Assembly (NCBI GenBank): GCA_963576725.1
Contig: OY755242.1
Coordinates: forward strand, 5,436,240 to 5,500,239
Reading direction: 5' to 3'
Origin: Azorinus chamasolen
Taxonomy: Eukaryota; Mollusca; Bivalvia; Cardiida; Solecurtidae
Length of the DNA stretch: 64,000 nt
Position 1 is the stretch's first letter, and each line of letters begins with the position of its first letter. The notes beneath the pieces were generated by a model. That model searched no databases, was not told the DNA's origin, and worked only from the letters and a program-made list of their open reading frames with translations. A program made the translations under genes and the position numbers. Shown in pieces: positions 1 through 64,000 of the stretch.

Positions 1-231
1 TGCCAGTCATAAAGGTAGTGTCCGCGGTGATGCCCCGCAATCCACGCTGATATCAGCACGGACAGCGATGGCTCGGCGGCGATAATATCCCGTAGGGTAA
101 ATTTCGGTCCGCGGTGGACACAGAATTTGTCCGCGGTGATCCATAAAAATTGTCCGTGCTGGAAACCCGCTCTCAAATAATTTTGTCCGCGCTGGTAAAA
201 CGGAAAACAAAAAGTCCGCGGGGCTTGTACT
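1..231. repeat. Degenerate GTCCGCG-motif repeat
   Basis: The motif GTCCGCGGTGAT and its variants recur about eight times in 200 bases, in a patch richer in GC than its surroundings. It is outside the duplicated unit. The small minus-strand open frame is not credible. Confidence 0.45.
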
Positions 232-556
232 GTACCTGAATCGTTGCAGTCCTACGGCAGTGAGTCAAAACATGTTTATATGAGGGAAGGGTTAATTAAT
301 AATAGTGATTGGCATTAAGACATTATTATAACCTGCCCTGCTTGCAACGGATCATACACACATCAGACAACACCTGTAGGAGCAGTCTGGTCAGGGCCTG
401 CTCTGATTGCTATGAAAACATATATGCTGTACAGCTACTGTCATCATAGAAATCATTTATTCATTATTCCATTATAAATACTCGTATACAATCATTACTT
501 CTCACATGAATATCCATGAGGAAAAGGGTTAACTGCGATTTAATCAATCTGTGTCC

Positions 557-1291
557 ATGCTTATAAAGCTTTTTAGTTGAGTCTGAGTTCGTTCTCAAGC
601 TTTTGATTGGTCAGATTTGAGTTCTCAAGCTTTTGATTGGTCAGATTTGAGCCAGAGGGTAGTACTCTATGATGGTATACTCTTAAACTTGGATACAGGA
701 GGAGCTTACCAGACTCATGTATTATTTTTTCCCTGTCGTGCCCTTAACGGCTTACCTGCAGGTGCTCTGACTTCAGCAAAGTCATTGAGTACATATTTGA
801 CGGATTGTCACAGTTATTATGCTATGTTTTACATGTTGTCCTGTGTTCACCGTCGTCTATGTTGTGGGTAAGTCCAGCGGGGATACCTTTATTTACAATA
901 TTTGTAAAGCTAGGGTGACTTTGAGAGAAGTGTGAGGTTAGGACGTCCGTAAACCGGTTTAAACCCCCAGTGGTGTTTTTGCTGCTGTCCGTGCCAAGGC
1001 GGTACTCTCTTTGTCACCCTTCCTTTTGTTTGCATTGCGTCTTTGTGCTTGTGGTTTGTTCATGTTGTGGAACGTTTGTCCCTGGTTCTTGTGTGTCTTT
1101 TGGTGTTTTCTGTGTTCATTTCGTGTGTGTGCGTGTGCGTTTGGGTGTGTGGTTGTGTGTGTGTGTGTGTGTGTCATGCTGTCTATCGGTGTTTTGGTGG
1201 TGGTTGCGTCTTGCATGTGGCTTTGCCTGCTTGACTTTACTACTTTTCCATTGAGAACGAACTCAGACTCAACTAAAAGTTTTATAAGCAT
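557..1291. mobile_element. Palindromic MITE (TGCTTATAAA family), interrupted by a Naiad fragment
   Basis: Arms read CCATGCTTATAAAG then GAGTCTGAGTTCGTTCTCAAGC and a TTGATTGGTCAGATTTGAG motif, with the inverse at the other end. The right arm is cut short by the insert 659-1250. The uninterrupted partner is 9873-10039. Confidence 0.75.
659..1250 (+). mobile_element. Naiad 3'-region fragment inserted in a palindromic MITE
   Basis: The fragment begins just past the RT stop codon and holds only 3' untranslated sequence, including a GT microsatellite near 1125-1175. It ends at the same terminal sequence (ACTTTACTACTTTTCC) as the related copy whose end lies near 23294 on the other strand. The second duplicated unit lacks it and has 23 bp of MITE arm (9975-9997) in its place, so the insertion replaced a little target DNA. 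Open frames here (for example 617-871) are not genes. Confidence 0.8.
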
Positions 1292-2292
1292 GAACCCAGG
1301 CGTGTAATCCGTTGTTGTCCCAGGAATATTCGTGAAAGAAATTATAAAATCATGAATACTGCTTAGATTAATTTATAAGCATACTTTGAACTTTTAAGTA
1401 TTGAAAAAGCTGAAACAACAGAATCAGATCTACATCATTCTATAAGCAATCCGAGCTCCTTACCGACCTTTTATCTCGGTCGACATGTATTCTGTTTGCA
1501 ATGGCGTAGAAAGACGTATATATGGAACAAAGGGATACGAATTAATGCTACCAAGTTCGAGTTCAAAGGACACGATCAGACCTATCTAAAATTGCGTTCA
1601 TTCCGAATATGAAGTCACTCATATATATACGCTATCGAAACTATAACTTAATGTTTAGAGTGATCTGCAACAATATTATTAATGAATGTCTCTTGATATA
1701 TGTATATAAACTGGTATCATTATAACACAATTTTAGAAAACCGTTATTATATATGTAGCATAATTATTTTGTTTCACCCTTTAAACAGAGGATAAACGAC
1801 ACTGAACAAGTAATCTCCTAGATCATTTCACCTTTTATGTACAAGTTCAGTACATCATGGTGCAGAGTCCATGGATTTGTTTTCACAGTGGTTCGTTTTT
1901 CTTATATAATTCGGTCGAATGCGGGTGCTGTATCATTACTGTGTAAATAGCCAGAAACAGTTACTATATAGTATACTATCCGTCCCGAGAGACAGGACGA
2001 TTTTCCTAACTAGTCTACGCTTTACGCTTTTCTCGTATATCCAATATTGGCTGTTGGGGCGAACTACACTGGGACCCAGCCATGAGTTAAGTAAGCGCGT
2101 CCAATTGCAACCATTCAAATGATTTGATAGTCCACGGTCAAGGCCATAACGGCTAATAGTATAATAATAGAAGTATTGTTTTATTACGGGTAAATATTCT
2201 AATATTTAACCAACGAGTCATTAATTCCATTAGCAAACAGTGTAGATCTCCACGCCACGAGGACTCATACAGGCGCCATCTCACCAGGGTCC

Positions 2293-2435
2293 ATGCTTAT
2301 AAAACGTTTAGTTGAGTCTGAGTTCGTTCTCAAGGTTTTGATTGGTCAGATTTGAGCCTTTGCTTGAGAACTCAAATCTGACCAATCAAAAGCTTGAGAA
2401 CGAAACTCAGACTCAACTAAAAGCTTTATAAGCAT
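2293..2435. mobile_element. Palindromic MITE, TGCTTATAAA family
   Basis: A nearly perfect inverted repeat bounded by ATGCTTATAAA and its inverse, flanked by GGGTC/GACCC. Same family as 557-1291. Confidence 0.75.
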
Positions 2436-2589
2436 AGACCCAGGTTCTGTCGTTTGTCTGGTTACACTGTTTCTTTAAAAATATTCCTAATTATTGACGG
2501 TAAGCCTGGTCTGTTTTGTGTTTTGTAACAATGCATTTGACAATTCAGTGCTGAAAGGGTTGATAATGTTGTACCGTGTGTTAATATCG

Positions 2590-4680
2590 CTCTGATCATG
2601 TTGAAACGCAGGTATGCCCTCTTTTCCAAGTCGGAATCCAGTACAAAGTAGAAAGTGTATGTTGTTTTATGTTCGGACCAGACTTAAAATTATTGCACAT
2701 TTTTACATGTTCTGAGACTATATCTTTTTCAGGTGTTGGAACTGTTATATAAGTTTGTGAATCAGTTAGCTCCTTCTTTAAAACATCAACATAATACAAT
2801 CTTCAAATAATGATTACATTATTTGATGCCTTGTCAGCAGGAACAAGAACATAATTTGAATGAAAATTAGACATGTTTTTTCTTCAAATAGCGAAATGTA
2901 ACTCTAGGTCAAGGTGGTAATTTGATTTGTAAAAGGTAATACGCGTATCAATAATATCAAAAATACATTTCTTCCAATCCGAAAGGACATTAACATCAGC
3001 ATGTTCTCGTCGACACCATTTGATGCAGAATTCTTGAATAGCTTCCGCAATATGAGTTCGACAAGCGTCAAAATCATTATTATATTTATAACAGATGATA
3101 GGTGATTCAGAGTTGATGAAATATTTGGGAATAGTATCGATTACATTCTTATCACGAAATATACTTTGAATATCAATAAAATCGATACCTTTATTTAGGA
3201 ATTGAAGTTTCAGAAAATGTATTTTATGTTCAGATTCTTTATCAATACAAGGAGGAAGAACATGATTTGTGTAACTTTGTATAAGTGAGGCAGTATTAAT
3301 TAACGTATCTGTACGCATATGTATTTTATCAGCCTCTTCGTCTATGGATTTGAGACAGGAAAAGGGTAAAGACGATAAACAAGATAATATAGAATGTTTG
3401 TCAGTTTGTTTTAGAATGGTATGTAAATCATGAATAGATATATTACGACGTAATTTACGTTTAATATTACCATTACACGTCTACCATGTGATCTACTTTT
3501 ACGTTTTCGAATAGAAAATATAGAGAAAATATCGATGCTTGGATCTTTAGAAATGTTGCCGCTTTGGAAAATGTTACCATTAAGGCCTAAAGGAAAAGGT
3601 GTTTGTAACTTCTTTAGTCAGTCTAGCTCTGTGATAAAACGAGCTTTAGATTTTAAACTGCTAATAGTTTTAGCATCATAATAAATTTGTTCCACTGGTT
3701 GAACCGAAACATATTTGAAAGAATGTCCTGTATGACGAAAATGCTGGTAAAGAAAATTGCGTACTTTTTTTATCCGGCAATGGTAACTGTGTTCACGAAA
3801 CCTAGTTTTTTAAAGTACGTCCTGTCTGACCTACATATTGAATGCCACAGCGTGGCGCGTTTCATGTAAGAACATATATAATATTAGATGAGTTTCAGTC
3901 TAAATCAGAATTAATCTTCACACTAAACACTCTACCATTAACAAGAGATTTAATTGTTGATCTGGTAGAAATAAAATTGCAACACATACACCTCTTACTA
4001 TTGCACTTAGTAATAATTGGATACACCCTATGTCTTTTGTTCAAATAATGTGAATTTAGATGGGCTTTACTATAACGAAGGATAGACTGCTTTAAAGGAG
4101 ACAGAACGATTTTTGGTCCATTATGAAAAATGTTACTAATAGCAGAAGAGAGCACATGAAAAGACGAAGCAGAAGGCACTTTTAGAGGTTTAATACAAAC
4201 TGACGGCTGTAGTGATTGGAAATTAGCCAGGTTATGAGGAATCTGAACAGAAGACACAGAGTGTAAGTTTAAGTTTGTAATTTTAAGTATAGGGAGATTA
4301 TTCATAATTTATGTAGTAATTGTAGCACCCTTCCGTAAAAAGCGACATACATTTGTAACGAAAAGAAAAGTTATGTAAAGAATAAAAACATACCAGAGGT
4401 TACGATAAAAAATAATAAAGACTAAGGATATGAAGGAAAACGTTGAATGGGTAAGAAGTAAGAAAAACGAGTAAGGTAAAGTCACACTAGAGAAAACGCA
4501 AAGGGCACAAATCTTAAAAGGGACATTAAAATAGTCACACAATATGTCGGTGAGTACCGAAGCCACCATGAAGTGCAATGAACGGTGTTAAGGTATGAGG
4601 AAACGCATTGAATGTAGAGCAATTCCTGCAAGAGGAAGAAAACAATATAGATTGAGCAATAAATTGACATTTACCCATGT
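2590..4680 (-). pseudogene. Decayed Naiad fragment, unit-1 copy (N-terminus, endonuclease, start of RT)
   Basis: On the minus strand, 4305-3895 encodes the Cys-rich N-terminus (KRCMCC motif) and is clearly homologous to 60208-59765. It is followed by the GIY-YIG segment (QYVGQTGR near 3840), now frameshifted by an extra A near 3810. Then come the linker (3318-2884) and the LYWIP start of the RT, where homology fades near 2590. The region around the CxC motif is deleted. TGA codons at 3862-3864 and 2803-2805 match the first and third TGA of the full element. A further TGA at 3895-3897 stands where the full element has Cys137. Leader sequence extends to about 4680. Confidence 0.82.
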
Positions 4681-4733
4681 GTAATAAGTCTACATGCGTC
4701 AGTATGGTTTCCATAGGTACTTGGTATTTTATA

Positions 4734-4757
4734 TACGTCACCTTCAAGATATATAAA
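4734..4757 (+). promoter_or_regulatory. CRE-like and TATA core promoter of the unit-1 PH-like gene
   Basis: TACGTCA (4734-4740), a CRE/ATF-like half site, precedes TATAAA (4752-4757) by 11 bases, and CTTCAAG lies between them. Predicted transcription start is near 4780-4785, about 85 bases before the ATG. The arrangement recurs with identical spacing at two other places in the window, which supports function. Confidence 0.6.
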
Positions 4758-4868
4758 CACGCTCTCGGTGCATGTGGACAGAATATTGAAAAACGGGAAA
4801 GCGCAGTTCACGCATTCAAACAGCAAAAACACAGTAAAGAAAATACTTGTGCGAATACCTCTATTGGA

Positions 4869-5297
4869 ATGAGTAAACTTACAGTGGAAAGCGAAGCCAT
4901 GCCACAGGAGGGTTCAAGAAAGATTCTGATGTCCGGTCGAGTGTTTCTTTGTTGCAAGGTGGCGCCAACAGAATTTAAGAAAACACCGATGTATATGTCA
5001 GCTATCAGCGGACCCAACGAGCATTTCTGTTCTCTATTCAGGGACTCAGAATTCAAATATGGACTTGGAAATGTTAATTTGAAGAACTGTGCGGTTTTGA
5101 AAATGAATACAAATGAAATGCAATTTCAAGTTCGTTTACACACATCTGAGAACACAGGACTGTTGTTCGAGGCTTTATCAAAAGAAGACACTGAGTTGTG
5201 GATACAGGCACTGCACCCAAGAATTCTCACCAACTCCCCGGCGGTGTCATTCACACGCGCAGTGTGTCGTTTTAGGCTGGAAGAGGACGATAAATGA
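4869..5297 (+). CDS. Small intronless PH-like domain protein, unit-1 copy
   Basis: The ORF has 142 codons. An open frame extends upstream to 4677, but a TATA box at 4752-4757 puts transcription start near 4780, so ATG 4869 is the likely first useful start. The product is acidic at its end (LEEDDK) with no signal peptide or membrane segment, so cytosolic. The middle reads like a pleckstrin-homology fold: an opening strand (SGRVFLCCKV), several alternating beta-type strands, and a closing helix with the usual Trp (SKEDTELWIQALHP). PH domains bind phosphoinositides or proteins; no ligand can be named. A possible AATAAA signal is at 5417-5422. It is 97.9 percent identical in DNA to 14182-14610. 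Seven of the nine differences change the protein, but both frames are intact. Family assignment is by pattern only. Confidence 0.6.
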   Translation: MSKLTVESEAMPQEGSRKILMSGRVFLCCKVAPTEFKKTPMYMSAISGPNEHFCSLFRDSEFKYGLGNVNLKNCAVLKMNTNEMQFQVRLHTSENTGLLFEALSKEDTELWIQALHPRILTNSPAVSFTRAVCRFRLEEDDK

Positions 5298-5309
5298 TCA
5301 CATGGTCAT

Positions 5310-6078
5310 CATTGTGAGAAAAATAAGATTAACTATAATTTTCGACAAGTGGGCTCTGGTTGCTTAGGAACTCATCTGACTTACGAATTGACTCTACAGT
5401 TTCATAAGAAACATTGAATAAACCGGGAACTGAATCATTCAGCATGTCAGACATTGAGTAGACAGAATTTGAACATTTCAGACTGCTGAACGTTCTGGGT
5501 GGTGTTCTGGTGTTGTTACGCTCGCTTAGCAATACGAATCTAACGGATTTTACCCATTTCTGCTAAATCTCGTATTTGCAGATGTTTCATTGATTTCCGA
5601 TTCGATCAAACTCTTGACCGGGTGTCAAACAGCTTGCAGAAAACAGGTCCCGATGAGACATCGACTAGTTTGATTACAACTGTTAGTACCAGTCAAGACG
5701 CGCTTAGCGTGAGATTGGTTAATGCCGTCAATGTGTATTAAGTGATTTCTTTAAAGAGGTTCTACGTTACATTATGTCACCAATGCATTTATAAACAAAT
5801 GTTGAACATGATCGCACGCCACGTCAGATACAAGCTGCATGATCTAGACATATGACCTTTGTGTAGAAGCTTAATATCATGCCAGAATTGCGTGGTAATA
5901 TATGTTTGTAGATAGTGTACATTGTATGTAAATATTTATTTTATTAAATAACTAAAATACATTGAGGATGTTTTGTATTATTAAATGACAAATGAATAAA
6001 ACAAACTCACTCAACCGATGCAAAATCTTGATTTCGCATACATTCACCCCTTTTCGTGCTTTTCCTGACCTACCATGC
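5310..6078. other. Spacer downstream of the unit-1 PH-like gene
   Basis: Up to 5509 it matches unit 2 and includes the candidate poly(A) signal. From 5510 it is specific to unit 1. A weak piece of the GATGAGACGCCGAG hairpin family lies near 5585-5700. No gene is seen. Confidence 0.5.
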
Positions 6079-7047
6079 AAGTACAAAAATGAGTCATGCA
6101 GGAAACACCACATACAGAACAAACACTCGCCCGAACAGCAACACAAGGAAACAGCAAATGTACATAGGTAGAAAAAACAACAAGAGACGCACAAAGACAA
6201 AACAAACATACAATAGGAGGAAGATGGAAGTACCGCCTTGGAACGGTCAGTGACAAAAGTCACCGGGGGTTTAAACCGGTTTATGGGCGCCCAACCTCAC
6301 CCTTATTCCATCCCCATCCTAAAAGACAAACAGTGTAAATAAACGTATCCCCTCTCCGACTAATCTACAACAACCGCGACAGCAAATACAGTGGTAAAGT
6401 GCATGTATAACAAAAAAACATTTTATTGAAAATACTGTATCCACCTATCGCTATTGTACTCAATGATTGAGCTGCAAACAGAGTAACTGTAGAAAAGTAA
6501 TAAAGGGTACGACAAAAATGAAATAGTACAGATATCCGACGTTCTCCTTCCATTTCTGGATTTAAGAGGTCGCCTTCATAGAGTACTAAACCTTTCTTGT
6601 CGGCGTACATGCAAAGAGGCCAGCGTGATTGCCAACTGTAAAAGGGTTCACAACCAAACATGCAGTATGTTGTAGTAATACAGGATCATATCCCTTTTTA
6701 ATGAATTGTTTTATATATTTGATGAACAAAGTGAGAAAATGGGTATGTCCAATAATTTTACGAAGTTTGTAAATCACATCACCATAAAATTCCGGATGTG
6801 AAATACCGTGTCGCAAAAGTACCTTGAGATTACATTTGTACTTGCCAATAAGCGAGAGATTTCGATAGTAAAATTTAGAGAAAGTTTTTCTTAGTTTATG
6901 GTATCTATATCCTTGTTTAAGCAGTTTATCAGTTAAAATGAGATTTCGACTGTTAAAATCGTCAATAGATGAACAAGCTCTAGCAAAACGCATAAGTTGA
7001 GATATATAAACCCCGTAAGATGGAGCACGGGGAACATCCCCGTCAAG
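6079..7047 (-). mobile_element. 5'-truncated Naiad copy (3' region and RT C-terminus)
   Basis: This segment is nearly identical to 56514-57474. It carries the last 135 codons of the RT ORF (6993-6586) and the whole 3' region, then stops abruptly at 7047, where homology to the full element ends. Truncation at the 5' end with an intact 3' end is the signature of target-primed reverse transcription. The copy lies inside the 2.27 kb segment that is present in the first duplicated unit and absent from the second. Confidence 0.85.
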
Positions 7048-8022
7048 TCCAAACAGTCAGACGCCTCGTCACGAGCTAAGATTTGATACTTGGTCAATAA
7101 GTTATTTCTCAGAATCTTAACATTTTACTCCATGAATATTCACGTTATAAATTATGACGGCATGAATAATATTTAGGTTATTTTTGAAAATGGGATATTA
7201 ACACGTGATGTTTTCTACAGAGATTTATATAATTCCATACACAAAGCATATGCTGAAGGAGCCGTCTGATCTGGGTCATCCCTATATGCAAAAGGCGTAG
7301 AAAGTGGTGTATATGGAGTCAATGGTTAAACGCATTGAAACAAATAAATTAGTACAGATTGCAACTGAAGCTGGCATTTTCATTTTATAACTCGCACTTG
7401 CTTTTTCATGCATTTCACCTCTAAGTTCGGAGAATTACCTGTAAAAGGAGGGAAAATTAAATGTGATGAAAAGTAACTTATGCTCTGAATGTGTTCGTTT
7501 GCGTTATACCAATAACAAACGAGTTAATTTTGGGTTACGTAACAAGCGACCATTTGCTTCTAGCCATAGTACCTCAGTTGCATAAAAATTAGTCAAGTGT
7601 ATTCCCGGCCTTTTGAATAAGGTGATGTGATTAAATCAGTCTATATTTAGATTATATGTTCTACAAATGCCATTCGTACCAAACCAGTTAATTAATAAAT
7701 ACATTAATATATGTTCACCCTCCAAGTCCGATGTGCACGATCAATGACGGTCTAGATAAAATGACCTGATTCTGGATTCACACATCTGACCAGAAAAAAT
7801 ATCAAACAAACAGCAGCCAATCAGAAAAAATCGGATAACAGATTACTATACTGATATTCACAAAAGAGGTTCCGTGAGGTAGAGCTCGTCGAATGCTCCC
7901 ATTGAAACCGTGCTTTCCTGTTTCAATTAATTAACTAGTAAATATACAGTTCGGGAAGTCTCGTTGTGCCAATGTGAAGAATGTATAGGTTCATGTGACT
8001 AATAGAGATATTCCAGTTTTAC
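7048..8022. other. Spacer with no gene
   Basis: AT-rich sequence. From 7775 it is the duplicated sequence matching 14827 onward. No convincing ORF, only weak MITE traces. Confidence 0.5.
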
Positions 8023-8258
8023 TCTTTACTCCATAAACACGCATTTCTACGCAGTTGTAAACAGTGTAGATCCCAATCAGACGGCTCCTATTGGAACCGT
8101 CTGATCTGGGTCTGCTCTGTTTCCTTATGGTAAAATACAGTTTCTGCCTTGGTCAAAATGGCTTGTGCTCCTGTGTCTACCTGCTAGTATAACAATTAAT
8201 ATAATTGTTATTCATGGTGTCATTATTTCTTACATGAATATTCATGGAGTGAAGGGTT
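8023..8258. mobile_element. piggyBac-like MITE with a central TCAGACGGCTCC hairpin, unit 1
   Basis: The hairpin (8084-8110 region) reads AATCAGACGGCTCC and inverse, inside AAACAGTGTAGATCC/TCTGCTCTGTTT arms. The right end is TCATGGAGTGAAGGGTTAA. The left end is decayed. The unit-2 partner is about 15061-15308. Confidence 0.6.
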
Positions 8259-8718
8259 AAAACAGTCTCGTGACCCGTAACGTCATTGTAGCGCTCAATT
8301 TGGAATTGTCACAATTTTCTAAATGGCCGTATCGACCTTATGTTCGAATCGATTTACATGTCTTCTGTACAGCAGTAATGAGACAAACCTGGGAATCATA
8401 TAAACACGTGATAGATTTAATCAAATTGGACATAAATCTGGTCCAGTTTTGAGCTTATTCAGAGATTACCTGTATTTCATGACAGAGCATTGCTCCCAAT
8501 ATTTTTGATTAGATACGCACGTTAAGTCAAACCATTGGGGTAGAAGGTCCTACGAGCATACGCGGAACCGAAGTAAAAAAAATACTCAACAGTATTTCCC
8601 TAGTGTCTCCACAGATGTCTGTGCGCTTGGTTTTCTCCGAACAGCATTGACACCTGCTACATGCTAAATCTGTTAATCCTTAACATGGTAGAAACGCATT
8701 TGCACCCCTTGCAATGCA

Positions 8719-9569
8719 AGGACTGCAACGGTTCACCGAATTTCGGTTATTTTCGGTTCATTTGTCTCGATTCGATTTTCGGTTCGGCGCCGCAAATTTC
8801 GGTGCGGTGCGTCGATATATGGTGAATTGGACTTAGTGCTCCAGATAAGGTGCATACTTGTGTATTTACGCATATTTTCCAAACAAAAACGCATTTGAAA
8901 CTAAAATCGTGCGTACTGATACGAATAATATAGTGTCTCCGCCCAATCTGAAGATCGTCAACAGACGCTTTGCACTGGCGTACTTACCTGAGACATTCCG
9001 ATTATATGCATTTCGCACCCACCCTAGTACCATTCCGGTGAATCGCGGCCGATTCCCTGTTATCTACATGAAAAATAATGTAGTAGGGTACCGGAACCGG
9101 TCGCTTTTTTGCGGAACAGATGCGAAGGGGTTAGGTCCGAGAATAGTCGCATTGCTAGCGTCTGATTGACATAAAAATCATGGCGTCGTCTGGCATTGGT
9201 CGACAGAAGAAAAGATTCTGTGTTGAAAAAAAAATTCAATTATTTCGAAAGACGAGATGAAAAGGCGAGATCGCAATCAATTGCGAGGTCAATAATTAAC
9301 TCTCTTATTGAAAATGTAACGGCTGAAGACGAAAAGATGACCAAAACAAGGCGACTAGAAAACACTCTCCTATGGATCTAGCAGTACTTTAATGGATGTA
9401 TACATGATTAAAATTGAGTTAGGTAATCGATATGTTACCAGTAAATGAGAATTCTATTAGGGTTTTTTAATCAAGTTCTTTACCTTATACCCGAACCGAA
9501 TAATCGAAACCGAAAGGGTTATAATCGAAACCGAACCGAATCGAGAAGTACCTGAATCGTTGCAGTCCT
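8719..9569. mobile_element. Terminal-inverted-repeat element rich in CGGTT/AACCG motifs
   Basis: The ends read AGGACTGCAACGGTTCA and, inverted, AGGACTGCAACGATTCA. Subterminal DNA is full of TTCGGTT repeats on the left and AACCGAA on the right. Two open frames (8858-9169 and 9196-9381) match nothing I recognise. The arrangement suggests a non-autonomous, possibly hAT-like element; no target duplication was found. Its last ~22 bases also begin unit 1 at 232. Confidence 0.55.
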
Positions 9570-9872
9570 ACGGCAGTGAGTCAAAACATGTTTATATGAG
9601 GGAAGGGTTAATTAATAATAGTGATTGGCATTAAGACATTATTATAACCTGCCCTGCTTGCAACGGATCATACACACATCAGACAACACCTGTAGGAGCA
9701 GTCTGGTCAGGGCCTGCTCTGATTGCTATGAAAACATATATGCTGTACAGCTACTGTCATCATAGAAATCATTTATTCATTATTCCATTATAAATACTCG
9801 TATACAATCATTACTTCTCACATGAATATCCATGAGGAAAAGGGTTAACAGCGATTTAATCAATCTGTGTCC

Positions 9873-10039
9873 ATGCTTATAAAGCTTTTTAGTTGAGTCT
9901 GAGTTCGTTCTCAAGCTTTTGATTGGTCAGATTTGAGTTCTCAAGCTTTTGATTGGTCAGATTTGAGCCAGAGGCTCAAATCTGACCAATCAAAAACTTG
10001 AGAACGAACTCAGACTCAACTAAAAGTTTTATAAGCATG
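9873..10039. mobile_element. Palindromic MITE, TGCTTATAAA family, intact
   Basis: Uninterrupted partner of the MITE at 557-1291, with both arms present. The left arm has an internal ~27 bp duplication. Confidence 0.75.
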
Positions 10040-11039
10040 AACCCAGGCGTGTAATCCGTTGTTGTCCCAGGAATATTCGTGAAAGAAATTATAAAATCAT
10101 GAATACTGCTTAGATTAATTTATAAGCATACTTTGAACTTTTAAGTATTGAAAAAGCTGAAACAACAGAATCAGATCTACATCATTCTATAAGCAATCCG
10201 AGCTCCTTACCGACCTTTTATCTCGGTCGACATGTATTCTGTTTGCAATAGCGTAGAAAGACGTATATATGGAACAAAGGGATACGAATTAATGCTACCA
10301 AGTTCGAGTTCAAAGGACACGATCAGACCTATCTAAAATTGCGTTCATTCCGAATACGAAGTCACTCATATATATACGCTATCGAAACTATAACTTAATG
10401 TTTAGAGTGATCTGCAACAATATTATTAATGAATGTCTCTTGATATATGTATATAAACTGGTATCATTATAACACAATTTTAGAAAACCGTTATTATATA
10501 TGTAGCATAATTATTTTGTTTCACCCTTTAAACAGAGGATAAACGACACTGAACAAATAATCTCCTAGATCATTTCACCTTTTATGTACAAGTTCAGTAC
10601 ATCATGGTCCAGAGTCCATGGATTTGTTTTCACAGTGGTTCGTTTTTCTTATATAATTCGGTCGAATGCGGGTGCTGTATCATTACTGTGTAAATAGCCA
10701 GAAACAGTTACTATATAGTATACTATCCGTCCCGAGAGACAGGACGATTTTCCTAACTAGTCTACGCTTTACGTTTTTCTCGTATATCCAATAGTGTCTG
10801 TTGGGGCGAACTACACTGGGACCCAGTCATGAGTTAAGTAAGCGCGTCCAATTGCAACCATTCAAATGATTTGATAGTCCTAGGTAAAGGCCATAACGGC
10901 TAATAGTGTAATAATAGAAGTATTGTTTTATTACGGGTAAATATTCTAATATTTAACCAACGAGTCATTAATTACATTAGCAAACAGTGTAGATCTCCAC
11001 GCCACGAGGACTCATACAGGCGCCATCTCACCAGGGTCC

Positions 11040-11205
11040 ATGCTTATAAAACGTTTAGCTGAGTCTGAGTTCGTTCTCAAGGTTTTGATTGGTCAGATTT
11101 GAGCATTTGGCTCAAATCTGACCAATCAAAAGCTTGAGAACTCAAATCTGACCAATCAAAAGCTTGAGAACGAAACTCAGACTCAACTAAAAGCTTTATA
11201 AGCAT
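11040..11205. mobile_element. Palindromic MITE, TGCTTATAAA family
   Basis: Partner of 2293-2435. Its right arm carries an extra tandem copy of the GATTGGTCAGATTTGAG-type module, as the left arm of 9873-10039 does. Confidence 0.7.
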
Positions 11206-11359
11206 AGACCCAGGTTCTGTCGTTTGTCTGGTTACACTGTTTCTTTACAAATATTCCTAATTATTGACGGTAAGCCTGGTCTGTTTTGTGTTTTGTAACA
11301 ATGCATTTGACAATTCAGTGCTGAAAGGGTTGATAATGTTGTACCGTGTGTTAATATCG

Positions 11360-13701
11360 CTCTGATCATGTTGAAACGCAGGTATGCCCTCTTTTCCAAG
11401 TCGGAATCCAGTACAAAGTAGAAAGTTTATGTTGTTTTATGTTAGGACCAGACTTAAAATTATTGCACATTTTTACATGTTCTGAGACTATATCTTTTTC
11501 AGGTGTTGGAACTGTTATATAAGTTTGTGAATCAGTTAGCTCCTTCTTTAAAACATCAACATAATACAATCTTCAAATAATGATTACATTATTTGATGCC
11601 TTGTCAGCAGGAACAAGAACATAATTTGAATGAGAATTAGACATGTTTTTTCTTCAAATAGCGAAATGTAACTCTAGGTCAAGGTGGTAAAAGATGGTAA
11701 TTTGATTTGTAAAAGGTAATACGCGTATCAATAATATCAAAAATACATTTCTTACAATCCGAAAGGGCATTAACATCAGCATGTTCTCGTCGACACCATT
11801 TGATGCAGAATTCTTGAATAGCTTCCGCAATATGAGTTCGACAAGCGCCATAATCATTATTATATTTATAACAGGTGATAGGTAATTCAGAGTTGATGAA
11901 ATATTTGGGAATAGTATCGATTACATTCTTATCACGAAATATACTTTGAATATCAATAAAATCGATACCTTTATTTAGGAATTGAAGTTTCAGAAAATGT
12001 TTCTTATGTTCAGATTCTTTATCAATACGAGGAGGAAGAACATTCTGTGTGTAACTTTGTATAAGTGAAGCAGTATTAATTAACGGATCTGTGAAGCAGT
12101 ACAGTAAAACCTCTCTTAACCGGTAGTTAAATTTAGTATGAATATCGGTCTTGGAGACAGGTGGCAACTTAATGCAGGGTGAAAGTCATGCAGAAAGCTC
12201 CTAGAGGAGCTTTCTGCATGACTTTCACCCTGCATTAAGCAGCCACCTGCCTAAAAGTATCTAAATTATTATCTACTAGAAATCCAGTTAAGAGAGGTTA
12301 TACTGTATTAATTAACGGATCTGTACGCATATATATTTTATCAGCCTCTTCGTCTATGGATTTGAGACAGGAAAAGGGTAAAGACGATAAACAAGATAAC
12401 ATAGAATGTTTGCCAGTTTGTTTTAGAATGGTATGTAAGTCATGAATAGACATACTACGACGTAATTTACGCTTAATATTACCATTTCTACGTCTACCAT
12501 GTGATCTACTTTTACGTTTTCGAATAGAACATATAGAGAAAATATCGATGTTTGGATCTTTAAAAATGTTGCCGCTTTGGAAAATGTTATCATTAAGGCC
12601 TAAAGGAAAAGGTGTTTGTAACTTCTTTAGCCAGTCTAGCTCTGTGATAAAACGAGCTTTAGATTTTAAACTGCTAGTAGTTTTAGCATCATAATAAAGT
12701 TGTTCCACTGGTTGAACCGAAACATATTTGAAAGAATGTCCTGTATGACGAAAATACTGGTAAAGAAAATTGCGTACTTTTTTGATCCGGCAATGGTAAC
12801 TGTGTTCACGAAACCTAGTTTTTTAAAGTACGTCCTGTCTGACCTACATATTGAATGCCACAGCGTGGCGCGTTTCATGTAAGAACATATATAATATTAG
12901 ATGAGTATCAGTCTAAATCAGAATTAATATTCACACTAAACACTCTACCGTTAACAAGAAATTTAATTGTTGATCTAGTAGAAATGAAATTGCAACACAT
13001 ACACCTCTTACTATTGCACTTAGCAATAATTGGATACACCCTATGTCTTTTGTTCAAATAATGTGAATTTAGATGGGCTTTACTATAACGAAGGATAGAC
13101 TGCTTTAAAGGAGACTGGACGATTTTTGGTCCATTATGAAAAATGTTACTAATAGCAGAAGAGGGAACATGAAAAGACGAAGCAGAAGACAATTTTAGAG
13201 GTTAAATACAAACTGACGGCTGTAGTAATTGGAAATTAGCCAGGTTATGAGGAATCTGAACAGAAGACACAGAGTGTAAGTTTAAGTTTGTAATTTTAAG
13301 TATAGGGAGATTATTCATAATTTATGTAGTAATTGTAGCACCCTTCCGTACAAAGCGACATACATATGTAACGAAAAGACAAGTTATGTAAAGAATAAAA
13401 ACATACCAGAGGTTACGAAAAAAATAATAAAGACTAAGGATATGAAGGAAAACGTTGAATGGGTAAGAAGTAAGAAAAACGAGTAAGGTGAAGTCACACT
13501 AGAGAAAACGCAAAGGGCACAAATCTTAAAAGGGAAATTAAAATAGTCACACAATATGTCGGTGAGTACCGAAGCCACCATGAAGTGCAATGTACGGTGT
13601 TAAGGTATGAGGAAACGCATTGAATGTAGAGCAATTCCTACAAGAGGAAGAAAACAATATAGATTGAGCAATAAATTGACATTTACCCATGTATACTAAA
13701 T
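11360..13701 (-). pseudogene. Decayed Naiad fragment, unit-2 copy
   Basis: This is the duplicated partner of 2590-4680, with the same internal deletion, the same frameshift near the endonuclease Arg and the same TGA codons (12908-12910, 12875-12877, 11573-11575). It decayed before the segment duplicated. A 204 bp pogo-like MITE (12102-12305) later inserted here and is absent from the other unit. 12708-12298 keeps the GIY-YIG C-terminal end (ELDWLKKLQTPFPLGLN). Confidence 0.82.
12102..12305. mobile_element. pogo-like MITE, TA target duplication, unit 2 only
   Basis: Ends CAGTAAAACCTCTCTTAAC and inverse, flanked by TA at 12100-12101 and 12306-12307. It has a central perfect hairpin around GAAAGCTCCTAGAGGAGCTTTC. 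Its absence from unit 1 shows the exact insertion. A 26 bp direct duplication of target sequence (12067-12092) immediately precedes it. Confidence 0.85.
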
Positions 13702-13968
13702 TCTGAAAGGGGGTGATCCCCGAGAGCAAAAATTACAACACAAAAAGAGAAAATTGCAGACTCGGTTTTATTGAGTCTGTTCATGAACAGTAATTGAAAG
13801 TGCAACACTGCTCAGGCCCCTAGCACCGGCTTAAGCGGTATTCAATTTTTAGAACAAGAAGTACTGAAATTCATGACCTCGAAGGATCAGAAGGTATAAC
13901 AACACTGAGAATGAAGTACAGGGCGACGTTTTACGGCCGCCACACAAGCACTTAACACCTGCTGTTGT
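13702..13968. repeat. ~270 bp interspersed repeat (unit 2 only)
   Basis: Shared with 36553-36830: both contain AAAATTGCAGACTCGG, AGTGCAACACT, CGGCTTAAGC and TTTTACGGCCGCCACAC in the same order. Unit 1 lacks it. Its last ~70 bases resemble the leader of the full Naiad at 60385-60460. Confidence 0.65.
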
Positions 13969-14014
13969 GTCTACATGCGTCAGTATGGTTTCCATTGGTA
14001 CTTGGTATTTTATA

Positions 14015-14038
14015 TACGTCACCTTCAAGATATATAAA
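14015..14038 (+). promoter_or_regulatory. CRE-like and TATA core promoter of the unit-2 PH-like gene
   Basis: TACGTCA at 14015-14021 and TATAAA at 14033-14038, identical in order and spacing to the unit-1 promoter. It starts about 45 bases after the end of the 13702-13968 repeat. Confidence 0.6.
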
Positions 14039-14181
14039 CACGCTCTCTGTGCATGTGGACAGAATATTGAAAAACGGGAAAGCGCAGTTCACGCATTCAA
14101 ACAGCAAAAACACAGTAAAGAAAATAACATACAATAGGAGACATTGACGGTTATATTACTTGTGCGAATACCTCTATTGGA

Positions 14182-14610
14182 ATGAGTAAACTTACAGTGG
14201 AAAGCGGAGCCATGTCACAGGAGGGTTCAAGAAAGATTCTGATGTCCGGTCGAGTGTTTCTTTGTTGCAAGGTGACGCCAACAGAATTCAAGAAAACACC
14301 GATGTATATGTCAGTTATCAGCGGACCCAACGAGCATTTCTGTTCTCTATTCAGGGACTCAGAATTCAAATATGGACTTGGAAATGTTCATTTGAAGAAC
14401 TGTGCGGTTTTGAAAATGAATACAAATGAAAAGCAATTTCAAGTTCGTTTACACACATCTGAGAACACAGGACTGTTATTCGAGGCTTTATCAAAAGAAG
14501 ACGCTGAGTTGTGGATACAGGCACTGCACCCAAGAATTCTCACCAACTCCCCGGCGGTGTCATTCACACGCGCAGTGTGTCGTTTTAGGCTGGAAGAGGA
14601 CGATAAATGA
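14182..14610 (+). CDS. Small intronless PH-like domain protein, unit-2 copy
   Basis: Paralogue of the ORF at 4869-5297, with 142 codons and no indels. Replacements relative to it include E9G, P12S, A33T, A46V, N75H, M87K and T113A (approximate numbering). Silent changes are only two. Its promoter is conserved (TACGTCA at 14015-14021, TATAAA at 14033-14038), but the leader has about 30 extra bases near 14130-14160. A 267 bp repeat (13702-13968) has been inserted just upstream of the promoter. A candidate AATAAA lies at 14734-14739. Function is unknown; the closing-helix Trp of the PH-like fold is kept. Confidence 0.6.
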   Translation: MSKLTVESGAMSQEGSRKILMSGRVFLCCKVTPTEFKKTPMYMSVISGPNEHFCSLFRDSEFKYGLGNVHLKNCAVLKMNTNEKQFQVRLHTSENTGLLFEALSKEDAELWIQALHPRILTNSPAVSFTRAVCRFRLEEDDK

Positions 14611-15928
14611 TCATAATTATGGTCATCATTCTGAGAAAAATAAGATTAACTATAATTTTCGACAAGTGGGCTCTGGTTGCTTAGGAACTCATCTGACTTA
14701 CGAATTGACTCTACAGTTTCATAAGAAACATTGAATAAACCGGGAACTGAAACATTCAGCATGTAAGAGATTGAGTAGACAGAATTTGAAAAATTCAGAA
14801 TGCTGAACGTTCTGGGTGGTGTTCTGTATTCACACATCTGATCAGAACAAATATCAAACAAACAGCAGCCAATCAGAACAACAGATTACTATACTGATAT
14901 TCACAAAAGAGGTTCCGTGAGGTAGAGCTCGTCATATGCTCCCATTGAAACCGTGCTTTCCTGTTTCAATTAACTAAGTAAATATACAGTTCGGGAAGTC
15001 TCGTTGTGCCAATGTCAAGAATGTATAGGTCCATGTGACTAATAGAGATATTCCAGTTTTACTCTTTACTCCATAAACACGCATTTCTACGCAGTTGTAA
15101 ACAGTGTAGATCCTAATCAGACGGCTTCTATTGGAACCGTCTGATCGGGGTCTGCTCTGTTTCCTTATGGTAAAATACAGTTTCTGCCTTGATCAAAATT
15201 GCTTGTGTTCCTGTGTCTACCTGCTAGTATAACAATTAATATGATTGAGATTCATGGTGTCATTATTTCATTATTTATTACATGAATATTCATGGAGTGA
15301 ATGGTTAAAACAGTCTCGTGACCCGTAACGTCATTGTAGCGCTCAATTTGGAATTGTCACAATTTTCTAAATGGCCGTATCGTCCTTATGTCCGAATCGA
15401 TTTACATGTCTTCTGTACAGCAGTAATGAGACAACCCTGGGAATCATATAAACACGTGATAGATTTAATCAAATTGGACATAAATCTGGTCCAGTTTTGA
15501 GCTTATTCAGAGATTACCTGTATTTCATGACAGAGCATTGCCCCCAAAAATTTTGATTAGATACGCACATTTTGTCAAACCATTGGGGTAGAAGGTCCTA
15601 CGAGCATACGCGGAACCGAAGTAAAAAAAAACTCATCAGTATACAATCATTACTTCTCTGCCATTTAATCAATCAGGCGTGTAACAGGAACAAATGCTCT
15701 ATTTATCACAATGGTTTCCAACTACAAAATTCTAAAATTTTACCTTTCTCTAGTAAATGCTCCTTTTGGGTATATTCATTCAAAGAGGTTTGGTCTAAAA
15801 ATAGGCTATGGAGGAAAGGGTTAATATGCTTTAAAATTATACTGACTTTTTCTGTAAAACCTGTACATTCTCATCTGTTTGCTTGTGCATGCGTCAAAAT
15901 GGGGTAAATGGGTACACGACATCCTATC

Positions 15929-15952
15929 TACGTCATCTTGAAGCTATATAAA
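15929..15952 (+). promoter_or_regulatory. Third CRE-like and TATA promoter with no PH-like ORF after it
   Basis: TACGTCA (15929-15935) and TATAAA (15947-15952) have the same 11-base spacing and a similar spacer (CTTGAAG) to the two PH-gene promoters. Downstream sequence has diverged and no PH-like ORF follows. It is either an orphan promoter of a lost paralogue or the promoter of an unseen transcript, possibly the plus-strand MAM-lectin gene whose first visible exon lies 6.7 kb on. Confidence 0.45.
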
Positions 15953-16349
15953 CAGAGCTGTCCGTAAAGTTGGCAGTAGATATAGACAAAGCCTTAAGAC
16001 GGAGAAGTATAATTATTCAAGAACCAAATACCGAAATACATGTATAATAAGAAAAAATACACACAATTAAAAACATTGAACGGTTTTGGATATTTAGTAG
16101 ATATTGAAATTTGGAATACAATTAGAACAGGAAAAGGGTTAAGAGATAATAATGCATACATGCACATTTGGAGACATGGCACAACCAGATAAGACAATTC
16201 ATGCATCGGCTTCTGCTCTTCTTAGGCTGAACGCGTCTTGGCTAACAATTACAAACAGCTTGGGTCTAGATGAGAAGCGTAGTAATTCGGCGTCTCTTCA
16301 TGGTACAAACTGCTTGTCACCTAGACAATTTTTCTAAGAAATGAACGAA

Positions 16350-16502
16350 AAAAAGATGGTAGCTTAATGCAGGACAAAAGTGAGGCAGAAAGCTCCTAGA
16401 GGAGCTTTCTGCATTACTTTTGTCCCGCATTAAGCAACCACCTGCTAATAAGACACACATGTTTGTTCATTAAGTGGTCGCATTAGAGGGGTTCTACTGT
16501 AC
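16350..16502. mobile_element. Partial pogo-like MITE
   Basis: It has the core hairpin GCAGAAAGCTCCTAGAGGAG with inverse, and a right end GTCGCATTAGAGGGGTTCTACTG. The left end is lost. Confidence 0.6.
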
Positions 16503-17220
16503 ACTGTTTATGTTTCTATTAACCCTTCCCTAATTAACATTTACTTAGTCACTTAGCAAATACATTTAAAAGAAATGTCGGCTTAGATAAAACAAATGTA
16601 AGATCTAGAGTATATAAGTTCATAATCAAACAGAGCAGATCATGATCAAATTCGTTGGTATGAAGTGTAGTTTTAAACCTTTATGTGATTGAGACGCATT
16701 TGTATACATTTGCAAACAAAGTTGGCCCCTTGGCTAAAGTCCTATAGATGTCTCCTATAGATGCCTGTTCCGTTTGTTCACGCCATTGTACGTCACCAAA
16801 TAATCTAAAAAGCACCATAGACCTTGATCAGACACCAAGTCAGTCAAACAATGTGACTGGTCTAGGGCAAAATTGTTCGTTTAAAAAACTTATTCTCTTA
16901 CTTGTAGTGTGTGGTTCATAAAATAATGGGAAATTGTTAGACACAGCAACATATAAATGTGCATATTCAAAAACACACCTTAGCGGGGAAATAAAGGAGT
17001 CATTCTTGAAAATGTTCCAATTTGTACATGTTCTCTATGCCTCTATTTGTAAATACAAAATGTATTGTGTTGATATGAAAACACATGTCATCAAATAAGT
17101 TGAATGCACGGTGAATTGCGAGGAGTTTGTATATACATGTACATGTAGTTCAAATTGACAATGTGAATAAAATTATTTCAGTATAATCCTGTCTATTTTG
17201 CTATATTAATTTCACAGCCA
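16503..17220. other. Spacer with no gene
   Basis: AT-rich. One TTAACCCTTCCCT-type end near 16518 hints at a decayed piggyBac-like element. No coding signal. Confidence 0.5.
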
Positions 17221-17470
17221 TTAACCCTTCGCTTGCTGAATTTTAAAATACATGTCTCCTTCTTTACACATGCCCTGTTGTATAATTACATATATCTTCA
17301 CTGTGTACAAGTATTTCGCTGTGCAGTCACTGCTGTGGAGTGCACTGGTTGCGCAATCAACTTGCAAATAGTGCAGACCCTGATGAGACAGCTCCTGCCG
17401 GAGCTGTCTCATCTGGGTCTTCACTATTTACAGGTACGTATATTGACGTGATTAGCAAGCGTAGGGTTAA
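17221..17470. mobile_element. piggyBac-like MITE, family C
   Basis: Bounded by TTAACCCTTCGCTTGC and GCAAGCGTAGGGTTAA, the TTAA being the target. Central hairpin TGAGACAGCTCC and inverse. A sister copy is at 49200-49449 and a fragment at 54085-54210. TTAA plus CCC ends are typical of piggyBac elements. Confidence 0.7.
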
Positions 17471-17885
17471 ACCCTTCCTAACTACACTTATTCTGTTCTA
17501 TGAAACTCTGTGCCTCAACAGGATCCAGATTGTGTGGCACTAGAGCAAACAGTCAAGATATTATAGCTAAAACGTGACCAAGTAAGGTTTGTACTCTTTA
17601 ACTATTCCCTAATCATGTAAGAAATGACGTCAGGCGTATTTATTAGCTAAATCTGGTACATACACATCAGTAATGAAGAATTATTTGTAGGCAGGTGGCT
17701 GCTTAATGCAGGGTGAAAGTCATACAGAAAGCTCCTAGAGAAGTTTTCTGAATGACGTTATTTCACCTGCTTTAAGATGCCACCTGTGTTAAATATCAAT
17801 AATGGTACGTATTTGATTGTTCGAATAATCGAGTTTGGTATATAGACGGCGTTGTATTATTGTTGATTGTTGTGTAACATAATTA

Positions 17886-18074
17886 CAGTAAAACCCGTCT
17901 AAACCGGATTCTTTAGTAAATACGAATGTAGACATTGCTTAACACAAATTGAAAGTCGTGCAGAAAGTTCCTTAGGGAGCTTTCTGTATGACGTTCACCC
18001 TGATTTAAGGTGCCACCTGTCTCACACACCGTTATTGATACTAATTTTAATGTCCAGATTAAAGGGTTTTACTG
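17886..18074. mobile_element. pogo-like MITE
   Basis: CAGTAAAACCCGTC at the left, inverse GGGTTTTACTG at the right, TA at both flanks. Core GCAGAAAGTTCC hairpin. A core-only relative lies at 17690-17790. Confidence 0.7.
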
Positions 18075-18109
18075 TATATGAAGTTGATGATTTGACGATG
18101 TTGAATTTG

Positions 18110-18330
18110 ACTCCTTTGCAAACAGAGTAGACTCGGATTAAATGGTTCCCGTAGGGGCCGTTTTATTTGGGTCTGCTCGATTTGCGTATCTAATTCTACA
18201 GTTTTTGCAGGGTCAATTGTTTTTGGTTCATAATGACATTATTTAAATTGAGCAAACTAGTATTGACTATGTACAGTCCTTTTCATTCCTACATGACTGT
18301 TCATGTTGATGGGGTAAAGGTTTAAATGCG
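18110..18330. mobile_element. piggyBac-like MITE, family A
   Basis: Hairpin AAACAGAGTAGACTCGG... with inverse GGGTCTGCTCGATTTGC, followed by the family's AT-rich tail ending GATGGGGTAAAGGTTTAA. Ends are slightly decayed. Confidence 0.55.
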
Positions 18331-18699
18331 TACTAGAAAAGGGGACAGATGAAAAGAGAGATAACTATAGGACAGCACAGGGGAGACAATCACGATAATA
18401 TATAAGGATGTGTTGAAAACAATATATGTCTTTGTGACATCGTGTATCATTTAGGCCACTAATCATGACCAGGTATGATTCAAAGTCATACAAGGTCATG
18501 TATTTCAGGTCTTATCTTCAACATTCGGATCTTATCTTCAACATATAGAACGTTATGCTTCCAGTGCCATACAGTGATAGGTAATACATGTAGGAGCAAC
18601 GAGGTGAATCCAGATGAGACGGTGAGTCAATCTACGTCTCGTTTAGATCCGGTCGTTTTGCCATTAATACATGTATTGTGCAGTAGAACCGGTCTTAAT

Positions 18700-18918
18700 C
18701 CTTTCCTTGTTCTTTGTTAATTCCAAAGTTCAATACATACTGAATATTCATGAACAAAATGAAATATGGAAGGTGGCACACTGTAGCAAGTTTAGAAAGT
18801 AAAGAAAGTTTTATCAAATTCCATTAATAAACAGAGCAGACCCTGATCAGACGGTTCCTGATCTGGGTCTACCCTGTTTGCAAATGCTTGAAAACGCGTT
18901 TGTATGAGGAAAAGGGTT
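18700..18918. mobile_element. piggyBac-like MITE, family A, inverted orientation
   Basis: Left end TTAATCCTTTCC, tail with TGAATATTCATG, hairpin AACAGAGCAGACCCTGATCAG and right end GTATGAGGAAAAGGGTTA. Confidence 0.6.
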
Positions 18919-19339
18919 ACGAGGTCATCAACAAGATGTGTGATTATAGGTCTATGTAATGCATATGTGATTATTGGTAGCTTATTGCAGGTCAAAAGTA
19001 AGGCAAAAAGCTTCTATAGGAGCTTTCTGTGTTACGTTTGCCCGGCATTTAGCATGCATGTGCAGTTTACACCCACGTGTTCAATAAATGAATGACCGCT
19101 TAGAACAGGTTCTGATGTATGTAGTTTTGTAATACATAACGAGATGACTACAACAATCAGTAACACTTCATTCCTTGTCGTGTTAAATGTGGCTTGGTCA
19201 GCATCTACAAACAGCATGGATCCAGATGAGATTCCCCTTATCTCAGCGTCTCCTCAGGATCCAAGTCGTTTGGCACTCGAGCAATATTTTGTGTCAAATG
19301 TTTTAACAACCACGAAAGTAAAATTTGTTCTAGATCAGC

Positions 19340-19594
19340 GTTTAACCCTTTCCCTGGATTATATTTAGTCCAAATTTCAATATCTACTGAATATTCATGG
19401 ACAAAATAGTTACGATGAAATATTGAATGTGGAAACGTGTAGCCATTTTAGAAACTAAAGAAACTGTCTGATTAAACGGTTCATTAGCAAACAGAATAGA
19501 CCCTGATCAGACCGCTACTATAGGATCCGTCTGATCTGGATCTACTCTGTTGCAAATGCTTGAAAAAGTGTATATATATGAGGGAAAGGCTTAA
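19340..19594. mobile_element. piggyBac-like MITE, family A, inverted orientation
   Basis: TTAACCCTTTCCCTGG at the left and ATGAGGGAAAGGCTTAA at the right, with hairpin AGACCCTGATCAGACCG/inverse. Same layout as 18700-18918. Confidence 0.65.
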
Positions 19595-20059
19595 GCAAGC
19601 ACCATTTTCATCATTATACGTATTAAACACTTGGTCAGTGTTCTAAAGACCTGCATATACAATATATCTTCTCTAAAGCGACCATTCTAGGTATATATAC
19701 ACGCCTAAATGCAGCAGAACGAACGTAGTGGAAAACACCTGGGGTGTTCTCTGTTACTTTCTGAAAATTAATTAGTTTGATTTTTGTTATGGCATATGAC
19801 AATAGCACATTTTGGTTCAGGCAAAATCTGTGAACCAGGTCTATTGTAATTTCATAAGCAAACAGACCAGACACAGATCAGACGGTTCCTGGAGGAGTGA
19901 TTATATCAGGAAACTGCCATCATGCATGTGGAGTACAAGCGTTTAGTGGTTTTGATTATTTGTTACGTAACAACTAAAGGGAATTCGGAGACAGTTGCCT
20001 CGGAATGCATTCACTCTTTCGGAAAGGTTTGTATTTATCATGTACTCATTTAACACTTC

Positions 20060-20170
20060 CATTGCCAATGGGACCACTCTGTGATTACCCATGCAAACAG
20101 TTTGGATCCAGATGAGATACCGAGAAACTCGGCATCTCATCAAGCTCCAAACTGTTTGATGTTTAGATTA
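20060..20170. mobile_element. Hairpin repeat, GATGAGACGCCGAG family
   Basis: CAAACAGTTTGGATCCAGATG, then a near-perfect inverse ending CAAACTGTTTG. Relatives lie at about 19190-19290, 20345-20415, 33590-33660, 48320-48390, 53755-53830 and 56160-56220. Confidence 0.6.
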
Positions 20171-20989
20171 TATTGTTAGAACGAAAATGAAAACAAACAT
20201 GGAAACGAAGATGTTTTAGACAACAACACGTGGCAGTTAACTATTTCACTGCCACGTTTTTGTCGTCTGCAAACATCGTCGTCTGCTAAAATTTTCGTTT
20301 TTATTTTTCTTCACTTTTTTGTTTTAAATAATACATTCACAGTAACAAAACGTTTGTATCCTGCTGAGACGCCGAGTTACTTGGCGTCTCATCTCGATCC
20401 AAATTATTTGCATCGGTAATCACAGCTATGACATTGTCAGCGAAAGAAACACACTTTATAACCACGGTATATACTGTAACGTGCACTTATCCCTTAGGCT
20501 GATAAATGTTTATGCAATAATTAATGACGTCATGAATATTAACACGTTGATTTTCATGATGGCATATAAACGCAAAAAGGACCATGACAGAAATGGTAAA
20601 CTCGGGTTTGTTTTATGTCATAAGCAAACGGACCAGATGACCCCTACGGAACAGGAACTGTCTTATCTGGGTCTACTCCGTTTGCAATGGCGTCAACATG
20701 GGTCTCCGTCGAGTAAATCTTTAACCTATTTAAGCATCGGTTTCTTAGTTCACTTGTCAATATTACGAAATATTCATATTTTTAAGAGGTTTTACTGCCC
20801 CAGTTGTTTTTGCTCTGACCTATTAAGATAAGTTGTGACGCAGACAATGCAGAACCTGATCAGAGGGCATATAGGAGCCCTCATAGAGATGGGTCTACAC
20901 TTTAATCCTATATCCCTATTAACCATTTTCTTGATATAGAAGACTAAGAAGTAGTTTTATTGCAAACATAGTAGACCAAGATCTGGGCC

Positions 20990-21150
20990 TAAGGTTATAA
21001 AACTTCTGAGTCTAAGTATGAGATCATTTTCAAGTATCTGATTGAGATGTACTTATAATAGACCTGTGTCAAAGGTTATCAATCAGAATCTGACCAAGCA
21101 GATGCTTGATAATGATCCGAGACTCAAGCAAAAGGTTGTATAACATTGGG
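20990..21150. mobile_element. Diverged palindromic MITE related to the TGCTTATAAA family
   Basis: Arms carry GGTTATAAAACTT, GAGTCTAAGTATGAGATCATT and a TATCTGATTG motif, with inverse copies ending TTGTATAACATTGGGGCC. Further diverged copies lie at about 21640-21790 and 27355-27475, and a half copy at about 54015-54070. Confidence 0.6.
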
Positions 21151-21270
21151 GCCTGACTTCACAGTTTCCAGCAATACCTACAATCCATGTGTACATGTAC
21201 CATAAGAACATTTCAGATAATAGATATCCATGATTTTATTATTTCTTACATTCAACAGGGGAAATGTTAC

Positions 21271-21474
21271 TAGAGTAAAACCTCTCTATAACGGCCATTA
21301 AATTGTGTTAATTATTTGGTATTTAGGGCATGTTGCCGCTTAAAGCAAGGTGAAAGTGAAACAGAAAGCGGTCTGTTTTACTTTCACCTTGCTTTAAGCA
21401 GCCACCTGCCTTTAACACAAAATACTTGATGTAATGTAGTGGCCGTTATAGAGAGGTTTAACTGCATATGTCAT
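21271..21474. mobile_element. pogo-like MITE
   Basis: GAGTAAAACCTCTCTATAACGG at the left and the inverse at the right, with an inner hairpin of GCTTAAAGCAAGGTGAAAGT. A truncated second copy follows at 21503-21612. Confidence 0.7.
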
Positions 21475-22052
21475 CTAACTGAATGATCTAAATCACTGAT
21501 TACAGTAGAACCTGTTTTAAGCGACTATCAAAAAGAGGTATAATTACGGGTCTGTAAGACCGATGGTAGCTTAATTCGGGTCAAAGGTATTGAAGAAATC
21601 TCCTATAGGAGTACACAAGCCCACACGTTTTCGGACTATTATTTTAATACGAAGATCAGCGAGTCTCTGAGATTGAGTCTGATTTCATTTTCAAGTATCA
21701 GAATCACCAGAGTTTGAGTGTACCTAAACTCTGACTAATGAGATTCTTTAGAATGAACTCACGTCAAAGCAAACGGTGTAATAAACTCGGAACTTGGCCT
21801 ACCTTAACTGTTTCTAATGCATGGTATTTCCGGGAGAATGTCACGCAATCACACTGAAATAAATGCTTGTCCTCCCTTTTTTATGGAAAATTATGTTTTG
21901 TTAAATTAGCTTTTCATGCCGTTGTATTTGTACAAATTGAGGAAACAATGGATGCTGTACTTTATATTAGGCACATGCCTATGAAATATCAGACCAGAAC
22001 TTGTCCCATTTTGAATACTTCTAGAATGTGTATATTGATAATGACTTTACCT

Positions 22053-22127
22053 ATGTATGTGTTATTTACACATGTGTATGTATGTGTTATTTACACATGT
22101 GTATGTATGTGTTATTTACACATGTGT
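22053..22127. repeat. Tandem repeat, 3 x 25 bp
   Basis: Three exact copies of a 25 bp unit that is itself partly palindromic (ATGTGT...ACACAT). Confidence 0.9.
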
Positions 22128-22216
22128 ATTATGGAAATAAACATCATGGTTAAGTCCTAATTAAAGGATTAAAATATTGTTCTGTTTTGTTTCCGTACAA
22201 ATGTCACAATACAAAC

Positions 22217-22217
<1 letters not shown>

Positions 22218-22255
<38 letters not shown>

Positions 22256-22375
22256 ATTTTTCCGGATTAGCAAGATCGATATTTATGTATCCGGATTAGC
22301 GAGATCGAAATTTATGTGTTCGGATTATCGAGAGCGATATTTTTGTGTTCGAGTAAGTGAGGTTTTATGTTAGAT
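22218..22375. repeat. A-tract plus ~28 bp tandem repeat
   Basis: A run of about 34 A is followed by three to four copies of TCCGGATTAGCGAGATCG and then GTGAGGTTTTATG, which looks like a decayed pogo-type end. Confidence 0.6.
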
Positions 22376-22464
22376 ATCTTAACTGCTCACAATACTCAGC
22401 GTTTGGTCGTTTCTAATGTGTGTCCATTGCAGATTCATAAACATACAATCATCTGTTTGAAATA

Positions 22465-22655
22465 CAATAGAACCTGTATTAAAGGACCGTTCATTTATTG
22501 AACATAGGAATTTTAAAAGCAGATGGTTGCTTAATGCAGGGCAAAAGTAATGTAGAAAGGAGTTTCTTTCTGCATTACTGTTGACCTGTATTAAGCTACC
22601 ATCTGCCTTACATACCCATAAATAGACCTCTTTTTGATGGCCGCTTAAGACAGAC
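22465..22655. mobile_element. pogo-like MITE beside the exon 1 acceptor
   Basis: TACAATAGAACCTGTATTAA at the left, GGCCGCTTAAGACAG at the right, inner arms GGTTGCTTAATGCAGGGC and inverse. Confidence 0.65.
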
Positions 22656-22677
22656 ATAACGAGCTTTTGTTCAACAG

Positions 22678-22881
22678 AGTTGTACCTGTGACACACCTGA
22701 AATGAAAAAATCCGCAACGACTTCACTCGGTGCTGTCATGGCGTCATTACAAACCAATTTGAACCATGTCATTAAACAATTCAACATGACGCAAGAAGGG
22801 TTGGCCTCTGCCGTGTTGAGCATCAACCAAGGCGATACCTCACTCCTCTCAGCAACAGAACGGCTTCTCGGAAAAACACAG
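22678..22881 (+). CDS. MAM-lectin exon 1 (visible): Cys-rich start and helical stalk
   Basis: Acceptor AG at 22676-22677, donor GTAAAG at 22882, length 204 bases, phase 0 at both ends. It encodes SCTCDTPEMKKS followed by an amphipathic, Leu/Val/Ala-spaced stretch (LGAVMASLQTNLNHVIKQF) likely to form a helix or coiled coil. An in-frame stop lies a short way upstream, so it is not a first exon unless ATG 22702 starts the protein, which would give no signal peptide. A pogo-like MITE ends about 20 bases before the acceptor. Confidence 0.7.
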
Positions 22882-23293
22882 GTAAAGTGCGATATATGTA
22901 TATGTTAACACGAGTAATTGCAACATTGAACCAGTTCCTTGATGAATATCAAGGAAAGAAATAATTATACCATAAGTGCTAATCAACTGAATTTTTGTAA
23001 TTGCAATTGGAAAGCTTGGTCAAGACAGAAACTTAGGAAACAGTTAATTAGGAGTCGTCTTACAGAGGTCCAAATAAGATGCGTGCATTTTCAAGTATAG
23101 CCCCCTATATAGTGACGATCAGTACTTGGGTACATACCTTTTTCTGTAGCGCTGGTCTTATCAGGGGCCTGTTGTATGTAAGATCGTACGACCAAACTAA
23201 TCGTACGTATCCTACTTTACGCGTCAGCTGTAATTATCACACATTCTGGCATGTACCAAGTTATGTTTACACGACAGAGTTATAACGTATAAA

Positions 23294-23370
23294 AGGAAAA
23301 GTAGTAAAGTCAAGCAGGCAAAGCCACATACAAGACGCAACCTACACCAAAACACCAATAGATAGCAGCA

Positions 23371-23402
<32 letters not shown>

Positions 23403-24331
23403 CATACCAACCAATACCTGAAACTCATTACATTGTGTATAACACCGGAAAGTTACTACACGTACTTCTAAAACAGATATAGTAACAATGACAGTATGAA
23501 ACAGCCTTAATAGCATGCCGTGCGGTTCAAATGTTGAGAATTCTTAAAAATAAGAATGTGGTTTTAACCGTGAGTCACTACATCTGTCACGTGACCATAT
23601 TGGCGCACCCCGGAGACCACACACCTAAACACACACTCACACACGAGATGAACACAGAAAACACCAACAGACACACAAGAACTAGAGACAAAAACTCCAC
23701 ACATGAACAAAATCACAAGCACAAAGACGTAAGGCAAACAAAAGAAAGGGTGACAAAGAGAGTACCGCCTTGGCACGGTCAGTAGCAAAACACCACTGGG
23801 GGTTTAAACCGGTTTACGGAAGTCCTAACCTCACACTTCTCTCAAAGTCACCCTAGCTTTACAAATAGTGTAAATAAAGGTATCCCCGCCGGACTTCCCC
23901 AAAACATAGACGACGGTGAACACAGGATAACATGTAAAACATGGCATAATAACCGTGACAATCCGTCAAATATGTACTCAAGGACTTTGCTGAAGTCAGA
24001 GCACCTGCAGGGAAGCCGTTAAGGGCACGACAGGGTAAACGTAATACAGAGTCTGGTAAGCTCATCCCGTATCCGAGTTTAAGAGTATACCATCATAGAG
24101 TACTACCCTCGGCCTGTCATCGCGCCAGCAAAGAGGGAAGCGTAGCTACCGACTGTAAAAGGGTCGATAACCAAAACATGCAGTGCGCTGCAATATAATG
24201 GGATCATAACCTTTCTTCTTAAATGTTTTAATGCGTTTTATAAACAAATCATGAAAACGGATATAACCCCAAATTTTCAGAAGTTTGTAGTTAACATCCC
24301 CATAAAAGTCTGGTTGAGAAATGCCTTAATA
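23294..24331 (-). mobile_element. 5'-truncated Naiad copy of a second subfamily, with an internal 220 bp insertion
   Basis: Minus-strand homology covers the RT C-terminus (about 24331-24090, degraded) and the 3' region, down to the terminal sequence shared with 659-1250. About 220 bp at 23405-23622, beside a CGCA/CA microsatellite, has no counterpart in the other copy and is a later insertion or a diverged segment. It lies in the first visible intron of the MAM-lectin gene, antisense to it. Confidence 0.75.
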
Positions 24332-24739
24332 GTTATCATGATTTATAACGTACTACAATCGCAAATTGCAGTTGCGATCATCGTACATTAAACCTTGCGA
24401 AACTTTGATTGTTACGACGGTTCCCTTGGTCTTATATAGGTCTACTCTATTTGCAAAACCGCCATAAGACGTACCTTTGAGATATATGGTAAAACAAGTT
24501 GCTCGTACTTCATTCTCAGAGTTATTCTATTTTCTGATCCTTCATCAATTTCAATGCTTTTTATTATGGAAATTGAATACTGATTAAGCCGGAGCTGTTT
24601 GACACACCGAAATTGTCGTTGAAAGAAATGGAAGCAAGTCTGCTTCGATATCTGACCTAGAAGACAAAACTTTGTTCAGTATGGCTAAAGTTAACCATTT
24701 CCATCTTGTAGACGCCTATTTATGCATTTGCAAACTGAG
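24332..24739. other. Intron 1 spacer with no gene
   Basis: No coding signal. Weak trace of a family A hairpin half near 24425-24460. Confidence 0.45.
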
Positions 24740-24741
24740 TA

Positions 24742-24902
24742 CAGTAGAAAAAGAGGTATAATTATGGGTCTGTTATAGGTCTGTTAGTCAGGTGGTTGCT
24801 GAAAGCAGGTAAAATGATGCATTATGTTTGCCCTGCATTAAGCAACCACCTGATTTTAAAATGTGTGTGGTCAATAAATGAATGGCCGCTTAAGAAATGT
24901 TC
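24742..24902. mobile_element. pogo-like MITE, decayed
   Basis: CAGTAGAAAAAGAGG at the left, arms GGTGGTTGCTGAAAGCAGG and inverse, right end GGCCGCTTAAGAAATGTTCTA. Confidence 0.55.
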
Positions 24903-25354
24903 TATCCTAGATTCAAATCAGACTCCTGGAGGAACTGTCTGATCAGGGTCTGCTCTGTGTGCTTATGGAATTATAAAGATCCGATTCTGCATTTTCTGCC
25001 GAAGTCAAAATAGCATTTGTTCGATAGAGGTTATTACACGGATGACTAGGGCTGCAGAGTGATATAGGCCCGAGGGCTTTAGCCCGAGGGTTTCTTGCAA
25101 TACAATACATAGACGATAAGCCGGAAATCTACTTCATAGCTTTAATATACAGTTCTCTAGTTTCTAAACATCTTCTCCATGTCTCGACCTTCTCTCCATC
25201 CCTCTTCCCGAACAAAGGTGCCCGACGCATGCTTGGACTCACCCACGGACCCCACACCCCGCCCAAATAAAAATGTGATCGAAGTATGTGAAACTATCCT
25301 AAAACTATCTATTTGTACCTTAAACCACTCAGAAAAACAAGAAAAACACGACCC

Positions 25355-25412
25355 AGAAAAAAGTCCTATCGGGTCTATTTACATATACATAGACCCAATA
25401 GGACTTTTTTCT
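25355..25412. repeat. Short near-perfect hairpin
   Basis: 24 bp arms (AGAAAAAAGTCCTATCGGGT and on) with one mismatch, around a 10-base loop. Confidence 0.75.
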
Positions 25413-26134
25413 TTAATATTACAAAACAGTACATAGTGTATCAGCTTTATCTAACCTTTAATTTAACATATCTTATATATTTCTTTTAACCTTATCAACC
25501 GTGCAATATCACAGTGGAATAACCCAGCAGTGTTAACTATAGCGTCCACTCAGTACGAAAGGAAGTTGCTAGAAGTTTTGAATGACAAACAGTTGATATC
25601 CAGATCAGTGGGGACCTGTAGGAGCCGTCTGATTTGGGTCTACACAGCTTACAAATGACAGTACATGTGTGTCCTGGGTTAAATGGTAAACCGCCTAGTG
25701 TTTATGCCGTCGTTACAGTGATAGTCTGAAGTTTCAATAATTAAATACATGGAGTTGGTTATGTTCAGTTATTCTTATGAAGATTGTCAATTTGATCTTA
25801 CATCAAAGAATTCCCATGCGATACAGAATGAACCGTTTTCATGGATACGTATCATTATTTGTACAATACACGATGATAAGTACCGAAGAAAACATGGTTA
25901 TATTCCAAACGGTTGCGAAACTAAATACAACCCGAATAAATTCTAATACAGAGTGTACAGAGTCAATAACATCGACGTCTTCCATATCAAACACATGTAC
26001 GGTTGGTTGCCTTCTTCAACGTTTATTCGAGTGATATTTCTTGCAATATAGGCATACTTCTTTGCAGCATATCAAAGAATGCTTTATGTATGGTTGGGCA
26101 TTTTAAGAAGGCGTTGCAAGCAGAGATTATGACT

Positions 26135-26359
26135 TTAACCCATTACCTCTTTGGATATTTTAGACAGAATCTCTTTGAATAAATCTACCGAGGAGCATTA
26201 ACTCGACAAAAGGAAACTTTAGAATTTTGTAGTTTGAAACCATTGTAATAAATAGAGTATTTGCTCCTCTAATAGGAGAAAATGCTCTTTATCACAATGA
26301 TTTCACAAAATGACTTTTACAAAGTCGTCAAAAGCCGTCAATATGAGGGAATGGGTTAA
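26135..26359. mobile_element. piggyBac-like MITE, family B
   Basis: TTAACCCATTACCTC at the left, GAGGGAATGGGTTAA at the right; inner ATAGAGTATTTGCTCC hairpin. It lies 66 bases before the exon 2 acceptor. Confidence 0.7.
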
Positions 26360-26425
26360 ATAGTAAAAAGTAAACATACAAAATCCAATTCCAGATAAAT
26401 ATGACATTTGATCCTGCTTCTTCAG

Positions 26426-26552
26426 GCGGAGTTAGCTGTTTTCTTCGGTGCCGCAAATGCGCAATTAACACAGATTCGACAAACCCTAAATGAGAGTAAC
26501 TATAACTTCACAGTATGCAAGGATCTAGAACGATATAACCAGACAGTATCAA
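26426..26552 (+). CDS. MAM-lectin exon 2: stalk helix
   Basis: Acceptor CTTCTTCAG ends at 26425 and consensus donor GTAAGT begins at 26553. The exon is 127 bases, phase 0 in and phase 1 out. It encodes AELAVFFGAANAQLTQIRQTLNE and then a short segment with NFT and NQT sequons and one Cys. It continues the helical stalk of exon 1 in frame. Confidence 0.75.
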
Positions 26553-26797
26553 GTAAGTCATAGTTTCGAAAAAGAAGAAACTGAAACATTTTGTTTATGA
26601 TAGAGCAGCTTCGAGAGAAAATTGATACTGGACCAGTTGGGAACAGTGTCGTCCCAGATCAGTCAAAGTGGCACAAATAACGAGGGTTCATCGTAAAACG
26701 GTTGTACAGTAGAACATGTCGCAAGCGATAACTCATTTTATTGATTATTAGAATCTTGAAAAACCCTTTCACCGCCACAGTCGAGTAAATACACCAC

Positions 26798-26874
26798 GAC
26801 AAATAGTGCAGTCCCAGAACAGACGCCGCCTTTTCAAGGCGGCGTCTGATCAGGGACTTCACTATTTGTCTCAA
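26798..26874. repeat. Perfect palindrome of about 76 bp
   Basis: GACAAATAGTGCAGTCCC and GACGCCGCCTT with exact inverse copies after a very short loop. Related to the core of the family C MITE. Confidence 0.7.
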
Positions 26875-27354
26875 TCTCTATTTCTATATATGTGCTTTAT
26901 TCCTTTGAAAATTGCATTTATTTATCTCATTTCCTTATTTTACTGAATGATTGAACAAACTTGGATTGCAGACGACAATTACAAATTTGGCGCCGAAAGG
27001 ATTAATGCCGGCCAAACGAAATGCAGAAATCTCCAATAGGAACTTTCTTCATTTCTTTTGGACCTACCGCTTAAGCTACCACTTGTCTTAGAGACCTATA
27101 AATATAATTATTTTAATGATTGCTTAAAAAGGTTCTACTGTACCTTCATTTCTGGATTTCAGTATGGTGAACCTAGTTTGGTGCCTATAAAAAGGAGTGC
27201 CAGTACGGATTCGCAGCCAACCATTTGCTAGGCCAGAGTTTTACTTTAGTCAAAATCTGGCAATCAAATGCTTAAATAGTACGTTTAGACTCAAAACATT
27301 TCAGGAGAGTTAGTCCTCATTCGACTAATCACACTCAGTAAATTTAATAGGCAC

Positions 27355-27475
27355 CGGACTCCACGAGATCAGCCTCCAGTATCTGATTGGCCAGATTCTG
27401 GGCATCTCAGAATCTGACCAATCAGATACTTGTGAATGATCTCAGACTCGAGTAAAAAGTTTTATAACCTCGGGG
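27355..27475. mobile_element. Diverged palindromic MITE, same family
   Basis: A compact hairpin centred on TTCTGGGCATCTCAGAA, with arms ATCAGATACTTG and GAATGATCTCAGACTCGAGT and an end in TTTTATAACCTCGGGGCC. Confidence 0.6.
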
Positions 27476-27479
27476 CCAG

Positions 27480-28020
27480 GCCTAATATATTTAAGGCAGA
27501 CATGACCTTACTTCAAGCATCGACATGTTGTCTATGCAACGGAACCTGTATATTGACAACTATTCCTTGGTAATATAAGTAATAATGCCACTGACTAGAC
27601 TGTTGATAGCTCCCTGAAGTTTTATTTCAGGATTTGTGCAGGACAGTAAAATTCAACAGCAAAGCATGTGTGCATTTGTAAATATCTAGGAAAAAATCCT
27701 ACACGATTTATTTTTAATCATTTAGCTTAGTGTCTTATAGAAGCTTAAGCAACAAGATTGGCTTGTAGAATAAGGCAAAATGTTTGATCAATCAAAGGGA
27801 ACCGGAGTACTCATGAGGAAATGGTAAACCAAGCGTTTGTGTATGGGAAAGGGGTTAGGGTGACTAGATAAAGTTCATGTGTGAATTTGGACTGGGTTAG
27901 TTGAACACTTTGGGGTTAACAAATCTCTAATATTGTGAGTACAAAAGAGAAATATCTTTTTTAATCAGATGCAGTTTATCAAGGCTGCAGTCAGATATGT
28001 GGCGTAAAATCAAACGAATG
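27480..28020. other. Intron 2 spacer with no gene
   Basis: AT-rich intron sequence. No ORF or repeat structure of note. Confidence 0.45.
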
Positions 28021-28028
28021 TACATGTA

Positions 28029-28197
28029 CAGTAAAGTCTCCATTATTCGAACACTATAATACGTATCATTATCGATCTTTAGGATCGGTGGCAGCTTAAT
28101 GCATGATGAAATACTTTCACCATGCATTAAGCAGCCACCTGCCTAAAAGGGTTTAAATACCTCTGTGCAAAACGTTCGAATAATCGAGATTTTACTG
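28029..28197. mobile_element. pogo-like MITE with TTATTCGAAC ends
   Basis: CAGTAAAGTCTCCATTATTC at the left, with the inverse CAGTAAAATCTCGATTATTC at the right, and TA at both flanks. A relative without its right end lies near 53875-53990. Confidence 0.75.
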
Positions 28198-28848
28198 TAC
28201 TTGAAATGTTAAAAAGAATGGGTTACTCTTTCAATAGTAAGCTTTATTCAAACACATAGTCGAAATCAGAAATTTGATTTTTTACACATTGATCTCATGC
28301 AATGAATACCACAACGCCTGCAACGCTTTGATTTATTACTGTTCCGAAAAACATTGCCGAACTTTGAATGCTGCGGAACATTGCTGTGGTCGTTTAACCC
28401 TTTCAGTGTTAAATACTCAGAGTTGCTCAGAGTCCTGACAGCGTGAAAAGAAAATTTCCCAGATGATTTTGAACGAAAAACAGTGGAGACGCTGGTGGTT
28501 AGAGGGCTTATTTAGGAGTCCTATTATCTGGGTCTACACTGTTTACAAATGATAGTACATTCGTTCCTCGTATTCAAATGATTAGTGTTGTACACACGGC
28601 AAAGATCCTTCGGAAATGTGATACAGCGCATATTACAATTGTTGGAAACAACCAGATATAGCTTGAACATAGGATGAACACATGTAGTAAGAGAAACAAC
28701 AATAATTTCACCCTAAAATTTAGTCAAACTGAAGAAACAATTTTGTTATTGTTGACAATACCACATTTCAAACCAACGCCTCTGTACCTATTAGGAAAAA
28801 ACATTGAATTTGTTTTTTGGTTTCGCAATTTCCTGTTTTCGTTATTAG

Positions 28849-29013
28849 AATTGCCCTATGTGACTCACTATTGTGGTTTTGAGAGATGGTGGACATGTAA
28901 TTATACCCAGGATGGCTGTTATAACACACGCGAAGAATGCTGGTACGAGGACAGTGGAAGACAAAACACACGATCAGGGCCAATTGAAGATCACACCTTC
29001 GGAACACCTCATG
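28849..29013 (+). CDS. MAM-lectin exon 3: MAM domain start
   Basis: Acceptor GTTATTAG ends at 28848 and donor GTCAGT begins at 29014; 165 bases, phase 1 at both ends. It encodes THYCGFERWWTCNYTQDG, then a segment ending SGPIEDHTFGTPH, matching the first third of a MAM domain (Cys-x-Phe-Glu start, W..D region, G..DHT..G). The open frame starting at 28674 runs through the intron and is not coding before 28849. Confidence 0.82.
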
Positions 29014-29328
29014 GTCAGTAGTGATCTATAGAGGCATATGTTGCCAAAAGTACATCGTGATTTGTGGTATTTTATCATATAATATTGTTAAGTACTGCGT
29101 GTATCAGTCGGCTGTGGTCACAGATGCTTCGTAGTTTGCTGCATTCGGTCACGTGGCATTGTTCTCGTAAAAACCACAAGGTATAACGACCACATTCGAA
29201 TGACAAATGCAGTTACGATATCACAAGTTCAAATATTACAAAGGTTGGTGCATGTTTAGGTGCATTTTGTGTGAAATTTATCGCATATATTATGCGAAAT
29301 ATGTGTGTGAAATAGAGGATCTGTTGCG

Positions 29329-29449
29329 AGTTGTCTTTTAAGATCACATGTTCCTAAAGAGCCTTAGAAAATGTCATTAAGCTAGCCTTGGCGAGCTTAA
29401 TAACATTTTCTTGGTGAGTTTAGGAACATGTGATCTTAAAAGACAACGA
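29329..29449. repeat. Long hairpin, about 55 bp arms
   Basis: GTTGTCTTTTAAGATCACAT and following bases, with the near-perfect inverse ending AAAAGACAAC. A foldback element in intron 3. Confidence 0.7.
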
Positions 29450-29737
29450 GCATCAGATTCATTTTCTCACATATCAAAAAAGTGCATTTTCGCCGTTTAA
29501 ATGACATGTAAACATCGGTTTCTATGGTTTGACGTCATATATATGACGTATGATGCCATATGTTCTAAAGTGATCTTACACGTGTTACAGATAAGGAAAT
29601 CTTAACCCGTTGTTCTAACTCGGAGATAAGGGAAGGTATGTGAGAAAGTAAATGCTCCTATTCATTAGATTTATTCCAGGATGTTTATTTGTACAAAAAT
29701 GGGGGGGGGGGGGTCATGTTGCAGACTACATTTTTTG

Positions 29738-30428
29738 CATATCGTCGACGTTCTTCTACAATGTCGTATGTCAATTTTGCTTGTTTTGAGAAAAACGAAA
29801 AAAAACATATTCATTTCTGTGTTTGTTAAGTTACGGTTCTCAAAATCGGCGCACATCATAAGGAGACATTTTCACCTGTTTATGCACGTCACTTATGTGT
29901 CTGTGTCCCTTATGTTTCTGTGTCTGTGGCCCTTAGATTTTTTTATGCGGCAATATACGACCTTTAAGAACTTGAATATTGTTGTTTAGAGGTATTATAC
30001 GACGGATACAACATTTACGAATTTGAAACCTGACATGCAATTTGTTATACGACAGCTTGGAATGCCAATGTTTCTTTCGAATTTTTAAAAATAAAAGATG
30101 ATTATCGTACATTAATTACGCTGCTTTATCACAGAAGGCATATGCACCTTCAGTTCCTATATTTAATTGGGAAAATATTAGTCTGAATGACAACACCACC
30201 TGAATTCGCAGCAGCTCTCCTCTACATACGACATTTTAGAAGAACAAAACTATTAACCAATAATTATACGATATAAAATCACGTGACATAACTTTGCCGC
30301 CTGATTGGCTACAAAAACTAGAGACTCACTGGATGATGCAGAATTTTCTGCTCTTTCAGATGAAACGAAAAAAAAAGTTTTCTCGCCATAATCGATATAC
30401 GACATTTTAGAAGAACGTCGACGATATG
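29738..30428. mobile_element. DNA element with 32 bp terminal inverted repeats
   Basis: Left repeat 29738-29769 starts CATATCGTCGACGTTCTTCT. Right repeat 30397-30428 is its inverse with one mismatch. The interior has several TATACGAC motifs but no transposase; the open frame at 29681-29989 is not convincing. No target duplication could be fixed. Confidence 0.65.
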
Positions 30429-30606
30429 GTAATACATTTCAGTAAACGACAAACCCAAACCGGTTAACTAACAGAGTACATCTATATAAGGCAGGTCATG
30501 CAGGAGCCGTCTATCCAGGGTCTGCCTTGTTTGTTTGTGTTTCTACTGTTTTCGCTATGACCAACAACGCCTCTGTTCAATCTAATGAATATTCATAATG
30601 TCAATA

Positions 30607-31013
30607 CAGTGGAACCTGTCATAAGCGGCCATTTATTTATTGAATATAGAGTCTTTAGAAGCAGGTGGTTGCTGAATGCATGACAAACGTAATTGCATTA
30701 CTTTTGGTCTGCATTAAGCTACCGCCCCATAGTTACATCGCTTTTGAATGACCGCATTTACATCTGGTAAAAATTAAGCATGTTCTACTTTATTTCTTGT
30801 CAGTATATACAGTAAAACCCCGCTAATGCGACCACCTAAAAGAGGTATAATTCTAGGTTGTAGAGGCAGGTGGTAGCTTAATGTAGGACAAAAGTAATGC
30901 AGAAAGCTCCTAGAGGAGCTTTCTGCATTACTTTTGTCCTGCATTAAGCAACCACCTGCTTATAAAGACAGATATGTTTATTCTTTAAGTGGTCGCATTA
31001 GAGGGGTTCTAAT
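30607..31013. mobile_element. Two adjacent pogo-like MITEs before exon 4
   Basis: 30607-30791 starts CAGTGGAACCTGTC. 30810-31013 starts CAGTAAAACCCCGC and has a perfect inner hairpin of about 50 bp per arm. The second ends about 20 bases before the exon 4 acceptor. Confidence 0.7.
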
Positions 31014-31031
31014 ATATTTTTGCTGATTCAG

Positions 31032-31222
31032 GTCATTATTTATACATCGACCCTTTTAAACAACCGACCTATGTCAATCACCCGAGCGATGTGACCAACA
31101 ATCGGAACCGGACGGCTGCGATTCTGACATCCGTGCTTCCACCGGGTCCACAGTACTGTGTCCGATTCTGGTACACCATGTATGGTAGAGATGTAGGCAC
31201 CATGACGGTATATGTTCAAAAT
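31032..31222 (+). CDS. MAM-lectin exon 4: MAM domain middle
   Basis: Acceptor GATTCAG ends at 31031, donor GTAAGT begins at 31223; 191 bases, phase 1 in and 0 out. It encodes GHYLYID, then a Pro/Asn-rich loop and LPPGPQYCVRFWYTMYG followed by VGTMTVYVQN. These are hallmark MAM strands, with the conserved Cys before the FWY-MYG motif. A GA-rich microsatellite follows in the intron (31287-31310). A pogo-like MITE ends about 20 bases before the acceptor. Confidence 0.85.
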
Positions 31223-31791
31223 GTAAGTAATCATGAAGTACATGTACATTAGAAACTGTCATCATTTTTTCGAATAATAATATAAGAGAGAGGGAGGGAG
31301 AGAGAGAGATCCACATATTGTGGAATTCGTCAGCAGACTTAATGTTTTCTACTGAGAATTTACACCGCTGAATGGTGTGAGCGACGGTGGGGCAAATGTT
31401 GCGGCACCCAAAAGACAAAGGAAATAAAAGAAAACATTTGTGGGGTCACCCATTACATAAACTGTCATGGAAACAACAACAAGGAATGTGGCAAAGACTA
31501 CATAGAAAGCAGAGCGGACACTCAAAATCAAAGTTTCTGGAGCACAGGAGACCGAGCTCTAGCAATAGTGAGGTATCGAGTCACATATATGTAGACAACA
31601 TGCAGGCAGGTTATTCTGTTAATATGACCACTGTGACAAAATTGACCGGGAACCGTTATGGGTTGAGAGAGGCATATAAGAGGCCATATATATCAAAGCC
31701 CTCAAACCCACATTGAAAAGGGACGGAAGCCCCCACAACCTGATGAACATGTGGAATACGACGTTACCATTGCTCACTTAAAAAAGCAGTG

Positions 31792-32016
31792 TTAACCCAT
31801 TCCCCCTAGACTATTTTTAGACCCAACCTCTTTGAATAAATCTACCGAAAAGGAGCATTTACTAGAAAATAGAAAACTTTTAAAATTGTGCAGTTTTGAA
31901 ACCATTGTGATAAATAGAACAGTTGCTCCTGTGGAGCAAATGCTCCATTTGTCAAAATGGTTTCAAAATGACTTTTACAGAGGCGTTAAAAGGCGTAAGT
32001 AGGAGGGAATGGGTCA
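31792..32016. mobile_element. piggyBac-like MITE, family B
   Basis: TTAACCCATTCCCCC at the left and AGGAGGGAATGGGTCA at the right (last base pair decayed), with hairpin CAGTTGCTCCTGTGGAGCAA. Confidence 0.65.
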
Positions 32017-32307
32017 TTCCCCAGTATAAATCAATCAGTCTGCTGGCGAGATCAGAGTTAACGTGGACGAAAAGTCCAGTTTAGCTATGAAATTTCTTTG
32101 TGTGTGTAACTAAAATGTTCAGCTCGTGATTATTATTGAAGACAAAACATGAAGAAAAACTAACAAACAATTATAAAAGGGACCCATTAGAAGCCCAACC
32201 CTTTGAACTACTCTGTTCCCAAACATTATGGGCTAATGCAACCACCAAAATATGTATAATTCTGAATCGTATCCCGCTGTGAAAATATCTGCTCAAACTT
32301 AGATCTG

Positions 32308-33497
32308 GTTTTCTCGCTTCTCAGTCGTGCTAGATAAGCTGAGTTACTAAAAATAGCCGTACTAGAAATCCTTATCTGGAACACCCCGTGACTAGTGTAT
32401 TCATACGCGCGATTGGGTAAAATCAATACAAGGGAAGGACTTCTTACAGAATTATACCAACATTTCTATAGGCAACAACCTTATGAATTGAAATTAATAT
32501 AAGTAATTAGCACGAATATGAAATTCTATTTATCATATAAACACTTTAAAGGCCTATTTAATTAACCGAAGACGTTGTTTTGTAGTCACTCAGTCATTTA
32601 TATTTACGCCAAAACGTAACGTTTGTGGTTGTCATAACAAATGACGTCATTAGAGGGTTAATACACGTTTCTTCGGGCAATAACATCTGCAGTGTCCCGA
32701 GGGACTGTTGTTGGCCCGAGCCCGAAGGGCGAGGGCAACAACATTCCCAAGGGACACTGCAGATGTTATTGCCCGAAAACAAACGTGTATTAACGCTATT
32801 CTTGCATAAAACCAATTTTCTGCTCTCCTACATCAATTTAATTCTTCAAAATACAAGCAAAACAACGGCAGCAAAACTATACACTTCTTTGACACTTCGG
32901 CGATTTATGCTGTTTCCAGGCCACTGTTTTCTTTTCGACGTCAATTCATGATTGTATCAAATACCGTTTACACGGAATTTCATTCAATATGTCTATCACT
33001 AAAAACAGTTCATTGTCGGTGCTCCTGGAAATACTCACACCCCGGCGTTCACCTAGCTTAGGCCAAAACGCTGTAACATTCGCGTCCATTGTTTACCTTA
33101 GGCCCGTAATAGGTATAATTAAAACCGGTCAACAACAGCGCGTGAGCACGAGTATCGCCTTGTTAATACATGGTATAGCGGGACTACAACAGCACGTTTT
33201 ATGCAAGAATTTGGTGTCACGCCTAAAGTTATGCTGCGGCCTGTTGCTATTAGATATGGAAGTCGTATTACGCAATGTAAAGTAGTACTTCACAAATTCG
33301 TTAATTTTCTTGGTTTTAGGGCGTATTTCAGCGAGAAAAATAATCAAGCATGGGATTTGTTAAAGCCGGGGGGTTCTATACCCTCGGTTGGTCTGTTCCT
33401 ATCGGAAACTCGCTAAAGCTCGTTTCCGACTGGAACAGACCAACCTCGGGTATAGAAACCCCCGTCTTTAACAAAACCCATGCTTGATTCTATTAAT
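32308..33497. repeat. 1.2 kb interspersed repeat, long copy
   Basis: Matches 45422-45976 at both ends. Only this copy has 32652-33210, which holds a large palindrome (32657-32797), and the left arm of the terminal hairpin (33342-33489). No coding capacity recognised. Confidence 0.75.
32657..32797. mobile_element. Palindromic element, CAATAACATCTGCAGTG family
   Basis: Nearly perfect inverted arms of about 60 bp around CCCGAGCCCGAAGGGCGAGGG, with outer ends TTAATACACG and CGTGTATTAA. A relative lies at 53397-53513. Confidence 0.7.
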
Positions 33498-33687
33498 GTA
33501 CGGCCACTTTGGAGTCGATCAAACTCTTGAGAAATTATTGGCCACATGTACGATTTTGAGAAACTATTGACCAAGTGTCAATAAACTTGGACCCTGATAA
33601 AACGCCGAATCACACTGCATCTGATCTGGATCGGAGCTGTTTAGTTTGCAAATTAGAGTCAGGTTGCGAATAGCGGGATAAGGGTTA

Positions 33688-34245
33688 AAGGCAGTCGCTT
33701 AATGTAGGATAGTAGCTTAATGTAGGATAGTAGCTTAATGTAGGACACTAGCTTAATGTATGACACTAGCTTAATGAAGGACACTAGCTTAATGTAGGAC
33801 AGTAGAACAGTCGCTTACTGTAGGATAGTAGCTTAATGTAGGATAGTAGCTTAATGTAGGATAGTAGCTTAATGTAGGACACTAGCTTAATGTAGGACAC
33901 TAGCTTAATGTAGGACAGTAGGACAGTAGTTTAATGTAGGACAGTGGGACAGTAGCTTAATGAAGAACGGTAGCTTAATGTAGGACAATAGCTTAATGTA
34001 GGATAGAAACTTAATGTAGGACAGTAGCTTAATGTAGACCGGACGCTTAATGTAGGACAGTAGCTTAATGTAGGACAGTAGCTTAATGTAGGACAGTAGC
34101 TTAATGTAGGACAGTAGCTTAATATAGGGCAATAGCTTAATGTAGGACAGACGCTTAATGTAGGACAGAAGCTTAATGTAGGACAATAGCTTAATGTAGG
34201 ACAGTAGGGCAGTAGCACAGCAGCTTCATGTAGGACAATAGCTAC
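33688..34245. repeat. Minisatellite of ~18 bp units built from a MITE arm
   Basis: About 30 copies of AGCTTAATGTAGGACAGT variants. The motif equals part of the pogo-like MITE arm (GTAGCTTAATGTAGGACAAA at 30870). The right arm of such a MITE follows (34245-34310). The long antisense frames are repeat artefacts. Confidence 0.85.
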
Positions 34246-34717
34246 ACGAAAAACTTTCTGCATTACCTTGTCGTTCCTTAAGCATCAACCTACGTTAGAA
34301 ATATCCATGTTTAATAATAACTTGTTGCTTTAGATGGATTGTACAGCACTTGCTGTTTTAAACGCACTAGCGCCTTTTATGAAGAGCCCACTCAACAGAG
34401 GTACATATTTCATTCCCATCAACCCATTATTCAACAGATACGCTATTTAATGCATTATAAACAGAATAGACACAGATCAAACGACACCTGTATGATCAGA
34501 GTGTACAGCGGATTTACAGTTCCTTCCATATCCCAAAACTGCGTGTTTTCATGTGCATGTGCCATTATAAAATATAATCTATTCAATATTCATGATGTTA
34601 TTATTTCTTACATAAATATTCACGAGGTAAATGGTTAATGTAGGAAGGAAATACAGCAGATGACCTCTCTAAAACGACCACTTCATGTTATATCCTACTC
34701 ATCATTCCTATTAATAT

Positions 34718-34921
34718 AGTAGAATATGTGTTAAGTGGTCATCAAAAAGAGGTATATTTATGGGTCTGTAAGACAGGCAGTTGCTTAATGAAGGTCAAAA
34801 GCAATGCAGAAAGCTCCTATGGGAACTTTCTGCATTACTTTTTCCCTGCATTAAACAACCACCTGCCTTTTAATTTTCCTTTGATCAATAAATGAATGGC
34901 GGCTTAAAACAGGTTCTACTG
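34718..34921. mobile_element. pogo-like MITE
   Basis: AGTAGAATATGTGTTAAGTGG at the left, GGCTTAAAACAGGTTCTACTG at the right; core hairpin GCAGAAAGCTCCTATGGGA. Confidence 0.7.
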
Positions 34922-35456
34922 TACTGCAAAAATATAAAATACGTGGACATATTCATATCATTATAACAATGCTTACAACCCATTTTCAGGTATATATGTG
35001 TAGCTAAATATGTATCCTTACTCCAATGTAAAAATAATGTTTGCCAAAATGTTTATCTACTTCCGATTCGATTGAGTCTTGTAACACGTATTGACCGAGT
35101 TTCGAACAGCACACATCGTGATGGGTATCTAGTGTGTAATGGCTTTCTTCATACGACAAAAAAGTTCTAACATACGACAAACTCACTTACCACAACCAAC
35201 CACCAATGTCCATAGTTAGAAACAATATCTCTAAACTTCTCCTCTACCGTATATGCCATATAATTTGTATGAACATTTCTCAGACTCTCCTGTGTTAATT
35301 AAGGCTTATTTCGTACGAGAGAAATTATACTAACATTTGCGATCGTCGTGTGTTAAAACTTACGATAATTTCAGTAGTACGACCTTTAGTAAGACGAGTC
35401 CATGTGGACCTTGGCTAAAGAATGATTAACCAACACACTTACAACAATCAATCACT

Positions 35457-35938
35457 AATGGCAATAGATAGGAACCTGTTCCGACCGTTTACATGGCAAT
35501 AGATAAGAAACTGTCCTGACCTTTAATATGGCAATAGATAGGAAACTGCCCTGGCCGTTTGTATGGCAATAGATAGGGTATAGCCCCGACCGTTTATATG
35601 GCAATAGATAGGGTATAGTCCCGACCTTATATATGGCAATAGATATAAATCTGTCCCGACCGTTTACATGACGGTGGATAGGAATCTGTCCAGACCGTTT
35701 ACATGGCGGTGGATAGGAATCTGCCCCAACCGTTTATATGGTAAACGATAGGAATATGTCAGTCCCGACCGTTTATATGGCAGTAGATAGGAAACTGTCT
35801 CGACCGTTTATGTGATAATAGATAGGAATCTGTCCCGATCGTTCATTTGGCAGAAAATAAGAAACTGCACTGACCGTTTATATGGCAATACATAGGAAAC
35901 TGTCCCAAACGTTTATATGGATATAGATATGAAACTGT
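35457..35938. repeat. Minisatellite, ~35 bp unit, interrupted by the hAT element
   Basis: About 13 variants of TGGCAATAGATAGGAAACTG with TCCCGACCGTTTATA. Two more units continue at 38813-38885, on the other side of the inserted hAT element. Confidence 0.85.
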
Positions 35939-36249
35939 CATAGGCGGATCCAGGCGGGGGCGGACCCGGCGTACGCCCCCCCTAAAATCGCCGAAGTAAA
36001 ATTATGTTTGTGCCTTGAAATCCATTTTTGTAGCATAGAAAAATGCAAAAGTTTTTTTTTCTGCGCGCCAAGCGCGCAGTTCACATATAAATATATGAAT
36101 CATTATTCACTGATGGTATTTGCGCTAATATGCACAGTCGGTTTAAACTCTTATCCCGCTACTCAAGTCGAATTTCGCAATTCAAACGTAGCCTATCCCT
36201 CTTTTTGCACATTGATTGTGTTTTCGCTGATTTTTATGCCAACAATTTG

Positions 36250-36460
36250 AAGATGGATGCAGCCAACTCCGCATTAAAGCATATTAACAATTTGCTTTCC
36301 CAATCCAGGTCGGCAATGAATGAAGATAGATTTAATGCACGTGCATTAATGCTCATGCGTACATAAGGATATTGGCATAGATATCAATGAGGTTATAAAC
36401 CTCTATGTGACAAGACATCCTCGTAGGATGCTGTTACTTAACACTCTGTCTGACTGTTAA
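36250..36460 (+). pseudogene. hAT transposase C-terminus, frameshifted
   Basis: The frame through 36366 ends with SAMNEDRFNARALMLM, matching the dimerisation segment of hAT transposases (M-x-E-x-R-L-N-x-L-A-L). One frame over, from 36362, continues HKDIGIDINEVINLY and then HPRRMLL, the standard next block, ending at TAA 36460. A one-base shift near 36361 breaks the join. Earlier catalytic regions are absent, so the copy is dead. This places the surrounding element in the hAT superfamily. Confidence 0.78.
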
Positions 36461-36552
36461 GTGTAATTGAAAATCAAATTTAATAAATGCAGGTTTTTAG
36501 GTGACCGTAAGACTGATAGTGGGTGTCATATTCTGTTTCTCAGTGTTGTTGT

Positions 36553-36830
36553 TATAATGAATACATTCTGAAAGTGGGAGATCATTTGAAAGCAAAAGTA
36601 GCAATGTGAAAAGAGAAAATTGCAGACTCGGTTTGAGTGAGCATTTTCATGAGTAATAATTAGAAGTGCAACACTACTCACGCCCCATAGCATCGGCTTA
36701 AGCAGTATTCACTTTTCCAAAACTAATAACTTAAAAACTTACAATCCCGAAGCACCAGAACATATAACAACACTGAGAATGAAGTACTTTTTACGGCCGC
36801 CACACACGCACTTAAATTCAATGAAAACTA
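36553..36830. repeat. ~270 bp interspersed repeat, second copy
   Basis: Co-linear with 13702-13968 but more diverged. Here it sits inside the hAT element. Confidence 0.65.
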
Positions 36831-37571
36831 CTTCAGCTTGGTCAATATCTTACTCAAATTACTCAACAAATGTCTTAAAATGGTCAAAATTTGATGAGTG
36901 AAAGTCCATCAAAACATCACCAGAAACCAATACAAACATGACACCGCCGGACGAGAAGGAACAGAACAGAACATATCTTTTTATTCATCTCAGTTACAGA
37001 AGTAAAACATGAGATATGCAATAATAGTTTTATCTAAATACAAAGCTTCCGATAGTAACAATTATCTGGTAGATGTAGTAAATATATTTGGCAATGCCCG
37101 TTTTAACCCAAGAGATGGGTAATATACTTCATGGACAGAGCTTGACTTAGTTCAATAATCTTAGGCACATTTAGTCTATGCTTTAGAGTAATCTTAGGCA
37201 CATTTAATCTATGCTTTAGAGTGTGCCTCTGTGCATGTGGGGATCTTACATATATCATAGCGTAAGGCATCATTTAACTGATAAAATAAAGATGACAAAG
37301 CCTTCGAAAAAAAGCAAACACATACGTACAGTATAGTCTGTCAATTTTCCTACTATCAATAACATAACTGTGGTGAAGTAGAATATTTGTAGTTGGAAAA
37401 ACATGTTTTCTCAAAGATGGTGTATCATGTACGTTGTTAGCAATGGCTTTATTTCAACCAAATATTTTTCGTTGTAACATATCTTCACTCAAGACTAAAA
37501 TGTGCCTAATTTATGTTACATATATCTAAAATATAACATAAATGGTGTAATCCGTGAGTGCACTCTCATAT

Positions 37572-37739
37572 GCAGTAGAACCTGTCTTAAGCGACCCTCT
37601 AATTACGGGTCTGTAGGGCAGGCGACAGCTTAATACAGGTCAAAAGCAATGCAGAAAGCTCATTACTTCCGCCCCGCACCAAACAATCGCCTGCTTTCCG
37701 TGACTTCTGAGCTCAAGTCGTTTAAGACAGATTCCACTG
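37572..37739. mobile_element. pogo-like MITE inside the hAT element
   Basis: CAGTAGAACCTGTCTTAAGCG at the left and ACAGATTCCACTG at the right. The central hairpin is partly deleted. Confidence 0.65.
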
Positions 37740-39129
37740 TAAGTACAGTTAACATTTAGTAAAGGTAGTACCGTAAGATACGTGCACGATCTTTACGAGT
37801 GGAATTGAAAAGAATGCTATTGAGTCCTTAATTGGTAGCCGTAAAAAAAACGAGTATGACTGCGTGAACAAGTGAAATTACAAACTCGGTACGATACGGG
37901 CCTTTCTATTCCAAAAAGTGTGATAACACTATAAGCCTGCGATTCGTTATTCGTTTTGCCGGATATATATATCTATATAACGAATTGTACTTAACGGCCA
38001 GGTTAGTTACTTACAGAGTACATAAATATAGCTTTCCTAAGAAAGTTCAATATTCGAAAGGTGTAAAAAGGGGCATTTATGCTTTATAATTCTCCTATGC
38101 TCATTTTTAATTTGCCGCATGTGTCAAAGATCTGTACACTTCGCAATTTGTACTAAGTAAGGTGTAATTAACCATTCGACTAATGCTCTTAATTCACTAA
38201 ACAAGAGGTGAATATAACATTTAATCAATGCCTGATGTACAGTTTTAATAGCATCAAGACCTTTCTAAAAATTCATTAGAATACATCTTATGAAAATACT
38301 AAGAGGTTTGAGCACTTGCATATTTCGATTTGACAAGAGTCTCTCGAAACAATATACATTGACATATTACATAGTCGTGTTAACTTTTGATTCTCATAAT
38401 CGAAGAAACTACATTTTAAAAGATAATGTTGTTCTGAGCCGACAAGTCCAGAGTTGCAGGGGATGTGTCCCTCTCGTGCTCTCCACCTCCCTCCTGCAGC
38501 GGCCCATACCTTCGGCGCGGGCTTCATTATAGCATATCTTCTGGCTAAATCCATAGACCTATACTGTTTATAAAATGCCATGCATTTTAGCACGTTACTC
38601 TGATGCAAGCACATAATAATACTCGACATGCTCGAGGAGTGCTTGTCTAAGTATTCAAAATCACTAAAATCCAGGTGCTTCAGCCCCCCTTAACCCCCTA
38701 CCAAGGCTTTGCCCTGGACCCAACAGGGGCCCTTGTGGCCCCCCTGGACCCCCAGCATATATTTCAGTTTACGCCCCCTCTAACAACAATTCCTGGATCC
38801 GCCCATGACTGTCCCGATCGTTTATATGGCAATAGATAGGATTCTGTCCAGACCGTTTATATGTGTCCCGACCGTTTGTATGAATATCTCTTAATATTTT
38901 TTTCTGTCACTGAATGTCTAACGACTAATCTCCCTTCAGGTCCTTCACATAGGCATTTCATACAGAACAATTTCAAGAAAAGGTGAAATTTAAAAAGAAA
39001 AGGAAGGATCAAATGCCTATGTACAATGTTGGAAGCAATACTTTCAATGCAGCAACTTATTTTTCCCAATGTAAACAAGTTATGGGGGCGTTGAAAGCAA
39101 TGTCATAGTCCCCTATCGACTTAATTTTA

Positions 39130-39510
39130 ATTCGCACTGCTGTAATTCCGTGACAAATAAATGCAGCATATCGAAATTCAAGGTTGATCTGTAATTCATT
39201 ATAATAAAGCTAAATACCCGATTTCACTTCAATATCTGTCAGGGTTTAGAAAAAAATCTGGAAAGCCTAAAATTTCCTGAAAATGTCTACGTCCAACTGC
39301 TGTAATTCCGTGAAAAATCAAAGAAGCGTAACAAAATTCAAACTTGATCTGTAACTCATCATAATATACATACCAAATATCTGCAGCAGTTTAGAAAAAA
39401 TAATCTCCGGAAAACCAGAAATTTCGGGAAGATTTGTAAGTCAAACTGCTGTAGTTCCGTGAAAAAAATCAATGTAGAGTAACAAAATTCAAACTTGGTC
39501 TAAAACTTAT
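39130..39510. repeat. Tandem repeat, ~155 bp unit, 2.5 copies
   Basis: Each unit starts ACTGCTGTAATTCCGTGA and includes GTAACAAAATTCAAACTTG and TTTAGAAAAAA. The same unit appears at 43085-43330 next to a GCAAGAATGGCC hairpin (43050-43100). Confidence 0.7.
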
Positions 39511-39709
39511 TTTATCACATAATCTGCCTTGTGGGAGTGCCGTAACTGGGTGGCGTAAATTTCGAAAATGCACTGGTGCATTGTTTATGCAAATTAGCAA
39601 TCGTTAGCCAATCGTAGCGCTCATTTAAGCGTTAGCCAATCGTAGCACTCCATGTGCGTCGTCCGTTGTATTACTACGCTGTTTGTAAGAAATGGCCGAA
39701 ATAGCCACC

Positions 39710-39945
39710 AGCTATAGCCTGTTTCATTGTCTATGGCATTTTAAGGCTTATATGATAAAAAGAATCTTACATTCGTGTTCATTACAAATTGCTTTCATGA
39801 AACTCGTTTACTATTATGAATATGACACTCGCTATAGCTCGTGTCATATAATTATAGTAAACTCGTTTTCATAAAAACAATTTGTAATGAACACTTATGT
39901 AAGATCCTCTATAATATGAAATAGGCACAGCCTATAAACGAGCAC
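39710..39945. repeat. Large imperfect palindrome
   Basis: GTTCATTACAAATTG (39780s) is mirrored by CAATTTGTAATGAAC (39880s). The arms extend outward through CTTACAT/ATGTAAG and inward to a GACACTCGCTATAGCTCGTGTC centre. Confidence 0.65.
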
Positions 39946-40296
39946 AGCTGCCAAACGCATTTAACTAAATAAAGTGAAAGCATAATACCAAATATATGGT
40001 GAATTTGATGATTTATACACCAGATACTGATGAAATTAGTAACAGCAATTATAACTCTCTAAAAGTAACAGAACAATAAACGAATACAGTACACCTTGAT
40101 AAAAGTTGAAAGCACAACTTCAAATAACAAACTTAAACCATCAATCTCTTACTTTTCTTTAATACATATCCAAGTCGTAAAGTGGTAGATAGATCTACAT
40201 TTGGTCCAAGACTTTGACATCTTATTGGCTGATGTTGTGTGTTTCAGACTTATATAAGTGACTGTCCTACTGCAATTTATTTAATGTATGTTTAAT

Positions 40297-40675
40297 TGGT
40301 TAGCGACGATCATGTCACCCACCATACTATGTTGATTTAAAAATGGCTTTAATTGAACCTTGGCAATAAGACAACTTCACAAAGTACTGTAAAATTAACG
40401 TGAAATAGTTGTGTATTGGTTAGCGATGTTCATGTCACCCACCATACTTCATTCAATTTCTTATAAACAAAATACTACAGTTAGTAATAAAATGTATATA
40501 TATTAGCAATATATATATGTTAAATATTGTAATATAATGTGAAATAGTTGTGTATCATGGTTAGCGACGATCAAGTCATCCACCAATTTTTTACAAGTTG
40601 AATGTTGTAATATATCTGTGAAATAGAACTTTGTGTATTGGTTAGCGACGATCATGTCACCCACCAATTTTTACA
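40297..40675. repeat. Four dispersed copies of a ~36 bp motif
   Basis: GGTTAGCGACGATCATGTCA plus CCCACCA recurs near 40297, 40415, 40558 and 40640, preceded each time by TGAAATAGTTGTGTAT-like sequence. Confidence 0.65.
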
Positions 40676-40760
40676 AGTAAAATAAGAAACTCATAATGCT
40701 GCACTTTGATGTTTAAATTATTGACATAGTCTAAATCACAAGACAGTAGATTAGTGATAT

Positions 40761-41293
40761 TAACCCTTTCCTTCATTGCCAGAAGGGCATTACATGTATA
40801 ATGTAATACTGCTTCAAGCAAGCTGAAATTAAGGTTTGGTAATGCTTAAAGCAAGATGACAAGAAACCAGAAAGCTCAAGGAGCTTTCTGCGTTACTTTC
40901 ATCATGATTTAAGCTGCCATCAGATCTGTATTCACCATCATCAGTAAATATTAATTGTAAAAATATAGTAAAGGTGTCATATGGTGTTAAATATGCAGAG
41001 GATTGGTTAAAATGGCAAGACAAGCTGTGTGTTAGTTGTGGTATATGTACACCAGGTACATTTAGGTGCATTGAGATAGAAACATGCAGAAAACAGAAGA
41101 TATTGATAGAGCTGTTGTGTTAGTAACCTAAATGACAATTGATGCTAATGATGGTGATGATAGACTTTGAAGTTACTGGATAGGTCAATAGGATAAGGAC
41201 AATACTGTGTGCATGCATTTATAAACATGTATTTATTAAAACATACAACATAATGTTTAGCTATTTCCTATTTAGCATGGAGGAAAGGGTTAA
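40761..41293. mobile_element. Possible 0.53 kb piggyBac-like element
   Basis: Starts TTAACCCTTTCCTT and ends GGAGGAAAGGGTTAA. The interior includes a pogo-type core hairpin (40830-40920). No transposase. Confidence 0.45.
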
Positions 41294-42880
41294 ACATTTG
41301 AACTATGTGTTTCACATGCATACAGTATATCATAGGGGTAGTTAAAAGCTATTTTCGTTTGAAATCCCATGAATCAGAATCATTTTCATCATTAAAATTG
41401 TAATTAATAGCATCATCATCATCAGCAGCAGCAACATCTTGCAGCGAAGAAGGACAACTTAAGTCATTCTGAACTGTCTTGCAAACAATGGAAAACCACT
41501 TGTAGTTAGCCAGTGATCAGGATGAACTCCATCATCCATATATGAACATAACTTCATATATAAGTAGATTTTCTACATTTTTTAGAATTTGGGGCATGCC
41601 TCCCTCGGTTTTTTTTGTGCTTCTTTTCTGGATGCCTCTATCCAATCTGATTGTTGGTAGATTGTGCTGAGTGTTTATGTGTGCTATTTTTGTATTTATA
41701 TGTCTTATGTCTTCTTCTAAAGATTTTTGTTTAGTGTGTATTTCAGTGTCAGGGAATTGGCTTGAATGAAATTTGCTGTGCTTGTTTTTGAATTTTGTCT
41801 ATTTCTGAAGTGATGCTGGTGGTATGCTCCCAACCTTTAAAGTTGTGATGTCTGTGGTAAATGATGTTGCTAAGCCTTCAAGTTGTTCAATAATGTTAAA
41901 TTAACTTTCTGTGTAGAGTGATTGTAATTAGAGAATATGTCTTCAAGGCTGTAGATCTATGTCTGGGATGTTAGATGTGGTTGTATGTGAGACAGACAGA
42001 CAGAATGATTTTTGTAAACCAGTAGGCCTATTTAAAGAAGTCAGACAGACAGGCTGATTTATGTAAAACAGTATCCATTTAAAGAAGGACAGAAAGACTA
42101 CGAAACATACTAAATAAACAGTACACTGACAGACAGACCTGCAGACAGACAGACTATTCGGATTGAGTATTCGGAAAGAACAAGTCAGATTTCACAAACA
42201 ATTCTACGTTGCCGTAGACCTAGTTCTTTATAAAATCTCAGTGATATACATTCGTTTGCATGTTTCACTCGCATATTTATTTAAGCAATCGGCATTTGTT
42301 TAAGTAGGTCAAATTTACGAAAACCGCTTACACCGTCGAAAACACCCTACGCCGGGATAAATATCTAGATGTAGATCTAATTCAAATAATGTGATGTTTT
42401 GTATTGACAAAGACCTTTGGTCTTTGGTATTGAGAACTGATTCAAATGAAAAAATAATAATCAATGTCTAAATTACTCACATACAAAGTTATTGACAGTA
42501 GGAACCGGAAGAGTAACACAGCTGAGCCTTGTATGTAAACAAAATGCACTGCAGACGACCACATCATGTGACCACAACTACGTCACTTACAAGTTGTGGA
42601 TAAACGTCATCAGATTTGACACACATACACTCGGCCTTTACCGCTAACTGGATCTCGGACGGAGATGTTTACCGAACGGAAAACATTAATTTTCTGGCAA
42701 AAACACAGCGATTAAAATAGTTAAATCTAATCTATACCGAAACGAAATGCAATTTTCAATGTAGTAAGTTTTAGAATATCGATTTTCTTCGTAGACAAAC
42801 GTTGTTGCGATTTGTGTGGACTGTCGGGTATTCAATCGTAACTACTCGTCATATTCCGTCAGAGTTAGGAATATAGGAAT
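41294..42880. other. Intron 4 spacer
   Basis: A short CATCAT/CAG microsatellite near 41410-41440 and scattered AGACAGACAG runs (41990-42160). Otherwise I see nothing. Confidence 0.5.
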
Positions 42881-42883
42881 CAC

Positions 42884-42946
42884 TCGGAACACACCGGTTA
42901 TTTCCCTCCATGAATCACTCGGAACACACCGGTTATTTCCCTCCAT
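42884..42946. repeat. Direct repeat, 2 x ~35 bp
   Basis: Two copies of CACTCGGAACACACCGGTTA plus TTTCCCTCCATG in tandem. Confidence 0.8.
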
Positions 42947-43530
42947 GGTCCAAACCGGAAGTGAACATCAGCAGATCCGATTCCAGGTTAACAATGTACA
43001 GCCTACAAAACCAAAATTATATCCTACGCGTTACCATAGAGCTCACTTCGTTCGCAAGAATGGCCTTCGGCCATTCTTGCGAGCTGTGCTCGCTATAATA
43101 AAGCTACATACCGAATATCTCATCAATATCTGCAAAGGGTTTAAAAAAGTCCGGAAAAGCTAAATCTCTGGAACATTTCTAAGTCAAGCCAATGTAATTC
43201 CGTGTAAAATCAATGTAGCGTAACGAAATTCAAAGTTTATCTGTAACTCATTATAATAAAGCCACATACCAAACATCACTTCAATATCTGTAAAGGTTTA
43301 GAAAAAGGTCCGGAAAACCGAAGTGTGACACACTCTCGTCTAGATATAGACATTTATAGGTATTCTACTCGTGTTCACCTCTTTAATGAACATGAGGTCG
43401 TAATATCTTACATGAATATTCACGGAGTAAAAATATTCAAACCAAATCAATGTCAGACTATCATCCAACTCCCATTATAGACAAACAATTGTATAACAAG
43501 ATCGGTGTGATTTCTTTCGATTACCAACAG

Positions 43531-43647
43531 GCGGACAGATATTCCAGGAACCAAACACAAGTGTTCCAGCTCTCCGGTGAAGTGGACCAGTACTGGCACA
43601 TGGCGGAGATACCCCTGAAATCTGAAGAAACGAGAAGACCATTTAAG
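43531..43647 (+). CDS. MAM-lectin exon 5: MAM domain late part
   Basis: Acceptor TACCAACAG ends at 43530, donor GTAAGA begins at 43648; 117 bases, phase 0 at both ends. It encodes TQVFQLSGEVDQYWHMAEIPL, matching the MAM pattern of a short L/F-S-G-x-x-G-x-x-W strand then a hydrophobic strand. The preceding intron is 12.3 kb and contains the hAT element and several repeats. The longer open frame at 43450-43782 overruns both splice sites. Confidence 0.78.
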
Positions 43648-43782
43648 GTAAGAAATTGTGTCACTTATCTATTGAACATTCATGGAAGAAATACTGACGC
43701 CATGAATATTAAATCGTTGAACAGTATTCGTCTTATTCTGGTTAATTTGCGTCTCATCTGGATCCAAGCTGTATATTATTAG

Positions 43783-43865
43783 TTATGCAGTGTTTATAGG
43801 TGTCCCTAATATGGAATATACACTGCCAGCAAATATCCATATTAGGGACACTAAGCACTGCATAA
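43783..43865. repeat. Short hairpin
   Basis: TTATGCAGTGTTTATAGGTG plus TCCCTAATATGGA, with the inverse ending AGCACTGCATAA. Confidence 0.7.
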
Positions 43866-43984
43866 CGAATTTATCTTACCGACTACCTTTAATTTCCAGC
43901 ATTTACACGCATGATTGCATCATAGACCTACATGTATGGCTTTGAGCGGACGTATTTTCTTATTAGAAACAACCACAAAATGCT

Positions 43985-44215
43985 TGAAGTAACTAGCGCT
44001 ATTTAAATGGCTTAATATCGCATGCATGTAAGTCTGGAGAGGGATTCAACACTATTTGATATCCTCTTTCAAATATCGCATGTGTCGACCTGCGCTAATT
44101 AGCGCTCTTTTAATATCGCATGTTACTTCTCTCGAAAAGTGACCAGCGATATTTAACAGTGCTTAATATCGCATGTATGTATATCTCGGAAGGACTTCAA
44201 TAGTATCACATGGGC
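43985..44215. repeat. Degenerate AATATCGCATG repeat
   Basis: AATATCGCATG recurs about five times in 230 bases, with intervening sequence partly repeated. Confidence 0.55.
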
Positions 44216-44229
44216 GATATTGCATTTGT

Positions 44230-44690
44230 CGAGATCGGGACACCGTATTATTGCAAGTTGAGGACTGTCTCACAAACATAGTATCTTCAACTCTTGGTTG
44301 CACCATAACATGCTGAAGCTCAATACCGACAAAACGGAGGCCGCTATGTTTCACACAAAAAACAAACAAAAAAGTACCTGAAGACATTCATGTGCATGTG
44401 AGATACGCTACAATAAAACCATCGTTTAGTGTGAAGAACCTTGAGGCTTGATTCACAAATGGACATGACAACGCATGTAAATTACGTGTGTAGGTCTAAT
44501 TACGCACAGTTCCGCCAAATAAGCCATATAAGACATCTTACCTGATGCTACAAAGCCTTTGGCGATCCCCTGGTTACATCAAAACTAGACTACTGCAACT
44601 CATTGCTGTATGGAATTTCAAAAGACACATTAAACAAAATCATTCAAGATCCCGTGGACCAGATTAAAGTTGATTCAAATACGTACACTG
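44230..44690 (+). pseudogene. Non-LTR retrotransposon RT remnant (L2/CR1-like)
   Basis: Translated in shifting plus-strand frames it gives LQVEDCLTNI, then HNMLKLNTDKTEAAMF, and later SKLDYCNSLLYGISKDTLNK. These are the late RT motifs of L2/CR1/Rex-type LINEs, in the right order, with stops and frameshifts between. It is a dead fragment in intron 5, in the same orientation as the gene. Confidence 0.72.
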
Positions 44691-45421
44691 TATAAATAGA
44701 CTGAGTGTCCTGTGATTTCACGTCAAATAAACTGCAACAGAAATGATTTTGTCTATTAATGTTAATATAGTGTATAATTAAAAACATATGTAACCTCTAG
44801 ATAAAGCTGCGGAGGGGAAATTACCAAAAACAGTTGTTTTGAATGTAGCATTTATCACCAGAACTTTATGGTAAGTTCAGCCCACCATACTATGATACAA
44901 GCATCTAGCTGATCCTGAATAAAGCGTCTACTTGTTCTTGATTAACTTCTGCTGTATTGGAATTTATAATGGAAATGGGATAGCCAAAAGGATATAGAGG
45001 TAACAAGCAATTTATTCAATTGTTTCTCATTTGATCTGTTTTAGTGTGTTGAGCACATGATGTTGCCATATCAACATGATGTAAACAACAACAATAGAAC
45101 TTTGTGCATGTTTTAATGAGCAATGTCATTGGCTTCCGTGGATGCAGAAAAATATAAATAAGAGTTGTTTTCACACTGTAAGCACTGAGAAATATTATTT
45201 TGAGACTCCTTGTATGTATTTCTTCTGAAAATGACCCATTTCAAAGTAAAAAAGATTTGGAAACACTGGGTGGAATTCTGCTCATTTTAAGCTATGGAAG
45301 GCCATTGAAGTCGTAATTTACCATTTCATACTCAGCATGGCAACACGTTTAATGTCGCGCATATCTCTTAAACCATATGGACTAGATTCACCAAATAACT
45401 TCACAGAAATGCTAATCAGCA

Positions 45422-45976
45422 TTTTCTCGCTTCTCAGCCGTGCTAGATAAGCTGAGTTACTAAAAAAGCCGTACTAGAAATCCTTATCTGGAACACCCCG
45501 TGACTAGTGTATTCATACGCGCGATTGGGTAAAATCAATACAAGGGTTCAGGAATCCTTACAGAATTATACCAACATTTCTATAGGCAACAACCTTATGA
45601 ATTGAAATAAATATAAGTAATTAGCACGAATATGAAATTCTATTTATCATATAAACACTTTAAAAGCCTATTTAATTTACCGAAGACGTTGTTTTGTAGT
45701 CACTCAGTCATTTATATTTACGCCAAAACGTAACGTTTGTGGTTGTCATAACAAATGACGTCATTTTGGTGTCACGCCTAAAGTTATGCTGTGGTCTGTT
45801 GCTATTAGATATGGAAGTCGTATTACGCAATGTAAAGTAGTACTTCTAATTTAATTGGTTTTAGAGCGTATTTCAGCGAGAAAAATAATCGCTAAAGCTC
45901 GTTTCCGACTGGAACAGACCAACCTCGGGTATAGAAACCCCCGTCTTTAACAAACCCCATGCTTGATTCTATTAAT
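45422..45976. repeat. 1.2 kb interspersed repeat, short copy
   Basis: Same ends as 32308-33497 but lacking the 559 bp middle and one arm of the terminal hairpin. It lies in intron 5 of the same gene, 12-13 kb from its partner. Confidence 0.75.
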
Positions 45977-46441
45977 CTGTTGTGCACTTAATATTTATTA
46001 GTAAACATTGAAACTTAGGCATTTGCACTACTTGTTTGCTTCCTAATTTATAAATGCTGTGTACACATTAGTGAATTTCACCGCCTTTCACGAGGAGCCA
46101 TGGGAATATGAAAAAGAAAACAATTTCTCCCAACAAGATTTTCTAGAGTTTTTCTTGGGATCCAACAACACATCAAGCTTTCATAAAATACTAAAACCAT
46201 TTCTGTTGCAATTTGTTTGAGGTTGAGTTGCAATTTATTTGAGGTTGAGCCCCGTTTTGGGCTGGGACAATTGGACTGAAATACGCAGTGTGTTGCAGTG
46301 ATGATGCTTAAAACACTGTAGACCAAATCGTCAATGATTCAAAGTTCGTTTTATTTTTTAGATAACGGTAACTATTCATTAAGAGGGGACATGTTTTTCT
46401 CCTTACGAGCAATTTCGATAAGAGTGTTTATTTATTTTCAG

Positions 46442-46547
46442 GTCGTGATTAAGGCAACCACAAACTCTTACAAGAAGTACTATGTGTATAATTCATACGC
46501 GTATATAGCCATTGACGACCTATATGTATACAACACATCATGTATAA
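46442..46547 (+). CDS. MAM-lectin exon 6: MAM domain end
   Basis: Acceptor TTATTTTCAG ends at 46441, donor GTAAGT begins at 46548; 106 bases, phase 0 in and 1 out. It encodes VVIKATTNSYKKYYVYNSYA and then YIAIDDLYVYNTSC, the closing MAM strand with IAIDD and the final Cys. The last ~60 bases and the donor are repeated as a 72 bp minisatellite for the next 700 bases, so donor choice may be ambiguous. Reading through the first donor keeps the frame open to 46759. Confidence 0.8.
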
Positions 46548-47256
46548 GTAAGTCCGTGTATAAATCGCCTGATTGTATAGTCATTGGTCACCAATATGTC
46601 TACCACACGTCATGTAAACGTAAATCCGTGTATAAATCACCTGATTGTATAGTGATTGGTCACCAATATGTATGCCACTCGTCATGTATGAGTAAGTCCA
46701 TGTATAAAACACTTCATTATATAGTTATTTATCGGCAATATGTATACAGCATGTCATGAACAAGTAAGCCTGTGTACAAATCGTGCGATAATGTAGCTAT
46801 TAATCACCAATATGTTTCTAAAACGTCATGTGGAAATAAGTCCGTGTATAACTCACCTGATTGTATAGTCATTGATCACCAATATGTATACCGACGACAA
46901 GTAAGTCAGTGTATAAATAAATTCAGTATATAGTCATTGATCACCAATATGTACGCCACGCGTCGTGTATAAATAAGTCCATGTATAAATCACTTCATTA
47001 TATAGTCATTGATCACCAATATGTATACCACACGTCATAAAGAAGTCAGCCCGTGTATAAATCGTGCGATTATGTAGCTGTTGATCGCCAATATGTATAC
47101 CACACGTCATGTATAAGTAAGTTCATATATAGATCACTTGATTATATAGATACTGATCACCAATATGTATACCACACGTTATGTATAAGTAAGTCCGTGT
47201 ATAAAATATTTCATTGTATAGTAATTGATCACACAAATATGTATACCACTCCTTAA
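46548..47256. repeat. 72 bp minisatellite derived from exon 6 and its splice donor
   Basis: Ten units begin at 46548, 46620, 46692, 46764, 46836, 46901, 46973, 47045, 47117 and 47189; all steps are 72 bases except one of 65. Each unit ends with a copy of the exon 6 end (ATATGTATACCACACGTCAT) and restarts with a GTAAGTCC-like donor. Confidence 0.9.
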
Positions 47257-47261
47257 ATACG

Positions 47262-47490
47262 CCTTTCTATGGCTTTGAAAACAGAGTAGACCCAGATCAG
47301 ACGGTTCCTGTAGGAGTCGTCTGATTAGGGTCTGCTTTGTTTGCTGATGATACAATATGGATGTTATTCTACAGTTTCTGTCATAGCAAAATGCCCATGA
47401 TTATGTGCTATTATAGCTTATAGCAAATTAATGGAATTGATATTCATGACATCATTATTTCTTTCATCAATATTCATGGAGGAAAGGGTT
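47262..47490. mobile_element. piggyBac-like MITE, family A
   Basis: Hairpin GAAAACAGAGTAGACCCAGA with inverse AGGGTCTGCTTTGTTTGC; right end ATTCATGGAGGAAAGGGTT. Confidence 0.6.
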
Positions 47491-47972
47491 GAGTGGTATA
47501 ACCTCTGGACCAGGCCCAAGTTCACGAACTATCTCATGTTCAAGCTCAGCTAATCGCTCAACTTATCTCGTAACATTGCAACTATCCTACATATACACTT
47601 TTGGGGTCCATATAGTATGTAAGAAATAATGACCTCGTGAATAGGTATATGAGAAATGATGAATTATGAATACATGTACATTATTTTTGTCCATAGCAGA
47701 AATTATAGGATCTGATCGATATAATTCCATAAGCAAATAAAGCAGACCCTTGGACGGCTCCTAGAGGAGCCGCCTGATCTTGGTTTACACGTTCTCTCTT
47801 TGGAAAGGCGTGAGATAAAGGGTTAAAAACTATATTGTGTTGATATTTTGGTTTTGAAAACTTTGAGGTCAGATGCTAAATGACTTATACTTAATTCATT
47901 GCCTGAGCAAAATGTCGACAATGCCTACCTTATGCAATGTACAGAAATAATTCTTGTTTCTATTATGTTCAG

Positions 47973-48164
47973 GTATTCCGATGTGCCCTGCTGGTGCCCA
48001 GCACTTTACAGATGGGAACCAGACTTCATGTTACACATTCCATGTGCTACCACTCACGTGGTTTGACGCGGTCAAAACTTGTAAATCCGAAGCACCGAAT
48101 GGGCATCTTGTCAGCATCAATTCGAAGAGAGAAGAAGACTTTCTTGCGCAAGTGATCGCATCAG
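47973..48164 (+). CDS. MAM-lectin exon 7: C-type lectin domain, first half
   Basis: Acceptor ATGTTCAG ends at 47972, donor GTGCGG begins at 48165; 192 bases, phase 1 at both ends. It encodes CPAGAQHF, SCYTF, LTWFDAVKTCKS and GHLVSINSKREEDFL. This is the standard long-form C-type lectin pattern: Cys pair, W..A...C, then the GGHLVSI-like strand and E..FL helix. Confidence 0.9.
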
Positions 48165-48493
48165 GTGCGGGAAACCAAATTATGTATTTTTATATTTAGC
48201 TGCTCCATATTCTACCCAACACAGGTATAAAAATAATATCTCCTTGATACCGTATTCGATCTGGTGCTATTTTGACTACTGTCGATTCGATCAAGCTTTT
48301 TGAGAAACTAAGAACCAAGTATAAACAAGCTTGCACCCAGATCGGACTCCGAGTAACTCGGCTTCTCATCTGGATTCAAGCTGTATGCAGATGCTAGCCA
48401 TGCAGGTGATGAAGGTTTACTCATACATTTCCGCGACCTCTTTTACTTGACTATGGAGCAAATTGACCCAGATCAGATATTTTCCTGAAAGAG

Positions 48494-48709
48494 TCCCAGA
48501 TCAGGGTCTGCACCCTGTACTACACAGTCCCAGATCAGGGTCTGCACCCTGTACTACATCAATCAATGTAGAGTCCCAGATCAGGGTCTGCACCATGTAC
48601 TACATCAATCAATGTAGAGTCCCAGATCAGGGTCTGCACCCTGTACTACATCAATCAATGTAGAGTCCCAGATCAGGGTCTGCACCCTGTACTACATCAA
48701 TCAATGTAA
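48494..48709. repeat. Tandem repeat, ~46 bp unit
   Basis: Five units of GTCCCAGATCAGGGTCTGCA plus CCCTGTACTACATCAATCAATG. The first half of the unit is the family A hairpin sequence, so a MITE seeded the array. Confidence 0.85.
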
Positions 48710-49199
48710 GATAATTTCACTAGCTTATATTTGAATCCATCAAAGAAAAACTAAATAAATGTAGGATACTATACAAAGTACAGTACAGTGAAACCTGTCT
48801 TAATTAAGCGGTCATTTATTTATTGAACATACGTGTTATAAAAAGCTTAACCCTTTTTAAGAAATTAATGGCATCATGAGTATTACTTAGACTAATTGTT
48901 ATAATAGCACATGGGCACAGGACTTTTTACCATAGCAGAAGCTGTAGAATCATATCTATTTTATATCATAAGCAAACAGAGCAGACCCAGATCAGACGGC
49001 TCCTACAGGAGCTTTCTTATCAACTTTGTCCTCTATTAAGCTACCACCTGTTTAATGATTTCATTTTTAGACTTTAGTTTTACTGTAGACACAGCTCAGA
49101 CAGTTCATGCAGAAGCCGTCTGATCAGGGTCTGCTCTGTTTACTTTGGGGCATGTTTGGATCAGATTCTACAGTTTCTGCAAATATCAAAATAAAGTAC

Positions 49200-49449
49200 T
49201 TAACCCTTCTCTCGCTGAATTTTAAAATACAATTCTTCTTCTTTGCCCATGCCCTGTTGTATAATTACACATATCTTCACTATGTACACGAATGACGCTG
49301 TGAAATCCCTGCCGTGGGATGCACTGGTTGCACAATCAATTTGTAAATAGTGCAGACTCTGATGAGACAGCATCTGCAGGAGCTGTCTCATCTGGGTCTT
49401 CACTATTCAAAGGTAGGTATATTGACGTGTATAGCAAGCGAAGGGTTAA
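49200..49449. mobile_element. piggyBac-like MITE, family C
   Basis: TTAACCCTTCTCTCGC to GCGAAGGGTTAA; over 85 percent similar by eye to 17221-17470. Confidence 0.7.
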
Positions 49450-49734
49450 TGTTCATGATAGCATTGTTTTTACAATAATATTCATCACGTAAAGGGTTAA
49501 AGAACTGTGTACATGTAATTGCGTAAAGAAACTTTTTTTTGGTATTAAATAGAATATTAATTCGATACAATATAACCTCACCTTATGTCGAAAGAACTCC
49601 ACACCTGAGACAGGTGAATGCTCTCTCCTATACCATTGGCCTCTGTAACAGACTACTAACAAGTGGGTGTCCTTCTGTTCATGCACAGTTTACGCAAGAG
49701 GTATACGCTAAAATGCATTGAATCAGTCAGATAT

Positions 49735-50124
49735 CAGGTGCGGATTTAGAGGGGGCGTAGGCGACGTACGCCCCCCCCCCTAAAAGTGCCAAAACTTTTT
49801 TTTAGTAATATCTTAGATCTATAAACAATAAAACCTCTCTATAACGACCACTAAATTGTGTTAATCATTTGGTAATTAGAGCAGGTGGCTGCTTAAAGCA
49901 AGGTGAAAGTAAAACAGAACGCTCCCATAGGAGCGTTCTGTTTTACTTCCACCTTGCTTTAAGCAACAACATGCCCTTAACACAGCTCTTTTTCAACAGG
50001 TATTACAAACACACTATTTATTTACATCATCAAACATAAAAATCTACGCCCCCTCCCCTTCCAATAAATTTCTACGCCCCCCCCCCCCCCCCCCCCCTTA
50101 TCTGAAATCCTGGATCCGCACCTG
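49735..50124. mobile_element. Small hAT-type element, 390 bp, with a 5 bp target duplication
   Basis: Ends CAGGTGCGGATTTAGA and inverted CAGGTGCGGATCCAGG are flanked by GATAT at 49730-49734 and 50125-50129. It contains C-tracts and a nested pogo-like MITE (49828-49990). Its GGGGGCGTAGGCGACGTACG subterminal block matches the 35939 element. Confidence 0.78.
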
Positions 50125-50155
50125 GATATATAGATAAAGGTGCGTATCCAAATAC

Positions 50156-50395
50156 TAAAATCATATTTCTCCACCAAACCCTATACTATGACTACGTTTT
50201 AATCGTATTTCTCCACCAAACCCTATTCTATGACCACGTTTTAATCGTATTTCTCCACCAACCCCTATTCTATGACCACGTTTTAATCGCATTTCTCCAT
50301 CAAACCCTATACTGTGACCACCTTTTAGAATCGTCGCTTCGAGACGATTCTATAGAGTGGTCACAGTACATGTATAGGGTTTGGTGGCGAAATAT
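50156..50395. repeat. 42 bp tandem repeat ending in a hairpin
   Basis: Four units of ATTTCTCCACCAAACCCTAT with CTATGACCACGTTTTAATCG, followed by a GAATCGTCGCTTCGAGACGATTC hairpin and one inverted unit. Confidence 0.75.
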
Positions 50396-50935
50396 GATTC
50401 TTGAAAAGATTTAAGTTTATGCATCTTATCTGGAACTCTGAATAGTTCCAATTATGTAAAACGGTAACAAGGTCCGCCATATTTTGATATATTTACATTC
50501 TCGGTTTAATTTTATTTACATGGGTCACCATGTATAGTATTCCTAAATAGCACAAAAACGACTTAAAATAAAAAATATATTTTGCTAGGAAGCATAGCAT
50601 ACACATGACTTGTTTGTAACAGAGGTGAATGGGGAATCCCAAATGAATGAGGAGAAAGTGTATGACCTGAAGTGGAAATCGTTTCTGTCCCTCGTCGACC
50701 CGATATCTCTTATTATGTCATGTTGCTGTCCGACCATACATGTTTGGTGTCGTCGTTTGTCGATCGACCGCCGCATAAGCCAACTTGAAGGCGTCATTAA
50801 ATTATTTGTCTTGATTTGAGACTATTTTAGATTTGATTATATACTGTTTGTCATATTGTGGCATGATTGACTTGTTATTATTTAACAATACTACAACGTT
50901 AGTAATTACCGGGTGGAATAATCACCAGGTAACGA

Positions 50936-51181
50936 TTAAACAATTATTGCACAAATACGCATTTCTACGTCTTTGTAAACAGAGCAGACCCAGATCTGAC
51001 GGCTCTTATAGGAGCCGTCTTATCAGGGTCGGCTCTGTTTACTTATAAAATACTATTGATATGATTATACAGTTTCTGTCATAGTGTGTTCCTTTGCCTA
51101 TGTGCCATAATAAAAAATAATGTAGTTATACTTTATGATGTCATTATTTCTGACATAAATATTCATGGGGTTAAGGGTTAA
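50936..51181. mobile_element. piggyBac-like MITE, family A, just before exon 8
   Basis: Hairpin GACGGCTCTTATAGGAGCCG in AACAGAGCAGACCCAGA arms; right end ATGGGGTTAAGGGTTAA. It ends 39 bases before the exon 8 acceptor. Confidence 0.65.
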
Positions 51182-51220
51182 ACATGTTTTACCATTATTC
51201 TATTACTCTTTATGTTACAG

Positions 51221-51459
51221 TATCGAACTCAAATGCATGGTACACAAGCGGTAATGACGAGGAGATAGAAGGACAGTTCAAGTGGACGGACACTGGTTAT
51301 CCATACTCGCTCAGCTACACTAACTGGTTGCCCGCGCAACCGGATGACGTCAACAACACACAGCAGTGCCTCGCTATGGAACAGAGTGGTGCCGGATACC
51401 AGTGGAATGACGTGAACTGTGACACAAAATACTCCTACATTTGTGAAATACATATGTAA
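51221..51459 (+). CDS. MAM-lectin exon 8: C-type lectin domain, second half, and stop
   Basis: Acceptor TATGTTACAG ends at 51220; stop TAA at 51457-51459; 239 bases. It encodes FKWTDTG, YTNWLPAQPDD, CLAME, YQWNDVNC and YSYICE. QPD is the galactose-type calcium/sugar loop and WND the second calcium site. The three late Cys complete the usual disulfides. The protein ends six residues after the last Cys-Glu, so the lectin domain is C-terminal with no membrane anchor. Confidence 0.9.
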
Positions 51460-51503
51460 TATAACTATACAAATGTTTGGTACCTTAATGTGAAAGAAGG
51501 GGC

Positions 51504-51509
51504 AATAAA
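51504..51509 (+). promoter_or_regulatory. Poly(A) signal AATAAA of the MAM-lectin gene
   Basis: The first AATAAA after the stop codon, 45 bases downstream, suggests a very short 3' untranslated region. A piggyBac-like MITE starts at 51619. Confidence 0.5.
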
Positions 51510-51618
51510 ATCACGTCTAAATACCGTTAAATGGTACAGTGCAATGCCACTACATGTATCTACAATACTATGCCCTCTGTAAAAGCATAAAATACGTATA
51601 CCTTTACGGAGTAAAGGC

Positions 51619-51819
51619 TTAACCCTTTCCCTGATATTGACGACTTTTGACGACCTTGTTTAAGTCACTTTGTGAAACCATTGGAGCAAATGCTCTATTT
51701 ATCACAATGGTTTCAAACTACAATCTTCTAAAATTTTCCTTTTTTCTTATTACTGCTCCTTTTCGGTGGATTAATTCCAAGATGTTGTATCTAAAATAGC
51801 CTTTGAGGTAAAGGCTTAA
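51619..51819. mobile_element. piggyBac-like MITE, family B
   Basis: TTAACCCTTTCCCTGATATTG at the left, TTTGAGGTAAAGGCTTAA at the right. The left hairpin arm is mostly lost. Confidence 0.65.
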
Positions 51820-53396
51820 ACTCCGATCTGGTACTAAAAATCCGATTCATTGAAGTTATTGAGAATTAGATCGAATGATTGGATGGAAAGTGTTGGTCCT
51901 AATGCGATAGCGACTAACTTGTTGTCTCAACTGGACCCAAGCTGATTGCAAATTGTAAACAAGGTCAAGATAGGTATGTATTTATTCCTTATACATGTAT
52001 TTATGCATGTAAATGTCTTTTGACTCCCTTGTCAACAGAGTTGACCTAAATCAGGACAAGTTTACTTTGTTTACCTAGGGAATTATATATAGATCTGTTT
52101 CTGAGATCTGATTCTGCCAGAGTCATACAATCCTGTTTCATCATTATTGCATTAAACGTGCTATTGTACTCCCGATTACCCGTGTGTTATCATGTATTAT
52201 CAATGCGATTCCCATGCCCATGCGCTGATGTTGACCGGTTTTTGTATTCTTTGCGTAAGCAAAAGAATACAAAGTTATAGGTGTATTCTCGCGTCTGCCA
52301 TATGCTACTCTCGCCAACCTGACAATCGCCATTCCACAGGGCAGTCTAGTACACGTTATTGACGTGCATTCGATAGATTAAAAGGCGTTTATTAACATGA
52401 TATCCAGAAATAATCAAGGTATACTATTTCTGACATGAAAATGCTTCGTAGCGTTAGCTTTTGTTTAGTATGTGTACGAAAGTCCACAAAATGTAGTCAT
52501 GTGTAAGGGCTGCGCACGAATATACAAATATTAGGCTCCAGGCGAAACCACGTGACCATAATATGAATGAAATTATTCTGCCAGAGGATACTCAATGAAT
52601 AAGGAAGTGCGCGTCGGATGACCTTATGCAAGCGATTAGGTAATCACACCTATAACTTCGAGTGGTCAGTTTGATAAGCATAGCGGGAAACGGCCGAAAT
52701 GTCAGTTGCATCTGATCACTCACGAAAAAGAGTGTTAGATCTAATTCTTTCCCTTCTAGTTCTAGACCCGCTATTTTATGCCAAATATCAGAAATTTCTG
52801 CAACGCTTTGATAATTATACCTTTGCGAGGCCTGACGTAAACAATGGTAGTAGTCATGTGATCAACCATCCACGTTTGTACTGTATGATACGTCATCGAT
52901 GACATATCATAGACTCTTTTCGACTTTGTACTATAGCATTTTTGCTGAGACTAGATCAACGATGCAAATGTTTAGAGGCAATAAGACACTTCTTAAAATG
53001 AAATCCCTTGTAAAAGGTACTTAATACAATAAAAGTTCGTTTACAATGACCGACTTTCAAATTCTATGGCCGTCCTTTTCCATACACAATCAGAAAGATG
53101 TTTGTAACTGTAGTCTATTTAACCTGATTGAGACTCCTAAATCAAGTGAAAGCTAGATAGGTTAGATGCACCATGCATGTCGTCCTGTGTGTATTGCACA
53201 CTTACACAAATGGCTTCATAAACTCGGACTGGCTAATCAAATGACGTAAAAACCAAAACGGTTTCCCGGTCACAGCAAAAATAGAATGAACCGTACAAAA
53301 ACTGTATGTAATTTTTTTGGGTTGTATTTCAAACAATTAAATGAACACAGGAAAGCAGAAAAATGTTTTATCCACGAATAGCGACAATACACAATT
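51820..53396. other. Intergenic spacer with no gene
   Basis: A GATGAGACGCC-type hairpin trace near 51930. Short inverted repeats AAAGTTATAGGTGT (52273) and ACACCTATAACTT (52645) may bound a decayed element. No coding signal. Confidence 0.45.
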
Positions 53397-53513
53397 TTGG
53401 GCAATAACATCAGCAGTATCCCTACGGACTTGCCCTCTTCCTTCGGCCTCGGGACAACAACAGTCCCGCGGGACACTGCGGATGTTATTGCCCGAAAACA
53501 CGTGTATTAACCC
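53397..53513. mobile_element. Palindromic element, CAATAACATCTGCAGTG family
   Basis: Arms GGGCAATAACATCAGCAGT and inverse, ending AACACGTGTATTAACCCT. Confidence 0.65.
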
Positions 53514-54210
53514 TCTATTATATACATTCAGCTAATACATATTCATGATGCTATCATTTCATAAACACTCATGAGGGAAAAGTTAACAACGTAAAGTTAA
53601 CATTTATATACAATTTGTGATTTTCCTTCTCTTTGTTTCGTTGCGTGTTTTTCTCACGACTACTAATTAGTTTATGATGACATTTAACTAAAGAATCCAT
53701 GGCAACTTATACATGAATAAACTCTATTTATATCCTGACTGACATTTGCATATAGACAGTTTGTATACAGGCGAGGTGCCAAGTAATTCGGCCTCTCTAC
53801 AGGATCCAAGCTGTTTGACATCCGGTCAATAGTTTCTATAAGCTTGAACAAAACGGAAGTACGTTACAATTACAGTAAAATCAAGATTATTCGAACACTC
53901 AAATACGTACTATCATTATCGATCCTCTAGGAGCTTTCTCTATGACTTTCACCATCCATTAAGCAGTCCCTGCCTAAAGAGGTCTAAATTCGTCTATACT
54001 TTGGTTCAATTGTGACCATTCAAAAGCTTGAGAACGAACTCAGACTCAACTAAAAAGCTTTATAAGCATGGATCCAGAAAGCAAACATAAACATTAACGC
54101 TTTACTTCATTTCGCCTTCTTTACCAATGCCCTGTTGTATAATTACATATATCCTCACGGTGTACAAGTATTTCGCTGTGCAATTACTGCTGTGGAGTGG
54201 AGGTGTTATC

Positions 54211-54940
54211 AGGTTTGCTAAAGTAGGTCCAAAATTCTTAATATTTTACTGACCTACTGTCATATCAACCAGGATTCAATTTAGATATCTCTGATGTACT
54301 TTAATATCTGATTGGTAGCACCGTGTAGACGAAACACTTTTCTTTCTAAATATTACTTTGTTTTGTGGGGACAACACGAATAAGGCCCAAGAACATTGTT
54401 CTCGGGTCACAATTTCATACTACACCTACTAACCAGGAATACTGAGAATTGCACGAGAATAGAATAACGTAGAGTAAAGATAAGAACAATTCATGTACGA
54501 TTTACAGCGAACAAAAATTGGTTGATAAATAAAATATATGATTAAAACCAACCGGAATACAATATTACTGATTTCATGCGTTGACCCAGAAGGGATTTAG
54601 TTTGTAGTTCCCATCTGGAATATTTTACAATTATGGTTATCAAAGGAACAGGGTTCAGTGTCAAAAAATAAGTGTCATAAATAATAAACAATACTACTAT
54701 TACTTCCCGGTGTACGGGTGTGATTCGATTCCACCCGGGGAAGAAGCGCCCAAATCCGCCTTACAGTGCGAGACACGAATCACTAATTAATATCTTTTTG
54801 AAAACAGTGCAGACCCATATTAGAGGGCTCTTAGAAGAGCCATATCATAAGGTTCTGCACTGCTTGTAATGTTGTACATGTTTCGTCAGAATAAATTCAT
54901 AGGCTTGACCTGTTTGAATTTTTAAATATTTTGAATTTTG
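54211..54940. other. Intergenic spacer with no gene
   Basis: A family A-like hairpin (GAAAACAGTGCAGACCC and inverse) at 54800-54865. Otherwise nothing recognised. Confidence 0.45.
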
Positions 54941-54949
54941 AAATACAGG

Positions 54950-55172
54950 AAAACCTCTCTATAACGACCACTAAATTGTGCTAATTAGGGCATGTTGATG
55001 GTTAAAGCAAGGTGAAAGTAAAACAGAACGCTCCTATAGGAGCTTTCTGTTTTACTTTCACGTTGCTTTATGTAGCAACCTGTCTTTAACACAAACGTTT
55101 GATGTAATTTAGTGGCCGTTATAAGGAGATTTTACTGTAATTAAGTGGCCATTATAGAGAGGTTTTACTGTA
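54950..55172. mobile_element. pogo-like MITE with a duplicated right end
   Basis: AGGAAAACCTCTCTATAACG at the left. The right terminal repeat occurs twice in tandem (ending near 55138 and 55172). Inner hairpin AGAACGCTCCTATAGGAG. Confidence 0.7.
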
Positions 55173-55302
55173 GACCATTTGAACATGCAGCGTTGTAAGG
55201 GTTAAACTATTCATAATGAAATGTTTAATAGGAAATGCGATAAATAATCTAAACCTCAGTTCTAGTATGGGGAAAAGATCCAGTTGGGTCGCTTAGAGCA
55301 AG

Positions 55303-55452
55303 ATATGTGTTAAAAGTCGGACTCTAATGCGACAGGTGTCTATGTGTTAAGATTCGGACTCTAATGCGACAGGTGTCTATGTGTTAAGATTCGGACTCTA
55401 ATGCGACATGTGTCTTTGTGTTCAGATTCGGATTCTAATGCGACAGTTGCCT
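55303..55452. repeat. Tandem repeat, 4 x 37 bp
   Basis: Units of GTGTTAAGATTCGGACTCTA plus ATGCGACAGGTGTCTAT; outer copies slightly diverged. Confidence 0.85.
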
Positions 55453-55827
55453 TTTCGTGCGTTCAGCTGCTTTTCAACAAACTATTCCAGACTTTGTGAC
55501 AAAACAGTAAAATCCCACTATAGCAAACACCAAACCAAGAAATAATTTGAGGTCTAAAAGGCAGATGATAGCTCAATGCAGGGCGAAAATCATGCAAAAT
55601 AAACTCCTGTAGGAACTTTCTGTATTACTTTTGAACACCTTCCTTTAAACCCTCCCCTCATATAAACGCCTTTCACGCACTTGCAAACAGAGTAGACCCA
55701 GATCAGAAGTCACGTTTAGGACATAAAGATCCTTTTTGTTTGATAATGCAGCTGTTCTACTAGTGTGTGATCGAAAGTCGAACTCTAAATCATTTCACAT
55801 ATTGCATTATCATATCTATGAATCGTT

Positions 55828-56078
55828 TTAACCCATTCCCTCATATTGGCGACTTTTGACGACACCGTAAAATACTCTTTGTGAAACCATTGTGATAAAC
55901 ACTGTGAAACTATTGTGATAAATAGAGCATTTGCTTCTATAGGAGCAACTGCTCTATTTATTACAATGGTTTCAAACTACAAAATTCTAAAAGTTTCCTT
56001 TTCTCTAGTTAATGCTCCTTTTCGGTAGATTTATTCAAAGAGGTTGTATCTAAAAATAGCCTATAAGGTAATGGTTAA
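55828..56078. mobile_element. piggyBac-like MITE, family B, best copy
   Basis: TTAACCCATTCCCTCATATTG to TAAGGTAATGGTTAA. Core GAGCATTTGCTTCTATAGGA and inverse. A half copy is at about 15690-15824. Confidence 0.7.
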
Positions 56079-56513
56079 AGATCAACATTAAGTAATTTCC
56101 ATGTAACAAATAGGTATAGGATTTAATCTTTATACCGCTATGAGCGACTTGGCTCGTACTTGCAAACATCTTGCATCCACATGAGACACTTCAGGATCCA
56201 AGTTTATATGCTTCAAATTCGAAACAGCGTTTAAAATGTTTGTATGTTGCTAGTGCACCGCTACTATCGATATTCTCATCTCAAACTTGTATAAAACCAT
56301 CCACCAATCTTTATTTAGATATTTTTTGAAATGATTTCGGTTTTACAATTTTTGGATCCCTCCAAACATCAGCAAAACCATTATTTACTAGTAATGCTTA
56401 AATATGTGTAACCAACGTACAAAATGAGTCATGTCCGAAACACTACATACAGGACAAACAGCCACACGAACAGCAACACAAGGAATCAGCAAATGTACAT
56501 AACTATAAAAGTA

Positions 56514-59500
56514 CAAAAATGAGTCATGCAGGAAATACCACATACAGAACAAACACTCGCCCGAACAGCAACACAAGGAAACAGCAAATGTACATGGGTA
56601 GAAAAAACAACAAGAGACGCACAAAGACAAAACAAACATTCAATAGGAGGAAGATGGAAGTACCGCCTTGGAACGGTCAGTGACAAAAGTCACCGGGGGT
56701 TTAAACCGGTTTATGGGCGCCCAACCTCACCCTTATTCCATCCCCATCCTAAAAGACAAACAGTGTAAATAAACGTATCCCCTCTCCGACTAATCTACAA
56801 CAACCGCGACAGCAAATACAGTGGTAAAGTGCATGTATAACAAAAAAAACATTTAATTGAACATACTGTATCCACCTATCGCTAGTGTACTCAATGATTG
56901 AGCTGCAAACAGAGTAACTGTAGAAAAGTAATAAAGGGTACGACAAAAATGAAATAGTACAGATATCCGACGTTCTCCTTCCATTTCTGGATTTAAGAGG
57001 TCGCCTTCATAGAGTACTAAACCTTTCTTGTCGGCGTACATGCAAAGAGGCCAGCGTGATTGCCAACTGTAAAAGGGTTCACAACCAAACATGCAGTATG
57101 TTGTAATAATACAGGATCATATCCCTTTTTAATGAATTGTTTTATATATTTGATGAACAAAGTGAGAAAATGGGTATGTCCAATAATTCTACGAAGTTTG
57201 TAAATCACATCACCATAAAATTCAGGATGTGAAATACCGTGTCGCAAAAGTACCTTGAGATTACATTTGTACTTGCCAATAAGCGAGAGATTTCGATAGT
57301 AAAATTTAGAGAAAGTTTTTCTTAGTTTATGGTATCTATATCCTTGTTTAAGCAGTTTTTCAGTTAAAATGAGATTTCGACTGTTAAAATCGTCAATAGA
57401 TGAACAAGCTCTAGCAAAACGAATAAGTTGAGATATATAAACCCCGTAAGATGGAGCACGGGGAACATCCCCGTCAAGATGAGGAAAATTTACAATATTA
57501 AAATCAAAATCATCTCTTTTGTCATATATTTTAGAAGAAATCATTCCATTATTAATTTTAAGGTCTAGGTCAAGAAACGCTGCATAATTGTCGGACGGGT
57601 TAGCTTTATTCAATTTGAGTTCTTTAGGATAAATTGTAGGAATCAGAGCATTAAAGAAAGGGTTATCTAAGTTAAAAATATCATCCAAATATCGACAAGT
57701 ATCATTGAAGGCTTTTATAACATCTTCTTGTGATTGAGGATTCAAACTCAACATGAAATCTCTCTCATAGCAGTACAAAAACAAATCTGCGACAAGTGGT
57801 GCACAATTCGTACCCATGGGAATACCAATTACCTGACGGTATATAGCATTCCCATAACGTACAAATATGTTGTCCAAAAGAAAGGTTAGTGCTTCGCAAA
57901 CTTCTGAGCAAGTCCAATTGGTGTAATACTTCATTTGCTCGTCAGTAAAGAAAGCTTTTTCAGCATTACATGCCAAGAATGATGTTTTTTCTCGGGCAAA
58001 TACTTTCTGGATCAAGTTAGTAAGCTTATCCTTAATTAAAACATGAGGAAGAGTTGTGTACAGAGTAGAAAAATCGTACGTGCTTACAGTGGATGCAAGA
58101 TACCTTTTGTTCTTAAGTTTGTTTAAGACTTCTGAAGAGTTCTTAATAGACCAGAAGAGATTTATTCCAGAATTTTCATAAGTCTTATCACAGTAAAATC
58201 TTAAATGTTCCTTTACCTTCGTTAAGCAAGAAGTCAAAAGTATAGACAATTTAGTAGTTGTACATGAACTAGAATTTGCAATGAAACGCGCTTTATATGG
58301 TTTTTTATGTAGTTTTGGTAACCAATACATAGTAGGAAGTTTATGTTGTGTAATTTTAATATCGGTTCCAAATTGTTCACACTTTTTGACATGGTCTGAA
58401 ATGATGGTCTTTTCGTCAGTGGTAACTGAAATGTATGACTTGGTATTAGTAATTTCCTGCTTCAAGACATCGATATAATGTAATCGTCAAATAATAATCA
58501 CATTATTTGATGCCTTATCAGCAGGAACAAAAACGTATTTTGAATGGAAATCCTGTAAACCCTTTTTAAGATGTCTAAATGAAGTTCTAGGTTTAGGTGG
58601 AAGAAGGTGTTTATTAGAGCTGTAAAAGGAAATGCGTTTATCAATTATATCAAAAATTAGTTTTTTCCAACAAGAAAGGGCAGTAGACTCAACATGTTCT
58701 CTTCGACACCATTTAATACTAAAATTTTGTAAAGCCTCCGCAATCTGAACTCGACAAGAGTTAAAATCTATCAAGGATGGTATTCTATATTTGGGACCTT
58801 TATTCAAAAGAGATCGTAGACGTTTATCTTTAATTATCTCAAAATTACCAGTAATCACATGACCAGCCGGAGAATAGCAAAATTTTGAGGTGGCGCAATC
58901 TCAATTATCAGGAATATTATCATTAATATTAAGGTCGGCCACAATTTTATTGTAGTTGAAAATTGTATTTCTGATGGGTTTGTTATATTTGTAGCAGATG
59001 ATAGGTGGTTCTGTATTTTTAAAGTATTTAGGAATAGTGTCAATTACATTTTTGTCTCTAAAAATACTTTGTAGGTCAATAAAATCAATACCTTTATTAA
59101 TAAAAGGAATTTTCAAGAAGAATCTTTGGTGTTCAGATAATTTGTCGATGTGCGGTCTGAGAACATGTAGAGTAAAGCTTTGTATCAAACTAGCAGTTCC
59201 TATGAGAGGATCTGATCGAAAAATAATTTTATCGGCTTGCTCGTCAATTTCTTTTAATGAACATATAGATAAGGAGGAAAGTCTAGAAAGCATGGCATGT
59301 TTACCCGAAATTAGGCGTAAAGTATGTAGATCAAGAAGAGTCAATTTCAAACGAGATTTTCGTTTAATATTACCATTCTTGCGAATGCCATGCGATCGAG
59401 ATTTGCGTTTTCTAATAGAAAAAATTGAAAAAATATCTATATCTGGTTCTTTTGAAATATTTCCAGTCTGGTAAATATTATCATTCAGTCCTAAAGGAAA

Positions 59501-60790
59501 AGGTGTTTGCAATTTTTTGATCCAATTTAATTCAGATATAAATCTAGCTTTCGATTTAAAGCTACTAGTCGCCTCCTTATCGTATGTTATATGCTCAACA
59601 ATTTGTACTAAAACATCTTTAAAAGAATGGCCAGATTTCCGAAAGTGTTGGTATAAAAAATTGTTTAGTTTACGATTTCGACACTGATATGCATGCTCAC
59701 GAAATCGAGTTTTCAAAGCACGTCCTGTTTGTCCTACGTACTGTATACCGCAACTAGGCGCGTTTCAAGTTAAAACATAAATAACGTTAGTAGTAGTACA
59801 ATCAACGTCTGAGTTTATCTTGACATTAAATGTTCTACCATTAACTGTAGATTTTATAGTGGAATTACAAGAAATGTTACTACAACATATGCACCTCTTA
59901 GCAAAGCACTTTTGGATAATTGGATACACTCTGTGTCGTCTGCATAAGGACCGTTTACGAATAGAAGAAACATTTTGGATAACAGATTTTAAAGGTGAAA
60001 GTACAACTCTTGGTCCATTGAAAAAACATTTATTAATAGAAAGAGATGGTATGTGAAAAGATGAAGCCGACTGAAGATTAAGTTGTTTTAAACGAACAAA
60101 AGGTTGAAGGGAAGAGAAATTAGAAATATTTCTGGGTACTTGTACAGACGACACAGATTGCATATTTAAAGCTTTTAGTTCTATTCGAGGTATTTTAACT
60201 TTATTCATATTGGAAAGTGATAGAGGGGCACCTGTATTGTGTTCAACAACACGTCAATTACATAAGTGTAGCTACCAAGTGCATCAAATTGTTGGTGAAC
60301 ACAACACCTACCACGAGGTGCATGACATACTTATGATGATGTAAGAGGCGAATGAGAGTTGTGTATGTTACTTGCATATCCTGCAAGAGAATGATAACAA
60401 CATCGATTACGTGTACGGGGAGACTTTTTACGGCCACCACACGGCACAAGCAACACTGTTGTGATAATAAAAGTACAAAAATGAGTCATGCAGGAAATAC
60501 CACATACAGAACAAACACTCGCCCGAACAGCAACACAAGGAAACAGCAAATGTACATGGGTAGAAAAAACAACAAGAGACGCACAAAGACAAAACAAACA
60601 TTCAATAGGAGGAAGATGGAAGTACCGCCTTGGAACGGTCAGTGACAAAAGTCACAATCATCAAGAGACGCACAAAGACAAAACAAACATACAATAGGGG
60701 AGATGGAAGTACCGCCTTTGAACGGTCAGTGACAAAAGTCACTGGGGGGGGTTAAACCGGAACTTGGGCGCCCAACCTCACACTTATTCC
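56514..60790 (-). mobile_element. Near-complete Naiad retroelement with pseudo-LTR-like terminal repeats
   Basis: On the minus strand the element runs from a 5' leader (60473-60209) through the ORF to a 3' region (57016-56514). The last part of the 3' region (56514-56695) is repeated almost identically just upstream of the leader at 60474-60655. A further partial, diverged copy follows at 60656-60790. A diverged third copy of the extreme 3' end lies at 56417-56510. Such head-to-tail repeats are the pseudo-LTRs typical of Penelope-like elements. The 3' end is well defined because the truncated copy at 6079-7047 stops at the same base. Confidence 0.82.
57017..60208 (-). CDS. Naiad-type Penelope-like element polyprotein: N-terminal GIY-YIG endonuclease plus reverse transcriptase, read as a selenoprotein
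   Basis: One reading frame runs 1063 codons from ATG (60208) to TAG (57019-57017). Its only interruptions are three TGA codons, at residues 148 (59767-59765), 436 (58903-58901) and 574 (58489-58487). Domains in order: a Cys-rich segment (C101, C106, C108, C109, C114, C137); a GIY-YIG nuclease (VIYVL at 142-146, QYVGQTGR at 156-163, R168, E226); a linker in which the second TGA is the first position of a CxC-type motif; then the RT with YDFSTLYT (711-718), GIPMGTNCAP (795-804) and YLDD (840-843). Endonuclease before RT is the permuted order of Naiad and Chlamys elements; Penelope itself has it C-terminal. Each TGA sits where relatives appear to carry Cys, so selenocysteine is the best reading. 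The product would nick target DNA and reverse-transcribe element RNA. No other frameshift or stop is seen, so the copy may be recent. I found no SECIS element by eye. Confidence 0.88.
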
Positions 60791-60879
60791 ATCTCAACCC
60801 AAGTTTGATTCATCATTTCTACATCGGCTAATAAATTGTTGTATAAAGTAGATAATATTACGTTCTGTGTTGAAACTAG

Positions 60880-62720
60880 CTTCAACCAGTATTTAATAAT
60901 TCTAACGATGTATATACATGTACAAGGGATATCGACCCCATGTACAAGGGATATCGACCCATTTCACCATATATATTGTATGTCGATGTACACCTCTTCA
61001 CGTGTAATAACCTCTTAAAAAATTCTAGGTGTACTCGTTCTATTTGTTTAGATTTAGAATGGCCCCATACTTCACAGCTATAATTCAAACTAGAGCTAAC
61101 AAATGCATCAAATAACTGATATGTAACACTATATTTCAGGTTCAAACCGTTAATATTGGCCATGAGTGAATTCAATGATCTCAGCCCTTTGTCAAATATA
61201 AACTCTTGATTTAAAACAAAACTCCCAGTGTAGCTCAAAACCGTCCCAAGATAGTTAAAGTCACTTACTGTTTCTAAACTCTCACCCCGTATGACCAATG
61301 TTCATTTTCATTTAAACGACCCCTTTTACTAAACACCATTACTAATTTTCGAGCAGTTTACTGCTAATCCCCAAATTTCACAGTATTCATTTAATATATC
61401 TCATTTATATTGCAAGTCATGTGACGAGCTACCAAAGACAGCAATGTTATCGAAAAAAATTTAAAATTGCAAGCATAATATCATCTATACTTATTCCTAT
61501 AAGATCTGGATCTGGAAGATTTAACTCTAAATCCTCAAGAAAAAGGGCAAACATTATGGACGAGATTATCTCCCCTTACATGAGTCCAGTATAATTATCA
61601 TATATCTCAGAATAAGTATTTCCCTTTCTAATACATGTCTTGACTTTGTCGTACATATCATTTAAAACACGTACAATTTTACTGTTAAGACCCAGCTTAT
61701 ATAACTTGAACCACAAATAATTCTAATAATAATCGTATTAATCAATCAACACCAGAAGCTGCACAGATATACATACAATGAAAATAATGATTACAACCCA
61801 TTTTCCGACAGGATACATTTGTTCAGTTAAATATGATTGCTATCCAAATACTACAAAATTATTAAAAAGGAGCCTCCTTTTTATAACAGGGATTTTGTAC
61901 GGAAATCAGCGGACGTCTTCGGCCAAGTTCTGATTCCAGCTGATGACGAAGGCTTTTCCGTTGGTTTTTGTAGCAATCCATTTTTTATTTTTTCGACAAA
62001 AACAACCATTTACTGGCCGTGCTGTTTAGCATTAGATAAGTGTTAAGGTACATGGTACATAGATTCCAATTCTGAAGTCAGTTCGAAACGCAAAAATTGC
62101 CGAAATTTGAGCAGCATACATCTTTAAATCGACGAAAGCGCAGTACAAACGTTTATTAGACGTTCAATGGCGTGAAGACTAAACACCGCGTCTACAGTTG
62201 ACCGACCCGATCTAAACCCGAACTGTAGGACATCAACCCCTGCCGCTTTATCTGACTTGCGTTTTTTAACAGCTGCTAGCATTTCTTTAACAGTAATATC
62301 ACAATTAACTTGAATTGAGTCCATCAAAATTGCAATTAGGATTATATCACAATCATGGTTAGAGCAAAACAACCCTGCGTCCTCATTTACAGTTTGTGTA
62401 GAAGAGCCCATCCTTGTTTAAAATAGTTAAAATAAACTCGTCTACGCTTATTTCGTTAGTAGCATATGGCTTCTTCCGGAAGAGCGGCCAAAACTCCTTC
62501 GGCTCAGAATGGCGTAAACATTCATGTTATTAAAATTATTACGCTTACAAGAAATTAATTTCTTGTATGCTATTTTGCTTTCGCATACATGTAATACTAT
62601 TCTATTTTCATGCGATGGCTTACTGTTGTAACTGTGTAAAGCACGGAGGTACACTTTTCTACCGTGTCAGCATTCAGCATCAAACCATTCACTTTTTTTT
62701 AAATCGTCGTCTTTAAAGCG
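60880..62720 (-). pseudogene. Decayed non-LTR retrotransposon (LINE) RT
   Basis: Minus-strand order is correct for a LINE: SEWFDAEC (near 62670), KKLISCKRNNF (near 62560), VKEMLAAVKKRKSDKAAGVD fused by deletion to FGFRSGRSTVDAVFSLH (62300-62160), LWFKLYKLGLNSK and GEIISSIMFALFLEDLE (61720-61530), DNIAVFGSS and CEIWGLAVNC (61450-61350). It ends with FNYLGTVLSYTGSF and YSCEVWGHSKSKQIERVH (61260-61030). The YLG..L block and VWG motif are the post-RT thumb of RTE/CR1-type LINEs. Several stops and frameshifts and an unrelated ~400 bp (61740-62120) show it is dead. Confidence 0.78.
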
Positions 62721-62999
62721 TACATGTTTTGAAATGTTTTTATCATACCTTTTAGGGAATGACTGTGCAGTGCTGAATGCAAGATAGCTGATTGAAGGCG
62801 TTCCTGCAGGGGTTGTTTTTGGCATTAAGCAGTCACCTATTTTGAAAGTGTAACTTACTGTTAAATATATGTCCGGCTTAGAGAGGGTGTATGTTAATGT
62901 AAGAAAGTGCAATAACCTTAAAAACTTCATACACTATGACAATACTGGCTATTCCTAAAGTAAGGTGACACAATAATAACTTGTCTCAGTTTAAATCTG

Positions 63000-64000
63000 T
63001 CATACAACAAGAGGGCCATGAGGCCCTGAAGCGCTCACCTGAGATACACCAAGGACGGGGCCATCATTTGTACAACCTTGGTAGAGAACCACAAGGCAAA
63101 GCAATATGCCATTAATTAAAGGTCTAAGCCTTATGGCTTCAGAGAAAAATAATATATTTTTCCCATGAAAAACTGATAAGCAAGGGCCAAGTTTCGCCCA
63201 GAGGTCATGGTCGTAAGTTGAACAATCTTTGTAGAGGACCATGCTACATGCCAAATATCAAAGGTCTAGGCTTTACAGTTTCAGCGAAGAAGAATGTTAA
63301 AGATTTTCCTATGAAAAACTGATAAGCCCTTGGGCGGGGCCATTTTTGGCCCGGGGTCATAATTTGAACAATCTTTATAGAGGACCATAAGATCATGCTA
63401 CATGCCAAATATCAAAGGTCTATGCCTTACAGTTTCAGAGAAGAAGAATGTTAAAGATTTTCCTATGAAAAACTGATAAGCCCTTGGGCGGGGTCATTTT
63501 TGGCCCGGGGGTCATAATTTGAACAATCGTTGTAGAGGACCATTAGATCATGCTACATGCCAAATATCAAAGGTCTAGGCCTTACAGTTTCAGAGAAGAA
63601 GATTTTTAAAGATTTTCCTATGAAAAACTGATAAGCCCTTGGGCGGGCCATTTTTTGGCCCGGGGGTCATAATTTGAACAATCTTTGTAGAGGACCATAA
63701 GATCATGCTACATGCCAATTATCAAAGGTCTAGGCCTTACAGTTTCAGAGAAGAAGAATGTTAAATATTTTCCAATGAAAAACTGATAAGCCCTTGGGCG
63801 GGGCCATTTTTGGCCCAGGGGTCATAATTTGAACAATCTTTGTAGAGGACCATTAGATCATGGTACATGCCAAATATCAAAGGTCTAGGAGTTACAGTTT
63901 CAGAGAAGAAGATTTTTAAAGATTTTCCAATGAAAAACTGATAAGCCCTGGGGCGGGGCCATTTTTGGCCCGGGGGTTATAATTTGAACAATCTTTGTAG
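63000..64000. repeat. Tandem array of ~155 bp units, runs off the window
   Basis: GATAAGCCCTTGGGCGGGGC recurs near 63322, 63475, 63630, 63786 and 63941, with CATGCCAAATATCAAAGGTC and TTGAACAATCTTTGTAGAGG in each unit. A more diverged unit comes first, headed by ACAAGAGGGCCATGAGGCCC at 63005. Bivalve mobile elements with ~160 bp tandem cores (pearl/BIV160 type) are known. Membership here is only a guess. Confidence 0.85.

Follow-up and report, generated by a model that had tools for sequence, protein, structure and literature searches.

A Naiad-type Penelope-like retrotransposon in a bivalve genome, apparently complete and very probably encoding a selenoprotein with three in-frame UGA codons

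In eukaryotic selenoproteins, a SECIS element recruits SBP2, eEFSec and the Sec-tRNA, and UGA is then read as selenocysteine (Sec). Selenoprotein P-like animal genes carry several UGA codons, which are read through by means of a SECIS in the 3′ UTR. Among Penelope-like elements, Naiads are characterized by a CxC linker motif, the lack of a canonical hammerhead ribozyme, a microsatellite insertion bias and an insertion-in-fingers domain in the reverse transcriptase (RT). Sec-encoding Naiads were reportedly described in clams and spiders by Craig and colleagues in 2021; they are said to possess an N-terminal GIY-YIG nuclease, a CxC linker, a C-terminal telomerase-related RT, pseudo-LTRs and several in-frame UGA codons. 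Among the papers listed in a literature search, none dealt with Sec-encoding Naiads. Canonical Penelope/Poseidon elements are represented by the anole PAc element, which has a C-terminal endonuclease (EN) and a hammerhead ribozyme (PMC11167929).

The element reported here lies in a 64-kb window, that is, the whole stretch of DNA analysed. Like PAc-type Penelope/Poseidon elements, it has an RT and a GIY-YIG nuclease in one ORF and tandem or partial-tandem copies with pseudo-LTRs, but it differs from PAc by its N-terminal EN and by the absence of a listed hammerhead match (PMC11167929). In contrast to selenoprotein P, it would be a mobile-element enzyme, with Sec sites spread over nuclease, linker and RT, and a single SECIS overlapping the stop codon. 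It has in common with the 2021 Naiads the N-terminal GIY-YIG nuclease, CxC linker, C-terminal telomerase-related RT, pseudo-LTRs and several in-frame UGA codons reported for them. This kind of element has reportedly been known since 2021, and the present copy is a further member. What may be additional to that description is the presence of four sites, the frequent change between Cys and stop at the CxC motif, and a SECIS starting in the stop codon.

We propose that the locus (Table 1) holds a Naiad-type Penelope-like retrotransposon, apparently complete and encoding a selenoprotein, in which UGA codons 148, 436 and 574 would be read as Sec via the SECIS, and we give this reading a probability of about 0.93 from sequence evidence. 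Translation of the minus-strand frame yielded three internal stops in 1063 codons, all of them TGA, followed by TAG, and no frameshift was needed, which bears out the preliminary description of this DNA. Likewise, the three TGA codons were found where it had placed them, that is, before the QYVGQTGR block, at the first position of the CxC motif and after ADKASNNVIII.

Table 1. Coordinates of the element, its parts and its sister copies in the 64-kb window.
Feature	Position	Strand	Remarks
Single ORF, EN-linker-RT protein	57017..60208	minus	1063 codons with UGA taken as selenocysteine; stop UAG
GIY-YIG endonuclease domain	59504..59794	minus	approximate residues 139-235; from alignment to relatives with a Pfam match
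Telomerase-like RT core	57119..58486	minus	approximate residues 575-1030; motifs DFSTLYT, IGIPMGTNCAP, RYLDDI
UGA codon 148, candidate Sec site	59765..59767	minus	precedes nuclease block CGIQYVGQTGR
UGA codon 436	58901..58903	minus	CxC motif position 1 (stop-D-C)
UGA codon 574	58487..58489	minus	directly after PADKASNNVIII
UAG stop codon	57017..57019	minus	SECIS basal helix begins with its last two bases
SECIS element, candidate	56956..57018	minus	RF00031 (SECIS_1) full-length match, positions 1-64
Upstream pseudo-LTR	60467..60655	minus	189/189 identical to downstream; divergent extension to about 60793
Downstream pseudo-LTR	56505..56693	minus	same 189 nt; extended to about 56742
Copy B	2632..4296	minus	decayed sister subfamily; TGA at 137, 148, 574; also TGA at 229, 547
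Copy C	11402..13309	minus	decayed; TGA at 137, 148, 574; also TAA at 41, TGA at 539
Copy D	6079..7047	minus	5′-truncated, residues 911-1063 and 3′ end (tblastn 7047-6589); SECIS match 6525-6587
Copy E	23706..24370	minus	divergent, decayed C-terminal fragment (tblastn near 24370-24109) and 3′ end; SECIS match 24043-24104
Fragment F	655..1153	plus	divergent copy's 3′ end, 92% to E; SECIS match 661-723

Since a Pfam search of the frame itself gave no match, domains were placed through relatives. In relatives having both domains, GIY-YIG was matched near residues 107-222 and RVT_1 near 625-857, the nuclease being N-terminal to the RT; within alignment A1, GIY-YIG was matched in 14 of 24 members and RVT_1 in 10 of 24. 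The present copy aligned along its length to relatives. A sequence search of the PDB returned one weak match, the GIY-YIG nuclease 1ln0 (E 0.0052). In the predicted structure, telomerase matches began at about residue 406-445, and the RT is telomerase-like by this model; the structural matches listed were taken up by the RT, with no GIY-YIG chain among them. The linker CxC motif reads UDC at 436-438. Rfam scans of the window gave no hammerhead family, an absence that holds at the sensitivity of these scans, and a search of 56001-61200 for repeats with a unit of 1-3 nt gave, for this one copy, an A8 and a G8 run. By its features the element is assigned to the Naiad type, the published Naiads being compared through their reported description. 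Incidentally, two Naiad-like relatives with an N-terminal GIY-YIG domain, P0016 (1303 aa) and P0018 (1326 aa), have a ubiquitin-specific protease domain added at the C-terminus (PF00443, E 9e-31 and 1e-31, respectively); both fall on the all-Cys side of the tree presented below.

At the ends of the element, the upstream pseudo-LTR diverges in part, and the locus therefore departs from the textbook picture of a fresh tandem insertion. Judging from the open frame, the complete SECIS match and the identical 189-nt end repeats, the copy is apparently complete and possibly active. Directly upstream of the Naiad 5′ end, two minus-strand ORF pieces (60885-61301 and 62124-62411) looked LINE-type RT-like by eye, and a satellite array with a period of 155 nt occupies 63040-64000, reaching the end of the window.

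The identity of the residues at the UGA sites was examined in homologs. A protein search returned 348 of them, and Cys was counted in the best 120. Of the 46 homologs that have a residue at site 148, 44 showed Cys; at site 436, Cys was present in 96 of 103 (W in 5), and at site 574 in 108 of 120 (W in 8). Two further positions showed the same constancy in these 120 homologs: site 137, Cys in 42 of 42, and C438, the other cysteine of the CxC motif, Cys in 103 of 104. Among columns with at least 70% Cys, W was confined to sites 436 and 574, again in the best 120 of 348; the W of P0013 at 436 and that of P0060 at 574 lie in stretches that look misaligned. The confinement of W to these sites agrees with gene prediction under a code that assigns W to TGA, in which case W would stand for TGA.

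The pieces between the stops were also used as queries, which gave 723 relatives of residues 149-435 (the best 120 were used) and 21 relatives of residues 1-147. Taking an ORF to end where its alignment ends, with at most 6 unaligned residues beyond, 121 of these 141 fragment proteins ended just before one of four sites, namely at residue 435 (n = 67), 573 (n = 37), 136 (n = 9) or 147 (n = 8), with the reservation that a relative's ORF end alone cannot separate TGA from TAA or TAG. The other 20 of 141 ended elsewhere or had longer unaligned tails. W was found at both 137 and 148 in P0247 and P0251, and at 436 in P0130, P0234 and P0240. By these alignments, stops recur in the element family at four positions or more (137, 148, 436 and 574 being seen), and the present copy uses three of them. 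The closest relative among the matches listed was P0125, 86% identical.

As to the hosts, one relative with 61% identity, P0230, stems from a record whose name is that of a symbiont of the clam Lucinoma myriamae. In the genome collection, six related loci were found, all in bacterial metagenome-assembled genomes (MAGs), where they are probably eukaryotic contamination. Three of them, L004, L005 and L006, are Naiad fragments in contigs of symbiont MAGs (two Bathymodiolus symbiont records and one Thioglobus); these are probably host sequences that were binned with the bacteria. Together, the Lucinoma myriamae symbiont record and the Bathymodiolus symbiont MAG fragments point to bivalves as hosts of the element family. 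Scans of IMG/VR with the protein, alignment A1 and a SECIS-like DNA pattern returned no relative.

We then turned to the SECIS. The preliminary description, which gave no strand for the frame, had suggested looking for it on the minus strand at 56400-57016 and had named its absence from this and sister copies as a refutation. A match to the Rfam model was indeed obtained just past the last sense codon, as well as at each of the other three Naiad 3′ ends identified in the window, all four below the curated cut-off. For the present copy, the score was 26 bits against a cut-off of 35 (E 0.079, with 4227 families searched in 5.4 kb). The hairpin comprises a basal helix AGUAC/GUACU, a core AUGA...GGAU, an apical internal loop containing AAA and a GAAA-capped mini-stem; it begins inside the stop codon, with the last two bases of UAG, about 1.5 kb past the last UGA. 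The terminator is UAG here, and the same TAG stands in the aligned 3′ ends of copies D, E and F. The matches of D, F and E scored 26, 23.2 and 19.7 bits, respectively, E being the weakest. When the 64 kb were scanned with E up to 10, SECIS_1 was listed three times, for the present copy, D and F, with E absent and with no match away from Naiad 3′ ends; at the gathering cut-off, Rfam gave no match in the whole window. Many Rfam matches to microRNA families were set aside, being taken as hairpins of inverted repeats. In the three remote all-Cys relatives L001-L003 (at least 850 bases after the match), no SECIS match was obtained at E up to 10.

Covariation was assessed on the four SECIS sequences, three of which are distinct. 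Four of 18 pairs were compensated, that is, changed on both sides with pairing kept, and 47 of 54 cells were paired, 6 of the 7 exceptions falling at two positions mismatched in all three sequences. The covariation score was 0.407, as compared with 0.02-0.14 for slid partners, and 7 of 500 shuffles were as high, a control that is weak with three distinct sequences; the remaining measures did not stand out (138, 48, 48 and 500 of 500 shuffles), percentage paired being reached by 138, the 4 compensated pairs by 48 and pair types by 500. Single-sequence folding produced the same overall hairpin in the four copies, with z from -1.7 to -2.4, and the RNA fold by itself beats shuffles moderately. Taken as a whole, the SECIS assignment is supported by position, recurrence at 3′ ends and compensatory changes.

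A possibility was that the UGA codons undergo programmed read-through by near-cognate tRNAs, the hairpin being a read-through stimulator and not a SECIS. Structured RNA can generally stimulate read-through. Yet the hairpin has the SECIS core (AUGA, AAA, GGAU) and starts at the final stop, far downstream of the last UGA, the residues at the UGA sites are nearly invariant Cys in homologs, and three inefficient events in series would be expected to yield very little product. We consider this explanation very improbable as compared with decoding of the UGA codons as Sec.

Sister copies B, C, D and E were found in the window by tblastn, and fragment F by DNA comparison. Copies B and C are the two halves of a tandem segmental duplication (1251-5509 with 7770-8595 versus 9998-15642, 93-97% identical in the larger pieces) and are not independent. 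They share a deletion that removed the region of site 436, and no 3′ end was found for either. At 148 and 574, where TAA, TAG or a sense non-Cys codon in related copies would have spoken against the preliminary description, both keep TGA. Copy E carries TAG and TAA stops, and the extra stops in B, C and E are as expected of decayed copies. Copy D shares 98.8% DNA identity with the present copy over the interval in Table 1. It is contained in a 2260-nt insertion (5510-7769) in the left duplicate; this insertion was considered as a possible empty-site pair, but is larger than the Naiad piece. Long inverted repeats of MITE-like appearance lie at 2283-2446, 9862-10047 and 11030-11216, beside and between B and C.

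Comparing the present copy with B and C, which as duplicates amount to one comparison, pN and pS were 0.29-0.31 and 0.64 before codon 148, 0.16-0.22 and 0.78-0.87 over codons 149-435, 0.18-0.28 and 0.47-0.49 over codons 437-573, and 0.24-0.25 and 0.76-0.77 after 574 (57 codons each). Against copy E, they were 0.25 and 0.75 after 574, and copy D differed by 5 bases only. Silent changes were favoured in every segment, indicating that selection acted on the protein beyond the first and third UGA since the subfamilies parted.

We also asked how often such a pattern would arise by decay. The other two frames of the minus strand contained 59 TGA, 105 TAA and 27 TAG in 2126 codons. When one-step mutations of the frame were counted, TGA made up 29-31% of new stops, and TGA arising from a Cys codon 5-7%. 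Decay would hence mostly yield TAA or TAG and rarely strike Cys codons, in agreement with the earlier argument that random decay would also give TAA and TAG. The probability that three random codons all land in the 15 columns with at least 70% Cys in homologs was 2.3e-6. These figures bear on the idea that the locus is a dead, decayed pseudogene whose three TGAs are ordinary nonsense mutations. Its neighbours B and C are indeed decayed, with stops elsewhere that include TAA and TGA at non-Cys sites. However, the stops of the present copy fall at Cys columns only, its 1063 codons need no frameshift, a SECIS match follows, and many relatives have stops at the four recurrent positions, all of which makes a pseudogene extremely improbable. 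A changed code, with UGA meaning Cys or Trp generally and no Sec involved, would also put UGA at Cys columns, but is exceedingly unlikely given 31 ordinary Cys codons versus 3 UGA in the frame, the recurrence of W or ORF ends at the same four columns in relatives, and a SECIS that would be unnecessary and yet is kept with compensatory changes. The enzyme is thus very probably a selenoprotein, as read from its sequence and that of its relatives.

The history of the sites was followed on a tree of residues 149-435 (177 rows, quick method, long branches flagged), in which ORF ends at 433-437 and W were labelled as stop; this label rests on ORF ends, so TGA is not established row by row. A split with support 99 separated an all-Cys side of 55 rows, with Cys at 436 and 574 wherever the state was read, from 122 rows comprising the present copy and every stop-labelled row. 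All-Cys Naiad-like proteins (P0041, P0050, P0095, Pinctada imbricata) and loci L001-L003 share the overall alignment of the present copy at 30-36% identity, but differ by Cys at 436 and 574 (by eye for L001-L003); the three proteins lie on the opposite side of the tree from it. L001-L003, which served as all-Cys controls, are from bacterial MAG loci and remote (30-32% identity). After omission of 11 rows without a state at 436, at least 21 changes were needed among the 166 labelled rows, whereas 200 label shuffles needed 45-64, indicating frequent but non-random switching at the CxC position. Both states occur among the rows closest to the present copy, P0125 and P0123 being stop and P0122 Cys. 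At 574, 2 changes were counted, a figure that is biased, as search length limits favour ORFs stopping there and P0003 and P0007 have Cys at 574; we therefore did not use it as evidence of a fixed 574.

In the mechanism that we propose, the hairpin starting in the UAG stop would recruit the host Sec machinery, and host ribosomes would decode UGA 148, 436 and 574 as selenocysteine. Only full read-through would give the 1063-residue product, made of a Cys-rich N-terminus with the GIY-YIG nuclease, the CxC linker and the telomerase-like RT. The protein would introduce a nick in DNA, into which it copies the element RNA, producing tandem or partial-tandem copies with pseudo-LTRs. Sec incorporation, activity and a dependence of enzyme production on host selenium status are what we infer here. 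A bolder idea, which we hold as a doubtful conjecture, is that four fixed Cys positions (137, 148, 436 and 574) can each be Cys or Sec, 436 flipping often, and that the SECIS in the stop codon gates nuclease and RT by host selenium, tying mobility to selenium state.

Gene finders split such elements at the UGA codons, and most of the 141 relatives listed from the searches with the pieces between the stops are such fragments. Selenoproteins of mobile elements are unusual, in that a parasite would rely on expensive host decoding at several sites of one protein. An intact-looking copy with a SECIS and, within a single 64-kb stretch, both decayed and divergent sisters would offer a test bed for selenium-dependent retrotransposition and for Sec-for-Cys replacement.
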